Assembly (NCBI GenBank): GCA_963854835.1
Contig: OY978529.1
Location: 33,042,055 to 33,106,054 of the forward strand
DNA length: 64,000 bases
Direction of reading: 5' to 3'
Origin: Megamerina dolium
Taxonomy: Eukaryota; Arthropoda; Insecta; Diptera; Megamerinidae
Positions 1 through 64,000 of the stretch are shown piece after piece. Below the pieces are notes generated by a model that saw only the letters and a list, made by a program, of their open reading frames with translations, was not told the DNA's origin and made no database searches. Every line of letters begins with the position of its first letter. Positions within the stretch are counted from its first letter, which is position 1. Position numbers and translations under genes: made by a program.

Positions 1-2303
1 AAATACATTTGCTGATGGAATTGTTGTCAATTTGGCATTTGGTGAGAATTTAAACAATTTTAAGCCACTTGTATTTCTGATAGAGACAATTTGTCCAATA
101 TTTCTTGTTGTTGTAGTTTGATCATCACGTGGATTATCCATCACTTGATTATATGGTAAAATATATTTATCTTCATTTCCATTAACATCATCATCATTGT
201 CCAGTGGTTCCTCTTTAACAACTACTTCATTATAATCGATAGGTTCCTCCTTAATTACAATTTCATCACTTGGGTCAATGGGTTCTTCTTTAATTGATAT
301 TTCATTGGTGTTGAAATAAATTGAATCTAAATGGATTAAGTTGAAATAAATACCTTAATTGAATGTACGTTTCTCTCTACAGACAAACAAATTTGACTTA
401 CTATTGCCGTTTAGTTCATCAATTTTTCGCATTTTAATTTTAACAACATCTTGTGATGACACTGAAGATGCTGATGATACTGATAGTGGTATTTTTCGTT
501 TTATTGTTGTAATACCATTTCCCGATATATACGGCGTCACTGCTTCATCATAGTCAATGGCAGACGGGTCAAAATCTTCATTATCATCAATGGCATGTAC
601 GTCTTGCATGAGGCGACCGCAATCATTTGGTCTCTCATGCCAATGGTCAGACAATTCCGATGCACTCAAAAACCATTCGCGACATATGGAACAAATAAAA
701 CAACGTAATTTTCCATGGGTACGTTTATGCATCATTAAAGTGTCATAACTTAAAAATTTATGATTACAAATCTATATGCGGAAGAAGAATTCAATTATTA
801 TTATAAACAATCGCACAACGTCATCAAAATACTAACGTTGCAAATTATATTTCGTGTTCCATGCTTTAGGAATTCATGTTCTATACATCGATCAATCGTT
901 TCAAAATATTTGCCACATGATTTATTACAAAAAAACAAATTCTGACGATGCAATCGTATGTGTTCCTCTAATGCGGTGTCATTTTTAAAGAACATCGGGC
1001 ACGAGACACATAGCTTATCATTCTGATGGAGTACATTACAAAGGCCCCAACTGATGTGCGCCTCATAACTGGCACGTGCATGGAATACCTTTTGACATTT
1101 CTGACATGATCGAACCATGTCGGCTCTCTTTCTTGCAGTCACCTGAAACTAGAGAAATGATGAATTGATTTGTTATTGAATTTATTAAATATACACCACT
1201 ATGTTGGACAACTTACCTTAGGTAGTGTAATGTGCTCAATGAAATGTCTTTCATCTGCAGATTTTAAATCTGCTACATTGACAGTGATAATATCTTCTTG
1301 CTCCTCGACAACTTCAAATGCATCAGTGCTACCCGAAACGTAGTTATCTTCATCAACATTATCATCATTGTCATATTCTTCTTTAACTAATGGAAAAATG
1401 AAGTGTGTTTAATTTGACTCTTATGTAATCAAGGTAAATACAAAGAACAAAATATACTTAGATACTCTATTGTATTTCAAAATCGTTAAAAGACTATGCT
1501 CAACAAGTTGCTTATCACATCAGCCATCTGATGTGTACTCATACGGCATTAGAATCTACGCCATTTATAAAGGTGTTTTATTTTTTGAACTGCTGACGGA
1601 ACCATCCCAAATGGTGGAAAATTTGTATTATTATTATTACTTTCTTTCATATTTAATTCTTAAATTTTCAAAGAAACATCGCGAATGCAACAGCTATTTG
1701 CCCAATTCAAAGGGCAAAATAGAAATGAATTATAAAGAAAATCATAAACCTTTGGAATTACAGAATTTTCTACTATTTTTTTCTTTTTCTTCTTCTACTA
1801 TTTTACGCTTCATTAATATGTATAACGTTTAACGAATAGTGGTAGCAACCTGCATATATTTCAATTTAATAAATGCTACATACAGAAATGCAACTCTGGA
1901 AATCACGGAAATTGTTCATCGTCACATTATTACCGTGATTTTTAGATACCTAGTCATACGCACGCACACCTAATCTCTATATCTGTATATTCGTGCAGCA
2001 CAATAGAACAAAGAATACATACATAGCATGCTCTTACGATCATTCATCTAGCGTAAGCAGGTACTAAATGTTTAATCATTTGCCATAAAGTACATAATTC
2101 AATGTAGGTATGTAGGTATACGTATGGATAAAAAACTCACCCTTCGTCACTATACTACTATCGTGATTATATTGCCTGTTGACTACTTCATTCTGTGTAA
2201 TTCGCTGGTGCTTTTGCTGTTGTTGTTGTTGTTTCTCTTCCGCCGCATTTTGATTATCAGTAATATCTAGCGGTTCTTCTTTAATTACTAATTCTATTTC
2301 CAT
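1..2303 (-). CDS. C2H2 zinc-finger protein, 5' five coding exons (partial, runs off left edge)
   Basis: Five exons joined by GT..AG introns in compatible phases: 2303-2141, 1386-1217, 1142-837, 771-402 and 326-1 (still open at the window edge). Start chosen at 2303 (context AAAATGG, protein begins MEIELVIKEEP); an in-frame ATG at 2333 is possible. Exons 1 and 2 are acidic, with a Gln run and a KEEP motif. Exons 3 and 4 hold about five C2H2-type fingers; one is created only by splicing exon 3 to exon 4 (CNICNHKF...HKRTH, C-X2-C-X12-H-X3-H), which strongly supports that junction. Exon 5 contains three closely spaced KEEP motifs (IKEEPID, IKEEPID, VKEEPLD), possible SUMO-acceptor-type sites common in fly zinc-finger proteins. 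Likely a nuclear DNA-binding regulator. I do not recognise the orthologue, and further fingers may lie beyond the edge. Confidence 0.85.
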
Positions 2304-4267
2304 TTTAAGTAATTTATGTAATGTCAAAAACAATTAAATTCATAGAGCAAACATTTGAAACAATATGTAGTAAGTAACGCAAAAGAGAAAATATATATCA
2401 AAATATAGATACTAAAACAAAAAACACAAAATAGAAAAACTGACGAAATTACAGTAAAATACACAACCGCGAACAACAATGCGTAACGATCGACTAAATT
2501 TACGAAGTGTCAAAGTGGTAGTCGCACGGCGGAACGATTCCAATATCGTAATCGGCAATCAAGAACTAAAATAAAGATGTGTGCTAATTGAAATTCTTCA
2601 CTTAGGATATCTTATCGACTGTTTGAAAAGCATTGTGATAGCGCACAATAAATTTTTCTAAATTTATGCCGCAAAAAATATGGATTTCACGACAACAATG
2701 ACGAAGTAAGCGTCATTTGAAAATGACGCTTACTTTGACAAGTTCGCTGAGCGAACTTCGTCGTAGGAATCGATGCCGTCGGTTGATATTCGCCATTACA
2801 TATCACCTAGTAAAACAGAAGCGAAACGAAATTCGCATCAGCTGATTGACAAATAAAAAATAAAACGGCGAAATGGTGCAACCCCAAAATTTCGATTAAT
2901 TCAAATTATCAAAGTTTTAATTGTCATCGGCAGTCACTTTGTTCACATTTTTCGCTGGCAAAATCGATTTTGCAAAATTAAAAATGAATGTATTCTCGCC
3001 AAATTTCTTTCTGTTAATCATAAAATCGTGAGTATCAATTTAACATTGATGGGAGTAAAAAAAAAATACACAAAAACATTGACAGCAATAATTGACAATG
3101 AAATATCAGCTAAAAGCAATTCGATTTGGGGTAGTTGACTTAATACCATGCTCCCACGAAATGTTTTCGCTTCAAGTTTTCATATCCGTCCAAACGGTAT
3201 TCTTTTCTTCTCCTCAAATTACTCATTTTCAGTTCTTTCAATTTTTGTTTAAAATGGATATAATTAAAGTGATTTCTGCTCTATTAAATTAGTTTACGCC
3301 GCGGTATTTGTGAATATGTGAGCGATTCCAACGAACTGATACCTTTTCAAAAACGAAATATTAATTAGTTAATACGACAGCCTAAAATAATAAGAAAACC
3401 TAAAAGTTCATAAATGCATATGCATACGCATATTTGCATGCTAGAGCAAACAAATAAATTTCTGGCAAAATTGTAATCAATTCCAAGTGCAGTAATTTTG
3501 GGACTATCGATATGCTTTCGCGATTGTTCCGCGACTGATTCATTTCTAATATATTTCTTTAAGGTAGTGTAAAGCTATAAATATTAATTGAGGGAATGTC
3601 GATTTTTATCCGACAAGTCGACGTCGTCGTCAAAAATTTGCCTTGAAATTTCGTTTAGCTAAGTAGCATGGAATATATGATTAGTTACTTTGGTTGTTAA
3701 ATATTATTAATACTCAGTTATTCTAATTTACAACCAAACAATACTTAAAGTCTATTATATATATTTTTTTTTTTTTGTTTACAACCAAATTTCTGATTTA
3801 GTCGTCGACAACAACGATTATTTACACTTGAGCGAAATATTGTCGGCAAAAATTCGCTTTTCGATGAGGTTGTGCGCAATTGCATATTCTCTGGTGTGGT
3901 TTAATTTTGACAGCACAAATTCGACAAGGCGAATATCGATATTTGGTCCAATTATGTTTAGATTTCACAAAATATGAAATTATTACGTCTTTTTTATGAA
4001 AAATAATATGAGCCATATGAGAAGCATGTGTTTATTACGCCAATATTATCAAATGTTGCTACACAGGAAAATCAACTCTGCAAAGTTTGAGAGACATTGA
4101 ATTGAATGACATCAATGTGACATTTGCCAAAGATATACATGCTAAAGAAAGACTATTCGTGAAAATACATCTGGTCTTTGTTATATATATTTTCTTACAA
4201 CGAAATACACATTTCTTGATTTTATTTATTTGTTTTGTCACATTTGGTAAAATTTGCACATATAAAA
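2304..4267. other. Intergenic region between divergent zinc-finger gene and Nf-YB
   Basis: About 2 kb between two divergently transcribed genes, so it should hold both promoters. I see no supportable coding region. It contains a pair of perfect hairpins at 2704-2758 (listed separately), several TCGTCG / CGACG clusters around 3610-3640 and 3800-3815, and AT-rich spacer. No TATA box could be assigned with confidence. Confidence 0.5.
2704..2758. repeat. Two adjacent perfect inverted repeats
   Basis: Positions 2704-2718 (AAGTAAGCGTCATTT) are the exact reverse complement of 2721-2735, separated only by GA: a 15-bp stem with a 2-nt loop. Immediately after, 2740-2747 (AAGTTCGC) pairs with 2751-2758 (GCGAACTT) around TGA. 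Both are directly visible. Function is unknown; candidates are the core of a miniature foldback element or a promoter-region cruciform about 400 bp upstream of the zinc-finger start codon. Confidence 0.85.
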
Positions 4268-5612
4268 ATGAGTACAAGTGGTGATTCTCAGCAATACTTG
4301 AGTGAATTTATAACACGAGCCGAAGAGGAAGATATGGCTTCTGGCGGTGAGTTTAGCAGATGATTTGTGCACAATTTCTGCGTGTTTAACAGGCGAAATG
4401 TAATAATTTGATTACTATTATTTTATGTAGATGATTCCGATAATAATTGTTCAACTCAAGCACATGGATATTCAAATTATATGTTACGCGAGCAGGACCG
4501 GTTTCTGCCAATTTGTAATATAATCAAGTTGATGAAAGTGCCTGTGCCGGAGAATGGGAAAATAGCTAAAGATGCTCGCGAATGCATACAGGAGTGCGTT
4601 TCAGAGTTTATTTCATTTATAACATCAGAAGCAATTGAACGCAGTATAGCTGAAAATCGGAAAACTGTCAACGGCGATGATCTGCTATATGCTTTCACCA
4701 CCCTAGGCTTTGAGAATTATGTAGCACCATTATCTATATATTTACACAAATTCAGAGAGGTATTGAACAATATGGTTACGATTATATTTATGTGATTACC
4801 AAAAATATGTGTTTTTGTTTTGTTTTGTAGGCAACAAAAACGGATCGGAATTTATGCAATGATTCAAATTTATTGCAAGACGATTCATCGAGTGATATTC
4901 GTAAGACTTGAAAATACTATTATAAAAAACAAAATATGTAGGATATTTTAAATTTCACAAAGATCACAAGCGAGAACACAAAAAAAAACAAACAAACAAC
5001 ACCCCACAACATAACAACAAACATATCGATTAACTCAGCATCAACATCATTAACTATAATTTGATTTTGAGAAAAATCTGTTTTCTGCTCATTATTATTT
5101 AATTTTTTTTTTTTTTTTAACCAAAATGACATTCATTAATAATAAGTTTAAATGTAGTATAAAATGGAAACATTTCTACAGCAACGGCATCGACAGTATC
5201 ATCCTCGACAACATCAATGCCGTCAACCACCACCTATTCTGCTGTTAACATTATTGATGTTGTTCTTACCCCGAACAACAATAGCAATAGCGGTGATTGT
5301 AACAACATCAATAGTCATATGATGAATGCGACAAGTCCAAGACGATTAACAACATCGACAACATTAGATGCTGATGCCACAAACACTTCATCAATACTAC
5401 GACGTTCAGCACGACTGCTAACACGACCTCAGCTGCCAATCGTTACAACAGTTGCAAATGATTCAAATAGCATTATAAATTCTGATCAGATGTTATTTTT
5501 TGATGCCGATGAATTGCAGCAACATATAATAGTGCAACAACCGCAACATCATCAACATATTTTATCTAATAATGTCAATAATAATAATAATAATGATAAT
5601 TATATTCTTTAA
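4268..5612 (+). CDS. Nf-YB: NF-Y subunit B (CCAAT-binding histone-fold protein)
   Basis: Four exons: 4268-4346, 4431-4759, 4831-4900 and 5182-5612 (stop TAA), with introns 4347-4430, 4760-4830 and 4901-5181 that all begin GT, end AG and keep frame, giving a protein of about 302 residues. Residues 47-136 form the conserved NF-YB core: [16 protein letters not shown], then [20 protein letters not shown] and [17 protein letters not shown], the H2B-like histone fold that pairs with NF-YC and, with NF-YA, binds CCAAT boxes in the nucleus. The N-terminus is short and acidic; the last roughly 145 residues are Ser/Thr/Asn/Gln-rich with CAA/AAT runs, plausibly a low-complexity activation tail and longer than in the compact family members I know. 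The tail's splice sites are predicted by eye and are the least certain part. Confidence 0.9.
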
Positions 5613-5751
5613 TTATTTAATTTATAGTATTATTTGTTGATTTCTAAAATCATTTAAAATTTTATAAAACTTTTATTAAATGTTATAATTTAAAATTGTA
5701 AATACCTAGATGGTGGCCAAATTTTATTGGAAAACATTAAAATGTATGAAA

Positions 5752-5757
5752 AATAAA
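5752..5757 (+). terminator. Poly(A) signal AATAAA after Nf-YB
   Basis: A canonical AATAAA lies 140 bp after the Nf-YB stop codon, followed by T-rich sequence. It is the first good candidate for 3' end formation of this transcript. Confidence 0.5.
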
Positions 5758-6179
5758 TAGAGTATATTATTTTAAAATTTCGAGTTCTTCTTTTTAACTT
5801 TTTCATATACTTATATTTTTTATAAAATTTATTGTGATGCAAATATGACCTATCTGCGTCGATCTCCATGCAAAAAAAAAAAAATCTTTAAAAGAAAACC
5901 TCAAAAATAAACAGCTAAAATCTGGCGGAAGATATTTTTTTTACCAAAGAACAGCTCTCATATTATACTATGTAATTCATAACATTAGAAAAAATACAGT
6001 CAAATTTACTTTAAGCATGAGAAAACCATCACCCAGCACTACGTGCAGTCTACAATTCAGAGATTGTCAAATATGTATGTAGTAAATATAAGCAAGAGAA
6101 CAGACAGCAACTGAGAATCCAGAGTGAAACAGAGAAAAATAGCGTTGTTGTTTTATTTTATTTTTTACAAGCAGTAATG

Positions 6180-6384
6180 TTGAACTAGCTGCTTGTTGAA
6201 CGAGCTTAAATGCAGATATTTAATGGTACGATCAGTTGTTATTCAGTACGTGGTAGTAGCGGTAGCTCGTAACGGATTACGTTTACGTATTATTCCATGA
6301 AGGAAGCAGATCTTATTAAAAGAGAGTGCAATTATTAACTCATTAATTGTTTTTGAAGTAGTTGATTTGAATTGTGGTGCCAGA
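6180..6384 (+). promoter_or_regulatory. Probable promoter and 5' leader of the Fatp gene
   Basis: This is the unique sequence directly before the Fatp start codon. Two initiator-like motifs are present (TCAGTT at 6232 and TTCAGTA at 6242) with no TATA box visible at the expected distance. Assignment rests on position and weak motif matches only. Confidence 0.25.
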
Positions 6385-9300
6385 ATGAGTTCTATAATCC
6401 CATTAAATTGGATATTCAGTTTTCCTTCATTACTTATCGTATTAGCGTCAATACTAGTGTCAAGAGTTGGTTGGCGTTGGTTTTATATAGCGGCTGTGAC
6501 ATCAAAGCGTGATATAACGTAAGCGATATGTATTTTTTTTTTTTTGCCTTACATCTTCTCTATTTAATATCGTTACGAGTTTTATATAGCTAGATAGCTT
6601 TTTTAGCTTTCACAAGATTACATTTTATACGTATGTACAATGCTCATACATTTTGCGTTTAGGCAAACATATTTTGAAATAGGTCATGAAAGTAAATACA
6701 CATGTGCTTCTGCATCATATGTTCTTGCATTGCAAAACAACAAAAATGTAATGAATAGTAAAAATTAATAATCATATTAAAAATACATACGAATATTAAC
6801 GAAAAAATAACAGCAATATTGCTAGGGTAAAGAAAATGAAGTGACAGACGAGGACGCGGTCAATGTTCAATCAAAACAAGAATTATATTTTTATTTTGTA
6901 TGATTTTTGTTGTTTTCAATTCATTAAACTGCTATATTCTTTTACATTCAGCACTTACTACTGGCAGACTCTACGTAAATGATTTAACAATAGCCTCTTT
7001 TATGAGTAGATCTGGTGATTTTTTACTAAGCTGCATGTGAAGGCCTATATACTTAGGTATATGAGTACCTAACGTCCGTCAAGTGAGCTATTGCGTTAAT
7101 TAAATGTTCATTGAAAAGAGTAGTAGAATAGTAATTGATCAGTTCATGAAATTTTTATTATACATACAGCATTTATGTTATATACTTCTATGTATTTGCG
7201 GTGCACATTATTGGGAAATTGGGTTTTGAAAATAATATCTATATATAGAGTTGCCAGATGCAAATTGAACTTCATTTGCACATAAACGAAGCCGTAGACA
7301 TTTTTCAGGAATCATTTGTGAATTGAAATAAAAATATCAGAATCTTTCAGTATAAAACATAAAACAAAAAACGCGTTTGCAGATTCTGCCAACAAAACTT
7401 CATCTTAAGATGCTTACATGCTGAAAATAATATTTCAGGCTTCATTTGGATTTGAAGTTTTCCCATAATAGCTCAGCTTAAACGATAACATAGTGAGTGC
7501 CGTAGCGTAGGGTGCAGTAGTGGTTAGTGCGTTGGCCTTCTGATCTGCAGGTCGTGGATTCAATCACCGGATGAAGCATAACAAAATCTCATATCGAAAA
7601 GATTTTTCTTTCGAACGGTACCCACCTGCCGGCAAGAATTGGCAATTTTTCCGGCAGTAATAATTTGCCAAAAATGCTTCTTATAAGTGCTCTGTGACAA
7701 AACTAAGTTCAAGTGATGTCACAAGGGTTCTGCCGTTAGGAACCGGCTAATATAAGTAGGTCGCTTCTAATGCTGTCCAATTTTATCACCCACAAAAGTA
7801 TTGGAAGAGAAGCTTGGTGGCCTGTGTGTCCTCTCAGAGAGAGAGCAGCCACATAACCTAACCTGCCTAACGATAACATTTCATGAGCTAGACCTTTTTC
7901 AAAAAACATTTTATGGAAATTCTTTACATTACTTTTAACCAAATGCATTAAAAGTAGGGTGCCGTAACTCAGTGGTTAGTGTGTTCGCCTTCTGATCTGT
8001 AGGTCGTGGTTCAATCCCCGGCTGATGCATAACAAATTTAATATCGAAAAGATTTTTCTTTCGAACGGTACCCACCTGTCGGCAAGCAATTGGCAATTCT
8101 TCCGACAGTAACAACTTGCCATGAAAAAGCTTTTAAAAGAACTCTGTGACAAAGCTCAGAAAAAGTGATGTCACAAGTGTTCTGTCGTTCGGAACCGGCT
8201 AAAATAAGTAGGTCCCTTCTAATACTGTCCAAAATTTAAGACGCACTACAGTAATGGAAGAGAAGCTCGGCCAATGAGCCCTTTGGGGCTTTATGTGCCA
8301 CATATTTATTTATTTTTATTTTATTAAAACACCTTTTTATATATATGTACCTCTACATATGCAGGGTATAATTTGGTCGGCCCCAGCCGACTGTAAGGAG
8401 ATTTTTTTTTTTTTGCAATCAGCATATTTTAGTATTTTTATTTTGTCGACAGACTTGGACAGAAATTATTATTGGGAGTTAAACATATCACTTAACAATT
8501 ACAAATTTATTCGAATGAAATTGAATTTGAACAAATTTCTGATGAAAGTCGCAACTTTGGATAAGACACTAAAATTCTGACCAGCTGGCAGCCCTACATG
8601 TTGTGTGCAAGCCCTTCATGTGTGTGAAATAGTACGAAGAGAGTGTAAAGTTTTTCTAAGTATTTGATTAAATTATAATACATAGATTGAACATCGGGTT
8701 TTATAATATTATACGTAATAACATAGAATGATAAAGAGTATATTAGGATAAAGACATCCCATGAAATAATAAAAACCTATAACTACAATAAAAATTATTG
8801 GCACAATATCTTTTAGGATGCAGTGCTTGACTTTGGGGTTGATCCTTTTGAAAAAATAAAACTTAACATCGAATGACTATGGCGACACAAAATAAATGGT
8901 AAATAAGTTCAATTGTCATTTTCCAATTTGCCTCATAGCGCCATGACCACATTTTAGTAAATGCCATTGATAAAAGATTATACACTTGCGGAAGAGCCTT
9001 CGTTAAAATGAAACATAAGATTTATACGAATGCAACAACCTAGGTTTCGAAGTCACGAATTTGCAGGTAGAATTTGGAAATTTTAAATCACAATGAAATT
9101 TTTATTTTAAATATTTTCATTTTTTTATCTTGGGACCAATGTATTCATTTCATTTATGGAAGAAACAAACGATTGTTTTATTTTGTCCATTTTTGCCATG
9201 AAAAACTATATGACATCACAAGCACCATACCAGCATACAATACTACGGGCGATATCACATCAGCAACATTTCTTCCCGTGAGTGCAGTTATGCTCTATAG

Positions 9301-12300
9301 AAAGTGAAAAAAAAAAAACAAATGGGAGAGATTAAGAAAGTATTGAGGACACATTTGCATCAGCAGAAAATAACCTAACACTAGAAAATCGACAATTTCT
9401 AATTTACTTCCACATCCCCTAATACACGAACACTTGTAATACTTCTGGCAACCGAAGATACAAATTGAAACAAATTTGTTTCAATTAAGACTAATGTATA
9501 TTTTCTCGTGCTATCTTAAAAACATTCGATCGTCCCATCAAAATTAATGAAAAAGGAAAGCAATTGGATTAATATGGCGCATTAAATCGAACATTCGTTC
9601 ATCAAGTTCATGGTCATATTGCGCGTATCATAAATATATATTACATTGTATAGCACATTCAACTATTAATATATATTAAAATTGCTATTTACACTTTCGA
9701 TTTTTTTATTTGTTGAACATGATATAAGTAAATCAAAACAGAAATAAAAAAAAAAAACAATGTTTGAAGTACCTACATATTTACTTTAGTATATCAATCA
9801 ATGACGTCTGCCAAACGCTTTTGTGTCTTCACCTTTCTGCATGCTAATGAGTTGTGTTTTACGGAAGTAACTCACTCATTGTCCAATATATTCGTATGTA
9901 GGTACATAACTACGACCGTATTGAAGTTCAAGCAACGCAAAATGAAAACGAATGCATTTTAAAATAACATATGGGTGCTTTCGATGGGCGCGTAGCAGAT
10001 CTTTACGTTGAAATACGTTACGTTATTTTGATATTAATCACACAATTAATATTACATATGCAGCTCACATATTGCTTGCCACGGACTTATAGACTTATAG
10101 ACATGTAGTACTATTCGCTGTATATCAGGTGGATGTGATGTACACACACAGCATGCCAATTGACCACGTTGCCGGTGAACATACTACTGACCTACAGAAT
10201 AATTTTAATACGTTATATGTACATATACGTTATATAGAATTTGAAGAACGCATTCTTATTAATTAAAATGATATACAAATATCAATACATATTACAAGTA
10301 GAATGAAGTCAACATTTTTTTTTTTTATTGCTGTCAAATTGATATGTACTCGCATACGAGATTTGTGTTTTTGTCTTTATACTATGCATATATTGTATAT
10401 TTGACATTTGTAATGGCATTTGAACTTTGATCTAAATATCTAGTATCAATTTGAATATAGCCAATTTTTTATATTTTACTCAAACACACAACATCACTGC
10501 ATAATCGTTGTGAAAATTAAAATTTTTGCTATAAAATCCAACTGGTTTTAAAATTGGAAGTCTAGTTGTTAACCTTGCGGGGATAAAGTTTGAATATATG
10601 TATAAGGTATACACATGTATGTGCATACATCACAACTTCATATACATATGCATACTCAAATGTGCAAATGTTTTTAGCTAAACAGGTATTTATATAACAA
10701 CACTGTGCTATTGAATATACATATGTACCGCCAATGAGTAGAACATTTTATTTTTCATATGTAATTATAAATCCATACAGTAATAACTCAATTTATGTGC
10801 TTGACTTTTTCCATTTACATCGCATGGTATTTTGAGATAATTTTCAAAACTGACATTTACGATTTATATACAATTATACAAACAAATCAGTGAAATACGC
10901 TTTTTCGCCCATATTTTCTATTAGGGATGTTATATTTTCAATGTTTTTCTGAATTTACTTTATCGCCAATTATTTAATTATTGGCGTTAACATTCAAACT
11001 ATGTTATGATCTGCCCAAGCGACGATACTTTATAGGCATAGTTTGTAAAATAAAACAGCTCAATTGTAACGACTTCAGATGTGACGATTAAATATTTTCA
11101 ACATGTTGATAGTTTTATCAAAATGGAACTACACTTAATGTTCACCCGTCGGTGTATGTTATCAAATCACTTTCGAACAGAGTTTTTTCTATTTATGGGG
11201 CGTTTTACAAAATTTCCAAGAGGAAACGTGACTATGGCTAAAATGCTATCTAAGATGTAAAATGAAATTGCCCATAGAGGGACGAATTTCAACGAATTGT
11301 ACTTATAGAGTTGAAGTTGTTTCGAATGAAACTGTGTATAAAATTATATTTATAAATTTTATTTTATATATTGATTATGTATAAAATTGATTAATTAAAT
11401 TGCATAGATACTAACTACATACATTCAAAATAGGAAATAGGAAATATGTCAAACAAGTCGATTTTAACCTTAAGTTGATCTTAATTTTGACTATAACTAC
11501 GGGCCAGTATAGAAAAGTATACCAATATGTATGGAAAACTCAAACAATTTAATAATGAAAAAGTTTCGTTTCGGTAAAAATCTCTGAAATTCTAGCTGAA
11601 ATTCAGTATCAAAGTTAAAAATTGGTTTGCAAGCTCCCAAATAAAAAAAGAGTATGCTGTCCGAGGGACTAAAGTGATCGAATTTGTGGTTGGATTTTCG
11701 CCATCATCATCAGGTTTCCTTCTAACCTAAAAAACTGAGGTCCATAGCGGATATCGAACAAGGCATTCGGATGTACATAGAATGTGTCTACTTTTAATAT
11801 CCATATTTATTGGTTGTATTCGATCACTTTTTGCCAATACGTTGTTAAAAATTATTTTCTGCTAGAAGCTTTAACAAAAACAAATTAAAAGGTAAATCGA
11901 GATGTTACTGTAGTTCAATAGACTTATAAATATGTAAATGTAGTATAACTTCGTATGTAGATCTCGAAGAAATGTATACAATATATCTGCCTCATAGTAT
12001 TTAGCAAGTTGGCGAAAAAAAAGCATGCACGCTAGACTGTATCACAAACAAATATTCAATTTGCTCCAATTGTTTCTAAACACTTACCTTGATAGTGTCC
12101 AGGGAATGTAAAAAATATTGTTTCAGCACCCTGTGAAAACCACTAATATGAGTTTTTTCTTAGAACTTATTTATTTGACGTCCGATTTTTATGAATGATA
12201 TATCGTTTTAAAGATATTAATTAGATCTACTTATTGAATATAAGTAAATACCTTTTTGGTAACCATTTTTGAATATTTTTTTATAATTTTTTTTATGATA

Positions 12301-15300
12301 TATAGTTTTAAGTAGAGGTGAAGAAAAAGGTAATTAAAGTTAGTGATCAGAAACGATTGGAACAAATTTAACTTTTGTTTCGCCAGACGATCGTGATACG
12401 ATCTAATGCACATTTAGTCGTATGGAGCTATTTTTCTCATTTCTAACCGCAGATGATAAATCGCATTTCTTTATACGAGTACAATGCGGGTTAGATAAGG
12501 TTATGCGGCTGCTTCTAATAACGAGTGTATCTAAATGTAATGTAATACAATATAAAAAATACGAACGAATGTATCATAAATCTATTACAATCTATATAAA
12601 AATAAATTCAATTACATTCCATTTTTTATTTCAATCTATCCATAAATAATTTACATCAAAATAAAGGATGAATCAACGGCTGCTTTCTTTTCAATTACAT
12701 GTTCTTTTGAAACTAATAGTTTTATTTATATTTATTATTATTATTATATATTATATATATTATATTTATTATTTATTATTATTATATTTTTTATTAGATT
12801 TTAGGATTTTTTTTTTGTAAAGAGTTGTCATATTTAATTTACATTATATTTTCCTATATTTAATTCTCCATTGCACAATTTGATAAGAACAAATTGTTTT
12901 TATTATTGGCTTTTGCTTACTATGATACCCTCAATTATCTCAACATATTTCTGACTTTTGTAGATGTAGAAGTCAATATCGTTACCATTTTCTTATTAAA
13001 CTATGAATACAACAAGCAAGGTGACACAAACAGTGAAGATCATCGCTAGCAGTATTATATTTATATTTTAAATAGTTAACCACATAAATATAATTATAAA
13101 TATTGTGGTGGTCAGGTATGAAAAATGATGCGGATATATACAACGTGCATGGCTACAAATGAAGTGCAAAAAACCAGCACTTATGTATGTACTCACTACA
13201 ATAATCTTTTTGATGAATTTATTTTTCAGTGACACTTCAGCGGACGCAAAATATACTAAGTATATTTTGCAATACATATATATATGTATATATATTCATA
13301 TACATATATACATATACATATGTATATTCATATACATATGAATATACATATGTATATTCAGCGTATTCGTGTTGTAAGCGCAAATGTGCTGTTAGCTTTA
13401 CAAACAACATTATTGACGAAGTTGTAGCAAGTCATTTACCCACATACCGTATGAACTTGTGTAATAATTAGCCTACTTTCAATGACGGTAATATAGCAAA
13501 TTGAAGATTTGTAAAAAACATAGATAAATTCTAGGTGCAGCGAAAAAAAAAACCTATTGCCAAATATTGACAATAAACACATAAAACAAGTAGCTATTCC
13601 ATATATTGTGTAAGCTTAGTATACATGATTAACACTTCTATACTTCTATACACTTATTTTAAAATGAGAGCATTAAAATTCCTCTCTGGGATTGCCTTAT
13701 TTTGTTAATTATACTATGTTTACAGTGGTGTCGTAGTTTTGAATTGAAATAAAAAAAACGTTTGTTCAATTGAATTGAATTTGAATTTATTCAGTAGATG
13801 TCACAGAACGACGAAGTTTAAACTCTTGTTGCACAAATGGCGAATTCAAACAGAATTTGTCTCGCCAATTTGATATAGAATGTTATTTTGATGTTTCTAT
13901 AGAAGGCCGATGGGCTTGAAGATGTAAACCAATGAAAAATTTAATAATGAAAATAAATTAACCGATCGACATGATGACATGCTACAACAAATTGGCGAGA
14001 CATAAAATTTTTTTTTTACATTTAACATCAGTGCGTTTGTTTTTATCAGTATTCAAATATGATTTGGAACATACAAGTTTTATTATATTTTTTTCATAAG
14101 CATTTTTCATTTGTATATTGCTTTTATTTGATCCACTAAAAAATAAATAAATATGTGGCACTTAAAGCCCAGAAGAGCTCATTGGCCGTGATTCTCTTCC
14201 ATTACTGTTGTGTGTGTTAAATTTTGGACAGTATTGGAAGGGACCTACATATTTTAGCCGGTTCCGAACGGCAGAACCCTTGTGACATCACTTTTTCTGA
14301 GCTTTGTCAAAGAGTTCTTTTAGAAGCTTTTTCATGGCAAGTTGTTACTGTCGGAAGAATTGCCAATTGGTTGCCGACAGGTGGGTACCGTTCGAAAGAA
14401 AAATCTTTTCGATATTAAATTTGTTATGCATCAGCCGGGGATTGAACCACGACCAGCAGATCAGAAGGCCAACACACTAACCACTGAACTACGGCATCCA
14501 CAGAAATGCATTGCAGATGCAATTTTGAGTCCCTATTGTATTGTCGCATGTATTCGTAATGCATGTATAATGATTGTTTTTAATCATTTTTTGTTTGCAT
14601 ATTTTGTCTATAAAATATATTAAAATGCATACATTGCATTCTACGAAAATTCAATACTTTTTAATAAGGCATTCATATCAGTCTCAAAATTCCTTATTCC
14701 TACGTTCATATGACTTCTCTGTTAAATAGTTGTATTCATAACAGAACTGTTAATACAATGCATTAGGAGTATTCTCGTACGAAATAGTTTGTGATAATTG
14801 TTACAAACTATCACGCTTTGGCGTTCTCGTACCCAAAAAATTTGCAAAGAAGGGGAAATTGAGAGAGCGAAATGACATTTCATTTTGAGGGGAAGTTGCA
14901 AATTGTTACTGGACAAATTTATGCCAGTAAAGACTTGCAAGTAGAAAAAACAGCTGATCATAAGCAAAAGAAACTAACAAGCAAACGAACAGTTGCAATT
15001 TACTTAATTGAATATAAGCTGTTCGTGAAACTTGCAGGTTTTTGCTAGTTTTGCGTTCTTGTAGTTTTTAGCATATTTTTCTCTTTGCGAGCGAATGCTG
15101 TCAAATACTTAGAAATTTGTTTACTGGATAATTGTTACTGGAAAAGTACGAAAACACACCTATTGACTACCATTTTCGGGTACGTTCGTTATGGAGAAAT
15201 ATGCAGGACGTCATTTACGAGCTTAAATACGTCGCAAATGAATGTCGAAAATATGACTTTGTTCAGTGGACCCTTTGGTCAGGGAAATCAATATTTTTGC

Positions 15301-18300
15301 ATATGGAGTAATGCCTCGTAATTGCATACACTATATTAGGTCTTATTATAACATGTTTGCCTTCTTCGGTTTACTGAGTTGTTATTTGTGACATATGGGT
15401 TGTATGCAACAAGACAAATAAAAAACTCTTAGGCCATTTGAATGTTAAGGGAAAACCCGGCAATAAGTGGGCATGTATAATTGATTGGTTTTATTTGTAT
15501 TATTTTTTATTTCTTACTTATATCAAAAGGTTTATTAGCTAATGGAAAATACCAACCATCTTGTTATCATAAACTTAAAAGAGATTCTGCTGCAATGTGG
15601 TAGAAAAACAGGTTTCTCCAGTTGATTATAATAAATATTAATATTGGTATTAACAAATATTCACACATAACATGGAATGCATATATGTATAGTAATTAGA
15701 ACATTTTCAACTACAACCTAAAATTGAAAAACAAAAACTCATAATTTTCTCATTAAATTTTTTGATTGCAGCGGACTTTATGCATACATCAAATTATTGT
15801 GGCTCATAAAAAAATATGAAAGGCAAAATCTAACTATACCAGATATATTTGAATTGAATGCTGCCAAATATCCCAATAAAATTGCCATTCAAAGTGAGAC
15901 ACAATCGTGGACATTCGAACAATTGAGAGCTTTCTCATGTCGTGTTGCCAACACCTTTCATAATGAGGGCTATCGTCGTGGCGACATTGTTGGATTGCTG
16001 TTAGAGAATCGTCCCGAGTTTGTTGGCATTTGGTTGGGTCTTTCTAAAATCGGCATCATAACACCATTGATCAATACAAATCAACGTGGCCCGTCACTAT
16101 TGCATAGTATAAATGTTGCCAATTGTAAAGCTGTCATCTATGGTGTTGAATTTGTTGATGCCATTCAAGCTATCGACAAAGACATCTCATCCAACGTGGT
16201 GCTGTATCAATTCAATAATACTGACAAAGAGCCATTAAGCGGTCGGGCAAAGGATTTGAAGGGCTTATTGCAAACAGCAAATCAAATTAAGTTCACATCA
16301 GATGCAGAACGTGCAAATCATCATGATCGATTGGTATACATCTATACATCCGGTACGACTGGTCTACCTAAAGCAGCTGTCATTTCCCATTCACGGTAAA
16401 TTTTGTACTATGATTTCGAACGAATAATTTGTTCATCAATATATATTTGTATACCTTGTAGATATCTTTTTATTGCGGCTGGCATCCATTACACCTTGGG
16501 TTTCCAACATGAGGACATCTTTTATACACCGCTACCGTTATATCATACAGCTGGCGGTGTCATGAGCATGGGTCAGGCTTTGATATTCGGTTCAACAGTA
16601 ACCATACGCAAGAAATTCTCAGCATCTGGCTATTTTAAAGATTGTATCAAATTCGATTGTACAGTAAGTTCGATGTCAAATCAAAACTTATACCTACATG
16701 GGAGGAGTAGCTTTACAAGACTTGATTAATGCCCCTGTTACGGATGGCAACACTAGCAATATGAGTTGCCTGAGAAGCAGTTGTGACATCAAACTCGTAT
16801 AATCGATGCCAACCGAAGAAAACTGTTGCTTTCACTTGAATGCGCGAAAGCATCTAATCAGTTGCCATTGTAATAGGGGCATAAATCATTTCACAAAATT
16901 GCTGCCAAATCAAAAATGTTTAAGATGTTATTGATATGATTCCCACGTAAAATCTTGCAAAAAGTCGATAACTAACTATTAAAATTAATATATCAAATAG
17001 TAATAGTTTTGGCCAGTGTTGTCAACCATAACCTAGCTGACTATAAAAATTGGTAAAATTAAAGCATAGGTTTTTAATTTATGGTATATACTTCAAATTC
17101 AGATTTTGTTTTCAATTTTATGCTGGAAAAAAAATTTTTACGTCTTACAGAGTATATTTAAATAGATTTCAATCCGAAGAATACAAAAAAACGCAAAAAT
17201 GCTATTTGACAAAAAATGATTATTCAAATGCTTGTCAAATTTTTTACCAAAAAAATCCATAGATTTTTAATCAATTACAAGCCTATCATAAGCGCAAAGT
17301 AGTTAAGCTTAGGTTATCCATTTAAAAGTGAAAACTGGAAAATTCGGAAATCTTCAATATTTTCGTGCAACTTCATTCCAAACTGATAAATCATTGCGAA
17401 AATTTGCAATTTGACAATTCAATTCATGTTTGCGAAAAATGTGCTCAATGCAATTTTTTACAATTATTTTTCGAAGTTGAAAGACTTTCGAGGTTTCGAT
17501 GATGTCGATGCAATTTCGATTTTAACGTATTTCTAAAATGCATTTCAACACTACAAAAAATGCAAAATACACACATTTAAAAGCGAAAACTAAAAAAAGC
17601 GCTTTTTATAACCATAATAAATTGCAAAAATCACAGTAAATTTTCGGAGTTAGAAGGATTACGAGATTTCGATGATTCGAGGAAATTCCAAGTATAAAAT
17701 ATATATCAAATAAATGTCAAGATAAAAAAATACAAAATAAATACATTAGGAAATACTTTTAAATGCGAAAAGTGGAGAACCGCTAAAATATCTTGAGGTA
17801 CTTTCAGCAATTGCGAAAATTGGCAATTTGACAGTTAAGTTCATATTCGCGATAAGCATAATTTTTGACAGTATATTTTCGTAGAATTTCGAGGTTCGAG
17901 GCAATTTCGAATGTTAGGAATATATAAACCGAAAAATCGCCTAGATCTAATTTTTACTTTAATTTTCTTCATTTGAGAAATACCAAAGTTTTGGACAATA
18001 TTTTGCGTTTTATTTCAATTTTAAACTGAAATTCTTGTCGATAACATTAAGAGTATTGTGGAACTGACTGCAAAAAATAAATATTAAAATTAAATCAACT
18101 ATTCCATTCTGCAATACCATCTCAACCTACGGATTTTTTCCCTTTGAACCCATTTTCGAACTATTTAGTACTACTTACCAGTATTGAATAAAGATTAATT
18201 TGTAATATTCCTTTAACTCTAGGTTGGTCAATATATTGGTGAAATGGCACGTTACATTTTGGCAACACCAACATCGGAAAATGATCGCAAACATAAGATA

Positions 18301-19164
18301 CGTCTCATTTTTGGCAATGGCCTACGTCCGCAAATTTGGCCACAATTTATCGAACGATTTCAAATTGCGAAAGTCGGTGAATTTTATGGTGCTACTGAAG
18401 GCAATGCAAATATCATGAATAATGACAATACGGTCGGAGCGATAGGTTTTGTATCACGTATTCTACCACACATCTATCCCATTTCCATTATACGTGCCGA
18501 TCAAGATACCGGTGAGCCCATACGTGGTCCCGATGGCCTGTGTCAATTATGTCAGCCGAATGAGCCTGGTGTATTCATTGGAAAAATTGTCAAAGGAAAT
18601 GCATCACGTGAATTCTTAGGCTATGTGGATGAGAAAGCATCCTCCAAGAAAATTGTGTACGATGTCTTCCGGAAAGGTGATAGAGCATTCCTATCAGGTG
18701 ATTTATTGGTTGCCGACGAACGAGGCTATCTATTCTTTAAGGATCGAACTGGTGATACATTCCGTTGGAAGGGTGAAAATGTCTCCACCAGTGAGGTGGA
18801 AGCACAAGTTAGTAATGTGGCTGGCTATAAGGATACCGTTGTCTATGGCGTCTCTATTCCAAATACGGAGGGACGTGCTGGAATGGCAGCCATATTTGAT
18901 CCCCAACGTAGTGTTGATTTGGATGAATTTGCGACGAAACTCTCCAAAGTGTTGCCCGCGTATGCGAGACCACAATTTATACGTTTCTTGACCAAAGTCG
19001 ATTTGACGGGCACTTTTAAGTTGCGCAAAGTTGATCTACAAAAGGAAGGCTACGATCCGAATACAATAAAAGATGAACTTTATTATCAAACGCCAAAGGG
19101 AAAATATGAACTATTGACAGTTGATGTTTACAAGAAGATCGTCAATTTGGAAATAAGATTTTGA
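6385..19164 (+). CDS. Fatp1: Fatty acid transport protein / very-long-chain acyl-CoA synthetase
   Basis: Four coding exons: 6385-6518, 15772-16395, 16462-16663 and 18223-19164 (stop TGA). All introns are GT..AG and phases agree, giving about 633 residues, close to the usual length of the SLC27/FATP family. The N-terminus has a hydrophobic membrane anchor (IFSFPSLLIVLASILV). The AMP-binding P-loop YIYTSGTTGLPK is at about residues 234-245, the FATP signature including FYGATEGN at 374-381, and the C-terminal GDTFRWKGENVSTSEVE motif follows. The enzyme couples fatty-acid uptake to ATP-dependent CoA activation at the plasma membrane, ER or lipid-droplet surface. Exon 1 was placed by its donor and by matching phase with exon 2 across a 9.25-kb intron. 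The paralogue assignment (Fatp1 rather than Fatp2) is a guess; family membership is firm. Confidence 0.9.
7492..7868 (+). mobile_element. tRNA-derived SINE, copy 1
   Basis: Flanked by an 11-bp direct repeat AACGATAACAT (7481-7491 and 7869-7879), a clear target-site duplication. The 5' part has a degenerate pol III box A (GTAGTGGTTAG) and a box B-like stretch (GGATTCAATCACCGG), followed by a unique body shared with the other copies (CGAAAAGATTTTTCTTTCG, then TTCTGCCGTTAGGAACCGG). It is the most diverged copy. Non-coding and non-autonomous; it would depend on a LINE reverse transcriptase. Confidence 0.85.
7954..8322 (+). mobile_element. tRNA-derived SINE, copy 2 (best preserved)
   Basis: Box A-like TAACTCAGTGGTTAG at 7965-7979 and box B GGTTCAATCC at 8008-8017 are spaced as in a tRNA gene, pointing to a tRNA-derived pol III promoter. 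The ~300-bp body matches the other copies and the 3' end is an (A)TTT-rich tail (ATTTATTTATTTTTATTT). A 7-bp ATTAAAA is repeated at 7947-7953 and 8323-8329. Only 85 bp separate it from copy 1, and the two have different target duplications, so they are separate insertions. Confidence 0.88.
12722..12800. repeat. TATTATTA / TATATA microsatellite tract
   Basis: About 80 bp composed almost wholly of TAT, TTA and TATA units within Fatp intron 1. Simple-sequence repeat with no other feature. Confidence 0.8.
13269..13360. repeat. TATACATATG-type simple repeat
   Basis: Roughly 90 bp of imperfect alternating purine-pyrimidine units (TATATGTA, CATATACATA). The open frames crossing it encode only Tyr/Ile repeats and are artefacts. 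Alternating YR tracts of this kind are the sort of target that errantivirus integrases favour. Confidence 0.75.
14137..14495 (-). mobile_element. tRNA-derived SINE, copy 3
   Basis: Reverse-oriented copy: the tail (AAATAAATAAATATGTGGC) is at the left and the tRNA-like head at the right, where the complement of box B (GGGGATTGAACCACGACC) and of box A (CTAACCACTGAACTACGG) are readable. A 6-bp ATCCAC occurs at 14131-14136 and 14496-14501 and may be the target duplication, but it is short. Lies in Fatp intron 1. Confidence 0.82.
17325..17925. repeat. Degenerate tandem repeat in Fatp intron 3
   Basis: Three diverged units begin near 17325, 17578 and 17759. Each starts with AAA-GTG/GCG-AAAA-CT/GTGG-like sequence and contains TTTTCG-AG-TT-GA, then a GAGGTTTCGATGATG-like segment, and ends in GCAATTTCGA or similar. 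Units 1 and 3 also share GCGAAAATT-GGCAATTTGACA. Old intronic duplication; no coding capacity. Confidence 0.5.
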
Positions 19165-19340
19165 ACATTTTTTAGATGTAATATAGCACGAACTTTGCCC
19201 AATTCGATAAAAATTATCGATTCTCTTTTATATTTAATTATAATTATAAGTATAGTGTATAGTACGGATCAACAGATAAGCACAAGCATTTGGCTTTTCA
19301 ATCATGGTGGTAAATATATGAGATAGGATGACAATTGTAT

Positions 19341-19599
19341 AATAAATTATATATTAATTAAATAATATATATATTGTACGTGTAGAATGCCCCCTTTTCC
19401 TAATAGAATATCGAATTATTTTTTTATTTCGCATAGAAGAAAAATAGCATTGTAAGCATCATTTAAGGGAAATGGGAATACTCGTATATTAGAAATGACT
19501 CGAATATCCTTTTTATGGATAATTTTTTATCAATTGAATTGAATGTAACTTAAGACTTGTTAGTTTTGAAAATGTAATTTAAATGTAATTTCTAATAAA
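19341..19599 (+). terminator. Candidate poly(A) signals of Fatp
   Basis: AATAAA occurs at 19341-19346 and again at 19594-19599, 180 and 430 bp after the stop codon, each in AT-rich 3' UTR-like sequence. Either or both could be used. Confidence 0.4.
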
Positions 19600-20109
19600 T
19601 CTATATTATAAATACAACAATGATTATAATTTTTTCTTTCAATTAGGCTTTTATATATTTCACTAGAAGAACCCAAAGACAAATTTCCAATCGTCTTCCA
19701 GATGATGAAATGCGACACAAACGACAAGATGCGATATTGATTTGTTTAATGTTGTACAATTTCAAAGCTGGACACATCAGGTACACCAGAGACCGAGCGA
19801 TAATCAAAATGATGGATTTGTGCCCGGGTGAACTTGCTTCAGAGAAGGCAAAGGAACATCTCATCAGCCCTGCAGGTCCATCATGATTTTTTGGGATTCG
19901 AAGGGAATAAATACAGGTTTTTTTTTTGCAGAAAGGATGAACAATCGCGGGGCAAGAACTAAAATGAACTATTGGACCAATTAGATAAGAAATTGAAGAT
20001 CGCCCCATTTGGCTAAGAAAAAAATGACTGTTTCATCACAATAAAGCACTAATACTTACTTACATATCGTACCAAAATATGTGGCTATTACAATCTAAAA
20101 TCGATTTAG

Positions 20110-20240
20110 GTCAAATGTAGATTGCTAGTCGTGTTATCAGCCGTCTGAGCGATGTCAATTGGCCATCCCGAAGCTGCGATTTGACTCCGTTAGACTTCTT
20201 TTGTGGGATGCCGCGACAGGATGCTGGTTTGACAGAATGC
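20110..20240 (+). pseudogene. Relic of a mariner-like transposase C-terminus
   Basis: Around 20155-20205 a short frame reads NWPSRSCDLTPLDFF, matching the W-P-x-R-S-x-D-L-T-P-L-D-F-F pattern around the last catalytic Asp of mariner-type transposases. A frameshift follows at once (the expected L-W-G continues two bases out of phase). Nothing else of the element is identifiable, so this is an old fragment. The preceding 19642-20110 has no recognised content. Confidence 0.45.
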
Positions 20241-20529
20241 GCTGCTGCGAAGCCAGCCGAGACTGCCATAGAAATGAAGTTGTATTCCTTGTATATTGTC
20301 CATCCTGTATATTAATTGAATAGAGCGAAAATAAACTGTTGAAGTCTGGAACATACATATGTATATTATTCTTAAAAAAATTAACTTGTGATTTCACTAC
20401 TTGCTACAAATTAAGAATTGTTCTATCTAAGTTTTTTTGTTCGTCATATAGAAAATTTATAAAATAGCTTTTCATTCAAAAATAAAAACTAAACTATAAA
20501 AGGTTATGGACCATAGCAAATTTTAAGAA

Positions 20530-21342
20530 ATGGATCTCGCGAAACATATAGAGCCACTATCAGGCCAATCAGACTGGCCAATGTGGAAGAGAAAAATTCG
20601 AGATCTATTAGATTACCATGAAGGCGCTTTAGACATGATTGATGATGTTAGCCAAAGAAGAGGACAGGATATTTGATGAAGTTACGACGCAAGTTAGATC
20701 AAGATGCTTTAGCAACAAAAGCCTTAGAGAAGAAGGAGAAATATGCATCTAAAAGAGATGGCAACTGCAATTATTGTAAGAAAAAGGGACATTGGGTTCC
20801 AGACTGAAGAAAATGGATAGCAAATGGCCGACCTACCAGAAACAAAGCATACAATCCGACAGTCAGTGATGTAAATTGTTCCTTAACTACAATCTGTAAC
20901 GAAGTATGTTCTGCTGAAGTGAACTCTGGTGTTTGGTGGATCGACAACGGTGCAACAAACCATGTAACAAAGTATGTAAATTTTTTTACGGACAACAAAG
21001 GATTTGATACTCCGTGCAGCATTAAGGCTGCAGGTAGTGAGATAATAGAGGCTTATGGGAAGGGTTCTCTACAAATTCTATCAAATGTTGCTGGGAAGCA
21101 GTTGAATTTAACACTAAAGGATGTGTGGCATGTACCAAAGATATCACGATATCTCTTTTCCGTGCTAGCAAGTGCAATTCGTAATATTGATAATAAACTT
21201 TTACTGTGTGGATATCGTAAAGCAGATGGATCGTTATTTAAAACAGACATTAAACCAATCGTGCCTGAACAGTGCATAAGAGTGAATGTCGCAGTTTCCA
21301 ATAGATCTGTATTGCAACTTTATCTTGAGAGGTGGGGGCATC
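20530..21342 (+). pseudogene. copia gag and protease segment (broken)
   Basis: Begins ATGGATCTCGCG with typical copia Gag sequence (LSGQSDWPMWKRKIRDLL) and hits a stop at 20674-20676. A nucleocapsid knuckle C-X2-C-X4-H-X4-(C) follows near 20766-20807, but the last Cys codon is a TGA stop. The protease domain has WWIDNGATNHVT, keeping the catalytic Asp in a D-N-G variant of the usual D-S/T-G. The coding frame then runs to the SINE insertion point. Confidence 0.8.
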
Positions 21343-21356
21343 AGGATAAAAGTTAT

Positions 21357-21671
21357 AAATATAAATATGTGGCACATAAAGCCCCAAAGGGCTCATTGGC
21401 CGAGCTTCTCTTCCATTACTGTTGTGCGTCTTAAATTTTGGACAATATTAGAAGGGACCTACTTATTTTAGCCGGTTCCGAACGGCAGAACACTTGAGAC
21501 ATCACTTTTTCTGAGCTTTGTCACAGAGTTCTTTAAGAAGCTTTTTCATGGCATGGTACCGTTCGAAAAAAAATCTTATCGATATTAAATTTGTTATGCA
21601 TCAGCCGGGGATTGAACCACGACCTACAGATCAGAAGGCGAACACACTAACCACTGAGCTACGGCACCCAC
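21357..21671 (-). mobile_element. tRNA-derived SINE, copy 4, inserted in copia
   Basis: Flanked by a perfect 14-bp target duplication, AGGATAAAAGTTAT (21343-21356 and 21672-21685). Reverse-oriented with AT-rich tail on the left and box B and box A complements on the right. It lacks about 45 bp in the middle compared with copies 2 and 3 (GGCATGGTACCG joins segments that are separated there). It interrupts the GAG-pre-integrase domain of the copia element right after WGHQDK, so the SINE is younger than that insertion. Confidence 0.93.
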
Positions 21672-22760
21672 AGGATAAAAGTTATGTAAAGGAAAAACTG
21701 GAGAGAGAATTCGGCATAAAAGTAAATAGTGATAATCAGCTTTGTGAATCCTGTATTTATGGAAAGACTCATAGGTTATCATTTGGTACCAGGCAGAAGG
21801 CCACTAAGCCAGGAGAACTAGTGTCAGTAGATGTAGGCGGACCATTTGCAGAGTCTTTTAAGAAAAAACGTTATCTTGTGGTCTTTAAAGACAGTTACAC
21901 GAAGTTTCCTTACGGATATGTTATTCAAAAGAAATCCGAAGTAAAAGATGTATTATTGCATATGCTGGAGCATGCAAAAGATCAAGGCCATACAATCAAA
22001 GAGCTTTTAAGTGACAATGGTGGAGAATTTGACAATGCAGTCGTGAGAGAGATACTTCATAATAGAGGTATAACTCAAAGATTAACAGCACCCTATACAC
22101 CAGAACAGAATGTTGTAAGCGAACGTGAAAATCGTACTATAGTAGAAATGGCAGGGACATTTAAGTACTCAAATCCTGAAGTAAGATTTCCAGAAGCAAT
22201 ATGGGCGTAACTCGTCAGTACAGCTGTGTACATACTAAATAGAACAGCGAAATCTTCAGAAAAGGGTATTAGCCCATACGAATTATGGATAAACAAAAAG
22301 CCACATATTAAGCATTTAAGGATTATTGGTGCTACCTGCTATATTCAAAAGGGATATCTTGTTGGATATGATGGCGATGAAAGATATAGGATATATATAA
22401 AAGAGGGATGTAAGGTCATCTTATCACGAGATGTTAAGTTCGGTGAAAATCCCAAACAATGCGAAGAGGAGGTTAAGTTACCATTTCGAGATATTGGAAA
22501 AATAGAAGAAACAAGACAAGACATATCAAATTCAGAAGAACGCGAGGAAGAGAAACAGAATGATAGCGAAGTCCATGATCAAATATACGACAATGTATTT
22601 GAAAATCAGAATAAAAGACGAAGAGATGCTAGGAGTGATGAGAGTGATAACGAAGAAGAAGAGTCAGAAATGAGATTAAGGAATCGTGTCTTAATAAAGA
22701 AACCAAAGTTATTTGACGATTTTGTGCTATGTATTTGCAAAGGAGTATGTTAATGAAATG
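21672..22760 (+). pseudogene. copia integrase (broken)
   Basis: Contains the pre-integrase Cys pair (LCESCIYGK), then the retroviral-type core with the catalytic triad visible: VDVGGPF (first D), LLSDNGGEFDN (second D) and NVVSERENRT (E). A TAA stop at 22207-22209 interrupts it and the frame then resumes (VYILNRTAKSSEKGISPYELW). The distal part has a small deletion after CYI and an acidic, Glu-rich linker at 22490-22680. Confidence 0.85.
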
Positions 22761-23375
22761 GAATCACCAGAGACTTTTGTAGAAGCCATTAATAGTCCTC
22801 AACAATACGAATGGAGAAATGCAATGGAGAAACAGATAGCGTCATTAATGGAGAATCAAACGTGGGAGCTAGTCCAACTACCAAAAGGTGCAAAAGTATT
22901 ACCATCTAAGTGGCTATATAAAGTTAAAATTAACTCCGACAGATCTATAGATAAATATAAAGCTAGGCTTGTAATTAAGGGGTTTCGACAACGACATGGT
23001 ATAGATTTCAACCAAACTTTTAGTCCAGTTGCGAAAATGGCGACAATACGATCAATTTTAAGTATTGCAGCAATTGAACAAATACATCTAATTCAGTTCG
23101 ATGTATCCACAGCATTTCTCTATGGCGAGCTAGATGAAGTTATTTATATGAAGCAGCCAGAAGGGTGTGATATGGCACAAATAAAGTCTGCCAACTAAAG
23201 AGGAGTCTCTATGGACTAAAACAAGCGCCCAGATGCTGGAATAAACGATTCGGTTGTTTTCTTTTGAAATTGAGTTTCAAAGTTTCGGAAGCAGATCCTT
23301 GCTTGTATATAAGAGACAGAACAATAAGTGAAAAAGATCAACGTACTTTGTTGACATATATAAAAATTGCATTAT
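22760..23375 (+). pseudogene. copia reverse transcriptase, N-terminal half (truncated)
   Basis: Copia RT motifs are clear: W-R-N-A-M-E-K-Q, NQTWELVQLP, LPSKWLYKVK, YKARLVIKGFRQ, DFNQTFSPVAKM and FDVSTAFLYGEL. A frameshift near 23195 moves the KRSLYGLKQAPRCW motif to another frame, and the similarity fades around 23375 before the catalytic YVDD box, which is missing. Non-functional. Confidence 0.82.
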
Positions 23376-23823
23376 TCTAATATCGTTGACCGAAAAAAAA
23401 AACAATATATAAACATTGCAACATTGTAAACGCCTTCTGCTTAATAATCAAATAAGTAACTGAACAACGAGGTCTTCTATAGCGATAAGAATCAAATTGT
23501 ATTAGTTAGTCTTAAGATTCGCCTCAACCAAAAAGATTGGAGTATATCGGAATCAATAAAAATAAAAGTATAAAGAAACTCAAGTTTTTTTTTACCTTTT
23601 TCTATACTTACATAAGTCGTGCTCAAACAATACTGAGTCAAGCGATCACAAAACTGTCTGTAAAGTTTATTTAGTACGAAATTCTATCTTTCTAACGCCA
23701 TCTAGCGTAACCCGATTACACTTATACAACGTGAGATACACATTGCTAAAGCCATCTATTGGAAAAGTAGTGGATTTTCTTTTACTACACCTAATAGTAG
23801 GCAATGTGCAGAATATAGTATAT

Positions 23824-24260
23824 TGTTACGTTTTTATTCTGTGAACGTTTAATTCTATTTGAATTACCTTATTCGATCACTGGATTCTGTTAATGATAAC
23901 TGCAACACTTATTTTATACAACTATATACAGCAACAATTTATTTAATAATCTCTATTTACAATCAACACTGTTTACAATCAACCATTTACTATAACACTT
24001 AAATGTACTTGCAACTTTTGCCTCTGTATCAATGTTTTCGCAATCACTTTCGGAATTAGATTGATTCTCACTTCTCAACACTGTCTCTATTTATACTCTG
24101 TTGGCAACACCCCAGAATATTCCTTTATCGAGATTCTTCTCTTTCTTTCTCGTTGGCTTGTTCTGGTTATTACTTATTTCTTTTTGTTGACATTCGTTTC
24201 GATGCTGCCAATAGTGTCAGTCCAATAGTGAAGAGTAACCAACTATCGATACTCGATACA
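23824..24260 (-). repeat. 3' LTR of the gypsy element
   Basis: Left-hand LTR, the 3' LTR in element orientation. It is co-linear with 29161-29597 over its full 437 bp with about nine substitutions and no indels. The outer end next to the interior is CTCGATACA, against CTCGTTACA in the other copy. Confidence 0.95.
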
Positions 24261-24275
24261 CTGCCCTCCTCTTAA
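24261..24275 (-). other. Polypurine tract of the gypsy element
   Basis: Reading the minus strand, AAGAGGAGGGCAG directly abuts the 3' LTR, the expected position and composition for the plus-strand primer. Confidence 0.8.
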
Positions 24276-24298
24276 CCTTGTTCGTCCCGAATAAGTTT

Positions 24299-27200
24299 TT
24301 ATTCTTCCCCTCGATATGGCGCAAGTCGCTCCAAGTGCACTACTTTAAACTTTGCTCTTTTATTCCAGGCACGTTGAATACGATACACTACGTCATTTAT
24401 CTTTGCTATAATCTCATATGGTCCTTCCCAATGAGTCTGTAGGTTAGGGGACAGGCCTTTCTTTCGTTGTGGATTATGAAGCATTACAAGCTCTCCTTCA
24501 TAGAACCCTTTTGAATTTGCTTTCAAGTCATACCTGGCCTTCATCTTATCGCTTATCATCTGCGACCGCTCTCTGATGAACTGATGTACTTCATCCAACT
24601 GTTCCCGCTTTTCGCTAGTATAATTACCTTCGGTTGATCTCGTTGGTGTTACGACTCCAAATTTTAAATCAGCTGGCAGTCTTAACTCGTTTCCAAAAAT
24701 TGCCATTGCCGGTGTAGTAGCCGTCGTATCATGTTGTGCGCATCGATATGCCATGAGGTACATTGGTATATGTACATCCCAGTCACTTTGGTATTTATCT
24801 ACGACTTTTCTCAAATATTCCTCCAAGGTACGGTTAAATCGTTCTACCATGCCATCAGATTGTGGATGCAAAGGTGTTGTACGAGTTTTGTATATACCCA
24901 GCATACGGCATATCTCTTGGAATACAACAGATTCAAAATTTCGACCTTGGTCTGAGTGTAACTCCATCGGTACACCAAAACGAGTAATCCATTGGTTCAC
25001 GAATACATCCGCAACTGTACTAGCTTCTTGATTTGGAATGTGGTATACTTCAGGCCATTTACTGAAGTAATCTATAACCACCATAACATACTTGTTTCCT
25101 GCGTTGCTTATTGGAAATGGCCCAGCTATGTCCATAGCAATTCGCTCAAATGGAGCACCCACGGTGTATTGGTGCATCTTAGTGGGACCTTTGGCCATTG
25201 CACATTGCTTACACTTCCGAATCCAATCAGCGACATGGTCATGATATCCAACCCAATAGAATCGTTTCTTTATTTTCTCGACGGGTTTGGTGATTCCCAA
25301 ATGCCCTCCACTGGAGGCATTGTGATACTCAGCTATCACTTCATTTATTTTTGCCTTGGGTACCACTAGAAGATCATAAGTGATTTTTCCATCTTCACTT
25401 TCCCATGTTCGGAATAAACATCCGTCTCGTAAGTGCAGGCTTTGCCACTGCGCCCAGTATGCCTTTGCTATTGGACTCTCATTAGCCATTTCTTGCCAAT
25501 CTGGACGTATGCCCTGCTCCTTGTATTCCATAATCTTTACGAGATCTGGGTCGTTCCGCTGATCTTCTTGCACTCGTTCGGTGGTCCATGACTCCTCCGG
25601 CAATATATTCGTAAGTCGTATGTCGACAATGTGCTCCTTGCTTTCCACTCGAGAACAATGTTTACATTCCATTTTGCAAGGACGACGAGATAGAGCATCC
25701 GCGTTGCCGTGATGTCCTCCTTTACGATGTTCGATGGTAAAATCATAACTCTGCAGCCTTTCAATCCAGCGCGCCAATTGTCCTTCTGGGTTTTTAAATT
25801 GCAATAACCACCTTAACGCTGAGTGGTCAGTTCGTAGATGAAATGACTGACCGTACAAGTATTTATGGAAATACTTTACACATTCCAGTATTGCGAGCAA
25901 CTCTCTTCGTGTGACACAGTAATTTCTTTCTGGCTTCGACAGGATTTTACTGTAGTATGCTATTACTTTTTCTTGCCCATCTATGATCTGAGAGAGCACA
26001 CCACCTATTCCATAGCCACTCGCATCTGTGTCCAACACAAACTTTTGACCAGGTACTGGATACGCTAATATTGGTGCTGAACAGAGTTTTTCTTTCAGCT
26101 GTTCGAATGCTTTCTGTTGTTCCTCGCCCCACACAAATGGTTTGTTCTTTCTTGTCAACTCATGCAGACTGATGGCGATGTTTGCAAATCCAGGAACAAA
26201 TCGTCTATAGTAGGTGCATAAGCCTAGGAAGCTTCTTAGTTCGTAAAGATTCGACGGAATAGGCCATTCTCGAACTGCTGCTACTTTCTCCTCGTCGGTA
26301 TGTACCCCTTCTGTTGTTACTTTATGACCAAGATATTTAACTTCTTGCCTGAAGAGTGAACACTTTTTCATATTCAGTTTAAGCCCTGCTGATTGTATAC
26401 GCTCAAATACTTCTTTTAACTTTTCCAGGTGGTCGTTAAAATCTTTTCCCATCACAATAATGTCATCGAGGTATACCAAGCACGTTTTCCAGTGTAGTCC
26501 TCTGAGTACACGCTCCATCAAACGTTCGAAAGTAGTTGGCGCATTGCATAAACCAAATGGCATGACTGTAAATTGCCATAGACCATCGCCAATACTGAAA
26601 GCTGTTTTCTCTTTGTCCTCCTTACCAAGTTCCACTTGCCAGTAGCCACTTTGCAAATCAAGAGTTGAGAACCACTTCGCACCAATAGTGTGTCCAGAGT
26701 GTCATCGATTCTTGGCAGTGGATAGCTGTCTTTTTTCGTAATATCATTCAGCTTTCTGTAATCAACACAGAATCGAGTACTTCCATCCTTCTTCTTTACG
26801 AGCACAACTGGTGAACTCCATGGACTCGATGATGGTTCAATAACACCTTGTTTCTGCATATCGGTAATCAGCTTAATGGCTTCGTCTCTTTTGGCCAATG
26901 GAACTCGTCGTGGTGTTTGACGAATTGGTCTAAATTCACGGGTTCAATGTGATGCTTCACGATGGTTGTTCGTCCTCCAGTTTTTCCATTTGAAGAAAAG
27001 ATTGAACTGTACTTCTCCAATAGTTGTAAAGCCTTTTCTTTTTGCTGGTTGATAAGCATTTTCGACGAACCATTTTCGCAGTTTACTACGGCAGTAACTT
27101 CCTGGCAATGACCAATCACCATTCCTTTCTTCACAACTGTAGATGTATTAGTTGGATTTAATATTCGCACCGGTACTATTCCATTTTCTTTAGGTTCTAC

Positions 27201-27764
27201 TAACGTCCTACCAAGTATGATGTTTTTATTTTGTATTTCTTTATCTGCTTCCACTAACCACAACTTGCCTGTCCCATCATCCACATTTATCTGTGCCCAA
27301 ATCACCGCTTCTGATTTTGCTGGAACTTCTTGGCGTTGACATGCCAGTACTCGTTTGATGTTTCCACTCCGCTTGTAACCGATGTTCAATGGTAATTCGA
27401 CATTTGCATAGCGCAGTATCCGTTGATTTAAATCTAACGTAAATCCGTTGTCAATCATAAAATCAATACCAATTATTACGTCATCGATGATGTCAGCCAC
27501 AATGAATTCATGTTCCCACGTGTAATTTCCAATAGATACTCGATTCTTTATCTTACCCAGAATTTGTGCATCCTCACCCATTGCTGTACGCAATTTTATT
27601 CCCATTAAAGGCTCAAACCTCTTTACCAAATCGCTCTTGATTATAGAATGTGATGCACCAGTGCCCAGGGTTAACATGAATTCCATATTGTCCAATTTTC
27701 CATCAATAGTCAAGCTGCTTGGCACACGCTGTAGTTGTGAAATGTGAATGATGGGGCAACCCAC
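24299..27764 (-). pseudogene. gypsy pol: protease, RT, RNase H, integrase (three frames)
   Basis: Reads 27764-26868 (protease), 26898-26518 (RT start) and 26656-24299 (rest of RT to integrase, 785 codons). Visible motifs: RT active box YLDD (CLVYLDDIIVMG), RNase H TDASGYGIGGVLSQ, integrase zinc finger with H-X-H and KCKQC, catalytic MDIAGPFP, HSDQGRNFES and DGMVERFNRTLEEYL, and a GPY/F-type tail (HWEGPYEII). Two frameshifts separate the pieces (near 26880 and 26690). In the protease, the expected D-T-G-A is read as LGTGAS, so the catalytic Asp is gone. The long intact integrase half suggests recent inactivation. Confidence 0.93.
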
Positions 27765-27802
27765 TGTTAGAGACAGTTCACGCCCCGCTGAACTGACTCG
27801 AT

Positions 27803-29119
27803 TTAGTTTAACGATGGATTTATGTTAGTGGAGCGAGCGCTATCCACCTTATTCTCCTTCTTTTGTCTTCCTGGAGAATTCGCTCTTGATCGCTTTCGTC
27901 GTAGACGGCAGTCACGCGCCATGTGTCCTGGTTTGTCGCAAATAAAGCACTTACCAGTAAATTTGTTTTCGCGTCGACCTGTTGTTCTTCCTTCAGGCTG
28001 CACTACAGATTTGAATGCCTGACACACTGCTTCAACCAGATCTGCTGTTTCTGTTTCTAGTTGGTGTACCCGTGGCATTGGTCGACACATCAAACTGGCG
28101 GCTTCAAACGTCAAGGCACTACTGACTGTTTCGGCATAAGTATTCCTTGGTGACATGACTAGGGCACGCTTTGTCACTCCATCACGTATGCCATCTATGA
28201 ATGCCTCTATTTTTATTTTTTCTACGAACTCTTCCGAATTACCGGAGAACGCTAGATGACATAAGCGCTCAATATCGGAAGCGAATTCCTGAAGGCTCTC
28301 ATTACTCCGTTGCACTCGCGATCTCAATTCCACTCGATGTAATTGACTCTTGTATTCATTTCCATATTTCCGCTGGAGTGTGTCCATCAATGATTAGTAG
28401 CTACCACGATCTTTCTCTGGAATCATCTGTAACACTTCGGAAGCATTACCTTTTAATGCGACTATTAAAGCAGCAGTCTTGTCGCTATCATCCCATTGAT
28501 TCTTCGAAGCTGTTGTCTCGAATTGAAGCTTAAAGATATTGAATGGCGTGCTTCCGTCAAATGTTGGTGGCTTTAGTTTAATTGTAGTTGACTCTCTTAT
28601 CACTGATGTGGTTGCTCCACTTATTTTTATTTTATTAAGTTCGCGCTCTAATTTCTCAAGCTTTTCTTCCAAGTCGTCATGTCTGTCTACATGTTCCTTC
28701 AGCTTATCATCCAAATCATCCACATGTTCTTTCAGCTCTGTGACTTTGTCATGAATAGCTCCGGAAATTTCCTGAAATCTAATCTCAATTCCCTTTTGTA
28801 GTTTTTCGATGACATGTTCTTGACGAGCCGAATGTTCTTGAAGCTTGGAGTCAATTGTTTTCTGGAATTCTCCCATAATGCTTTCTTGACGAGAAGCACT
28901 TTCTTGTAGCTGTTGTTGTTGCTGCAGCATCATGGTTTTCATGAAATCCATGAGTTGACCACTCTAATCTATTTTGCTCTCTTCCTCAGCGTGCACAACT
29001 GCTTGTATATCGGCTTCCTCAAAGAACTCATGCTCTTCTACATTAATTCCCTTAGCCTCCATAGCTTGCCTCAACCTCACCAGCAGTTCCGCCTTTGCAC
29101 CTGATGACGATAGATTCAT
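27803..29119 (-). pseudogene. gypsy gag (two in-frame stops)
   Basis: Starts at 29119 with MNLSSSGAKAELLVRL, a short SAP-like helix, and runs through a Gln-rich and then coiled-coil segment to a capsid region and a nucleocapsid CCHC knuckle (CFICDKPGHMARDC). Two stop codons lie in the same frame: one about 150 nt in, before LMDFMKTMM, and one at about 28394. The last 150 nt are Arg/Lys-rich as expected for nucleocapsid. Gag ends shortly before the protease frame starts. Confidence 0.88.
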
Positions 29120-29141
29120 CTCTACCAACAGCTTTACAGAA

Positions 29142-29158
29142 TCCCACTTCTGACACCA
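29142..29158 (-). other. Primer-binding site, tRNA-Leu type
   Basis: On the minus strand, TGGTGTCAGAAGTGGGA sits two bases inside the 5' LTR. It complements the 3' end (...CACTTCTGACA plus CCA) typical of insect tRNA-Leu. Confidence 0.8.
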
Positions 29159-29160
29159 AT

Positions 29161-29597
29161 TGTTAAGTTTTTATTCTGTGAACGTTTAATTCTATTTGAA
29201 TTACCTTGTTCGATCACTGGATTCTATTAATGATAACTGCAACACTTATTTTATACAACTATATACAGCAACAATTTATTTAATAATCTCTATTTACAAT
29301 CAACACTGTTTACAATCAACTATTTACTATAACACTTAAATGTACTTGCAACTTTTGCCTCTGTATCAATGTTTTCGCAATCACGTTCGGAATTAGATTG
29401 ATTCTCACTTCTCAACACTGGCTCTATTTATACTCTGTTGGCAACACCCCAGAATCTTCCTTTATCGAGATTCTTCTCTTTCTTTCTCGTTGGCTTGTTC
29501 TGGTTATTACTTATTTCTTTTTGTTGACATTCGTTTCGATGCTGCCAATAGTGTCAGTCCAATAGTGATGAGTAACCAACTATCGATACTCGTTACA
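29161..29597 (-). repeat. 5' LTR of the gypsy element
   Basis: Right-hand LTR, 437 bp, starting TGTTAAG and ending CGTTACA in plus orientation. Pair of 23824-24260. Confidence 0.95.
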
Positions 29598-29601
29598 ATA
29601 T

Positions 29602-31720
29602 GTACGGATAAAAGTGCTTTTCAACGATGGGAATTTTCTCCTGAAATTTGCCAAATTTATTCTCATCATCATCGTCTAAACCACAGTGTAATATGAAAGT
29701 GATAGGGAAAGTGACATTTGCACCTTCAAAATGGCGATATTCTCTCATAATAGTTATACTCACCGTTTAGAAGGAACTTTGACACTGCAACAATAATAGA
29801 AACACATTAAATAAAACTAAAGAAATTCCTTTATTGTTCATATGCGGGTAGATATAATATGTAAGTATTACTTTATATATTCGTATAATTGGCATGCAAT
29901 GGCATTCTATATAAATAAGCATGTATGTATATGTAGCTATGTGTTTATGCATGAATTTATCTTAGAACTTAACTAATTACTAATGTGAAATTATAATTAC
30001 ATTGTTTTTATTGCTTTTGCATTTCTATTTAATACAAATTATTACGACAATTTATTTAGATAAGGAAGTAAAGTACATTTTCATATAATTATTTGATTAT
30101 ATCAATGGAGATATTTAGAGGAATCGGATATTTGTTTATGAATATAATTACAGTTACTACTTGTTGTTAAGACTAACAATATTACAATAGCATAGAGGGA
30201 TAAAAGAGAAAGAGAGAGAGAGAGCAAGAGAAAGATAATACTTAAGGCTCAATTATAGAATCTTAACGTAACATAACTAAACTTAGAAAACAATCATTAG
30301 ATTTCTTTGCTAAGTTATGTTGAGAGTAATTGCATACAAAGATTCACGTAAAACAGATTATTAAGTGACACTCGCAAAAATAATTAAATATCAATTACAA
30401 TAGATCATAATTGAATGTAACAAAATGTCACCCAAGGAGCATTCAACAAGGTGGCAGCGCTATGATGAACTGTCATAACGTGAAGCTTTGTTACATTCGA
30501 ATTTAATTATTTGCATTTCTCTCTTAATATAAATACCTATGTACATTAGACTGATTCTTAACTATTTGTTTTTTTTTTTTCCAAATTTTTCTCCTTGAGG
30601 GAGTAATGGAAGGCAGTCTAAAGTACATATGCATTTGCTTATACGGATTTTCAAATACCTCCGATGCATAAATATTAAAAAATGAGAATATTTTGGGATT
30701 TGTACATAAAATTATTGTTTTTTTTTTTTCATGGACATTCACTTATTATATGTCATTCATTTAATTTGTATTTATTTATATATGATTAAGATTAACATAG
30801 GTTCAATGATGTGATGTAATTTGTCAAAAGTATTATTATAAATTATAACATATTTTTGTTTTCTCTTTTATGAATATATGAATTAATTAATTAATTAATT
30901 TCCATTAACGATTTCTTAAACTAAGGTCTCTATGCTGATCATTAAAAAGGATTGAGAAATGAGATTTGCCCTCAGCTCAATCATTTACACCAGCATTCAT
31001 TTATATCTATACACATATTTATTTTAAAGCAAACCAATTACTTTTAAAATTTTTTCAAACTTTCCAGTGTTCAGCGAAAAATATTGTTCAAGCCCCCTAT
31101 CAGGTGTTTAGTGTATATATGCAATGTACTTGCCCGATAAATTTAGTTCATTCAAGTTTAGATCAAAATTTGTATGCTTGATATTTTTGACAGCATCAGA
31201 GATGATATTATTATGATATTATTGCATGTCAGTATCAGTTTTTGACAAAACAAAACACACAATTAAAAGTTGGATATCCGATGGACCAATGTGGTCACAT
31301 TCCGTAGATTTTCATTCGTTGAATTCGAATCCGTGGTTGAACCAAACCCGACCATGAATTCAGATTCATCAACTCAATATTCTCGCCGAATTTGAATCTG
31401 TAGTCAGATTTTTGTCATCAACCTTAGTTTCCCTTCCAATTTAAAAAAACTTGCATAAATTCAGATTAAAAACAAACCTGAAGATGATGGCAAAAATTCG
31501 ACTACGGATTTAGATTCAGCGATTCAAAATTCCATATTCGCTTAATTCGAATCCATAGCCATCCGCAACCATGCAAGGTTAGAAATCATTCATGAGGTCT
31601 CGAAAATATCTAACCAACGCCAGCCCTAAACATTTGATCACAGGCCATAACGTATTGAATACAGTCTGCAACCAAACCAATACCGGCCATAACAATTTGA
31701 ATATGGATGGTCAAGGGAGT
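29602..31720. other. No gene recognised
   Basis: AT-rich sequence with a short (GA)n run near 30205-30230, an (ATTA)n run near 30890, and poly-T tracts. Open frames are short and low in complexity. Between 31265 and 31580 a motif like GAATTCGAATCCGTGGT recurs several times in diverged form, suggesting an old local duplication. Nothing else is supportable. Confidence 0.6.
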
Positions 31721-32518
31721 TTAACGAACCGTGTGTAACTAAAACTCTTTATATTTCACTGGTTCGTCCATTTCTGGAGTATGCGTGTACTGTTTGGAAT
31801 CCCCAATATAGGTGTTACATTGACAATTTGGAATCTTTCCAGAAGCAATTTCTATAATTTGCTTTACGCACCCTTAATTGGGATCCTTTAATTAATCTTC
31901 CGCCCTATGAACATCGTCTCAAACTGCCTTGCCAACACTTGAAAGTAGAAGAGTGATGTTCAATGTTTGTTTCGTCACAAAGCTACTTAATGGTGAAAAT
32001 GAATCTCCTTTTTTACTAAATGAGCTGAATTTATGTACCTGGTCGTCCCTCAAGATACTTTAACTCATTAAAGTTAATAATGTGTAAAAATAATTATTCC
32101 ATGTTTGATCCTGTTAGAAGCATGTGCAACGAATTTAACAATAACTATTCATGTGTTGATTATTAGAATTAAATACTTCGTTATTAGTTTTAGTTTTAAG
32201 GCAGTTCTATTCTAGTTCCAGCTTTTTAGTTATATTTTTGTTAGCAGCTGTTGATTGTATAAATCTGTAGCTGTAATTGTAGTCCGTTTACAGCCACTTG
32301 CCACTTCAGCTTCGCATTCTCAGAACAGCTGGGCTGTTGCTTATCGGTCACCAGTTCCGTACGATATGCGGACGTGCCCCTCGGTCGGTTGGGCGGGTAA
32401 GTGGGCTCCTTGGGACGTGTTGTCGTTAAAAATCAAACCAAAACCAGTCATGATAATGTGAACACCCCGGCCATAACGATTTGAATGCCGCCTACAACCA
32501 AGCCAACGCCGAATAGTG
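31628..32518. repeat. Short motif repeats around a LINE relic
   Basis: A unit of roughly 50-56 bp containing GGCCATAACG/A-TTTGAAT followed by CTGCAACCAAACCAA or CTACAACCAAGCCAA occurs at about 31643-31690, partly again at 31685-31710, and at 32468-32518. The LINE relic lies between the second and third occurrences, as if it had inserted into a short tandem array. Confidence 0.45.
31736..32168 (+). pseudogene. LINE (jockey-like) reverse transcriptase C-terminus, degraded
   Basis: One frame reads LYISLVRPFLEYACTVWNP, then IDNLESFQKQFL, LINLPPYEHRLKLP and finally FDPVRSMCNEFNNNYSCVDY followed by a stop. This is the characteristic end of insect non-LTR retrotransposon ORF2 (thumb region and C-terminal tail). 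Four in-frame stops interrupt it. About 300 bp of 3' UTR-like sequence follow, but no poly(A) tail is evident. Strongly 5'-truncated, as is usual for LINEs. Confidence 0.75.
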
Positions 32519-32944
32519 TTCAATAATTAAATTGTTTTTTAAACTATTAAATTGATTAAATTAAAATATGGCCATATACAAAAAATCAACCCTGTTACAA
32601 AAACTAACTTTGATTTTGACATTTGTCCTAATAGCCATATGCAAATTATTATTATAAGATAGAATTTACAGCTATTGTTTTGTAAGAATTAAAGTGAAGA
32701 AAAGGAACATTTAATAGCGTCCCTGTAAACGAGCATAGTATAATAATATAGGTAGAGCAATCATAAAAGATTCCTCTTGGCTTTGCCTCGTGTCAAACTC
32801 GTGTGTTTGTTGGTTTCTTCATTACTTACTTTAGAAGAATGTTGCTCTTATAATTATTTACGGTTGTAGGTTGCCCAGAGGCCGACACTGTGACCTAAGA
32901 TATCTATATATACGATTACATTAGAAATTCGAGCTTTAATTATA

Positions 32945-33974
32945 AAAAAAAATCGAATCTGGAAGGGGCTATGGTGAAATTGCAAGCTCTTTAAATCTTG
33001 CAAGATCTACTGTGCAATCAGTTGTACAAAATTCTAAAAGAAATGGCACAATAGTCATGCGTGTAGGCAAACGTGGTAGAGTCACGAAGATATCTGATCG
33101 CCATAAAAGGGCATTAGTGAGCATTGCCAAGTCTAACCGTAGAAGTAAAGTGCGAAACTTGGCAGTACTATGGTCAGAAAAAGTGGGAAGGTCAATAGGA
33201 CGTGAATGGACTAGAAAAAATCTACACGCAATGGGATGGCATTTCTATAAGGTATGAAGAAGCCAGTCAACATATTAAAGTCATTGTCATAAAATTAAGT
33301 ATTTTTTCAGGCAAAGGAAAACCCGTTGCTAACAATGAAGCAAAAGAAAAAAAGGATGAGCTGGTCAAAGGAAAAACGTTTCTGGATACAGAGGCAATGA
33401 GATTCAGTGATATTCAGCGATGAATCAATGTTTGATGTATGTGCTGGTGACGCCCGACGTAGGGTCATTCGTACTAAAAGTGAAGCATACCAAAAGGACT
33501 GCCTCAAACGCACTGTAAAGTTCCCAAACCGTGTTATGGTGTGGGGGGTGCATGTCATTAAAAGGTGTTGTGTTTATCGACGGGACCGTAAACGCTGAAA
33601 AGTACATTGACATTTTGGAAAACAATCTTATACCCTCACTTTCGAAACTGGCCCCTTTCGATGAATACATTTTTCAGCACGACGGTGCAGCATCCCACAC
33701 CGCTAAATCGACCAAAAACTGGTTGGAAGCGAAGGGTATTAAGGTCTTGGATTGGCCATCTTCCAGTCCAGACCTTAATCCCATCGAGAATTTATGGGCA
33801 ATAATGAAAAGGAGATTGAGGAATGACCCACAACGCACACATGAAGGATTAATAAATAAAATTCAAGAAATTTGGGAATCTATCACTCCAGATGAGTGCA
33901 AACACTTGATCGACACAATGAGCAAGCGAATAAATGAAGTAATTCATAAGAAAGGTGACGTCACCCAATACTAA
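32945..33974 (+). pseudogene. Tc1-family (DD34E) transposase with an intron, inactivated
   Basis: N-terminal helix-turn-helix starts about 32952 (SGRGYGEIASSLNLARSTV), then the second HTH (HKRALVSIAKSNRRSKVRNLA). 33251-33310 looks like a 60-bp intron (GTATGA..TTTTTCAG); removing it joins GWHFYK to AKENPLL, the usual Tc1 context. Catalytic D (IFSDESMF), D (FQHDGAASH) and E (DLNPIENLW) are present with 34 residues between the last two, so Tc1 family. Lesions: TGA at 33398-33400 just before the first D motif, and one extra G in the G-run at about 33541. Terminal inverted repeats were not identified; ACAGTGTACATATAAATAGTGG at about 33989 is a possible right end. Confidence 0.85.
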
Positions 33975-35085
33975 AACAAAAAATTATACAGTGTACATAT
34001 AAATAGTGGTCAGGTATATTTAATCTAAAAACATATACTTTCAATGAATTCATTTTTTTTTTTTCGTTATGAATTTTTGATATTGTTTTTGTTATTGAAT
34101 TTTTTTAGTCACACACTTAATAAACGTACTCATTGACAATAAACTTTAAGTTGGTTCAAAGCCTTTGGACATAAAAAATTTTATTTGAAATATAAATTGC
34201 AGCTAAATTACATTATGTACGAATTAAAAGTGGTTAGGGCTCGTATACGCCGATTTGTGAAATGAATAAATAAAGTGAATGGCGTCGAAACCAGAACGAA
34301 ATGATTTAGGGTGACCTTCTCCTCGAGTCGAGGAGAATGGCAAGGGCTTTTCTTGTTTTAATTTTTTGGCAAATGCATGCATTTTTTTTTCTCGAGCATG
34401 GCTGGATATATAAATAGTAGAGTACACTCTTTATTGAAAATTTTACCACCATTAGTCGAATGTCCGTTACAACGTAAGTACACATTTTTATTTTAATTCA
34501 AATAACACCCTCTTGCAAGTACATAATTCTGAGCCTTGAGCCGCTACAATCTAAATATAATTCATTTTTAGTAATCAAATTCGGAATATTCATAGGAGAT
34601 GCTAGATTCTATCATAGATGTAACTGGTTCGCATGGAAAGCGATAAAAACAATTAGAGGAATTGTTACAACTCCCTTGGTTGTGTACACAGAAAATTTTG
34701 TTTAAAAAATTGTCATTTGTTTCCAATAATTTCTAGCCTATGACTACAAGCTACATCTGCCACGTTTTTGGTGCTTCATTGCTTACATTAGGAATTAAAA
34801 TTATTTCATATTCAAATGCCGCAATTTTCTGTTGAATTATTTTATTTTAAACGTTTATTATATATTTTGTTACCACCCATCCGTCATCCCCCCCACCATA
34901 TAATCATCTAGGCAATTACCAACAGTTCACAGAAAACAAAAGTGAGCAGGGAGCCAGTTGACAAGAAGAAAAATAATAAGATATCTGTGGAGAGCAGCAA
35001 CAGTTCCTGCAGCAGCCACCACAACAACCACGAAATCCTAAGTCCACCCTACTAGCATATTGAATTAAGTTCTCTGAATATACAA
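33975..35085. other. No gene recognised
   Basis: AT-rich sequence with poly-T tracts. A CCTTCTCCTCGAGTCGAGGAGAATGG stretch at 34316-34341 contains a short palindrome (CTCCTCGAGTCGAGGAG). A (CAG/CAA)-rich segment lies at about 34995-35035. No coding region is supportable. Confidence 0.6.
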
Positions 35086-37780
35086 ATATATATTTCATAT
35101 TTGGTTCGATCATTAATTATTTGCCACAATATTGTGTATCATCATGATATCCAGTAATGGCACGCACCACAAAACAAGTTAACGCAGAACCGTGATTAGT
35201 GATTCCGGCTTTGCTAAAGGCGCAAACGGCACACATTGGGAAAAACATAGTAAAAACCCAAGCATTGGGGGTAATTCAAAAGTTACGGGCCTAATTTTTT
35301 GTCAAATTTTTTTGGAATCTAGATATATCAAATATATAAAAAAGTTATTTCGAAAGTAAATTGGTCCCAATACCTTTGCTCTGCAGCCTTTCAAATATAC
35401 CCAAAAAAATTTGTTTTTTTATTTTTATTCAGAAACTAAATTTGATGATTACATTGAAATGTATGTAGAGTGAGTGTTTACCAACCGAATTTAATGAAAC
35501 TTTAGGATCTTAAAAATGACGATTTGACCTTTACATTAAATTTGATTATCGTGCTTATAATTCTAAAGATATGAGCATTTAAAAAAATGGATTTTTTTTT
35601 AATTTCCTACTAAATTCAAGATTTTCTACGGATGAAAACTTTCACGGATTAACGCGGATTAGTAACATTTTTACATAGTGATAATCCTGGATTCTTAACG
35701 AAGAAAATGGTACCCAAATGTTTTGCTCTAAGCTGCTCCTTTGTAAGTTTTTTTAATTTTAATGTGTTGCCTTCGGCTTAAAAATTAAAATTTGAATATG
35801 GTTTTCGGCATTTCCTGCCTACAAAAAGTAAGTATCGTAGATTAAATTTGATAAGTAGGCTACACTTGAAAGTCAAACCGTTATGAGTTACGGTTATCTG
35901 TAATTTGACTTTCCGAAAAGTTCTAAAAGTGAATATAAACGCGAAAAAAGCGTAATGGCTGAAAATAGTATGTAATATTTAATATTATATGTATGAAATA
36001 AAAGCAATTTTTAAATTTTAGTCGTCACTAGACGAGATATTTGCGAAAACCTTTTAAAAACAAAAAAATTCAAAAACTTTACGGAGGCGGTAGAACCGAT
36101 ACAAGGTTATATTGTAGAGCGTGGACAGCCTATTCCACCTGCTGATTACAATGGTGACTAGTTTGCGCGCCTCCAATAAATTAGCGAACACTGAAAAAGA
36201 GTTACCACAAGAAGTGGTAGCAATGTTGATTAAGTAATAATATGTATATAATTAATAAAAAAAAGTAGTATATAGACTTTTTCTTTTTGTTTGTGATGTC
36301 TTACCACATTTACATAAAATACGTACAATTTTGGCGTTAAAGGAGAAAAAAACGCTGAAATACAAGAACACAAACTACTAAGCTGCACGTTTTTTGTACA
36401 ACATTGTCATATCAGACCAATGACTTTTCAAAGAATTTAACATCTGGCTGTAGGGTGAAGAAAAAAATATAACGCGTATCAGACAAATCTCAAAAAAATC
36501 TTGATGAAAACACTAAAATTTGTAATATTTACGACATAGAGTAGGGGTGAAAACTATTGAAATTAATTGTGTTAGTTTCATATGTTTTATCGCTGTAACA
36601 AAAGTTTTGCTCTCAAATTAAAAAAATGCTGATACACGTATTTCGTTATTTTTAATGTTTTATGAGAATCAATTGCTAAAATTTTTATATCCCCTATTTC
36701 TTATTCGTGGTGTAATTTTTTAAAAGTCTTAACTTCCGAGTGTAGGGTACTAATACCCGATAGTAGAAAAAAAAAATTTTCATATCATACGATTCTCCGA
36801 AGATTTCCAATAATAACATATCCAAAATTTGTAAGCGTAGCACTGATAACTTAGCAGTTATCACATAAAATAGGCGATGCGAGCGTTTTTGATATGTTTT
36901 TCGCAATGTGCGGCATTACTAGTTCAACAAGTCGATGTAGAACAAACACAATAACCGATTTCGTCACACCCTTCAATTAATTCATTCATAAATATCCACC
37001 TACAACCTCTACGAAACCCTAGACGTCGAATGTGTACCATCTCCACCACACACAGCCCCATTCAGGTTACATCCAAAAGAGGATACATTGTGGGTTCCGG
37101 AATTAACAGAACTAATCGACAACCTCAACCATTTGGGGAGAAAATGATGCTTACCTTAAATGAGGGGATGGTATTTTTACCCCCCTGGTTTAACTCCATG
37201 TCGAGCGATTTAATATCCCAAATTAATAGGGGTATTTCAGCTATATTTTTAAAAAAGGTAACCCCAACAATAGACGACACTGGCAAAAAGAAAACATCAT
37301 AGAAATAGGCAAAACCGATAAGCCCATGAGCAATTGGTGTCAGTCGACCACAAGCAACCAACTATGAACGGCCACAGGTAGGTTGCAGCACTGTTTCAGT
37401 AACATCTGTCAAACAGAACTGTCATCCGAGACATCATATGTGTCTACGCCAGAGTACATGACGTCCACTGTCTGTGTGTATCTTTACATTGTTTGTATAA
37501 AGAGAGTTGGCAACTCAGTTTTTGTTTACGTCACTCTTCTTAATTCCCAACGTTGTTATTATCATATACATATATCACGACAGAACACGAAATGTTTTTT
37601 TCTCAAAATTTTCGTTACTTAAGTATTTATAATACTATATATAAAGTGCAAATTTTATATTTAAAAATAACAAATAAATGGCGAGTTTTTATTCGAGGGT
37701 GTATAAATTATCAACCCCATCATCATATCAACAGCAACAGCGATTTCATCAGCAGCACCTCTAAAATACTCCATCATCCA
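35086..37780 (+). repeat. Repeat module, copy 1 (interrupted)
   Basis: Copy of the non-satellite module that precedes each satellite array, split by the insertion at 35136-36921. It includes a 90-codon frame at 37030-37302 (starts MCTISTTHSP) that recurs in the other copies, then GTCTACGCCAGAGT, an ACTCAGTTTTTGTTTACG segment, an uninterrupted ATACATATATC site that the errantiviruses use in other copies, AATAAAGTG-like sequence, and the CCCCATCATCATATCAACAGC entry into the satellite. Compared with copies 2 and 3 it lacks about 110 bp before TTGCAGCACTG. Origin unknown. Confidence 0.7.
35136..36921. mobile_element. Unclassified 1.8-kb insertion in the repeat module
   Basis: Sequence matching the start of the ~2-kb module (TTCATATTTGGTTCGATCATT at about 35094) stops at about 35135 and resumes at about 36922 (TTCAACAAGTCGATG), whereas two other copies are continuous here. 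The extra 1.8 kb is AT-rich with no long ORF. Possible imperfect terminal inverted repeats: AGTAATGGCACGCAC near the left end and the complement of AGTAATGCCGCAC at the right. About 20 bp of the module were lost. Could be a non-autonomous DNA transposon; family unknown. Confidence 0.4.
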
Positions 37781-39515
37781 CACTAAAACAGCAAGAGGTA
37801 CTTCAGCCGACGTTAAAGCTCACCGGCAGCCCCTCCCACTCGTCCAATATGTTTAGTTTATGGTTTGCTATCTTACAATAAGGATCGTTTAACAATCGCT
37901 CAACGTTTTAAAATTGTAAAAACTTAGTACAAAAATAGTGATTCGGCAGTAAGAACGTAAGAACCAGCAACAGCGATTTCATCAGCAGCACCTCTAAAAT
38001 ACTTCATCATCCACACTAAAACAGCAAGAGGTACTTCAGCCGACGTTAAAGCTCACCGGCAGCCCCTCCCACTCGTCCAATATGTTTAGTTTATGGTTTG
38101 CTATCTTACAATAAGGATCGTTTAACAATCGCTCAACGTTTTAAAATTGTAAAAACTTAGTACAAAAATAGTGATTCGGCAGTAAGAACGTAAGAACCAG
38201 CAACAGCGATTTCATCAGCAGCACCTCTAAAATACTTCATCATCCACACTAAAACAGCAAGAGGTACTTCAGCCGACGTTAAAGCTCACCCGCAGCCCCT
38301 CCCACTCGCCCAATACGTTTAGTTTATGGTTTGCTATCTTACAATAAGGATCGTTTAACAATCGCTCAACGTTTTAAAATTGTAAAAACTTAGTACAAAA
38401 ATAGTGATTCGGCAGTAAGAACGTAAGAACCAGAAACAGCGATTTCATCAGCAGCACCTCTAAAATACTTCATCATCCACACTAAAACAGCAAGAGGTAC
38501 TTCAGACGACGTTAAAGCTCACCGGCAGCCCCTCCCACTCGTCCAATATGTTTAGTTTATGGTTTGCTATCTTACAATAACGATCGTTTAACAATCGCTC
38601 AACGTTTTAAAATTGTAAAAACTTAGTACAAAAATAGTGATTCGGCAGTAAGAACGTAAGAACCAGCAACAGCGATTTCATCAGCAGCACCTCTAAAATA
38701 CTTCATCATCCACACTAAAACAGCAAGAGGTACTTCAGACGACGTTAAAGCTCACCGGCAGCCCCTCCCACTCGTCCAATATGTTTAGTTTATGGTTTGC
38801 TATCTTACAATAACGATCGTTTAACAATCGCTCAACGTTTTAAAATTGTAAAAACTTAGTACAAAAATAGTGATTCGGCAGTAAGAACGTTTCGTGCATT
38901 ATGAGCAGAGCATGTTTATATGTTTATAGGTCCAATATGTTTAGTTTATGGTTTGCTATCTTACAATAAGGATCGTTTAACAATCGCTCAACGTTTTAAA
39001 ATTGTAAAAACTTAGTACAAAAATAGTGATTCGGCAGTAAGAACGTAAGAACCAGCAACAGCGATTTCATCAGCAGCACCTCTAAAATACTTCATCATCC
39101 ACACTAAAACAGCAAGAGGTACTTCAGCCGACGTTAAAGCTCACCGGCAGCCCCTCCCACTCGTCCAATATGTTTAGTTTATGGTTTGCTATCTTACAAT
39201 AAGGATCGTTTAACAATCGCTCAACGTTTTAAAATTGTAAAAACTTAGTACAAAAATAGTGATTCGGCAGTAAGAACGTAAGAACCAGCAACAGCGATTT
39301 CATCAGCAGCACCTCTAAAATACTTCATCATCCACACTAAAACAGCAAGAGGTACTTCAGCCGACGTTAAAGCTCACCGGCAGCCCCTCCCACTCGCCCA
39401 ATACGTTTAGTTTATGGTTTGCTATCTTACAATAAGGATCGTTTAACAATCGCTCAACGTTTTAAAATTGTAAAAACTTAGTACAAAAATAGTGATTCGG
39501 CAGTAAGAACGTTTC
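37781..39515. repeat. Satellite array A (233-bp and 156-bp units)
   Basis: GTCCAATATGTTTAG-type starts at 37842, 38075, 38308, 38541, 38774, 38930, 39163 and 39396, so spacing is 233 bp except one 156-bp interval. Units share a ~115-bp core; the long unit adds a 'CCAGCAACAGCG...CCCACTC' segment, the short one a 'TTTCGTGCATTATGAGCAG...TTTATAGG' segment. Adjacent units are almost identical. The array ends with the GTATGTCCGACATGAACGTCC terminal segment. Confidence 0.95.
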
Positions 39516-39803
39516 GTGCATTATGATCAGAGTATGTCCGACATGAACGTCCATCAGATGAGCGCACAATTGGTAATTCAAGGAATTCGAGGACTTTTGA
39601 TCTCAGTTTTTGTTTACGTCACTCTTCTTAATTCCCAACGTTGTTATTCTCATATACATATATCACGACAGAACACGAAATGTTCTTTTCTCAAAATTTT
39701 CGTTACTTAAGTATTTATAATACTATAAATAAAGTGCAAATTTTATATTTAAAAATAACAAATAAATGGCGAGTTTTTATTCGAGGGTGTATAAATTATC
39801 AAC
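39516..39803 (+). repeat. Module derivative with internal deletion
   Basis: After the satellite comes GTCCGACATGAACG...GACTTTTGATCT, joined directly to CAGTTTTTGTTTACGTC. In the complete module (44457-46428) these two points are about 1.9 kb apart. The same junction occurs again at about 50775. It then runs through the ATACATATATC site and AATAAAGTG to TTATCAAC, where the hAT element is inserted. Confidence 0.75.
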
Positions 39804-41109
39804 TAGAGGTGTAGAACTATCGATGGCACTATCGGCACTATCGATGGTTCGTCCCTATCGAGCAACCATCGATAGTCACCCTGCGCCATCGATAGTTTTT
39901 ATGTACACAATTTTGCAACAAATGCAAGCGTTACACACCACTGAGAAATGGCGCGTTTATAATTGTGATGTTGATTTTGACAAGTTGTCTTTTTTGTGCG
40001 AAAAATGGATAAATTTTTCCAAATAAGTGAAATGGGTAATTATGGAGTAATCTAAGCGTAAATGTAAAGTAAGTTTACAACGTTTGTATTTCATTTAAGG
40101 AAAAAGGCGCAGTTCGCTCGCACCTAGTGCTTCAAATGTTGAGATCAGCACAGACTCGGACGTGGAAACTTTAAGAGAGAAAGGCAAAACATGCAAAAGA
40201 AGAAATGGAATTTCAAGAGTTTGGAAATATTTTAAGAAGTCGGAGGATAAGAAATTTGCCAAGTGTCTTAAATGTGGAAAAGAATACAAGACGAGCGGTA
40301 ACACGTCTAATTTACAAGACCACTTAAAAAGGTTTCATCCAGGTTTGGATGTTCCTTTAACGGATTCCAGGACTTATGTAACCAGTACTGCAAAAAGCAG
40401 CTGCAGATCAGGCATGCAATCAGTTGCTTCTTATTTTAACAAAGCCATCCAATATGACAGCAATTCGAAACGGAAAAAAGACATTGACAGAGCATTTACT
40501 ATGATGATTGCGATGGATGTGCAGCCGTTTAACATTATTGAAAATGAAGGTTTTGTACGTTATTGTCAAATATTAGATCCTCGATACAGAATTCCGAGTA
40601 AAACACAAGTTAGAGATGTACTAATGAAAGATATGTTTGAAAAAAGTGTCGCTAAGTTGGAAGCAATATTAAAAGACGTTACGGATATTGGAGTCGCATG
40701 TGATTGTTGGACATCGTGTGCCAACGATAATTTTTTAACAGTGACATGCCACTTCATTCATAATTATACCCTTCAAACAGTATCACTATCCACAACAAAA
40801 CTATCTGATTTAACTAATCATTCGGCTCAAAATATTGCTGATACATTGAAAGATGTTTTAACCAATTGGAATGTTATAGAAAAAACAGCTTGCATTGTAA
40901 CGGATAATGCAAGCACAATGGTAAAAGCTTGTGAAATTTTAAAAAATTACAAATCTACCATGCTTTGCGCATAGTTTAAATCTTGTGGTGCAAGACGGTT
41001 TAAAAATCGAAAATGATAATTCGTGCTTGAAAACATTATTTGCTAAATGTAAAACAATTGTAAAATTTTTTAAACAAAGCTCTATTGCAAACGAAAAATT
41101 TAAGATAGC

Positions 41110-42985
41110 GCAAAATTCAGACTCACTTTTCATCGAATGTTTTTTTTTATCGGCATCGCTAATTAAAAAAAATGGAAAAACGAGTGACAGCGCTTTCACT
41201 GAAAGACAAACTAAACATTATAAAATCCGTAAAAGAAAACGTAAAAAAAGAAGAAGTAGCTAAAATATATAAGTGCTCGGTTTCTTGTATTAATAAAATT
41301 TTAAAAAAAGAAGAAGACTTTAAAATTGTTGCAAAAAGTTGCAATCTTAAACGGTGCCGTCAAATAGTGGGCGCACATGATAAAGTGGAGCAAGCTTTGT
41401 TGATTTGGTTTGATCAACAAAGACAAAAAGACGCTGTGCTAACAAGTTTAATGCTTTTGAACAAAGCGAAGGCATTAGCTGTAAAATTAAATGACAATTT
41501 TGAGCCAAACTCCAGCTGGCTCTGGCGGTGGAGAAAACGCCACAACATAAAATTTGGCAAAATTCACGGTGAGGTGAAAGATAACAATGCAGAAGAGGCC
41601 TCCAATTACAGCAATACAGTTCTGCCTGACATTTTAAAGCTGTACAAGCCAGAAGATGTCTTTAATGCCGATGAAACTGGACTCTACTTCAAAGCATTGC
41701 CTAATGCTACGTTCTTTCGAAACAGTGACCAACCAAAAGGTCGAAAAGCCCAAAAAGCTCGGCTCACTTTGCTACTTTTGTGCAATGCAACTGGTTCACA
41801 TAAGAAAGTTTTTGTCATCGGAAAGCCAAAAAATCCTCGCTGCTTTAAGAACGCAGAAATTCCTCTACAATACTTTGCCAATAAAAATGCTTGGATGACG
41901 TCGGAAATTTGGAACAAAATTTTGCTTTCGCTGGATATTGAGATGAAAAGAAAACACAGAAATATACTATTATTTGTGGACAACGCTGCTTGCCACAAAG
42001 TATCATCTCAGCTGGAAAATATTAGAGTAGAATTTCTACCTCCGAATACGACAGCATTGTTACAACCCCTTGACCAAGGCGTCATTCATTCATTTAAAGT
42101 GCAATACAGGCAGATTATTGTAAAAAAAACAGTTATGTGCGCTGGAGAGTGGTAAGACTGTAGCGGAATTTTTAAAGTCCATTAATATTTTGGATGCTCC
42201 TTACTATATTAAACGTGCTTGGTGGATGGTGACGCCTCAGACAATATCAAATTGTTTTAAAAAAGGTAAAAATGCAAACTCTCACAAATTGCGTTACATA
42301 AGTTTAATATCTGTGTATATTTTTCCAGCTGGATATGGTGCGAATAATGAAATTCAATTGGAAGACGAAGATGAAAATACTTTTCTAAATCAAATACCCA
42401 ACAGCACAGAATACTTAAGCTGCGATGCCGATCTACAATGTTACGGGCAGCTTACAGACGATGACATTGTTCGATACTTAGATGATATCCAAAGTAATGA
42501 AGGTAATGGTTCGGAAAATGATGATGATCATTACGATATCAGTCTTCCTACAAAAACTGATGCTCTGACGGCGTTAGATGTACTGAAGCGTTATTGCAGT
42601 TCCAGTGTGAAAAATATTGAAATTTTATTAGACATTGAATGCCAAATAACAAACCTTTCCACTAAAAATCTTAGTCAAAGCAAAATTACAGATTTTTTTA
42701 AATAAACTTTTGTTTTATAAAAAGCCTTAAGGTAACTCAAACATCTCAAAAATCAAAAAGCTTTAAAAAATGTTGGTACATAACATATGTAATGAATTTT
42801 CAAGAAATATGTACACATCCTTTTGTTCCTTATATGTGCATTTAATACATAATTGAACTGTTTTATGTTTTATAACGTCTTTTTCTTTTGTAAATGCTTA
42901 ATAAAAAAAGGATTTAATCAAAATTTTTGCATTTTACTTGTCGTATAGCTGCTTCAATAAAAATTTTACTTAAGGTCGTATTTCA
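41110..42985 (+). mobile_element. Tigger/pogo element nested in the hAT transposase gene
   Basis: The hAT coding sequence stops matching at about 41110 and resumes at about 42985; all between is a pogo/Tigger-type element. Exact ends and TA duplication could not be assigned, and some hAT sequence was lost at the insertion. Related to but clearly diverged from the copy at 57079-58976. Confidence 0.75.
41172..42705 (+). pseudogene. Tigger/pogo transposase (CENP-B HTH plus DDE)
   Basis: Starts MEKRVTALSLKDKLNII with an N-terminal CENP-B/psq-type HTH, a second CENP-B HTH (SSWLWRWRKRHNI), then the DDE_1 catalytic core: FNADETGLYFKALP, ILLFVDNAACH and LLQPLDQGVIHSF. One frameshift near 42150, next to a run of A's, separates the two halves. 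An intron at 42266-42328 (63 bp, GTAAAA..TTCCAG) sits after NCFKK; it is a multiple of three without a stop, so it reads through. The acidic C-terminal tail ends in SQSKITDFFK. The frame is otherwise intact. Confidence 0.88.
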
Positions 42986-44141
42986 GTTAAGGTCGCAAAC
43001 ATGCGTGCATCAAAATTGTGGGCTGCTAAGCGAATTATACTGTATATCTAAAGTTCTGTTAGCCACTACAAAGGCACCGCTGCCATTAACTGCCGTTGAA
43101 ATAAATATATTGAAAGACATTGAACAAATTTTGGGTTATTTTCAAAATGTAACAGAAAAAATTTCAGGAGGAAAGTATATTACAGTATCCTTAATAATAC
43201 CAATGGTTTATGGACTTTACCGCAAAGTGGATCATCTTTCACCAAACCTGCATACTTCAGAAGGGATAATTTTCCAACAGAATCTATTGGAGTCAATTAG
43301 AAAAAGACTTTTCGCCTACGAACAAAGGACCGTCACAAGAATGGCTACTATATTGGATCCAAGATTCAAAAAAGACGGGTTTCAGTATGATTCAAATGCC
43401 GAGCAAGCATAGATTTGCCTGGTAGGCGAATTGGTGAAGCAGTATCATCAGCAAATGCCACCTAACATTGATGTGACGTTTAAAAGCAAAAGTCAAGATC
43501 CAATATTTTTCGATTTTTTGGAAGAAAAGGCCATGGGAAAAACCAGTACCGTACGATCAGATGCAATAATTATAAAACGACAGTATCTTGAAAGACCTAT
43601 AGCATCTCAGGAAACTGATCCTCTTCAGTGTATGAAGGTAAGTTTTATTATTTTTTAGTGCTTATTTCCACAAAATACTGACTATTTCTTAAATTAATTC
43701 AGGTGAACGAAGCTGAGTTTAATTTGATAAAGACCCTTATGTTAAAATACCTATGTGTACCCGCCACTTCAGTGGAATCAGAACGCATGTTCAGCAAAGC
43801 AGGTCAAATAGTTTCCGACAGACGGACTCGGCTTAAAGAAAAAAATAAAAATATTTTGCTATTTTTAAACAAAAATTTGTGGCAAAAATTAAAGCAAATT
43901 TTGATAGCTACGAACAAAAATGATCAAAAACCCAAAAAAAAATATGATTTCCTTTTTCGCTTATGGAAGCGAAATTTATTTTCAACAGTTTATAGAGTTT
44001 ATAATTATAATCATTTTGATATTTTTATATAAATTTTTGTAATAAAAGTGACTATCGAAAACTATCGATTATTATCGATGGTTTTAAAAAAACTATCGTT
44101 GACTATCAATGGTGCCGACTATCGATAGTTCTCCAACTCTA

Positions 44142-44456
44142 TTATCAACCCCATCATCATATCAACAGCAGTAGCTACCTCACCAGCAACAGCGATTTCA
44201 TCAGCAGCACCTCTAAAATACTTCATCATCCACACTAAAACAGCAAGAGGTACTTCAGCCGACGTTAAAGCTCACCGGCAGCCCCTCCCACTCGTCCAAT
44301 ATGTTTAGTTTATGGTTTGCTATCTTACAATAAGGATCGTTTAACAATCGCTCAACGTTTTAAAATTGTAAAAACTTAGTACAAAAATAGTGATTCGGCA
44401 GTAAGAACGTTTCGTGCATTATGATCAGAGTATGTCCGACATGAACGTCCATCAGA
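44142..44456. repeat. Satellite array B (single unit) with entry and exit segments
   Basis: Contains CCCCATCATCATATCAACAGC, one 233-type unit (core start 44298) and the TTTCGTGCATTATGATCAGAG exit segment. It is the continuation of the array into which the hAT element inserted. Confidence 0.85.
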
Positions 44457-46428
44457 TGAGCGCACAATTGGTAATTCAAGGAATTCGAGGACTTTTGATC
44501 TAATGTTTTGTTTGATTGATATTTCAAGGCCAATACATCATCGGAATGCTAGCTCAGCGTAAATATTTAACCGCCATCGATATCAAGTAAAAGGAACTTC
44601 AACAGATTTTGTGGAAAAAAAAGTCATTGCAGCTACATGTTAATGAGGTGGCATTTCGGAGAAATAGTTAAAATTTTGGAAACGTCTTTCCAATTTTTCA
44701 AATACTTTTTATGAACTGAAATAGTTTCGAAAACAATATAATGTATATACACATATACATTTGATTGCAGGGATAATCTTGGAAAATTTAAGCTACATGC
44801 TTGTTGTGACAACTGTCCCTCTCACCTATATGTATCCAACTATTTGCGGAGAGTACTCTCATGACTAGATGGTTGTAGAAAATAGTTCGCAGAAAATGTT
44901 GGTGACTATTACACTACTACCGGTATTACTTGGGTTGATCCGCAGTATGAATAAGAAAAGTGGATAGAAAAAGTATATAATAATAATAAAACAAAATAGA
45001 AGTCTGTAAGGGATCGTAATAAACGTAAGAGGCTATAAAAAAAATGAAAAAAATTATTATATACTTTTTTGGAATAAATAAAATTTGATATAGCAGGCGG
45101 TGAAAGAAAAAAAAATAAATAAAAATAAAATGATAGAGTGTAATAATGGAAATAAAAATATAGGAAAAGTAAGTAAAAGGGGAAAAATACATTTGAGAAG
45201 GCAGCTACAAACACATGTGTGGTGTGAATTGATTGTCGACTGTGGATTGTAGATTGTAGGTTGGTATGTGAATAGTTTTAGGAAAAATTGTATATAAGCT
45301 GCTTAATGAAGACAGACAGATTTTGAGTTGTGAGTTTACAGTGATAAGTGAAGTGTGTACTGCGATCCTTACGAGGTCCTCCAGTATTAGTGTTTAAGAT
45401 TAAAAGTTTGTAAAAGTGAAGTAGTGAAAAACAGGGGAAATAAAATCCAAAGGAAGCTGGATCAACTAGGCGTTGTTTATTGAAAGGGACAATAGAGGCG
45501 GTATGTATACTCCACAAATTCAACTCCACTTTTCAGATGATCAGTGTTGAAGTTCTGAAAGGACTCGCAACACTTAGGGAAAAATAGTCCACAACAGATA
45601 CTAAAATATATTTCATATTTGGTTCGATCATTAATTATTTCCCACAATTTCCCGAATCGATTTGAATCGAATCAATTCAACGAATCGATGCACATAGAGC
45701 AAACACAATCATCGATTTCGTCAAACCCTACAATTAATTCATTCATAAATATCCACCTACAACTTCTTCGGAACCCTAGACGTCGAATGTGTACCATCTC
45801 CACCACACACAGCCCCATTCAGGTTACATCCAAAAGAGGATACATTGCGGGTTCCGGAATTATCAGAACTAATCGACAACCTCAACCATTTGGGGAGAAA
45901 ATGATGCTTACCTTAAATGAGTTGATGGTATTTTTACCCCCCTGGTTTAACTCCATGTCGAGCGATTTAATATCCCAAATTAATAGGGGTATTTCAGCTA
46001 TATTTTTATAAAAGGTAACCCCAACAATAGACGACACTGGCAAAAAGAAAACATCATAGAAGTAGGCAATACCGATAAGGCCATGAGCAATTGGTGTCAG
46101 TCGACCACAAGCAACCAACTATGAACGGCCACAGGTTACGGTGCGACTTGCGCACGTATATATGTATGTAAAATTAATAAGAAGCAATAGACTATTTGAA
46201 CCATTACATATATTGGGTTATCCATTTAGTGCTCCAGATTTTGCAGCACTGTTTCAGTAACATCTGTCAAACAGAACTGTCATCCGAGACATCATATGTG
46301 TCTACGCCAGAGTACGTGACGTCCACTGTCTGTGTGTATCTTTACATTGTTTGTATAAAGAGAGTTGGCAACTCAGTTTTTGTTTACGTCACTCTTCTTA
46401 ATTCCCAACGTTGTTATTCTCATATACA
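44457..46428 (+). repeat. Repeat module, copy 2 (complete on its left side)
   Basis: Runs from GTCCGACATGAACGTCC through GACTTTTGATCT, a poly-A/T-rich stretch, AAGCTGCTTAATGAAGACAG, TTCATATTTGGTTCG, the recurrent 90-codon frame (here stopped early by TAA after AIFL), GTCTACGCCAGAGT and ACTCAGTTTTTG to TCTCATATACA, where chimeric LTR element 1 is inserted. It continues after that element at 49520. No function recognised; open frames on either strand are AT-rich artefacts, apart from the recurrent 90-codon frame, which I cannot assign. Confidence 0.75.
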
Positions 46429-46599
46429 AGTTAACGCTATCGTCCAGCAAAGCGACGGCCATTGACTTGTGGTTACGTGACTGCAGTGCTCAGTCAGCAG
46501 AATGTGTGGCCGCTGCTGAACAAACAAACGTTGTCACAGCTAAGTAACATTAAACCTCTGGCACTGTTTTATGTTTATGTTATTTCAATAAGCAAAAAG
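46429..46599 (+). repeat. Partial 5' LTR of chimeric element 1
   Basis: Begins AGTTAACGCTATCG, the AGTTAA start usual for errantivirus LTRs, and matches 49239-49409 base for base by eye. It stops after AATAAGCAAAAAG, where the 3' LTR goes on for another 110 bp. The junction to the capsid-like segment is at 46599/46600. Confidence 0.9.
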
Positions 46600-46627
46600 C
46601 TAAAAGAGTTTAACTGAGACAAACAAA

Positions 46628-47620
46628 ATGGAACAAACAAAACGTATCTACACAGCAGCTGAAATTAAGAAGCTAGCACCAGGATACAGAGGTAAGCCTG
46701 AAAACTTCGATCCTTCGAAGCCTAAAACAGAAAGGCCATTACCCAAAGTGAGAAATCCAACTCACACAGCCGAGATCCCAAAACCCACCCAGATAAACGC
46801 AGCTCAGAAACCAACGCCGCAGAAAAACTCGCCCTTGTGGGCAGAAGCAGTGTTTGGCATTGACGTATCTGTGCGTGAAGTACAGGTGAATCTCGAATTT
46901 CAAGATAGCTATGCTAAGTTGAAAAACATCGTCGCTGAAGTCTATTCAGCTTTAGGAACCGACGATAGAGTTTTGACGAAAAATCTAACAAAGGAGATGC
47001 TCATGTACTACGGTGCATGTTTGCTCTGGATTAGATTAATTCAAATCAAAGCTCAAAGAACGAATACAGATCTCTCTGACCAAGAAAAAGATCTGTTAAG
47101 AATACTAGCGGACGAAGAATTTAACGTCCCACAGCCTATGTACCTATACATGAAAGCAATAGGTAACGTGAATGATAAAACAGGAAAAGAGATTTTCTTG
47201 ACGGATCACACGTTGCCAACAGCCCATGCAGGTGACAAAACAGGCTACCACTCTAGTACGATGGATGCGATAAGTCATTGTCTATTCGAAGAGGTTCCAA
47301 GCCTCGGAGTATGCGGTGATATTCTCATGTGTCAAGCATCTAGAGAACAAACGAGTCCAAACTTCGGATTCGTACCTGCAGAAAGAACAGCCAACAAGAA
47401 CTTGGCAGGCTATTTCGGAAATGTAACGGTTCAGAAAGAAGAAATAATTCTACTTCTCCAATCTTTTGGAATATATGTAGACTCCTTCGCTGAAAACATC
47501 CGTGACACCCGTTTGAACCTGAAACTTGTTCAATACGTTAGCGATTATCTGCAAAGCTCAAAATCTTTCCGGAATGAAAAGGTAAAGATGAGCAACTTAA
47601 CAGCGGCAGGTAGGAGATAA
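46628..47620 (+). CDS. Capsid-like protein, probably from a partitivirus-like dsRNA virus (captured)
   Basis: An uninterrupted 330-codon ORF with a good start context (ACAAAATGG). The first ~75 residues are Lys/Pro-rich and disordered-looking (KKLAPGYRGKPENFDPSKP); from about residue 80 it is a folded, mostly helical protein with MYYGACLLWIRLIQIK, PQPMYLYMKAIGNV and YHSSTMDAISHCLFEEVPSL. It has no zinc knuckle, protease or RT motifs and does not resemble errantivirus Gag. The I-G-N...L-P...G...A-x-S-H-x-L-x-E pattern recalls partitivirus-type capsid proteins and is echoed in the second element's ORF. That family call is from memory of the fold pattern, not a search. Base composition is less AT-rich than its surroundings. 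It may be C-terminally truncated at the pol junction. Confidence 0.6.
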   Translation: MEQTKRIYTAAEIKKLAPGYRGKPENFDPSKPKTERPLPKVRNPTHTAEIPKPTQINAAQKPTPQKNSPLWAEAVFGIDVSVREVQVNLEFQDSYAKLKNIVAEVYSALGTDDRVLTKNLTKEMLMYYGACLLWIRLIQIKAQRTNTDLSDQEKDLLRILADEEFNVPQPMYLYMKAIGNVNDKTGKEIFLTDHTLPTAHAGDKTGYHSSTMDAISHCLFEEVPSLGVCGDILMCQASREQTSPNFGFVPAERTANKNLAGYFGNVTVQKEEIILLLQSFGIYVDSFAENIRDTRLNLKLVQYVSDYLQSSKSFRNEKVKMSNLTAAGRR

Positions 47621-47753
47621 GGTAATGGTAAAAACAAATAGAAGGCTGGGAAATAAACTTACACCCCTGTATGTCGAAGAAACAGTGCAAGCAGACCTAG
47701 GAACAACAGTTCTTATAAAAGGGAGGGTGGTCCACAAGGACAATTTAAGATAA
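47611..47753 (+). pseudogene. Errantivirus pol remnant (integrase C-terminal tail), element 1
   Basis: In a frame different from the capsid-like ORF, the sequence reads GDKVMVKTNRRLGNKLTPL and ends GRVVHKDNLR followed by TAA. This matches the extreme C-terminus of errantivirus integrase and its parallel in element 2 (TVFVRINKRLGTKLSEKY...GRVVHKKHIRN). It overlaps the end of the capsid-like ORF by a few bases, placing the recombination junction near 47605-47615. Confidence 0.75.
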
Positions 47754-47759
47754 TTAAGT

Positions 47760-49274
47760 TTAATATTCCACTACTCAAAGTTTGGTATTTCGTTTAGGAT
47801 TATAATTGTACTTCTCTTCGCCGCGGTATCGACAGCTAAATTGACCGACTATTCCCATGCGAACTATATTCCAATAATAGATGGAGATGTGACGATCTGG
47901 CGGGAATTTGGATATCTAAGGCATACATCAAACCTCGCAACGTATTCAGAAATGGCCGATGAAACCAAAGGACTTACGAACCTATTTCCTCAGTCACATA
48001 TGAGAAAGATACTGGACTCACACATCGAACAGATAAGGACACTTTTGTCTACTATGGACGTTCATCACAGACATGCGAGAAGCATCAATTTTTTGGGCAC
48101 CGCTTTGAAAATAGTTGCAGGGACGCCAGATTTTGATGACTTCGAAAAAATAAAATTTAGTCAGCAAGAACTAATTGACTCAATGAAGAATAGGTTGCAA
48201 GCTGTAATGGAAGCTGCAGGTGGACACACTAAGTATTAAATTGTAAAAGTCCTAATTTTTCTACACAAAAACTCGTTCAATTGCATTCATTTAAAACTTC
48301 AATAAGTATTTTGCCTAACATTTTGCGTAGCTGTAAATTTGATGTCTCTCTGTATTTTGTTGCTTTTTTTGTCGCAAATAACTGTAAATGCATTCTTTCT
48401 CGTCTTGTTGTTATTAAGAAACATTGCGAAAATATAATTCAAAAAGAAACATGCAAAAAATATAATTGTTTTGTTGTTATTCTACATGCAAGTAAAAAAA
48501 GTTAATAAATTTGAGTTTTGCCTAACATTTTGGGTATGACTGTATAGTCTGTAAGAAACTAACTTTATATCCTGTCCAACATAACTCTACAATTCTCCAT
48601 TTTGCTGGAGGTAACCTTATCGCGGACTGCGGAAATCGCCTGATAGTAATCGCAAATTGCAGCGCAACGCTGACAACAACATTCTGTAGACAAATACCTG
48701 GGCCGACGTGTGCTCAACAGCTTCATGCTGGCGGTGTCGCTCACTGCAGCACCCGACCGAGCCATCTGAACCCTCTAACAATTGTTGACGATGGAGTCAT
48801 TATCATCAACGACGAAACTGCCATAGTACAAAGCACCGATGGTACCGAGAAAACCGTCTCCGGAACATATTTGCTCACCTTCAATGACGAAGTAAAAATC
48901 AACGGATCACTATATCGAAACGAAAGAAACATCGTTAGAAGGTCTCCAGCCTCAGCTACATCCACTTTAATAAATATTACACAACATCAAGAAATACTGA
49001 GCCTACCGTACCTACAAAGGATGAACATCGAAAACCTGCACTATATCGGTCAGATAAGAGAAGAGCTAAAGACCAGACCTTGGATGTTCATTTCTGCCGT
49101 AGTTGTCATCGTTCTCGTGTGTTTCTTCCTCCATAGACTATCTTTAAAAAAGAGGAAAGCCCGTCAACAATACCACGTCCAAACTATTATCGACAGTCTT
49201 AAGAAGGCCGAGGACGGCCTTAACTTAAACGAGGGAGGAGTTAACGCTATCGTCCAGCAAAGCGACGGCCATTG
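47760..49274 (+). pseudogene. Errantivirus env, split by an insertion (element 1)
   Basis: The first part (about 47775-48239) begins with a signal-peptide-like stretch (IIIVLLFAAVSTA), without its own ATG as expected if env is made by splicing. It has an R-x-x-R furin-type site (RHAR) before a hydrophobic segment like insect errantivirus fusion peptides. The frame ends at TAA 48237-48239. About 307 bp of unrelated AT-rich sequence follow. The second part (about 48550-49274) is Cys-rich, then has the transmembrane helix (WMFISAVVVIVLVCFFL) and a basic cytoplasmic tail that ends inside the 3' LTR. Some middle sequence may be missing. As read, it does not encode one continuous envelope protein. 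Confidence 0.82.
48240..48547. mobile_element. AT-rich insertion inside env, MITE-like
   Basis: About 300 bp unlike env. TTGCCTAACATTTTG occurs twice in the same orientation (about 48311 and 48519); the second copy runs to the right end as TTTTGGGTATGACTGTA, whose complement (TACAGTCATACCC) resembles Tc1-type termini. A matching left terminus was not found, so it may be truncated. Confidence 0.45.
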
Positions 49275-49519
49275 ACTTGTGGTTACGTGACTGCAGTGCT
49301 CAGTCAGCAGAATGTGTGGCCGCTGCTGAACAAACAAACGTTGTCACAGCTAAGTAACATTAAACCTCTGGCACTGTTTTATGTTTATGTTATTTCAATA
49401 AGCAAAAAGTTTGCATCAGCAATTCCGTTCAGTTGGACAGGCTTAGTTCTTAGTTTGTAAATTTTCTGTAATTCAGTGGTTCCTGGACAAGCAGACAATA
49501 AAGTTGAATAAAAATTACT
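49239..49519 (+). repeat. 3' LTR of chimeric element 1
   Basis: 281 bp, AGTTAACGC...AAAAATTACT, directly after a purine-rich stretch (ACGAGGGAGG) that would serve as polypurine tract. It contains AATAAA near its end (ACAATAAAGTTG). Confidence 0.88.
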
Positions 49520-50829
49520 TACATATATCATGACAGAACACGAAATGTTCGTTTCTCAAAATTTTCGTTACTTAAGTATTTATAATACTATAAATAAAGT
49601 GCAAATTTTATATTTAAAAATAACAAATAAATGGCGAGTTTTTATTCGAGGGTGTATAAATTATCAACCCCATCATCATATCAACAGCAGCAGCTACCTC
49701 ACCAGCAACAGCGATTTCATCAGCAGCACCTCTAAAATACTCCATCATCCACACTAAAACAGCAAGAGGTACTTCAGCCGACGTTAAAGCTCACCGGCAG
49801 CCCCTCCCACTCGTCCAATATGTTTAGTTTATGGTTTGCTATCTTACAATAAGGATCGTTTAACAATCGCTCAACGTTTTAAAATTGTAAAAACTTAGTA
49901 CAAAAATAGTGATTCGGCAGTAAGAACGTTTCGTGCATTATGAGCAGAGTATGTTTATATGTTTATATGTCCAATATGTTTAGTTTATGGTTTGCTATCT
50001 TACAATAAGGATCGTTTAACAATCGCTCAACGTTTTAAAATTGTAAAAACTTAGTACAAAAACAGTGATTCGGCAGTAAGAACGTAAGAACCAGCAACAT
50101 CGATTTCATCAGCAGCACCTCTAAAATACTTCATCATCCACACTAAAACAGCAAGAGGTACTTCAGCTGACGTTAAAGCTCACCGGCAGCCCCTCCCACT
50201 CGTCCAATATGTTTAGTTTATGGTTTGCTATCTTACAATAAGGATCGTTTAACAATCGCTCAACGTTTTAAAATTGTAAAAACTTAGTACAAAAATAGTG
50301 ATTCGGCAGTAAGAACGTAAGAACCAGCAACAGCGATTTCATCAGCAGCACCTCTAAAATACTTCATCATCCACACTAAAACAGCAAGAGGTACTTCAGC
50401 CGACGTTAAAGCTCACCGGCAGCCCCTCCCACTCGTCCAATATGTTTAGTTTATGGTTTGCTATCTTACAATAAGGATCGTTTAACAATCGCTCAACGTT
50501 TTAAAATTGTAAAAACTTAGTACAAAAATAGTGATTCGGCAGTAAGAACGTTTCGTGCATTATGAGCAGAGTATGTTTATATGTCCAATATGTTTAGTTT
50601 ATGGTTTGCTATCTTACAATAAGGATCGTTTAACAATCGCTCAACGTTTTAAAATTGTAAAAACTTAGTACGAAAATAGTGATTCGGCAGTAAGAACGTT
50701 TCGTGCATTATGAGCGTGCATCCATCAGATGAGCGCACAATTGGTAATTCAAAGAATTCGAGGACTTTTGATCTCAGTTTTAGTTTACGTCACTCTTCTT
50801 AATTCCCAACGTTGTTATTCTCATATACA
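49520..50829. repeat. Module remainder and satellite array C
   Basis: 49520-49684 continue module copy 2 after the LTR element. Satellite core starts are at about 49814, 49971, 50204, 50437 and 50584, mixing 233-bp units with short units near 157 and 147 bp (the last shortened). The array exits at about 50715, then CATCCATCAGATGAGCGC...GACTTTTGATCT joins directly to CAGTTTTAGTTTACGTC (the same deletion junction as at 39596) and runs to TCTCATATACA, the insertion point of chimeric element 2. Confidence 0.88.
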
Positions 50830-51131
50830 AGTTAACACATTATACATTGCATTTGTTACTACACACGTATCCCATCCAGACACACCGTCAGCAGTCACAT
50901 TCCAGGTGGTATATTGCGTTACTCGACGGGAATAAACAGCACTCAACGTTCCCACAGTGATCACTCGGCGCGTGGACTACGTCAGCAGTTTGGACTATTT
51001 TATTAAGTTAATGTTTAAGCCTTCTTTGTATTCTTAAATTTAGTTCGGTTTTTGTTCCAAATAAAGTAAGACGTGTTGCTAGCCAACACGCAGCCTTTTT
51101 TAAAAAATAAATAAAATTAATTTTTAATTAA
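50830..51131 (+). repeat. 5' LTR of chimeric element 2
   Basis: About 302 bp, beginning AGTTAACACATT and ending in an AT-rich stretch (TTTTTAATTAATT). It contains AAATAAAGTAAGAC. The exact 3' limit is inferred from where the coding sequence begins; I could not find a primer-binding site behind it. Confidence 0.65.
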
Positions 51132-51920
51132 TTGGGTGATGGCCCTGATAAGCGGACGCGCGAGGCTAATAAATCCAAAAACGGAGACGTAATTCCTAGT
51201 CGAAAGGTTGTCGATAAGGCGGATGCCAAGGGTAAAACTGAAAGCCCGCCACAAGACGAAGAGTTATGGAACCTCCCGGGGTTTAGTGAGTCCACTCCAA
51301 TCACAACTGGTTATTCCCACAACCTGGACTTTTCGGGGTTTTCTTCGGTACTTGAATCATCTTATGCTCAATTGCGTAAGTTAGATCCACGCATAGAAAA
51401 GAGCCTGCCTTTCTGCGTGTATCAGCATAGTTGTGTTTCGCGGTTGAACGCGCACATTATACGCTACGTGCAGGTGGAGAATAATGAAAACAGGATGATA
51501 GATGAAGGGTCACCCTATGACCTATTCCAGAGTGGTAGCGACTCTGTGGTTTCTCATCCAGCCGTATACGAATATTTATCTAGTATCGGCAAATCCCAGA
51601 CTATTGATGGAGATCTGGTTAGATTTAATCTTCCGGTTGATGCCATTCCGAAGGATACATTTGAGCTCGACAGCATTTCATATCCCCCCGGTTTATTTGG
51701 CCCGATTAATGCGGAGACACACAATTTGTATGAGTGTAACAAGAGGAAACACGATGAAAAAGAATATATTCCGGGTCAAACAGTTTTTGTACGAATTAAT
51801 AAAAGATTAGGAACAAAACTATCTGAGAAATATAAGGAAGAAATAGTGAAGGAAAACAGAACCTCCACGATAGTCACCGAAAGCGGACGTGTCGTTCACA
51901 AGAAACATATTAGAAACTAA
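51132..51920 (+). CDS. Capsid-like protein fused in frame to an integrase tail
   Basis: 262 codons without a stop; no ATG at the start (a TAA stop lies just upstream at 51129-51131, and the first in-frame ATG is about 51494), so the 5' end of the captured gene appears lost. Residues about 1-205 are capsid-like: LPFCVYQHSC, HIIRYVQVENNENRMIDEG, VYEYLSSIGKSQTIDGD, VRFNLPVDAIP and PPGLFGPINAETHNLYEC. The last block, an FGP-x-x-A-x-T-H-N-x-Y-E-C pattern, is what I associate with partitivirus capsid proteins. From about residue 206 it becomes pol-like (YIPGQTVFVRINKRLGTKL...GRVVHKKHIRN). It may be an expressed fusion or a chance in-frame join; the sequence cannot decide. Confidence 0.62.
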   Translation: MGDGPDKRTREANKSKNGDVIPSRKVVDKADAKGKTESPPQDEELWNLPGFSESTPITTGYSHNLDFSGFSSVLESSYAQLRKLDPRIEKSLPFCVYQHSCVSRLNAHIIRYVQVENNENRMIDEGSPYDLFQSGSDSVVSHPAVYEYLSSIGKSQTIDGDLVRFNLPVDAIPKDTFELDSISYPPGLFGPINAETHNLYECNKRKHDEKEYIPGQTVFVRINKRLGTKLSEKYKEEIVKENRTSTIVTESGRVVHKKHIRN

Positions 51921-51949
51921 TTTCCAAATTTACATTTACAGATAGCTAA

Positions 51950-52678
51950 TATTAACGGCACTTTGCGCCGGGGAAATTCAAATATTGGATTACTCAAATT
52001 CAGAATTGGTAGCAATGCACTCAGGAACAGCTAAAGTCCAGCCTGGCACTTTCAAGATAATTCATACTATAGAATTGAAAAAATACGATACTCTCATCCA
52101 CGAGATAGAAAGAAACATTGTTCAGAATATCACCTATAATCACCCTCTAATTCCTTACCTAAAATACAATAAAATCCTACATATCCCGACTCAAACCAAA
52201 TTAAAAGGCTAAACGTTCACTGGACTTTATCCGCAGCGCATGGAAATGGATTGCCGGAAGCCCAGACCATCACGATTTTGAAATAATTCAGAGAAAGATG
52301 GAAGATGTCTTGGAAAATAATAGCAATCAAATCGTAATTAATCGTCTGTCACTTGAAAAAATTAATAAACTTACAAATGCCACAAACGAAATAATCAGAA
52401 TTATAAAAACAGAACAAAATCTCCATAATGAAAGAATATTAGAATTTAAATACAAACTTGAATTGTTAAAGGAAGATATTGCCAACATTGAATTCGCAAT
52501 TCATTTAGCTAAAGCTAACATTGTCAATTCATTTATTCTTTCTTCTTTTGAAGTACAAATTTTAAATCATATCTTTAACAAAAGTAATGTACCATTTTCC
52601 AGTACTGACGAATTGCTACACTTTGCTGAAGTAAAAATTGCCATTGAACAATATATTGTACTGGTATCGCTGTTGCTG
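51950..52678 (+). pseudogene. Errantivirus env fragment (element 2), frameshifted and truncated
   Basis: 51985-52212 is an N-terminal env-type frame (VQPGTFKIIHTIELKKYD). A single-base frameshift at about 52205 interrupts it exactly where a basic cleavage site would be. A fusion-peptide-like segment with W-K-W-I-A-G-S-P-D follows, then a helical, Glu/Ile/Asn-rich region (KINKLTNATNEIIRIIK). It stops at the satellite junction before any transmembrane segment. It does not encode a complete envelope protein. Confidence 0.75.
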
Positions 52679-55600
52679 GTAAGAACCAGCACCAGCGATT
52701 TCATCAGCAGCACCTCTAAAATACTTCATCATCCACACTAAAACAGCAAGAGGTACTTCAGCCGACGTTAAAGCTCACCGGCAACCCCTCCCACTCGTCC
52801 AATATGTTTAGTTTATGGTTTGCTATCTTACAATAAGGATCGTTTAACAATCGCTCAACGTTTTAAAATTGTAAAAACTTAGTACAAAAATAGTGATTCG
52901 GCAGTAAGAACGTAAGAACCAGCAACAGCGATTTCATCAGCAGCACCTCTAAAATACTTCATCATCCACACTAAAACAGCAAGAGGTACTTCAGCCGACG
53001 TTAAAGCTCACCGGCAGCCCCTCCCACTCGTCCAATATGTTTAGTTTATGGTTTGCTATCTTACAATAACGATCGTTTAACAATCGCTCAACGTTTTAAA
53101 ATTGTAAAAACTTAGTACAAAAATAGTGATTCGGCAGTAAGAACGTTTCGTGCATTATGAGCAGAGCATGTTTATATGTTTATAGGTCCAATATGTTTAG
53201 TTTATGGTTTGCTATCTTACAATAAGGATCGTTTAACAATCGCTCAACGTTTTAAAATTGTAAAAACTTAGTACAAAAATAGTGATTCGGCAGCAAGAAC
53301 GTAAGAACCAGCAACATCGATTTCATCAGCAGCACCTCTAAAATACTTCATCATCCACACTAAAACAGCAAGAGGTACTTCAGCCGACGTTAAAGCTCAC
53401 CGGCAGCCCCTCCCACTCGTCCAATATGTTTAGTTTATGGTTTGCTATCTTACAATAACGATCGTTTAACAATCGCTCAACGTTTTAAAATTGTAAAAAC
53501 TTAGTACAAAAATAGTGATTCGGCAGTAAGAACGTTTCGTGCATTATGAGCAGAGCATGTTTATATGTTTATAGGTCCAATATGTTTAGTTTATGGTTTG
53601 CTATCTTACAATAAGGATCGTTTAACAATCGCTCAACGTTTTAAAATTGTAAAAACTTAGTACAAAAATAGTGATTCGGCAGTAAGAACGTAAGAACCAG
53701 CAACAGCGATTTCATCAGCAGCACCTCTAAAATACTTCATCATCCACACTAAAACAGCAAGAGGTACTTCAGCCGACGTTAAAGCTCACCGGCAGCCCCT
53801 CCCACTCGTCCAATATGTTTAGTTTATGGTTTGCTATCTTACAATAAGGATCGTTTAACAATCGCTCAACGTTTTAAAATTGTAAAAACTTAGTACAAAA
53901 ATAGTGATTCGGCAGTAAGAACGTTTCGTGCATTATGAGCAGAGCATGTTTATATGTTTATAGGTCCAATATGTTTAGTTTATGGTTTGCTATCTTACAA
54001 TAAGGATCGTTTAACAATCGCTCAACGTTTTAAAATTGTAAAAACTTAGTACAAAAATAGTGATTCGGCAGTAAGAACGTAAGAACCAGCAACAGCGATT
54101 TCATCAGCAGCACCTCTAAAATACTTCATCATCCACACTAAAACAGCAAGAGGTACTTCAGCCGACGTTAAAGCTCACCGGCAGCCCCTCCCACTCGTCC
54201 AATATGTTTAGTTTATGGTTTGCTATCTTACAATAACGATCGTTTAACAATCGCTCAACGTTTTAAAATTGTAAAAACTTAGTACAAAAATAGTGATTCG
54301 GCAGTAAGAACGTTTCGTGCATTATGAGCAGAGCATGTTTATATGTTTATAGGTCCAATATGTTTAGTTTATGGTTTGCTATCTTACAATAAGGATCGTT
54401 TAACAATCGCTCAACGTTTTAAAATTGTAAAAACTTAGTACAAAAATAGTGATTCGGCAGTAAGAACGTAAGAACCAGCAACAGCGATTTCATCAGCAGC
54501 ACCTCTAAAATACTTCATCATCCACACTAAAACAGCAAGAGGTACTTCAGCCGACGTTAAAGCTCACCGGCAGCCCCTCCCACTCGTCCAATATGTTTAG
54601 TTTATGGTTTGCTATCTTACAATAACGATCGTTTAACAATCGCTCAACGTTTTAAAATTGTAAAAACTTAGTACAAAAATAGTGATTCGGCAGTAAGAAC
54701 GTTTCGTGCATTATGAGCAGAGCATGTTTATATGTTTATAGGTCCAATATGTTTAGTTTACGGTTTGCTATCTTACAATAAGGATCGTTTAACAATCGCT
54801 CAACGTTTTAAAATTGTAAAAACTTAGTACAAAAATAGTGATTCGGCAGTAAGAACGTAAGAACCAGCAACAGCGATTTCATCAGCAGCACCTCTAAAAT
54901 ACTTCATCATCCACACTAAAACAGCAAGAGGTACTTCAGCCGACGTTAAAGCTCACCGGCAGCCCCTCCCACTCGTCCAATATGTTTAGTTTATGGTTTG
55001 CTATCTTACAATAAGGATCGTTTAACAATCGCTCAACGTTTTAAAATTGTAAAAACTTAGTACAAAAACAGTGATTCGGCAGTAAGAACGTAAGAACCAG
55101 CAACATCGATTTCATCAGCAGCACCTCTAAAATACTTCATCATCCACACTAAAACAGCAAGAGGTACTTCAGCTGACGTTAAAGCTCACCGGCAGCCCCT
55201 CCCACTCGTCCAATATGTTTAGTTTATGGTTTGCTATCTTACAATAAGGATCGTTTAACAATCGCTCAACGTTTTAAAATTGTAAAAACTTAGTACAAAA
55301 ATAGTGATTCGGCAGTAAGAACGTAAGAACCAGCAACAGCGATTTCATCAGCAGCACCTCTAAAATACTTCATCATCCACACTAAAACAGCAAGAGGTAC
55401 TTCAGCCGACGTTAAAGCTCACCGGCAGCCCCTCCCACTCGTCCAATATGTTTAGTTTATGGTTTGCTATCTTACAATAACGATCGTTTAACAATCGCTC
55501 AACGTTTTAAAATTGTAAAAACTTAGTACAAAAATAGTGATTCGGCAGTAAGAACGTTTCGTGCATTATGAGCAGAGCATGTTTATATGTTTATAGGTCC

Positions 55601-56178
55601 AATATGTTTAGTTTACGGTTTGCTATCTTACAATAAGGATCGTTTAACAATCGCTCAACGTTTTAAAATTGTAAAAACTTAGTACAAAAATAGTGATTCG
55701 GCAGTAAGAACGTAAGAACCAGCAACAGCGATTTCATCAGCAGCACCTCTAAAATACTTCATCATCCACACTAAAACAGCAAGAGGTACTTCAGCCGACG
55801 TTAAAGCTCACCGGCAGCCCCTCCCACTCGTCCAATATGTTTAGTTTATGGTTTGCTATCTTACAATAAGGATCGTTTAACAATCGCTCAACGTTTTAAA
55901 ATTGTAAAAACTTAGTACAAAAATAGTGATTCGGCAGTAAAAACGTAAGAACCAGCAACAGCGATTTCATCAGCAGCACCTCTAAAATACTTCATCATCC
56001 ACACTAAAACAGCAAGAGGTACTTCAGCCGACGTTAAAGCTCACCGGCAGCCCCTCCCACTCGTCCAATATGTTTAGTTTATGGTTTGCTATCTTACAAT
56101 AAGGATCGTTTAACAATCGCTCAACGTTTTAAAATTGTAAAAACTTAGTACAAAAATAGTGATTCGGCAGTAAGAACG
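52679..56178. repeat. Satellite array D, higher-order 389-bp repeat
   Basis: Core starts at 52797, 53030, 53186, 53419, 53575, 53808, 53964 and onward alternate 233 and 156 bp, i.e. a 389-bp higher-order unit repeated about five times up to 54742, followed by runs of 233-bp units with one more 156-bp unit (55441 to 55597). Diagnostic variants (ACGATCG versus AGGATCG after CTTACAATA) partly track the higher-order phase. About 17 units; neighbouring units differ at only a few bases, implying recent amplification or gene conversion. Confidence 0.95.
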
Positions 56179-57078
56179 TGCATTATGAGCAGAGTATGTC
56201 CGACATGAACGTCCATCAGATGAACGCACAATTGGTAATTCAAGGAATTCGAGGACTTTTGATCTGATGTTTTGTTTGATTGATATTTCAAGGCCAATAC
56301 ATCATTGGAATGCTAGCTCAGCGTAAATATTTAACCGCCATCGATATCAAGTAAAAGGAACTTCAACAGATTTTGTGGAATAAAAGTCATTGCAGCTACA
56401 TGTTAATGAGGTGGCATTTCGGAGAAATAGTTCCTTGCCACAATCTATTAAAATTTTGGAAACGTCTTTCCAATTATCCAAATACTTTTTATGAACTGAA
56501 ATAGTTTCGAAAACAATATAATGTATATACACATATACATTTATGATTGCAGGGATAACCTTGGAAAATTTAAACTACATGCTTGTTGTGACAAATGTCC
56601 CTCTCATCTATATGTATCCAACTATTTGCGGAGAGTACTCTCATGACTATATGGTTGTAGAAAATAGTTCGCAGAAAATGTTGGTGACTATTACACTACT
56701 ACCGGTATTACTTGGGTTGATCCGCAGTATGAATAAGAAAAGTGGATAGAAAGAGTATATAATAATAATACAACAAAATAGAAGTCTGTAAGGGATCGTA
56801 ATAAACGTAAGAGGCTATAAAAAACATGAAAAAAATTATTATATACTTTTTTGGAATTATTAAAATTTGATATAGCAGGCGGTGAAAGAAAAAAAAAATA
56901 AATAAAAATAAAATGATAGAGTGTAATAATGGAAAATAAAAATATAGGAAAAGTAAGTAAAAGGGGAAAAATACATTTGAGAAGGCAGCTACAAACACAT
57001 GTGTGGTGTGAATTGATTGTCGACTGTGGATTGTAGATTGTAGGTTGGTATGTGAATAGTTTTAGGAAAAATTGTATA
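56179..57078 (+). repeat. Repeat module, copy 3 (left part)
   Basis: Begins ATGAGCAGAGTATGTCCGACATGAACG and follows module copy 2 closely (GACTTTTGATCTGATG, then the AT-rich stretch) with a few substitutions and small indels, up to AGGAAAAATTGTATA where the second Tigger is inserted. Confidence 0.8.
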
Positions 57079-58976
57079 CAGTATACATACAGTATACATA
57101 CAGAATTGCAAACTACGTGCAAAAGCGATCTATGTGTTAAATATAAATGTTCACTTTCAACAATAAATCGAATAATTCGAGAAAAGGAAAGCTTATCTGC
57201 GCAAAGTAGCTCGAAAAACTTGGCCAGAAAGCGCAACAGATGTAGCACTTCAATAGAAGTTGATCGCGCTGTCACCATTTGGTTCAATCAAAACCGTGCA
57301 TCTGGCGCAGTAATATCAGGCAACATGGTCCGAGAAAAAGCTCAACAATTGGCTGTTATGATGGACCTAGAATTCAACCCTACCACCGGCTGGCTGTACC
57401 GCTGGCAAAAACGTGAAGGCATTTCAGTAAAACAACTGCATGGAGAGGGTGCATCAGCAAATATTACAAACGCCAATGACTTTTTTGAATTGCTACCCAA
57501 TTTAATCCAAAATTATAGCCCTAAGGACATATTCAACGCTGACGAAAGTGGTTTATTCTTTAAAGCTTTACCTAAGTCTACTTTAATTAGAAGTGGTGAT
57601 AAATCGAAGGGATTTAAGTCATCGAAGGAGCGCCTGACAGTGTGCTTCTTTTGCAATGCATCTGGCGACACAAAAAAAGTTTTCGTCATTGGAAAACCGA
57701 AAAATCCACGTTGTTTTAAAAATAAAATCTTGCCAGTACAGTATTTTTCCCAGAAAAATGCATGGATGACACAAGATATATGGACCTCTATACTAACTTT
57801 TTTTGACAAGGAAATGAAAAGTCAAAAAAGAAAGGTTATTTTATTTGTCGATAACGCCGCTCCTCACAAGCCAATGTCTTTACAAAATGTAGAAATTTGT
57901 TATCTACCGGCGAACACCACATCAATTGTGCAACCCCTTGATCAAGGCATTATCCATGCCTTCAAAGCATATTATCGCCAAATAATAGTGCGAAAGCAGC
58001 TACTTGCTCTTGAAGAAGGAGACACAGTTGAAAGTTTTAAAAAATCTATCAACCTATTAACAGCGCTTCATATGATTAAACGTGCTTGGTGGATGGTCAA
58101 ACCGGAATCTATTGTCAACATTTTCAAAAAGGTGGGATATATATACGAGTGTAATATTTTTTTATGTTTACTTATGTACATATATATGATATACCTTACA
58201 GTGCAAATTTATTACTAATGAATTCACCGATGTTGAATAGGTCGGACAAGAAGATGACGTACTGGATCTTCTGAATAGCGATGAGTTTCTTCACAAGGAA
58301 TATACAAATTACGTCCACTTCGATGATACATTGGCCTGCTACGGAGAATCGACTGATGCAGATATTATCGCAGAAGCACTTTCTGGGGCAGACACGTTAA
58401 AATCAGACTCGTCTGAAGATGAAACGGAAATAACTATTTCCACCAAGAAAGAAATTTTTGACTCCATTAATGTTCTCCGTAATGCGCTAATGCCTTCCAA
58501 TTCATTTATGCAAGAAATTGAAGATATTGAGCTGCATTTTTTTTCCTTGTGCTCTATAAAAAATGCTCAATCCAAAATAACCGATTTCTTCAAAAACATT
58601 GTATAACTAATTTAATACGAATCTTATTTGCTTATGTGCATATGTACAAGTACATTATGTACTTACAAGACATTAAAAATGCTGCGTAATATATGATCTC
58701 AGTATCATTGCACTTTGCATTCAAACTTAACTTTGTTATTTAAAACAAATACGTTTCTGTTTTTGTAAAATGTATTTTTTTAAATAAATGTTTCTTTCGT
58801 TAAATTATTTTTTTTTTTGAATTTGAATATTTAGATAAAAACCCTGTAAGAGCATATAACAGAGGTTTTTATATATGCACCATTGGTGCATATAAGCGGG
58901 AATTTTATATAAGAACGCCCTCTTATAAGAACCAAATTTTGTGCATTTTTTTTGTGCTTATATGCGGGGAATACTG
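57079..58976 (+). mobile_element. Tigger/pogo element 2, TA target duplication
   Basis: The empty site (ATTGTATATAAGCTGC) exists in module copy 2 at about 45287. Here ATTGTATA is followed by CAGTATACATACAG and the right end is GGGGAATACTG then TATAAGC, so the element sits at TA with CAGTAT ends. The complement of the right end, CAGTATTCCCCGCATATAAG, is a typical Tigger terminus; the left end matches only its first bases and runs straight into the HTH region, so the left part appears deleted. Confidence 0.9.
57110..58605 (+). pseudogene. Tigger/pogo transposase, N-terminally truncated
   Basis: Starts inside the first HTH (VKYKCSLSTINRIIREKES), lacking about the first 25 residues compared with the copy at 41172. 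The second HTH (GWLYRWQKREGI) and the DDE core (FNADESGLFFKALP, VILFVDNAAPH, IVQPLDQGIIHAF) are intact and without stops. An intron at 58132-58240 (GTGGGA..TTGAATAG) occupies the same position as in the other copy, after NIFKK. The C-terminal exon ends in AQSKITDFFKNIV. Apart from the missing start it is intact, so inactivation is probably by truncation alone. Confidence 0.88.
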
Positions 58977-60197
58977 TATAAGCTGCTTAATGAAGACAGA
59001 CAGATTTTGAGTTGTGAGTTTACAGTGATAAGTGAAGTGTGTACTGCGATCCTTACGAGGTCCTCCAGTATTAGTGTTTAAGATTAAAAGTTTGTAAAAG
59101 TGAAGTAGTGAAAAACAGGGGAAATAAAATCCAAAGGAAGCTGGATCAACTAGGCGTTGTTTATTGAAAGGGACAATAGAGGCGGTATGTATACTCCACA
59201 AATTCAACTCCACTTTTCAGATGATCAGTGTTGAAGTTCCGAAAGGACTCGCAACACTTAGGGAAAAATAGTCCACAACAGATACTAAAATATATTTCAT
59301 ATTTGGTTCGATCATTAATTATTTCCCACAATTTCCCGAATCGATTTGAATCGAATCAATTCAACGAATCGATGCACATAGAGCAAACACAATCATCGAT
59401 TTCGTCAAACCCTACAATTAATTCATTCATAAATATCCACCTACAACCTCTACGAAACCCTAGACGTCGAATGTGTACCATCTCCACCACACACAGCCCC
59501 ATTCAGGTTACATCCAAAAGAGGATACATTGCGGGTGCCGGAATTATCCGAACTAATCAACAACCTCAACCATTTGGGGAGAAAATGATGCTTATCTTAA
59601 ATGAGTTGATGGTATTTTTACCCCCCTGGTTTAACTCCATGTCGAGCGATTTAATATCCCAAATTAATAGGGGTATTTCAGCTATATTTTTAAAAAAGAT
59701 AACCCCAACAATAGACGACACTGGCAAAAAGAAAACATCATAGAAGTAGGCAATACCGATAAGGCTATGAGCAATTGGTGTCAGTCGACCACAAGCAACC
59801 AACTATGAACGGCCACAGGTTACGGTGCGACTTGCGCACGTATATATGTATGTGAAATTAATAAGAAGCAATAGACTATTTGAACCATTACATATATTGG
59901 GTTATCCATTTAGTGCTCCAGATTTTGCAGCACTGTTTCAGTAACATCTGTCAAACAGAACTGTCATCCGAGACATCATGTGTCTACGCCAGAGTACGTG
60001 ACGTCCACTGTCTATGTGTATTTTTACATTGTTTGTATAAAGAGAGTTGGCAACTCAGTTTTTGTTTACGTCACTCTTCTTAACGTTGTTATTCTCATAT
60101 ACATATATCATGACAGAACACGAAATGTTCTTTTCTCAAAATTTTCGTTACTTAAGTATTTATAATACTATAAATAAAGTGCAAATTTTATATTTAA
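58977..60197 (+). repeat. Repeat module, copy 3 (right part)
   Basis: Continues copy 3 after the Tigger: TAAGCTGCTTAATGAAG, TTCATATTTGGTTCG, the 90-codon frame (complete here, with a few substitutions relative to copy 1), TTACGGTGCGACTTGCGC, GTCTACGCCAGAGTACG, ACTCAGTTTTTG, and an intact errantivirus target (ATACATATATC), to ATATTTAA where piggyBac is inserted. No satellite follows in this window. Confidence 0.78.
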
Positions 60198-62427
60198 CCC
60201 TGGATGGCTTATCTTCGTCGAATCGACGAACACCCCTCTCTTTTTCTCATTTTTCTCTTTACTCAGCTTTGTGAGAGCATTGATTTTTTGTATAGCCTCA
60301 GTCGTTATCTTGCGAGCTTTCATCGCGAGCATACGTGTTTTCTATTAGAGAAGCGTGCAAGTACGTTTTTATCGTTATGATATTCGTCGAAACAACGAAC
60401 AAAAGCCTTAGTGTGTTTTCGTATTTTGTATTATATGTTGAGTGGGTGCTAATTTGATTGTGTTTGGTATTTATTATTTGTTTTAGAATAACAAAATGAG
60501 TGTCTTAAAACCTTTAAACGATGATGAAATTGAAAAATTCTTGCAACATTGTGATGATGACTATGAAGATGTTGTTGGTTTGGGCGAGCTAGATGGTAGT
60601 GATGATGAAAGTGAATATAATAATAATGATGTCGGAGAAGTTTCGAGCGACGATCTGTTATCAAGCGTACCGTCAGATGTGGATGAGGATGATGTGCCAA
60701 TTAATTTATTACCAGAGGCTGAAAAATCGAATATTATACCGTTTTCGAAAAGAAATTTACGCGGCAAAAATGGTCACAAATGGTCCACTGTAAAACCAAA
60801 AAGCCATCACCGTGGATGTAATATTGTGCATCAAGCTAGAGGACCAACTCGTTTCGCTAAAAATGTAATCGATCCGCTTGAATGCTTCCAAATGTTCATA
60901 ACGGAAGAAATAATCAACGAAATTGTGCAGTGGACAAATGTTGAAATTAATATGAGAAATGGAGATTTAATGACTATTACGGCTACTTGTAGGATTACAA
61001 ATGAAACCGAAATAAAAGCTCTGATCGGAATACTAGTTCTTACAGCTTTAAAAAAAGATAACCATCTTAATCGTGATGAACTTTTTGATAGCACATTTTC
61101 TGGGTCTAGATATAGTGCCACTATGGCTAGAGATCGTTTTAAGTTTCTGCTATCGTGTCTGCGATTTGACGACAAGTCTCAACGAGTTCAAATCATTTTC
61201 GATAAATTTGCGCCTTTCAGAAAAGTTTGGGAGATTTTTATTCAAAAATGTCGTGACAATTATACTCCTGGCAATTATTTAACAATAGACGAACAACTTT
61301 TGGCTTTTAGAGGAAAATCGTCATTTCGCATGTACATTCCGAATAAACCGGCGAAATATGGTTTAAAAATTGTCATGATGTGTGTCAGTGGCACAAAATA
61401 TATGGTAGATGCCATGCCCTATTTGGGAAAAGGATCGACCAGCGGTAATATGCCACTTGGCGAGTATTACGTTAAAGAACTCACGAAAAGTATTCATGGA
61501 ACGAACCGGAACATAACAATGGATAACTGGTTCCTATTCCGCTCGCCAAATCCCTTTTTCGTGAACCGTACGAGTTAACTATTGTAGGAACGTTGCGTTC
61601 AAACAAAAAAGAGATTCCGAAAGAATTGGGAAACACAAGAGGCCGAAAATGTAATACATCCATCTTCTGTTACGATAAAGAGCTCTCACTCCTTTCTTAC
61701 AAGCCGAAACCAAATAAAATTGCTTACATGTTATCTTCTTGCAACGAGGAAGGATCCATAAATGACACAACAAAAAAGCCTCACATGGTCGAGTTTTACA
61801 ACAGCACTAAAGGCGGAGTTGACACTTTCGATCAGATGTGCAGTGTTATGTCATGTTCACGTAAAACTATTCGATGGCCTATGTGCATGTTCTACGGAAT
61901 TTTAAACATCGCATTTATAAACAGTTATGTTATTTACAGTCATAATATGTTTAGTCAAAATAAGAAACCATTAAACCGAAGAAATTTTCTGAAGCAGCTT
62001 CATGCAAGCCTTGTGGAGCCGTGGCTAAGCAAAAGATTAAATACGCCTACCCTGAAGAACAAATCAAAAATTGAAAGTGTTATGGTAGAAATCAACAAGG
62101 AAAACAATGAAAATAATGAGGAAGAAACAAAAGAGAAAAAAAGAAAAATTTGTGGATTTTGTCCATACCAAAAGCGGCGTATGACGAAGTCATCATGCCA
62201 TAAATGCAAGAAAAGCATTTGCGGAGAACATACAGTACAGCTTTGTGCCTCTTGTATAAAATAAAAACCAATCTGTTTTTTGAATTTTTTGTTACTTACA
62301 TTTACTTATAAGGTTTTGAATTTGAACAATTTTTTTTTAAACATGACTGAATTTTTTTTTTTTTTATAAATTTTTAAAATGATCATAAGCAAAAAGTGAA
62401 TTTTACGAATAAAACTCAAAATTACTG
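60198..62427 (+). mobile_element. piggyBac-superfamily element, right end missing
   Basis: Left end: TTAA (60194-60197) followed by CCCTGGATGGC, the TTAA/CCCT start of piggyBac elements; the empty TTAA is present in the other module copies (TATATTTAAAAATAAC). A subterminal palindrome (TTCGTCGAATCGACGAA at about 60213) and a second, similar TTCGTCGAAACAACGAA at about 60383 are probable transposase-binding sites. No AGGG/TTAA end is found after the gene, and the module does not resume, so the right end was deleted or rearranged. Confidence 0.85.
60496..62264 (+). pseudogene. piggyBac transposase with one frameshift
   Basis: 60496-61578 encodes the acidic N-terminus (DDDYEDVVGLGELDGSDDE) and first part of the DDE_Tnp_1_7 domain; 61593-62264 encodes the rest. 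A small deletion at about 61532, just after TMDNWF, shifts the frame. The three catalytic aspartates lie in YLTIDEQLLAFRG, ITMDNWF and GGVDTFDQM. The C-terminal Cys-rich zinc domain is complete (CGFCPYQKRR, then CHKCKKSICGEH and CASC). This single lesion is the only visible damage to the protein, so the copy is young. Confidence 0.92.
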
Positions 62428-64000
62428 TCTACGCCAGAGTGAAGCCGCAGCACTGCCTGTGTATTGTATTATATTTCTTTGCTACCACTCTCTTTTTATT
62501 GCACTTACTTTCTTACTCTTTCTCTCTCTCTCTCTTTCTGCCTTTGCTTTTAATTATTTTCTATGACAGTGCAATACCTCTTCTTATCAGCCTTATCAGC
62601 CTCTATGATCATTCTTTTTTTGGATCTGTAAAACTGATAAACACAGTGCAGTGCGCGCGATTTTTCTTTTTTTTTCCCTACAATTTAACTAATATACAAT
62701 ATAACAAACAAAACTCACGCAAACTCAAAATTTGAAACTATAACTAAATAAATTGTAACAAACCAATAGAAAATAAAAATAAATAAACATACAAACGAAA
62801 CTTAAAAATAACGTGGCAAAGTGAATTATTAAACTAAAACTAAGAAAAAGTGTGTGCTATTGCATTCGGTACTGTGGCGGCAGCAAGAAACAATATCAAC
62901 AACAACAACAACATCCTCAGCATTACCTGGCAAGGCATAGCCAACGTGCAGCCCACCGGCAATCCCTTCATCACATATTCATTTTTGGTCCTTCGAGCCG
63001 GATTGGCTCGCAACGGTGGTAAGATATTAGCTTGCCTAGAGGTAGGTGGAATATTCTAGAAAGTGCATGTAGATTTGGTCAATTCGTTTTTCTTTTCTTT
63101 CTTTTTACCAAACAAATTTGGTAATTACCAATTTATACGAATTGGTTTTATCTGCTAACGGCACTGGTACATAAAAAAAAGAAAGAAAAAATTATTGTTG
63201 TTTGCTTACGGCAAATAGATAGTGCGAAATTTGCATGCATTTTCCGTTCTACAATAAGAAAGATATATTATCAAGAAAAGGAACAAAATATACAAAGTAG
63301 TATCAACTACGTTTTTTTTGGCTTTATATAAAAAAAAAATAATAAAAAATCATTCGACCACGTTGATGTTTTTTTTGGGTTTTTGTTGTACTGCAATTTT
63401 TGGGGTATTTTTTGGTTATATTCTCGGTTTTTTTTTTACACAATTATATGGGCATTATAAACGGTATTACGTACATCATAACTGCCACAATATAATAACC
63501 GACAATATTTGTTCCTGTAACTTATCAAACAACCACAGTAAGAAGAACGTTTCGGTTTTTCTTGTTTTTTTTTGGTTTCATCATTGCCATCACATGGTAT
63601 TCGTTCGCATTAGTATTGCTTATAGTCGGTCTCTCGCGGTAATATACTCTCGCTAATTCGCCATAAAAGCAAATTCATACTTGTCTAGTGTATGAACATT
63701 AACACAATTGTTAGTGTACTAACGTTAGTGTGTCTATTTAATATGGGTATACTAGTACACACCCTAACGAAATTTTGATATGCTTTTTTTTATATACTGA
63801 TGCTCAGTATTCTTAACAATAAGAGACGGCGAAAAATAAGTAATACATTATTTTGTTTCTGGTATTAGTGTGTACCCTATACCACAAGCTAACTATAGAA
63901 GGTGTATATACATATATATTCATATGCAATAGATTGCGAAATCATTGAATTGGGATAAGTTAGAGGAAGACAATAAAGCGAGTTATTGACAATTGTGTTA
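62428..64000 (+). other. No firm gene; possible 5' exon near 62850-63045
   Basis: The piggyBac region ends in GTCTACGCCAGAGT followed by AGCACTG-CTGTGT-like sequence that also occurs in the repeat modules (e.g. 46300), so the junction lies at related sequence. From about 62870 to 63045 there is a less AT-rich stretch (CAACAACAACAACATCC, then CAGCCCACCGGCAATCCC) with an open frame but no ATG, followed by a possible splice donor (CTAGAG/GTAGGT at about 63045). It could be a 5' exon of a gene to the right. The remainder is AT-rich with poly-T tracts. Confidence 0.35.

Follow-up and report, generated by a model that had tools for sequence, protein, structure and literature searches.

A partiti-like capsid gene fragment enclosed in an errantivirus insertion of the fly Megamerina dolium, with a second chimera nearby

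The route by which genes of RNA viruses without a reverse transcriptase (RT) enter animal genomes is often inferred from the retroelements lying nearby, and the capture of such genes between LTRs is a kind of event already known, with CFAV sequence in Ty3/gypsy and nodavirus sequence in Bel/Pao elements. A further case in this context is reportedly the LCMV/IAP experiment. In Aag2 cells of Aedes aegypti, an EVE derived from CFAV NS2A is located in Ty3/gypsy sequences, flanked by LTR and gag, and the Liverpool genome lacks it at the corresponding site; in infected cells, more than 200 hybrid reads joining virus and LTR retrotransposon were found (Tassetto et al. 2019, PMC6797480). The nodavirus RdRp gene eBxnv-1 of Bursaphelenchus xylophilus is a single-copy gene inside a Bel/Pao element that has no gag and whose LTRs are short (132 nt) and identical; it occurs in four strains and is missing from two, and copy-choice by the RT of the element was proposed as its origin by the authors, who also mention a mammalian experiment, unnamed in that passage (Cotton et al. 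2016, PMC5177903). AeBunya1 is likewise an RNA-virus integration within an LTR retrotransposon, in this case a full-length element of Pao-Bel type (Palatini et al. 2017, PMC5497376). In tephritid fruit flies, 11 of the 64 nrEVEs are partitivirid, with the capsid gene in 8 of 10 partitivirid table rows; the words LTR, retrotransposon and gypsy are absent from the main text of that study, which is not known to describe an LTR-bounded chimera (PMC10689555).

The window, that is, the whole stretch of 64,000 nucleotides analysed here (Megamerina dolium, Diptera, Megamerinidae; assembly GCA_963854835.1, contig OY978529.1, positions 33,042,055 to 33,106,054), contains a 3,091-bp unit, element A (46429-49519), with errantivirus LTR termini and TACA duplications. 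Errantiviruses are Ty3/gypsy elements that carry env. The outer parts of A show the errantivirus LTRs, a PF07253 env, an integrase tail, a 4-bp target-site duplication and a TA-rich site; the PBS, gag, protease, RT, integrase core and complete 5′ LTR are missing, and their place is taken by capsid sequence. As expected of an LTR-captured non-retroviral EVE, RNA-virus sequence is enclosed by the two LTRs of a single insertion that has a target-site duplication, and A is probably an endogenized partiti-like capsid RNA that an errantivirus copied, through RT template switching, and inserted. Like the CFAV EVE, A holds part of an RNA-virus gene flanked by Ty3/gypsy sequences; the CFAV EVE, however, is a flavivirus piece on the gag side, whereas A joins a partiti-like capsid to an integrase tail and env, and has a target-site duplication, empty-site copies and a twin (PMC6797480). 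With eBxnv-1 it shares a single-copy viral gene between short identical LTRs and the lack of gag, and differs from it in virus, gene, host and element; moreover, PBS and pol sequences are retained in eBxnv-1, for which the Results and Discussion report no target-site duplication, unlike the TACA of A (PMC5177903). AeBunya1 derives from another virus family, and its junctions are not described in the account of that integration (PMC5497376). Among the matches listed in the open-access literature, no earlier description of a partiti-like capsid within an errantivirus was found. What is added here is capture by env-carrying errantiviruses, together with the inner junctions, target-site duplication and empty sites of the insertion and a twin that uses the same site.

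The outer ends of A are those of an ordinary insertion. In what follows, all parts of the elements are on the forward strand, and the target-site sequences carry no strand. The left LTR is a fragment of 171 of the 281 bp (LTR positions 1-171, 46429-46599), 100% identical to the corresponding 171 bp of the 3′ LTR (49239-49409), and the TACA duplications are placed at 46425-46428 and 49520-49523, both features having been noticed correctly in the original prediction. The 3′ LTR (49239-49519; AGTTAAC...AATTACT) is complete at 281 bp, as recognized from this identity, from the LTR ends and from other copies, and its family occupies at least 40 places in the 500-Mb genome, the window's own two LTRs included (40 of the 57 first-look candidates were scored). 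Other copies of the family carry GGCGCCCAACGGG right after the LTR, which is read as the PBS; A has none. Since the left LTR extends only to position 171 and an Inr-like TCAGT of the family is located at position 191, the fragment would consist of U3 only. When the 100-bp flanks of A were joined without the element and aligned to the host-repeat copies in the window, the unoccupied site was found in three of them, with alignments spanning it: 37471-37670 (97.5%), 60011-60197 (94.8%, its single small gap lying off the site) and 39602-39758 (98.7% over 157 of 200 bp). Because the joined flanks match three unoccupied copies, these ends are attributed to one insertion with a 4-bp duplication, and the earlier view of a single insertion is supported as far as the outer ends show.

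The left LTR is followed by a 28-nt leader (46600-46627), absent from the LTR of other copies and probably viral 5′ untranslated region, and by an ORF with 330 open codons (46628-47620) whose 3′ end is made up of junction-derived codons. By its homologues and predicted fold, this ORF encodes the N-terminal portion, from residue 1 to about 325, of a capsid protein of partiti-like (dsRNA virus) type. Its relatives comprise 46 proteins at E ≤ 0.1 (best E 4.8e-137), 30 of them 415-527 aa long and continuing beyond the point, near their residue 325, at which the ORF stops; the other 16 are shorter and include the best match, P0001 (322 aa, 1126-nt contig). Against a full length of about 450 aa, some 118 residues are missing, and the ORF earlier described as intact is therefore open in frame but truncated. 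The relatives are found on contigs of segment size, the longest contig measuring 924-2869 nt for 37 of the 46 (in P0002, 448 aa on a 1441-nt contig); most are unnamed, some were deposited under a virus name, and the names present do not say partitivirus. The predicted folds point to the helical capsid fold of partitiviruses, with Galbut (E 4.5e-6), Verdadero (3.9e-9) and Orestiada (2.2e-8) partiti-like virus capsids as BFVD neighbours at 16-18% identity, all three from exogenous viruses. The dsRNA-virus type originally assigned to the gene is supported by these relatives and folds, and the search returned neither an errantivirus Gag nor a host gene. No relatives were confirmed in viral_contigs with a single-protein or alignment query, and the PDB sequence search with the ORF gave zero matches; a ribosomal protein matched to the capsid alignment in PDB sequences (E 1.2) was taken as chance. 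The capsid ORFs of both A and its neighbour match no Pfam family, and nothing matched in Rfam at gathering scores across 46300-53000. For the RdRp that a partitivirid carries on a second segment, no segment could be linked to these capsids; PF00680 was found at two weak places of 11 candidates in the genome, unlinked to either locus.

The virus/errantivirus junction of A (47607-47611) is marked by a CAG, possibly CAGGT, common to both sides, as deduced from copy comparison and, for the viral side beyond it, from protein relatives. The window reads GCGG/CAGGTAGGAG where three family copies, L015, L017 and L020, read TTTT/CAGGTAGGAG; it matches all three from 47607 onward, and the sequence upstream of 47607 is unrelated. 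The integrase frame is open through this point in L015 and L017 and shifted just before it in L020, and the junction coincides with a splice-acceptor-like TTTTCAG/G of the family. The integrase C-terminal tail (47613-47753), assigned from the open frames of L015 and L017, is out of frame with the capsid ORF. It is followed by the 5′ part of env (47754-48182, PF07253 profile 1-121) and, after an interruption, by the 3′ part (48547-49238, profile 238-471), both defined by profile and copy comparison and the latter ending in a putative polypurine tract (49231-49238). The interruption (48180-48546) is a DNA-transposon end, which from its motifs we take to be Tc1-like, that replaces about 348 bp of env. 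It is matched at 97-98% identity on C2, C4 and C6, and the matches on the last two have inverted partners close by; among the places scored, the window alone has it inside this env. The integrase tail, env and full 3′ LTR earlier assigned to the element are thus present as regards the tail and the 281-bp LTR, and env is broken. Over stretches of at least 90 bp, the integrase tail and env of A are at least 97% identical to L015, L017 and L020. The last 690-692 bp of env reach 100% with L015 (692 bp), 99.9% with L017 and 99.6% with L020, and the LTR reaches 99.3% with L015; the tail and 5′ env are 98.7% identical to L015 over 471 bp and 97.6-99.1% wherever a copy was compared over 280 bp or more, two short stretches being at 100%. 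The insertion of A is probably young.

A second chimera, element B (50830-52661), is located 1.3 kb downstream of A and combines another errantivirus family with another partiti-like capsid. Its left end adjoins TACA (50826-50829), the same site in another host-repeat copy according to the repeat alignment, and the right flank is lost. Its left LTR, recognized by copy comparison, is complete (50830-51132, 302-303 bp), of a family with 32 places among the matches listed, partial ones and the window's own included. The following TGG (51133-51135) represents the first three bases of the PBS found after this LTR in L027, and viral sequence begins a few bases on. The capsid gene fragment (51142-51737), truncated at both ends, is 75% identical in nucleotides and 78% in amino acids to L010, a 545-codon open frame on C2, and is related to P0050 (471 aa, 1434-nt contig), the sole match among 214 candidates. 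Compared with the profile of A, the fragment alone gave E 4.8e-5 (probability 68%) and a four-sequence profile E 5.2e-12 (probability 97.5%), and its viral origin is deduced from L010, P0050 and these profile comparisons. The three protein matches obtained with the whole B ORF were discarded, as they concern the integrase tails and not the capsid. Across a junction not at an AG, the capsid fragment is followed by an integrase tail of the second family (51737-51920), in frame with it as seen from the ORF and copy comparison, and the tail leads into an env remnant (51921-52661, by copy comparison), the remainder of which is lost in tandem repeats starting at 52679; tail and env are 93.8-97.4% identical to L026, L028 and L029. 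In both chimeras (2/2), LTR, capsid, integrase tail and env follow in the same order and in sense. All six host flanks of five copies of the first family (L001, L004, L007, which equals L017, L008 and L021) are TATA- or TACA-like, as are the runs at all four flanks from three copies of the second, and since both families insert at TA-rich runs, a common preferred site suffices for the shared position of A and B.

Template switching, the origin originally suggested for A, is supported as the best reading. Minus-strand synthesis would have started normally with U5-R, the first jump, U3, the polypurine tract, env and the integrase tail; near the tail, RT would have switched at the common CAG(GT) to the plus-strand capsid RNA and copied it to, or near, the viral 5′ end. 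A second switch would have led to U3 of an errantivirus RNA at LTR position 171, short of the putative U3/R boundary, with copying of U3 back to its polypurine tract. Priming of the plus strand there would give a linear DNA correctly bounded by the start of U3 on the left and the end of U5 on the right, termini that integrase could insert with a 4-bp duplication and without the PBS-mediated second jump. The scheme would account jointly for the U3-only left LTR, the missing PBS, the retention of the viral 5′ and loss of the 3′ part, and the integrable ends; in particular, viral sequence starts 28 nt before the ATG and breaks off within the gene, as fits internal entry and copying towards the 5′ end.

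In favour of template switching are the ordinary insertion ends, an errantivirus part nearly identical to its relatives, the 3-5 nt motif shared at the junction, the same order and sense in B and a U3-only left end that the second jump and polypurine-tract priming would explain. Against it counts that the chimera is present in a single copy, so that its existence before integration would have to be deduced indirectly; this also leaves room for a different course, which is less probable but deserves serious weight, namely that a provirus was inserted first and that a later double-strand break was repaired with capsid cDNA as filler, deleting the leader, gag and most of pol. LTR ends and target-site duplication would look alike under both, the cut in the left LTR falls at an arbitrary position, and the second replaced segment of env (48180-48546), which lies outside the template-switch scheme, is of the kind made by deletion and repair. 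Capture after integration would nevertheless require that viral cDNA was present in the nucleus, that capture took place separately in A and in B and gave one order and sense both times, and that breaks in U3 and in the integrase tail happened to leave integration-competent ends. Other points against template switching are that run-off at the viral template end is putative, that the orientation concerns two chimeras, and that B, with its complete left LTR and TGG, needs another left-end route.

The acceptor-like TTTTCAG/G at the junction of A also counts against template switching as set out above and would suit a variant in which splicing joined a transcript with capsid sequence to the env acceptor before reverse transcription. 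The shared 3-5 nt motif explains this junction equally well and, as the junction of B does not share the acceptor-like site, splicing is kept as an improbable, minor course. That viral or EVE sequence was joined to a provirus in the assembly is more improbable still: although the locus was evaluated from the assembly, the LTR termini are exact, the target-site duplication and three empty sites agree, B has different junctions, and elsewhere in the assembly identity to this capsid does not exceed 34% (two places, at 34% and 32%). The idea that the ORF belongs to the host, or is regularly carried by the LTR family as an accessory gene, found no support and is refuted by copy structure: the capsid occurs once at 100%, the LTR at no fewer than 40 places, and L015 and L017 have integrase sequence at that point. 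This idea also conflicts with the virus-named proteins among the relatives and the capsid-like fold.

The search for LTR relatives and for further chimeras returned those LTR places and the one copy of A, and the original proposal of a hybrid provirus did not hold: A is not a replicating hybrid provirus. Neither of its two genes is whole, the capsid being truncated and env interrupted; R, U5 and PBS are missing on the left, gag, RT and the integrase core are missing from the unit, and there is no sign of spread; with these defects and a single copy, a particle formed with this capsid and env seems unlikely. The locus adds env-carrying errantiviruses as candidate vectors of RNA-virus genes, and partiti-like capsid RNA as cargo. 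Since the inner junctions, target-site duplication and unoccupied copies are readable, with a sibling event at a distance of 1.3 kb, the copy-choice model gives testable predictions, namely sense orientation, retention of the viral 5′ part and U3-only left ends. We would entertain, as a doubtful conjecture, that errantiviruses capture partiti-like capsid RNA repeatedly and not as a rare accident, that capsid mRNAs of germline-inherited viruses often enter errantivirus particles, two unrelated families having reached the same TATACA site, and that loci of this kind could serve as an inherited memory derived from viruses, for instance by way of piRNAs. If true, the U3 jump and polypurine-tract priming would be a general, PBS-independent way to integrable chimeras.

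Joins of capsid and integrase occur elsewhere too, since P0042, one of the 46 relatives and from another source, has an integrase core after its capsid part (E 1.9e-6, short of the curated cut-off); as a single fused frame is visible only in sense, it is not evidence on orientation. The locus of L010 (L019) was considered as a third LTR/capsid chimera and, being too rearranged to resolve, was not counted. It is part of a local array, is bracketed by the 434-bp LTRs, about 7% different from each other, of a gypsy-type element, and adjoins an open frame with PF03564, presumably a Bel-type gag.

In element B (50830-52661), the LTR, partiti-like capsid, integrase tail and env follow one another in this order, which makes it the second such chimera in the window beside element A (46429-49519); it is built from families other than those of element A, and its target site is that of element A. 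In the env of element A, a transposon end (48180-48546), Tc1-like by its motifs, stands instead of an env stretch of approximately equal length, an arrangement present at one place among those scored.

Partiti-like capsids are also found elsewhere in the genome. The locus at C2:79880667 (L010 and L019) has a 545-codon open frame containing a full-length capsid, at 78% to the capsid fragment in element B; the local array to which this frame belongs also includes gypsy-type LTRs and a PF03564 gag, presumably of Bel type, and the locus is possibly another capture of the capsid. Additional capsid EVEs are L013 (C5:2370517), which is open over 415 codons and has frames resembling host genes nearby; L014 (C1:112772394), a degraded copy; and L011 (C3:10534387), where the capsid frame continues into a transposase-like sequence. 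Among the database proteins, P0042 (from a different source, 5 contigs) carries a capsid of element A's capsid family continuing into an integrase core, and P0002 and P0003 are partiti-like capsids deposited as 'Bactrocera dorsalis orbivirus hypothetical protein 4', a name that probably reflects a wrongly assigned segment.

Regarding other repeats, errantivirus LTRs are regularly spaced, with a step of ~6.4 kb, at C6:29302316-29321744 and C2:57342389-57355304; in both C6 LTRs sampled (2/2), env/PPT lies to the left and the PBS to the right, making these head-to-tail proviral arrays in which single LTRs are common to neighbours. In the window, copies of one host repeat are surrounded by nearly identical tandem arrays (37732-39615, 49701-50699 and 52679-56277) of 233-bp and related units, and the minus strand holds an element (23822-29597) with 439-bp terminal repeats, 98% identical, presumably gypsy-type by its ORFs.
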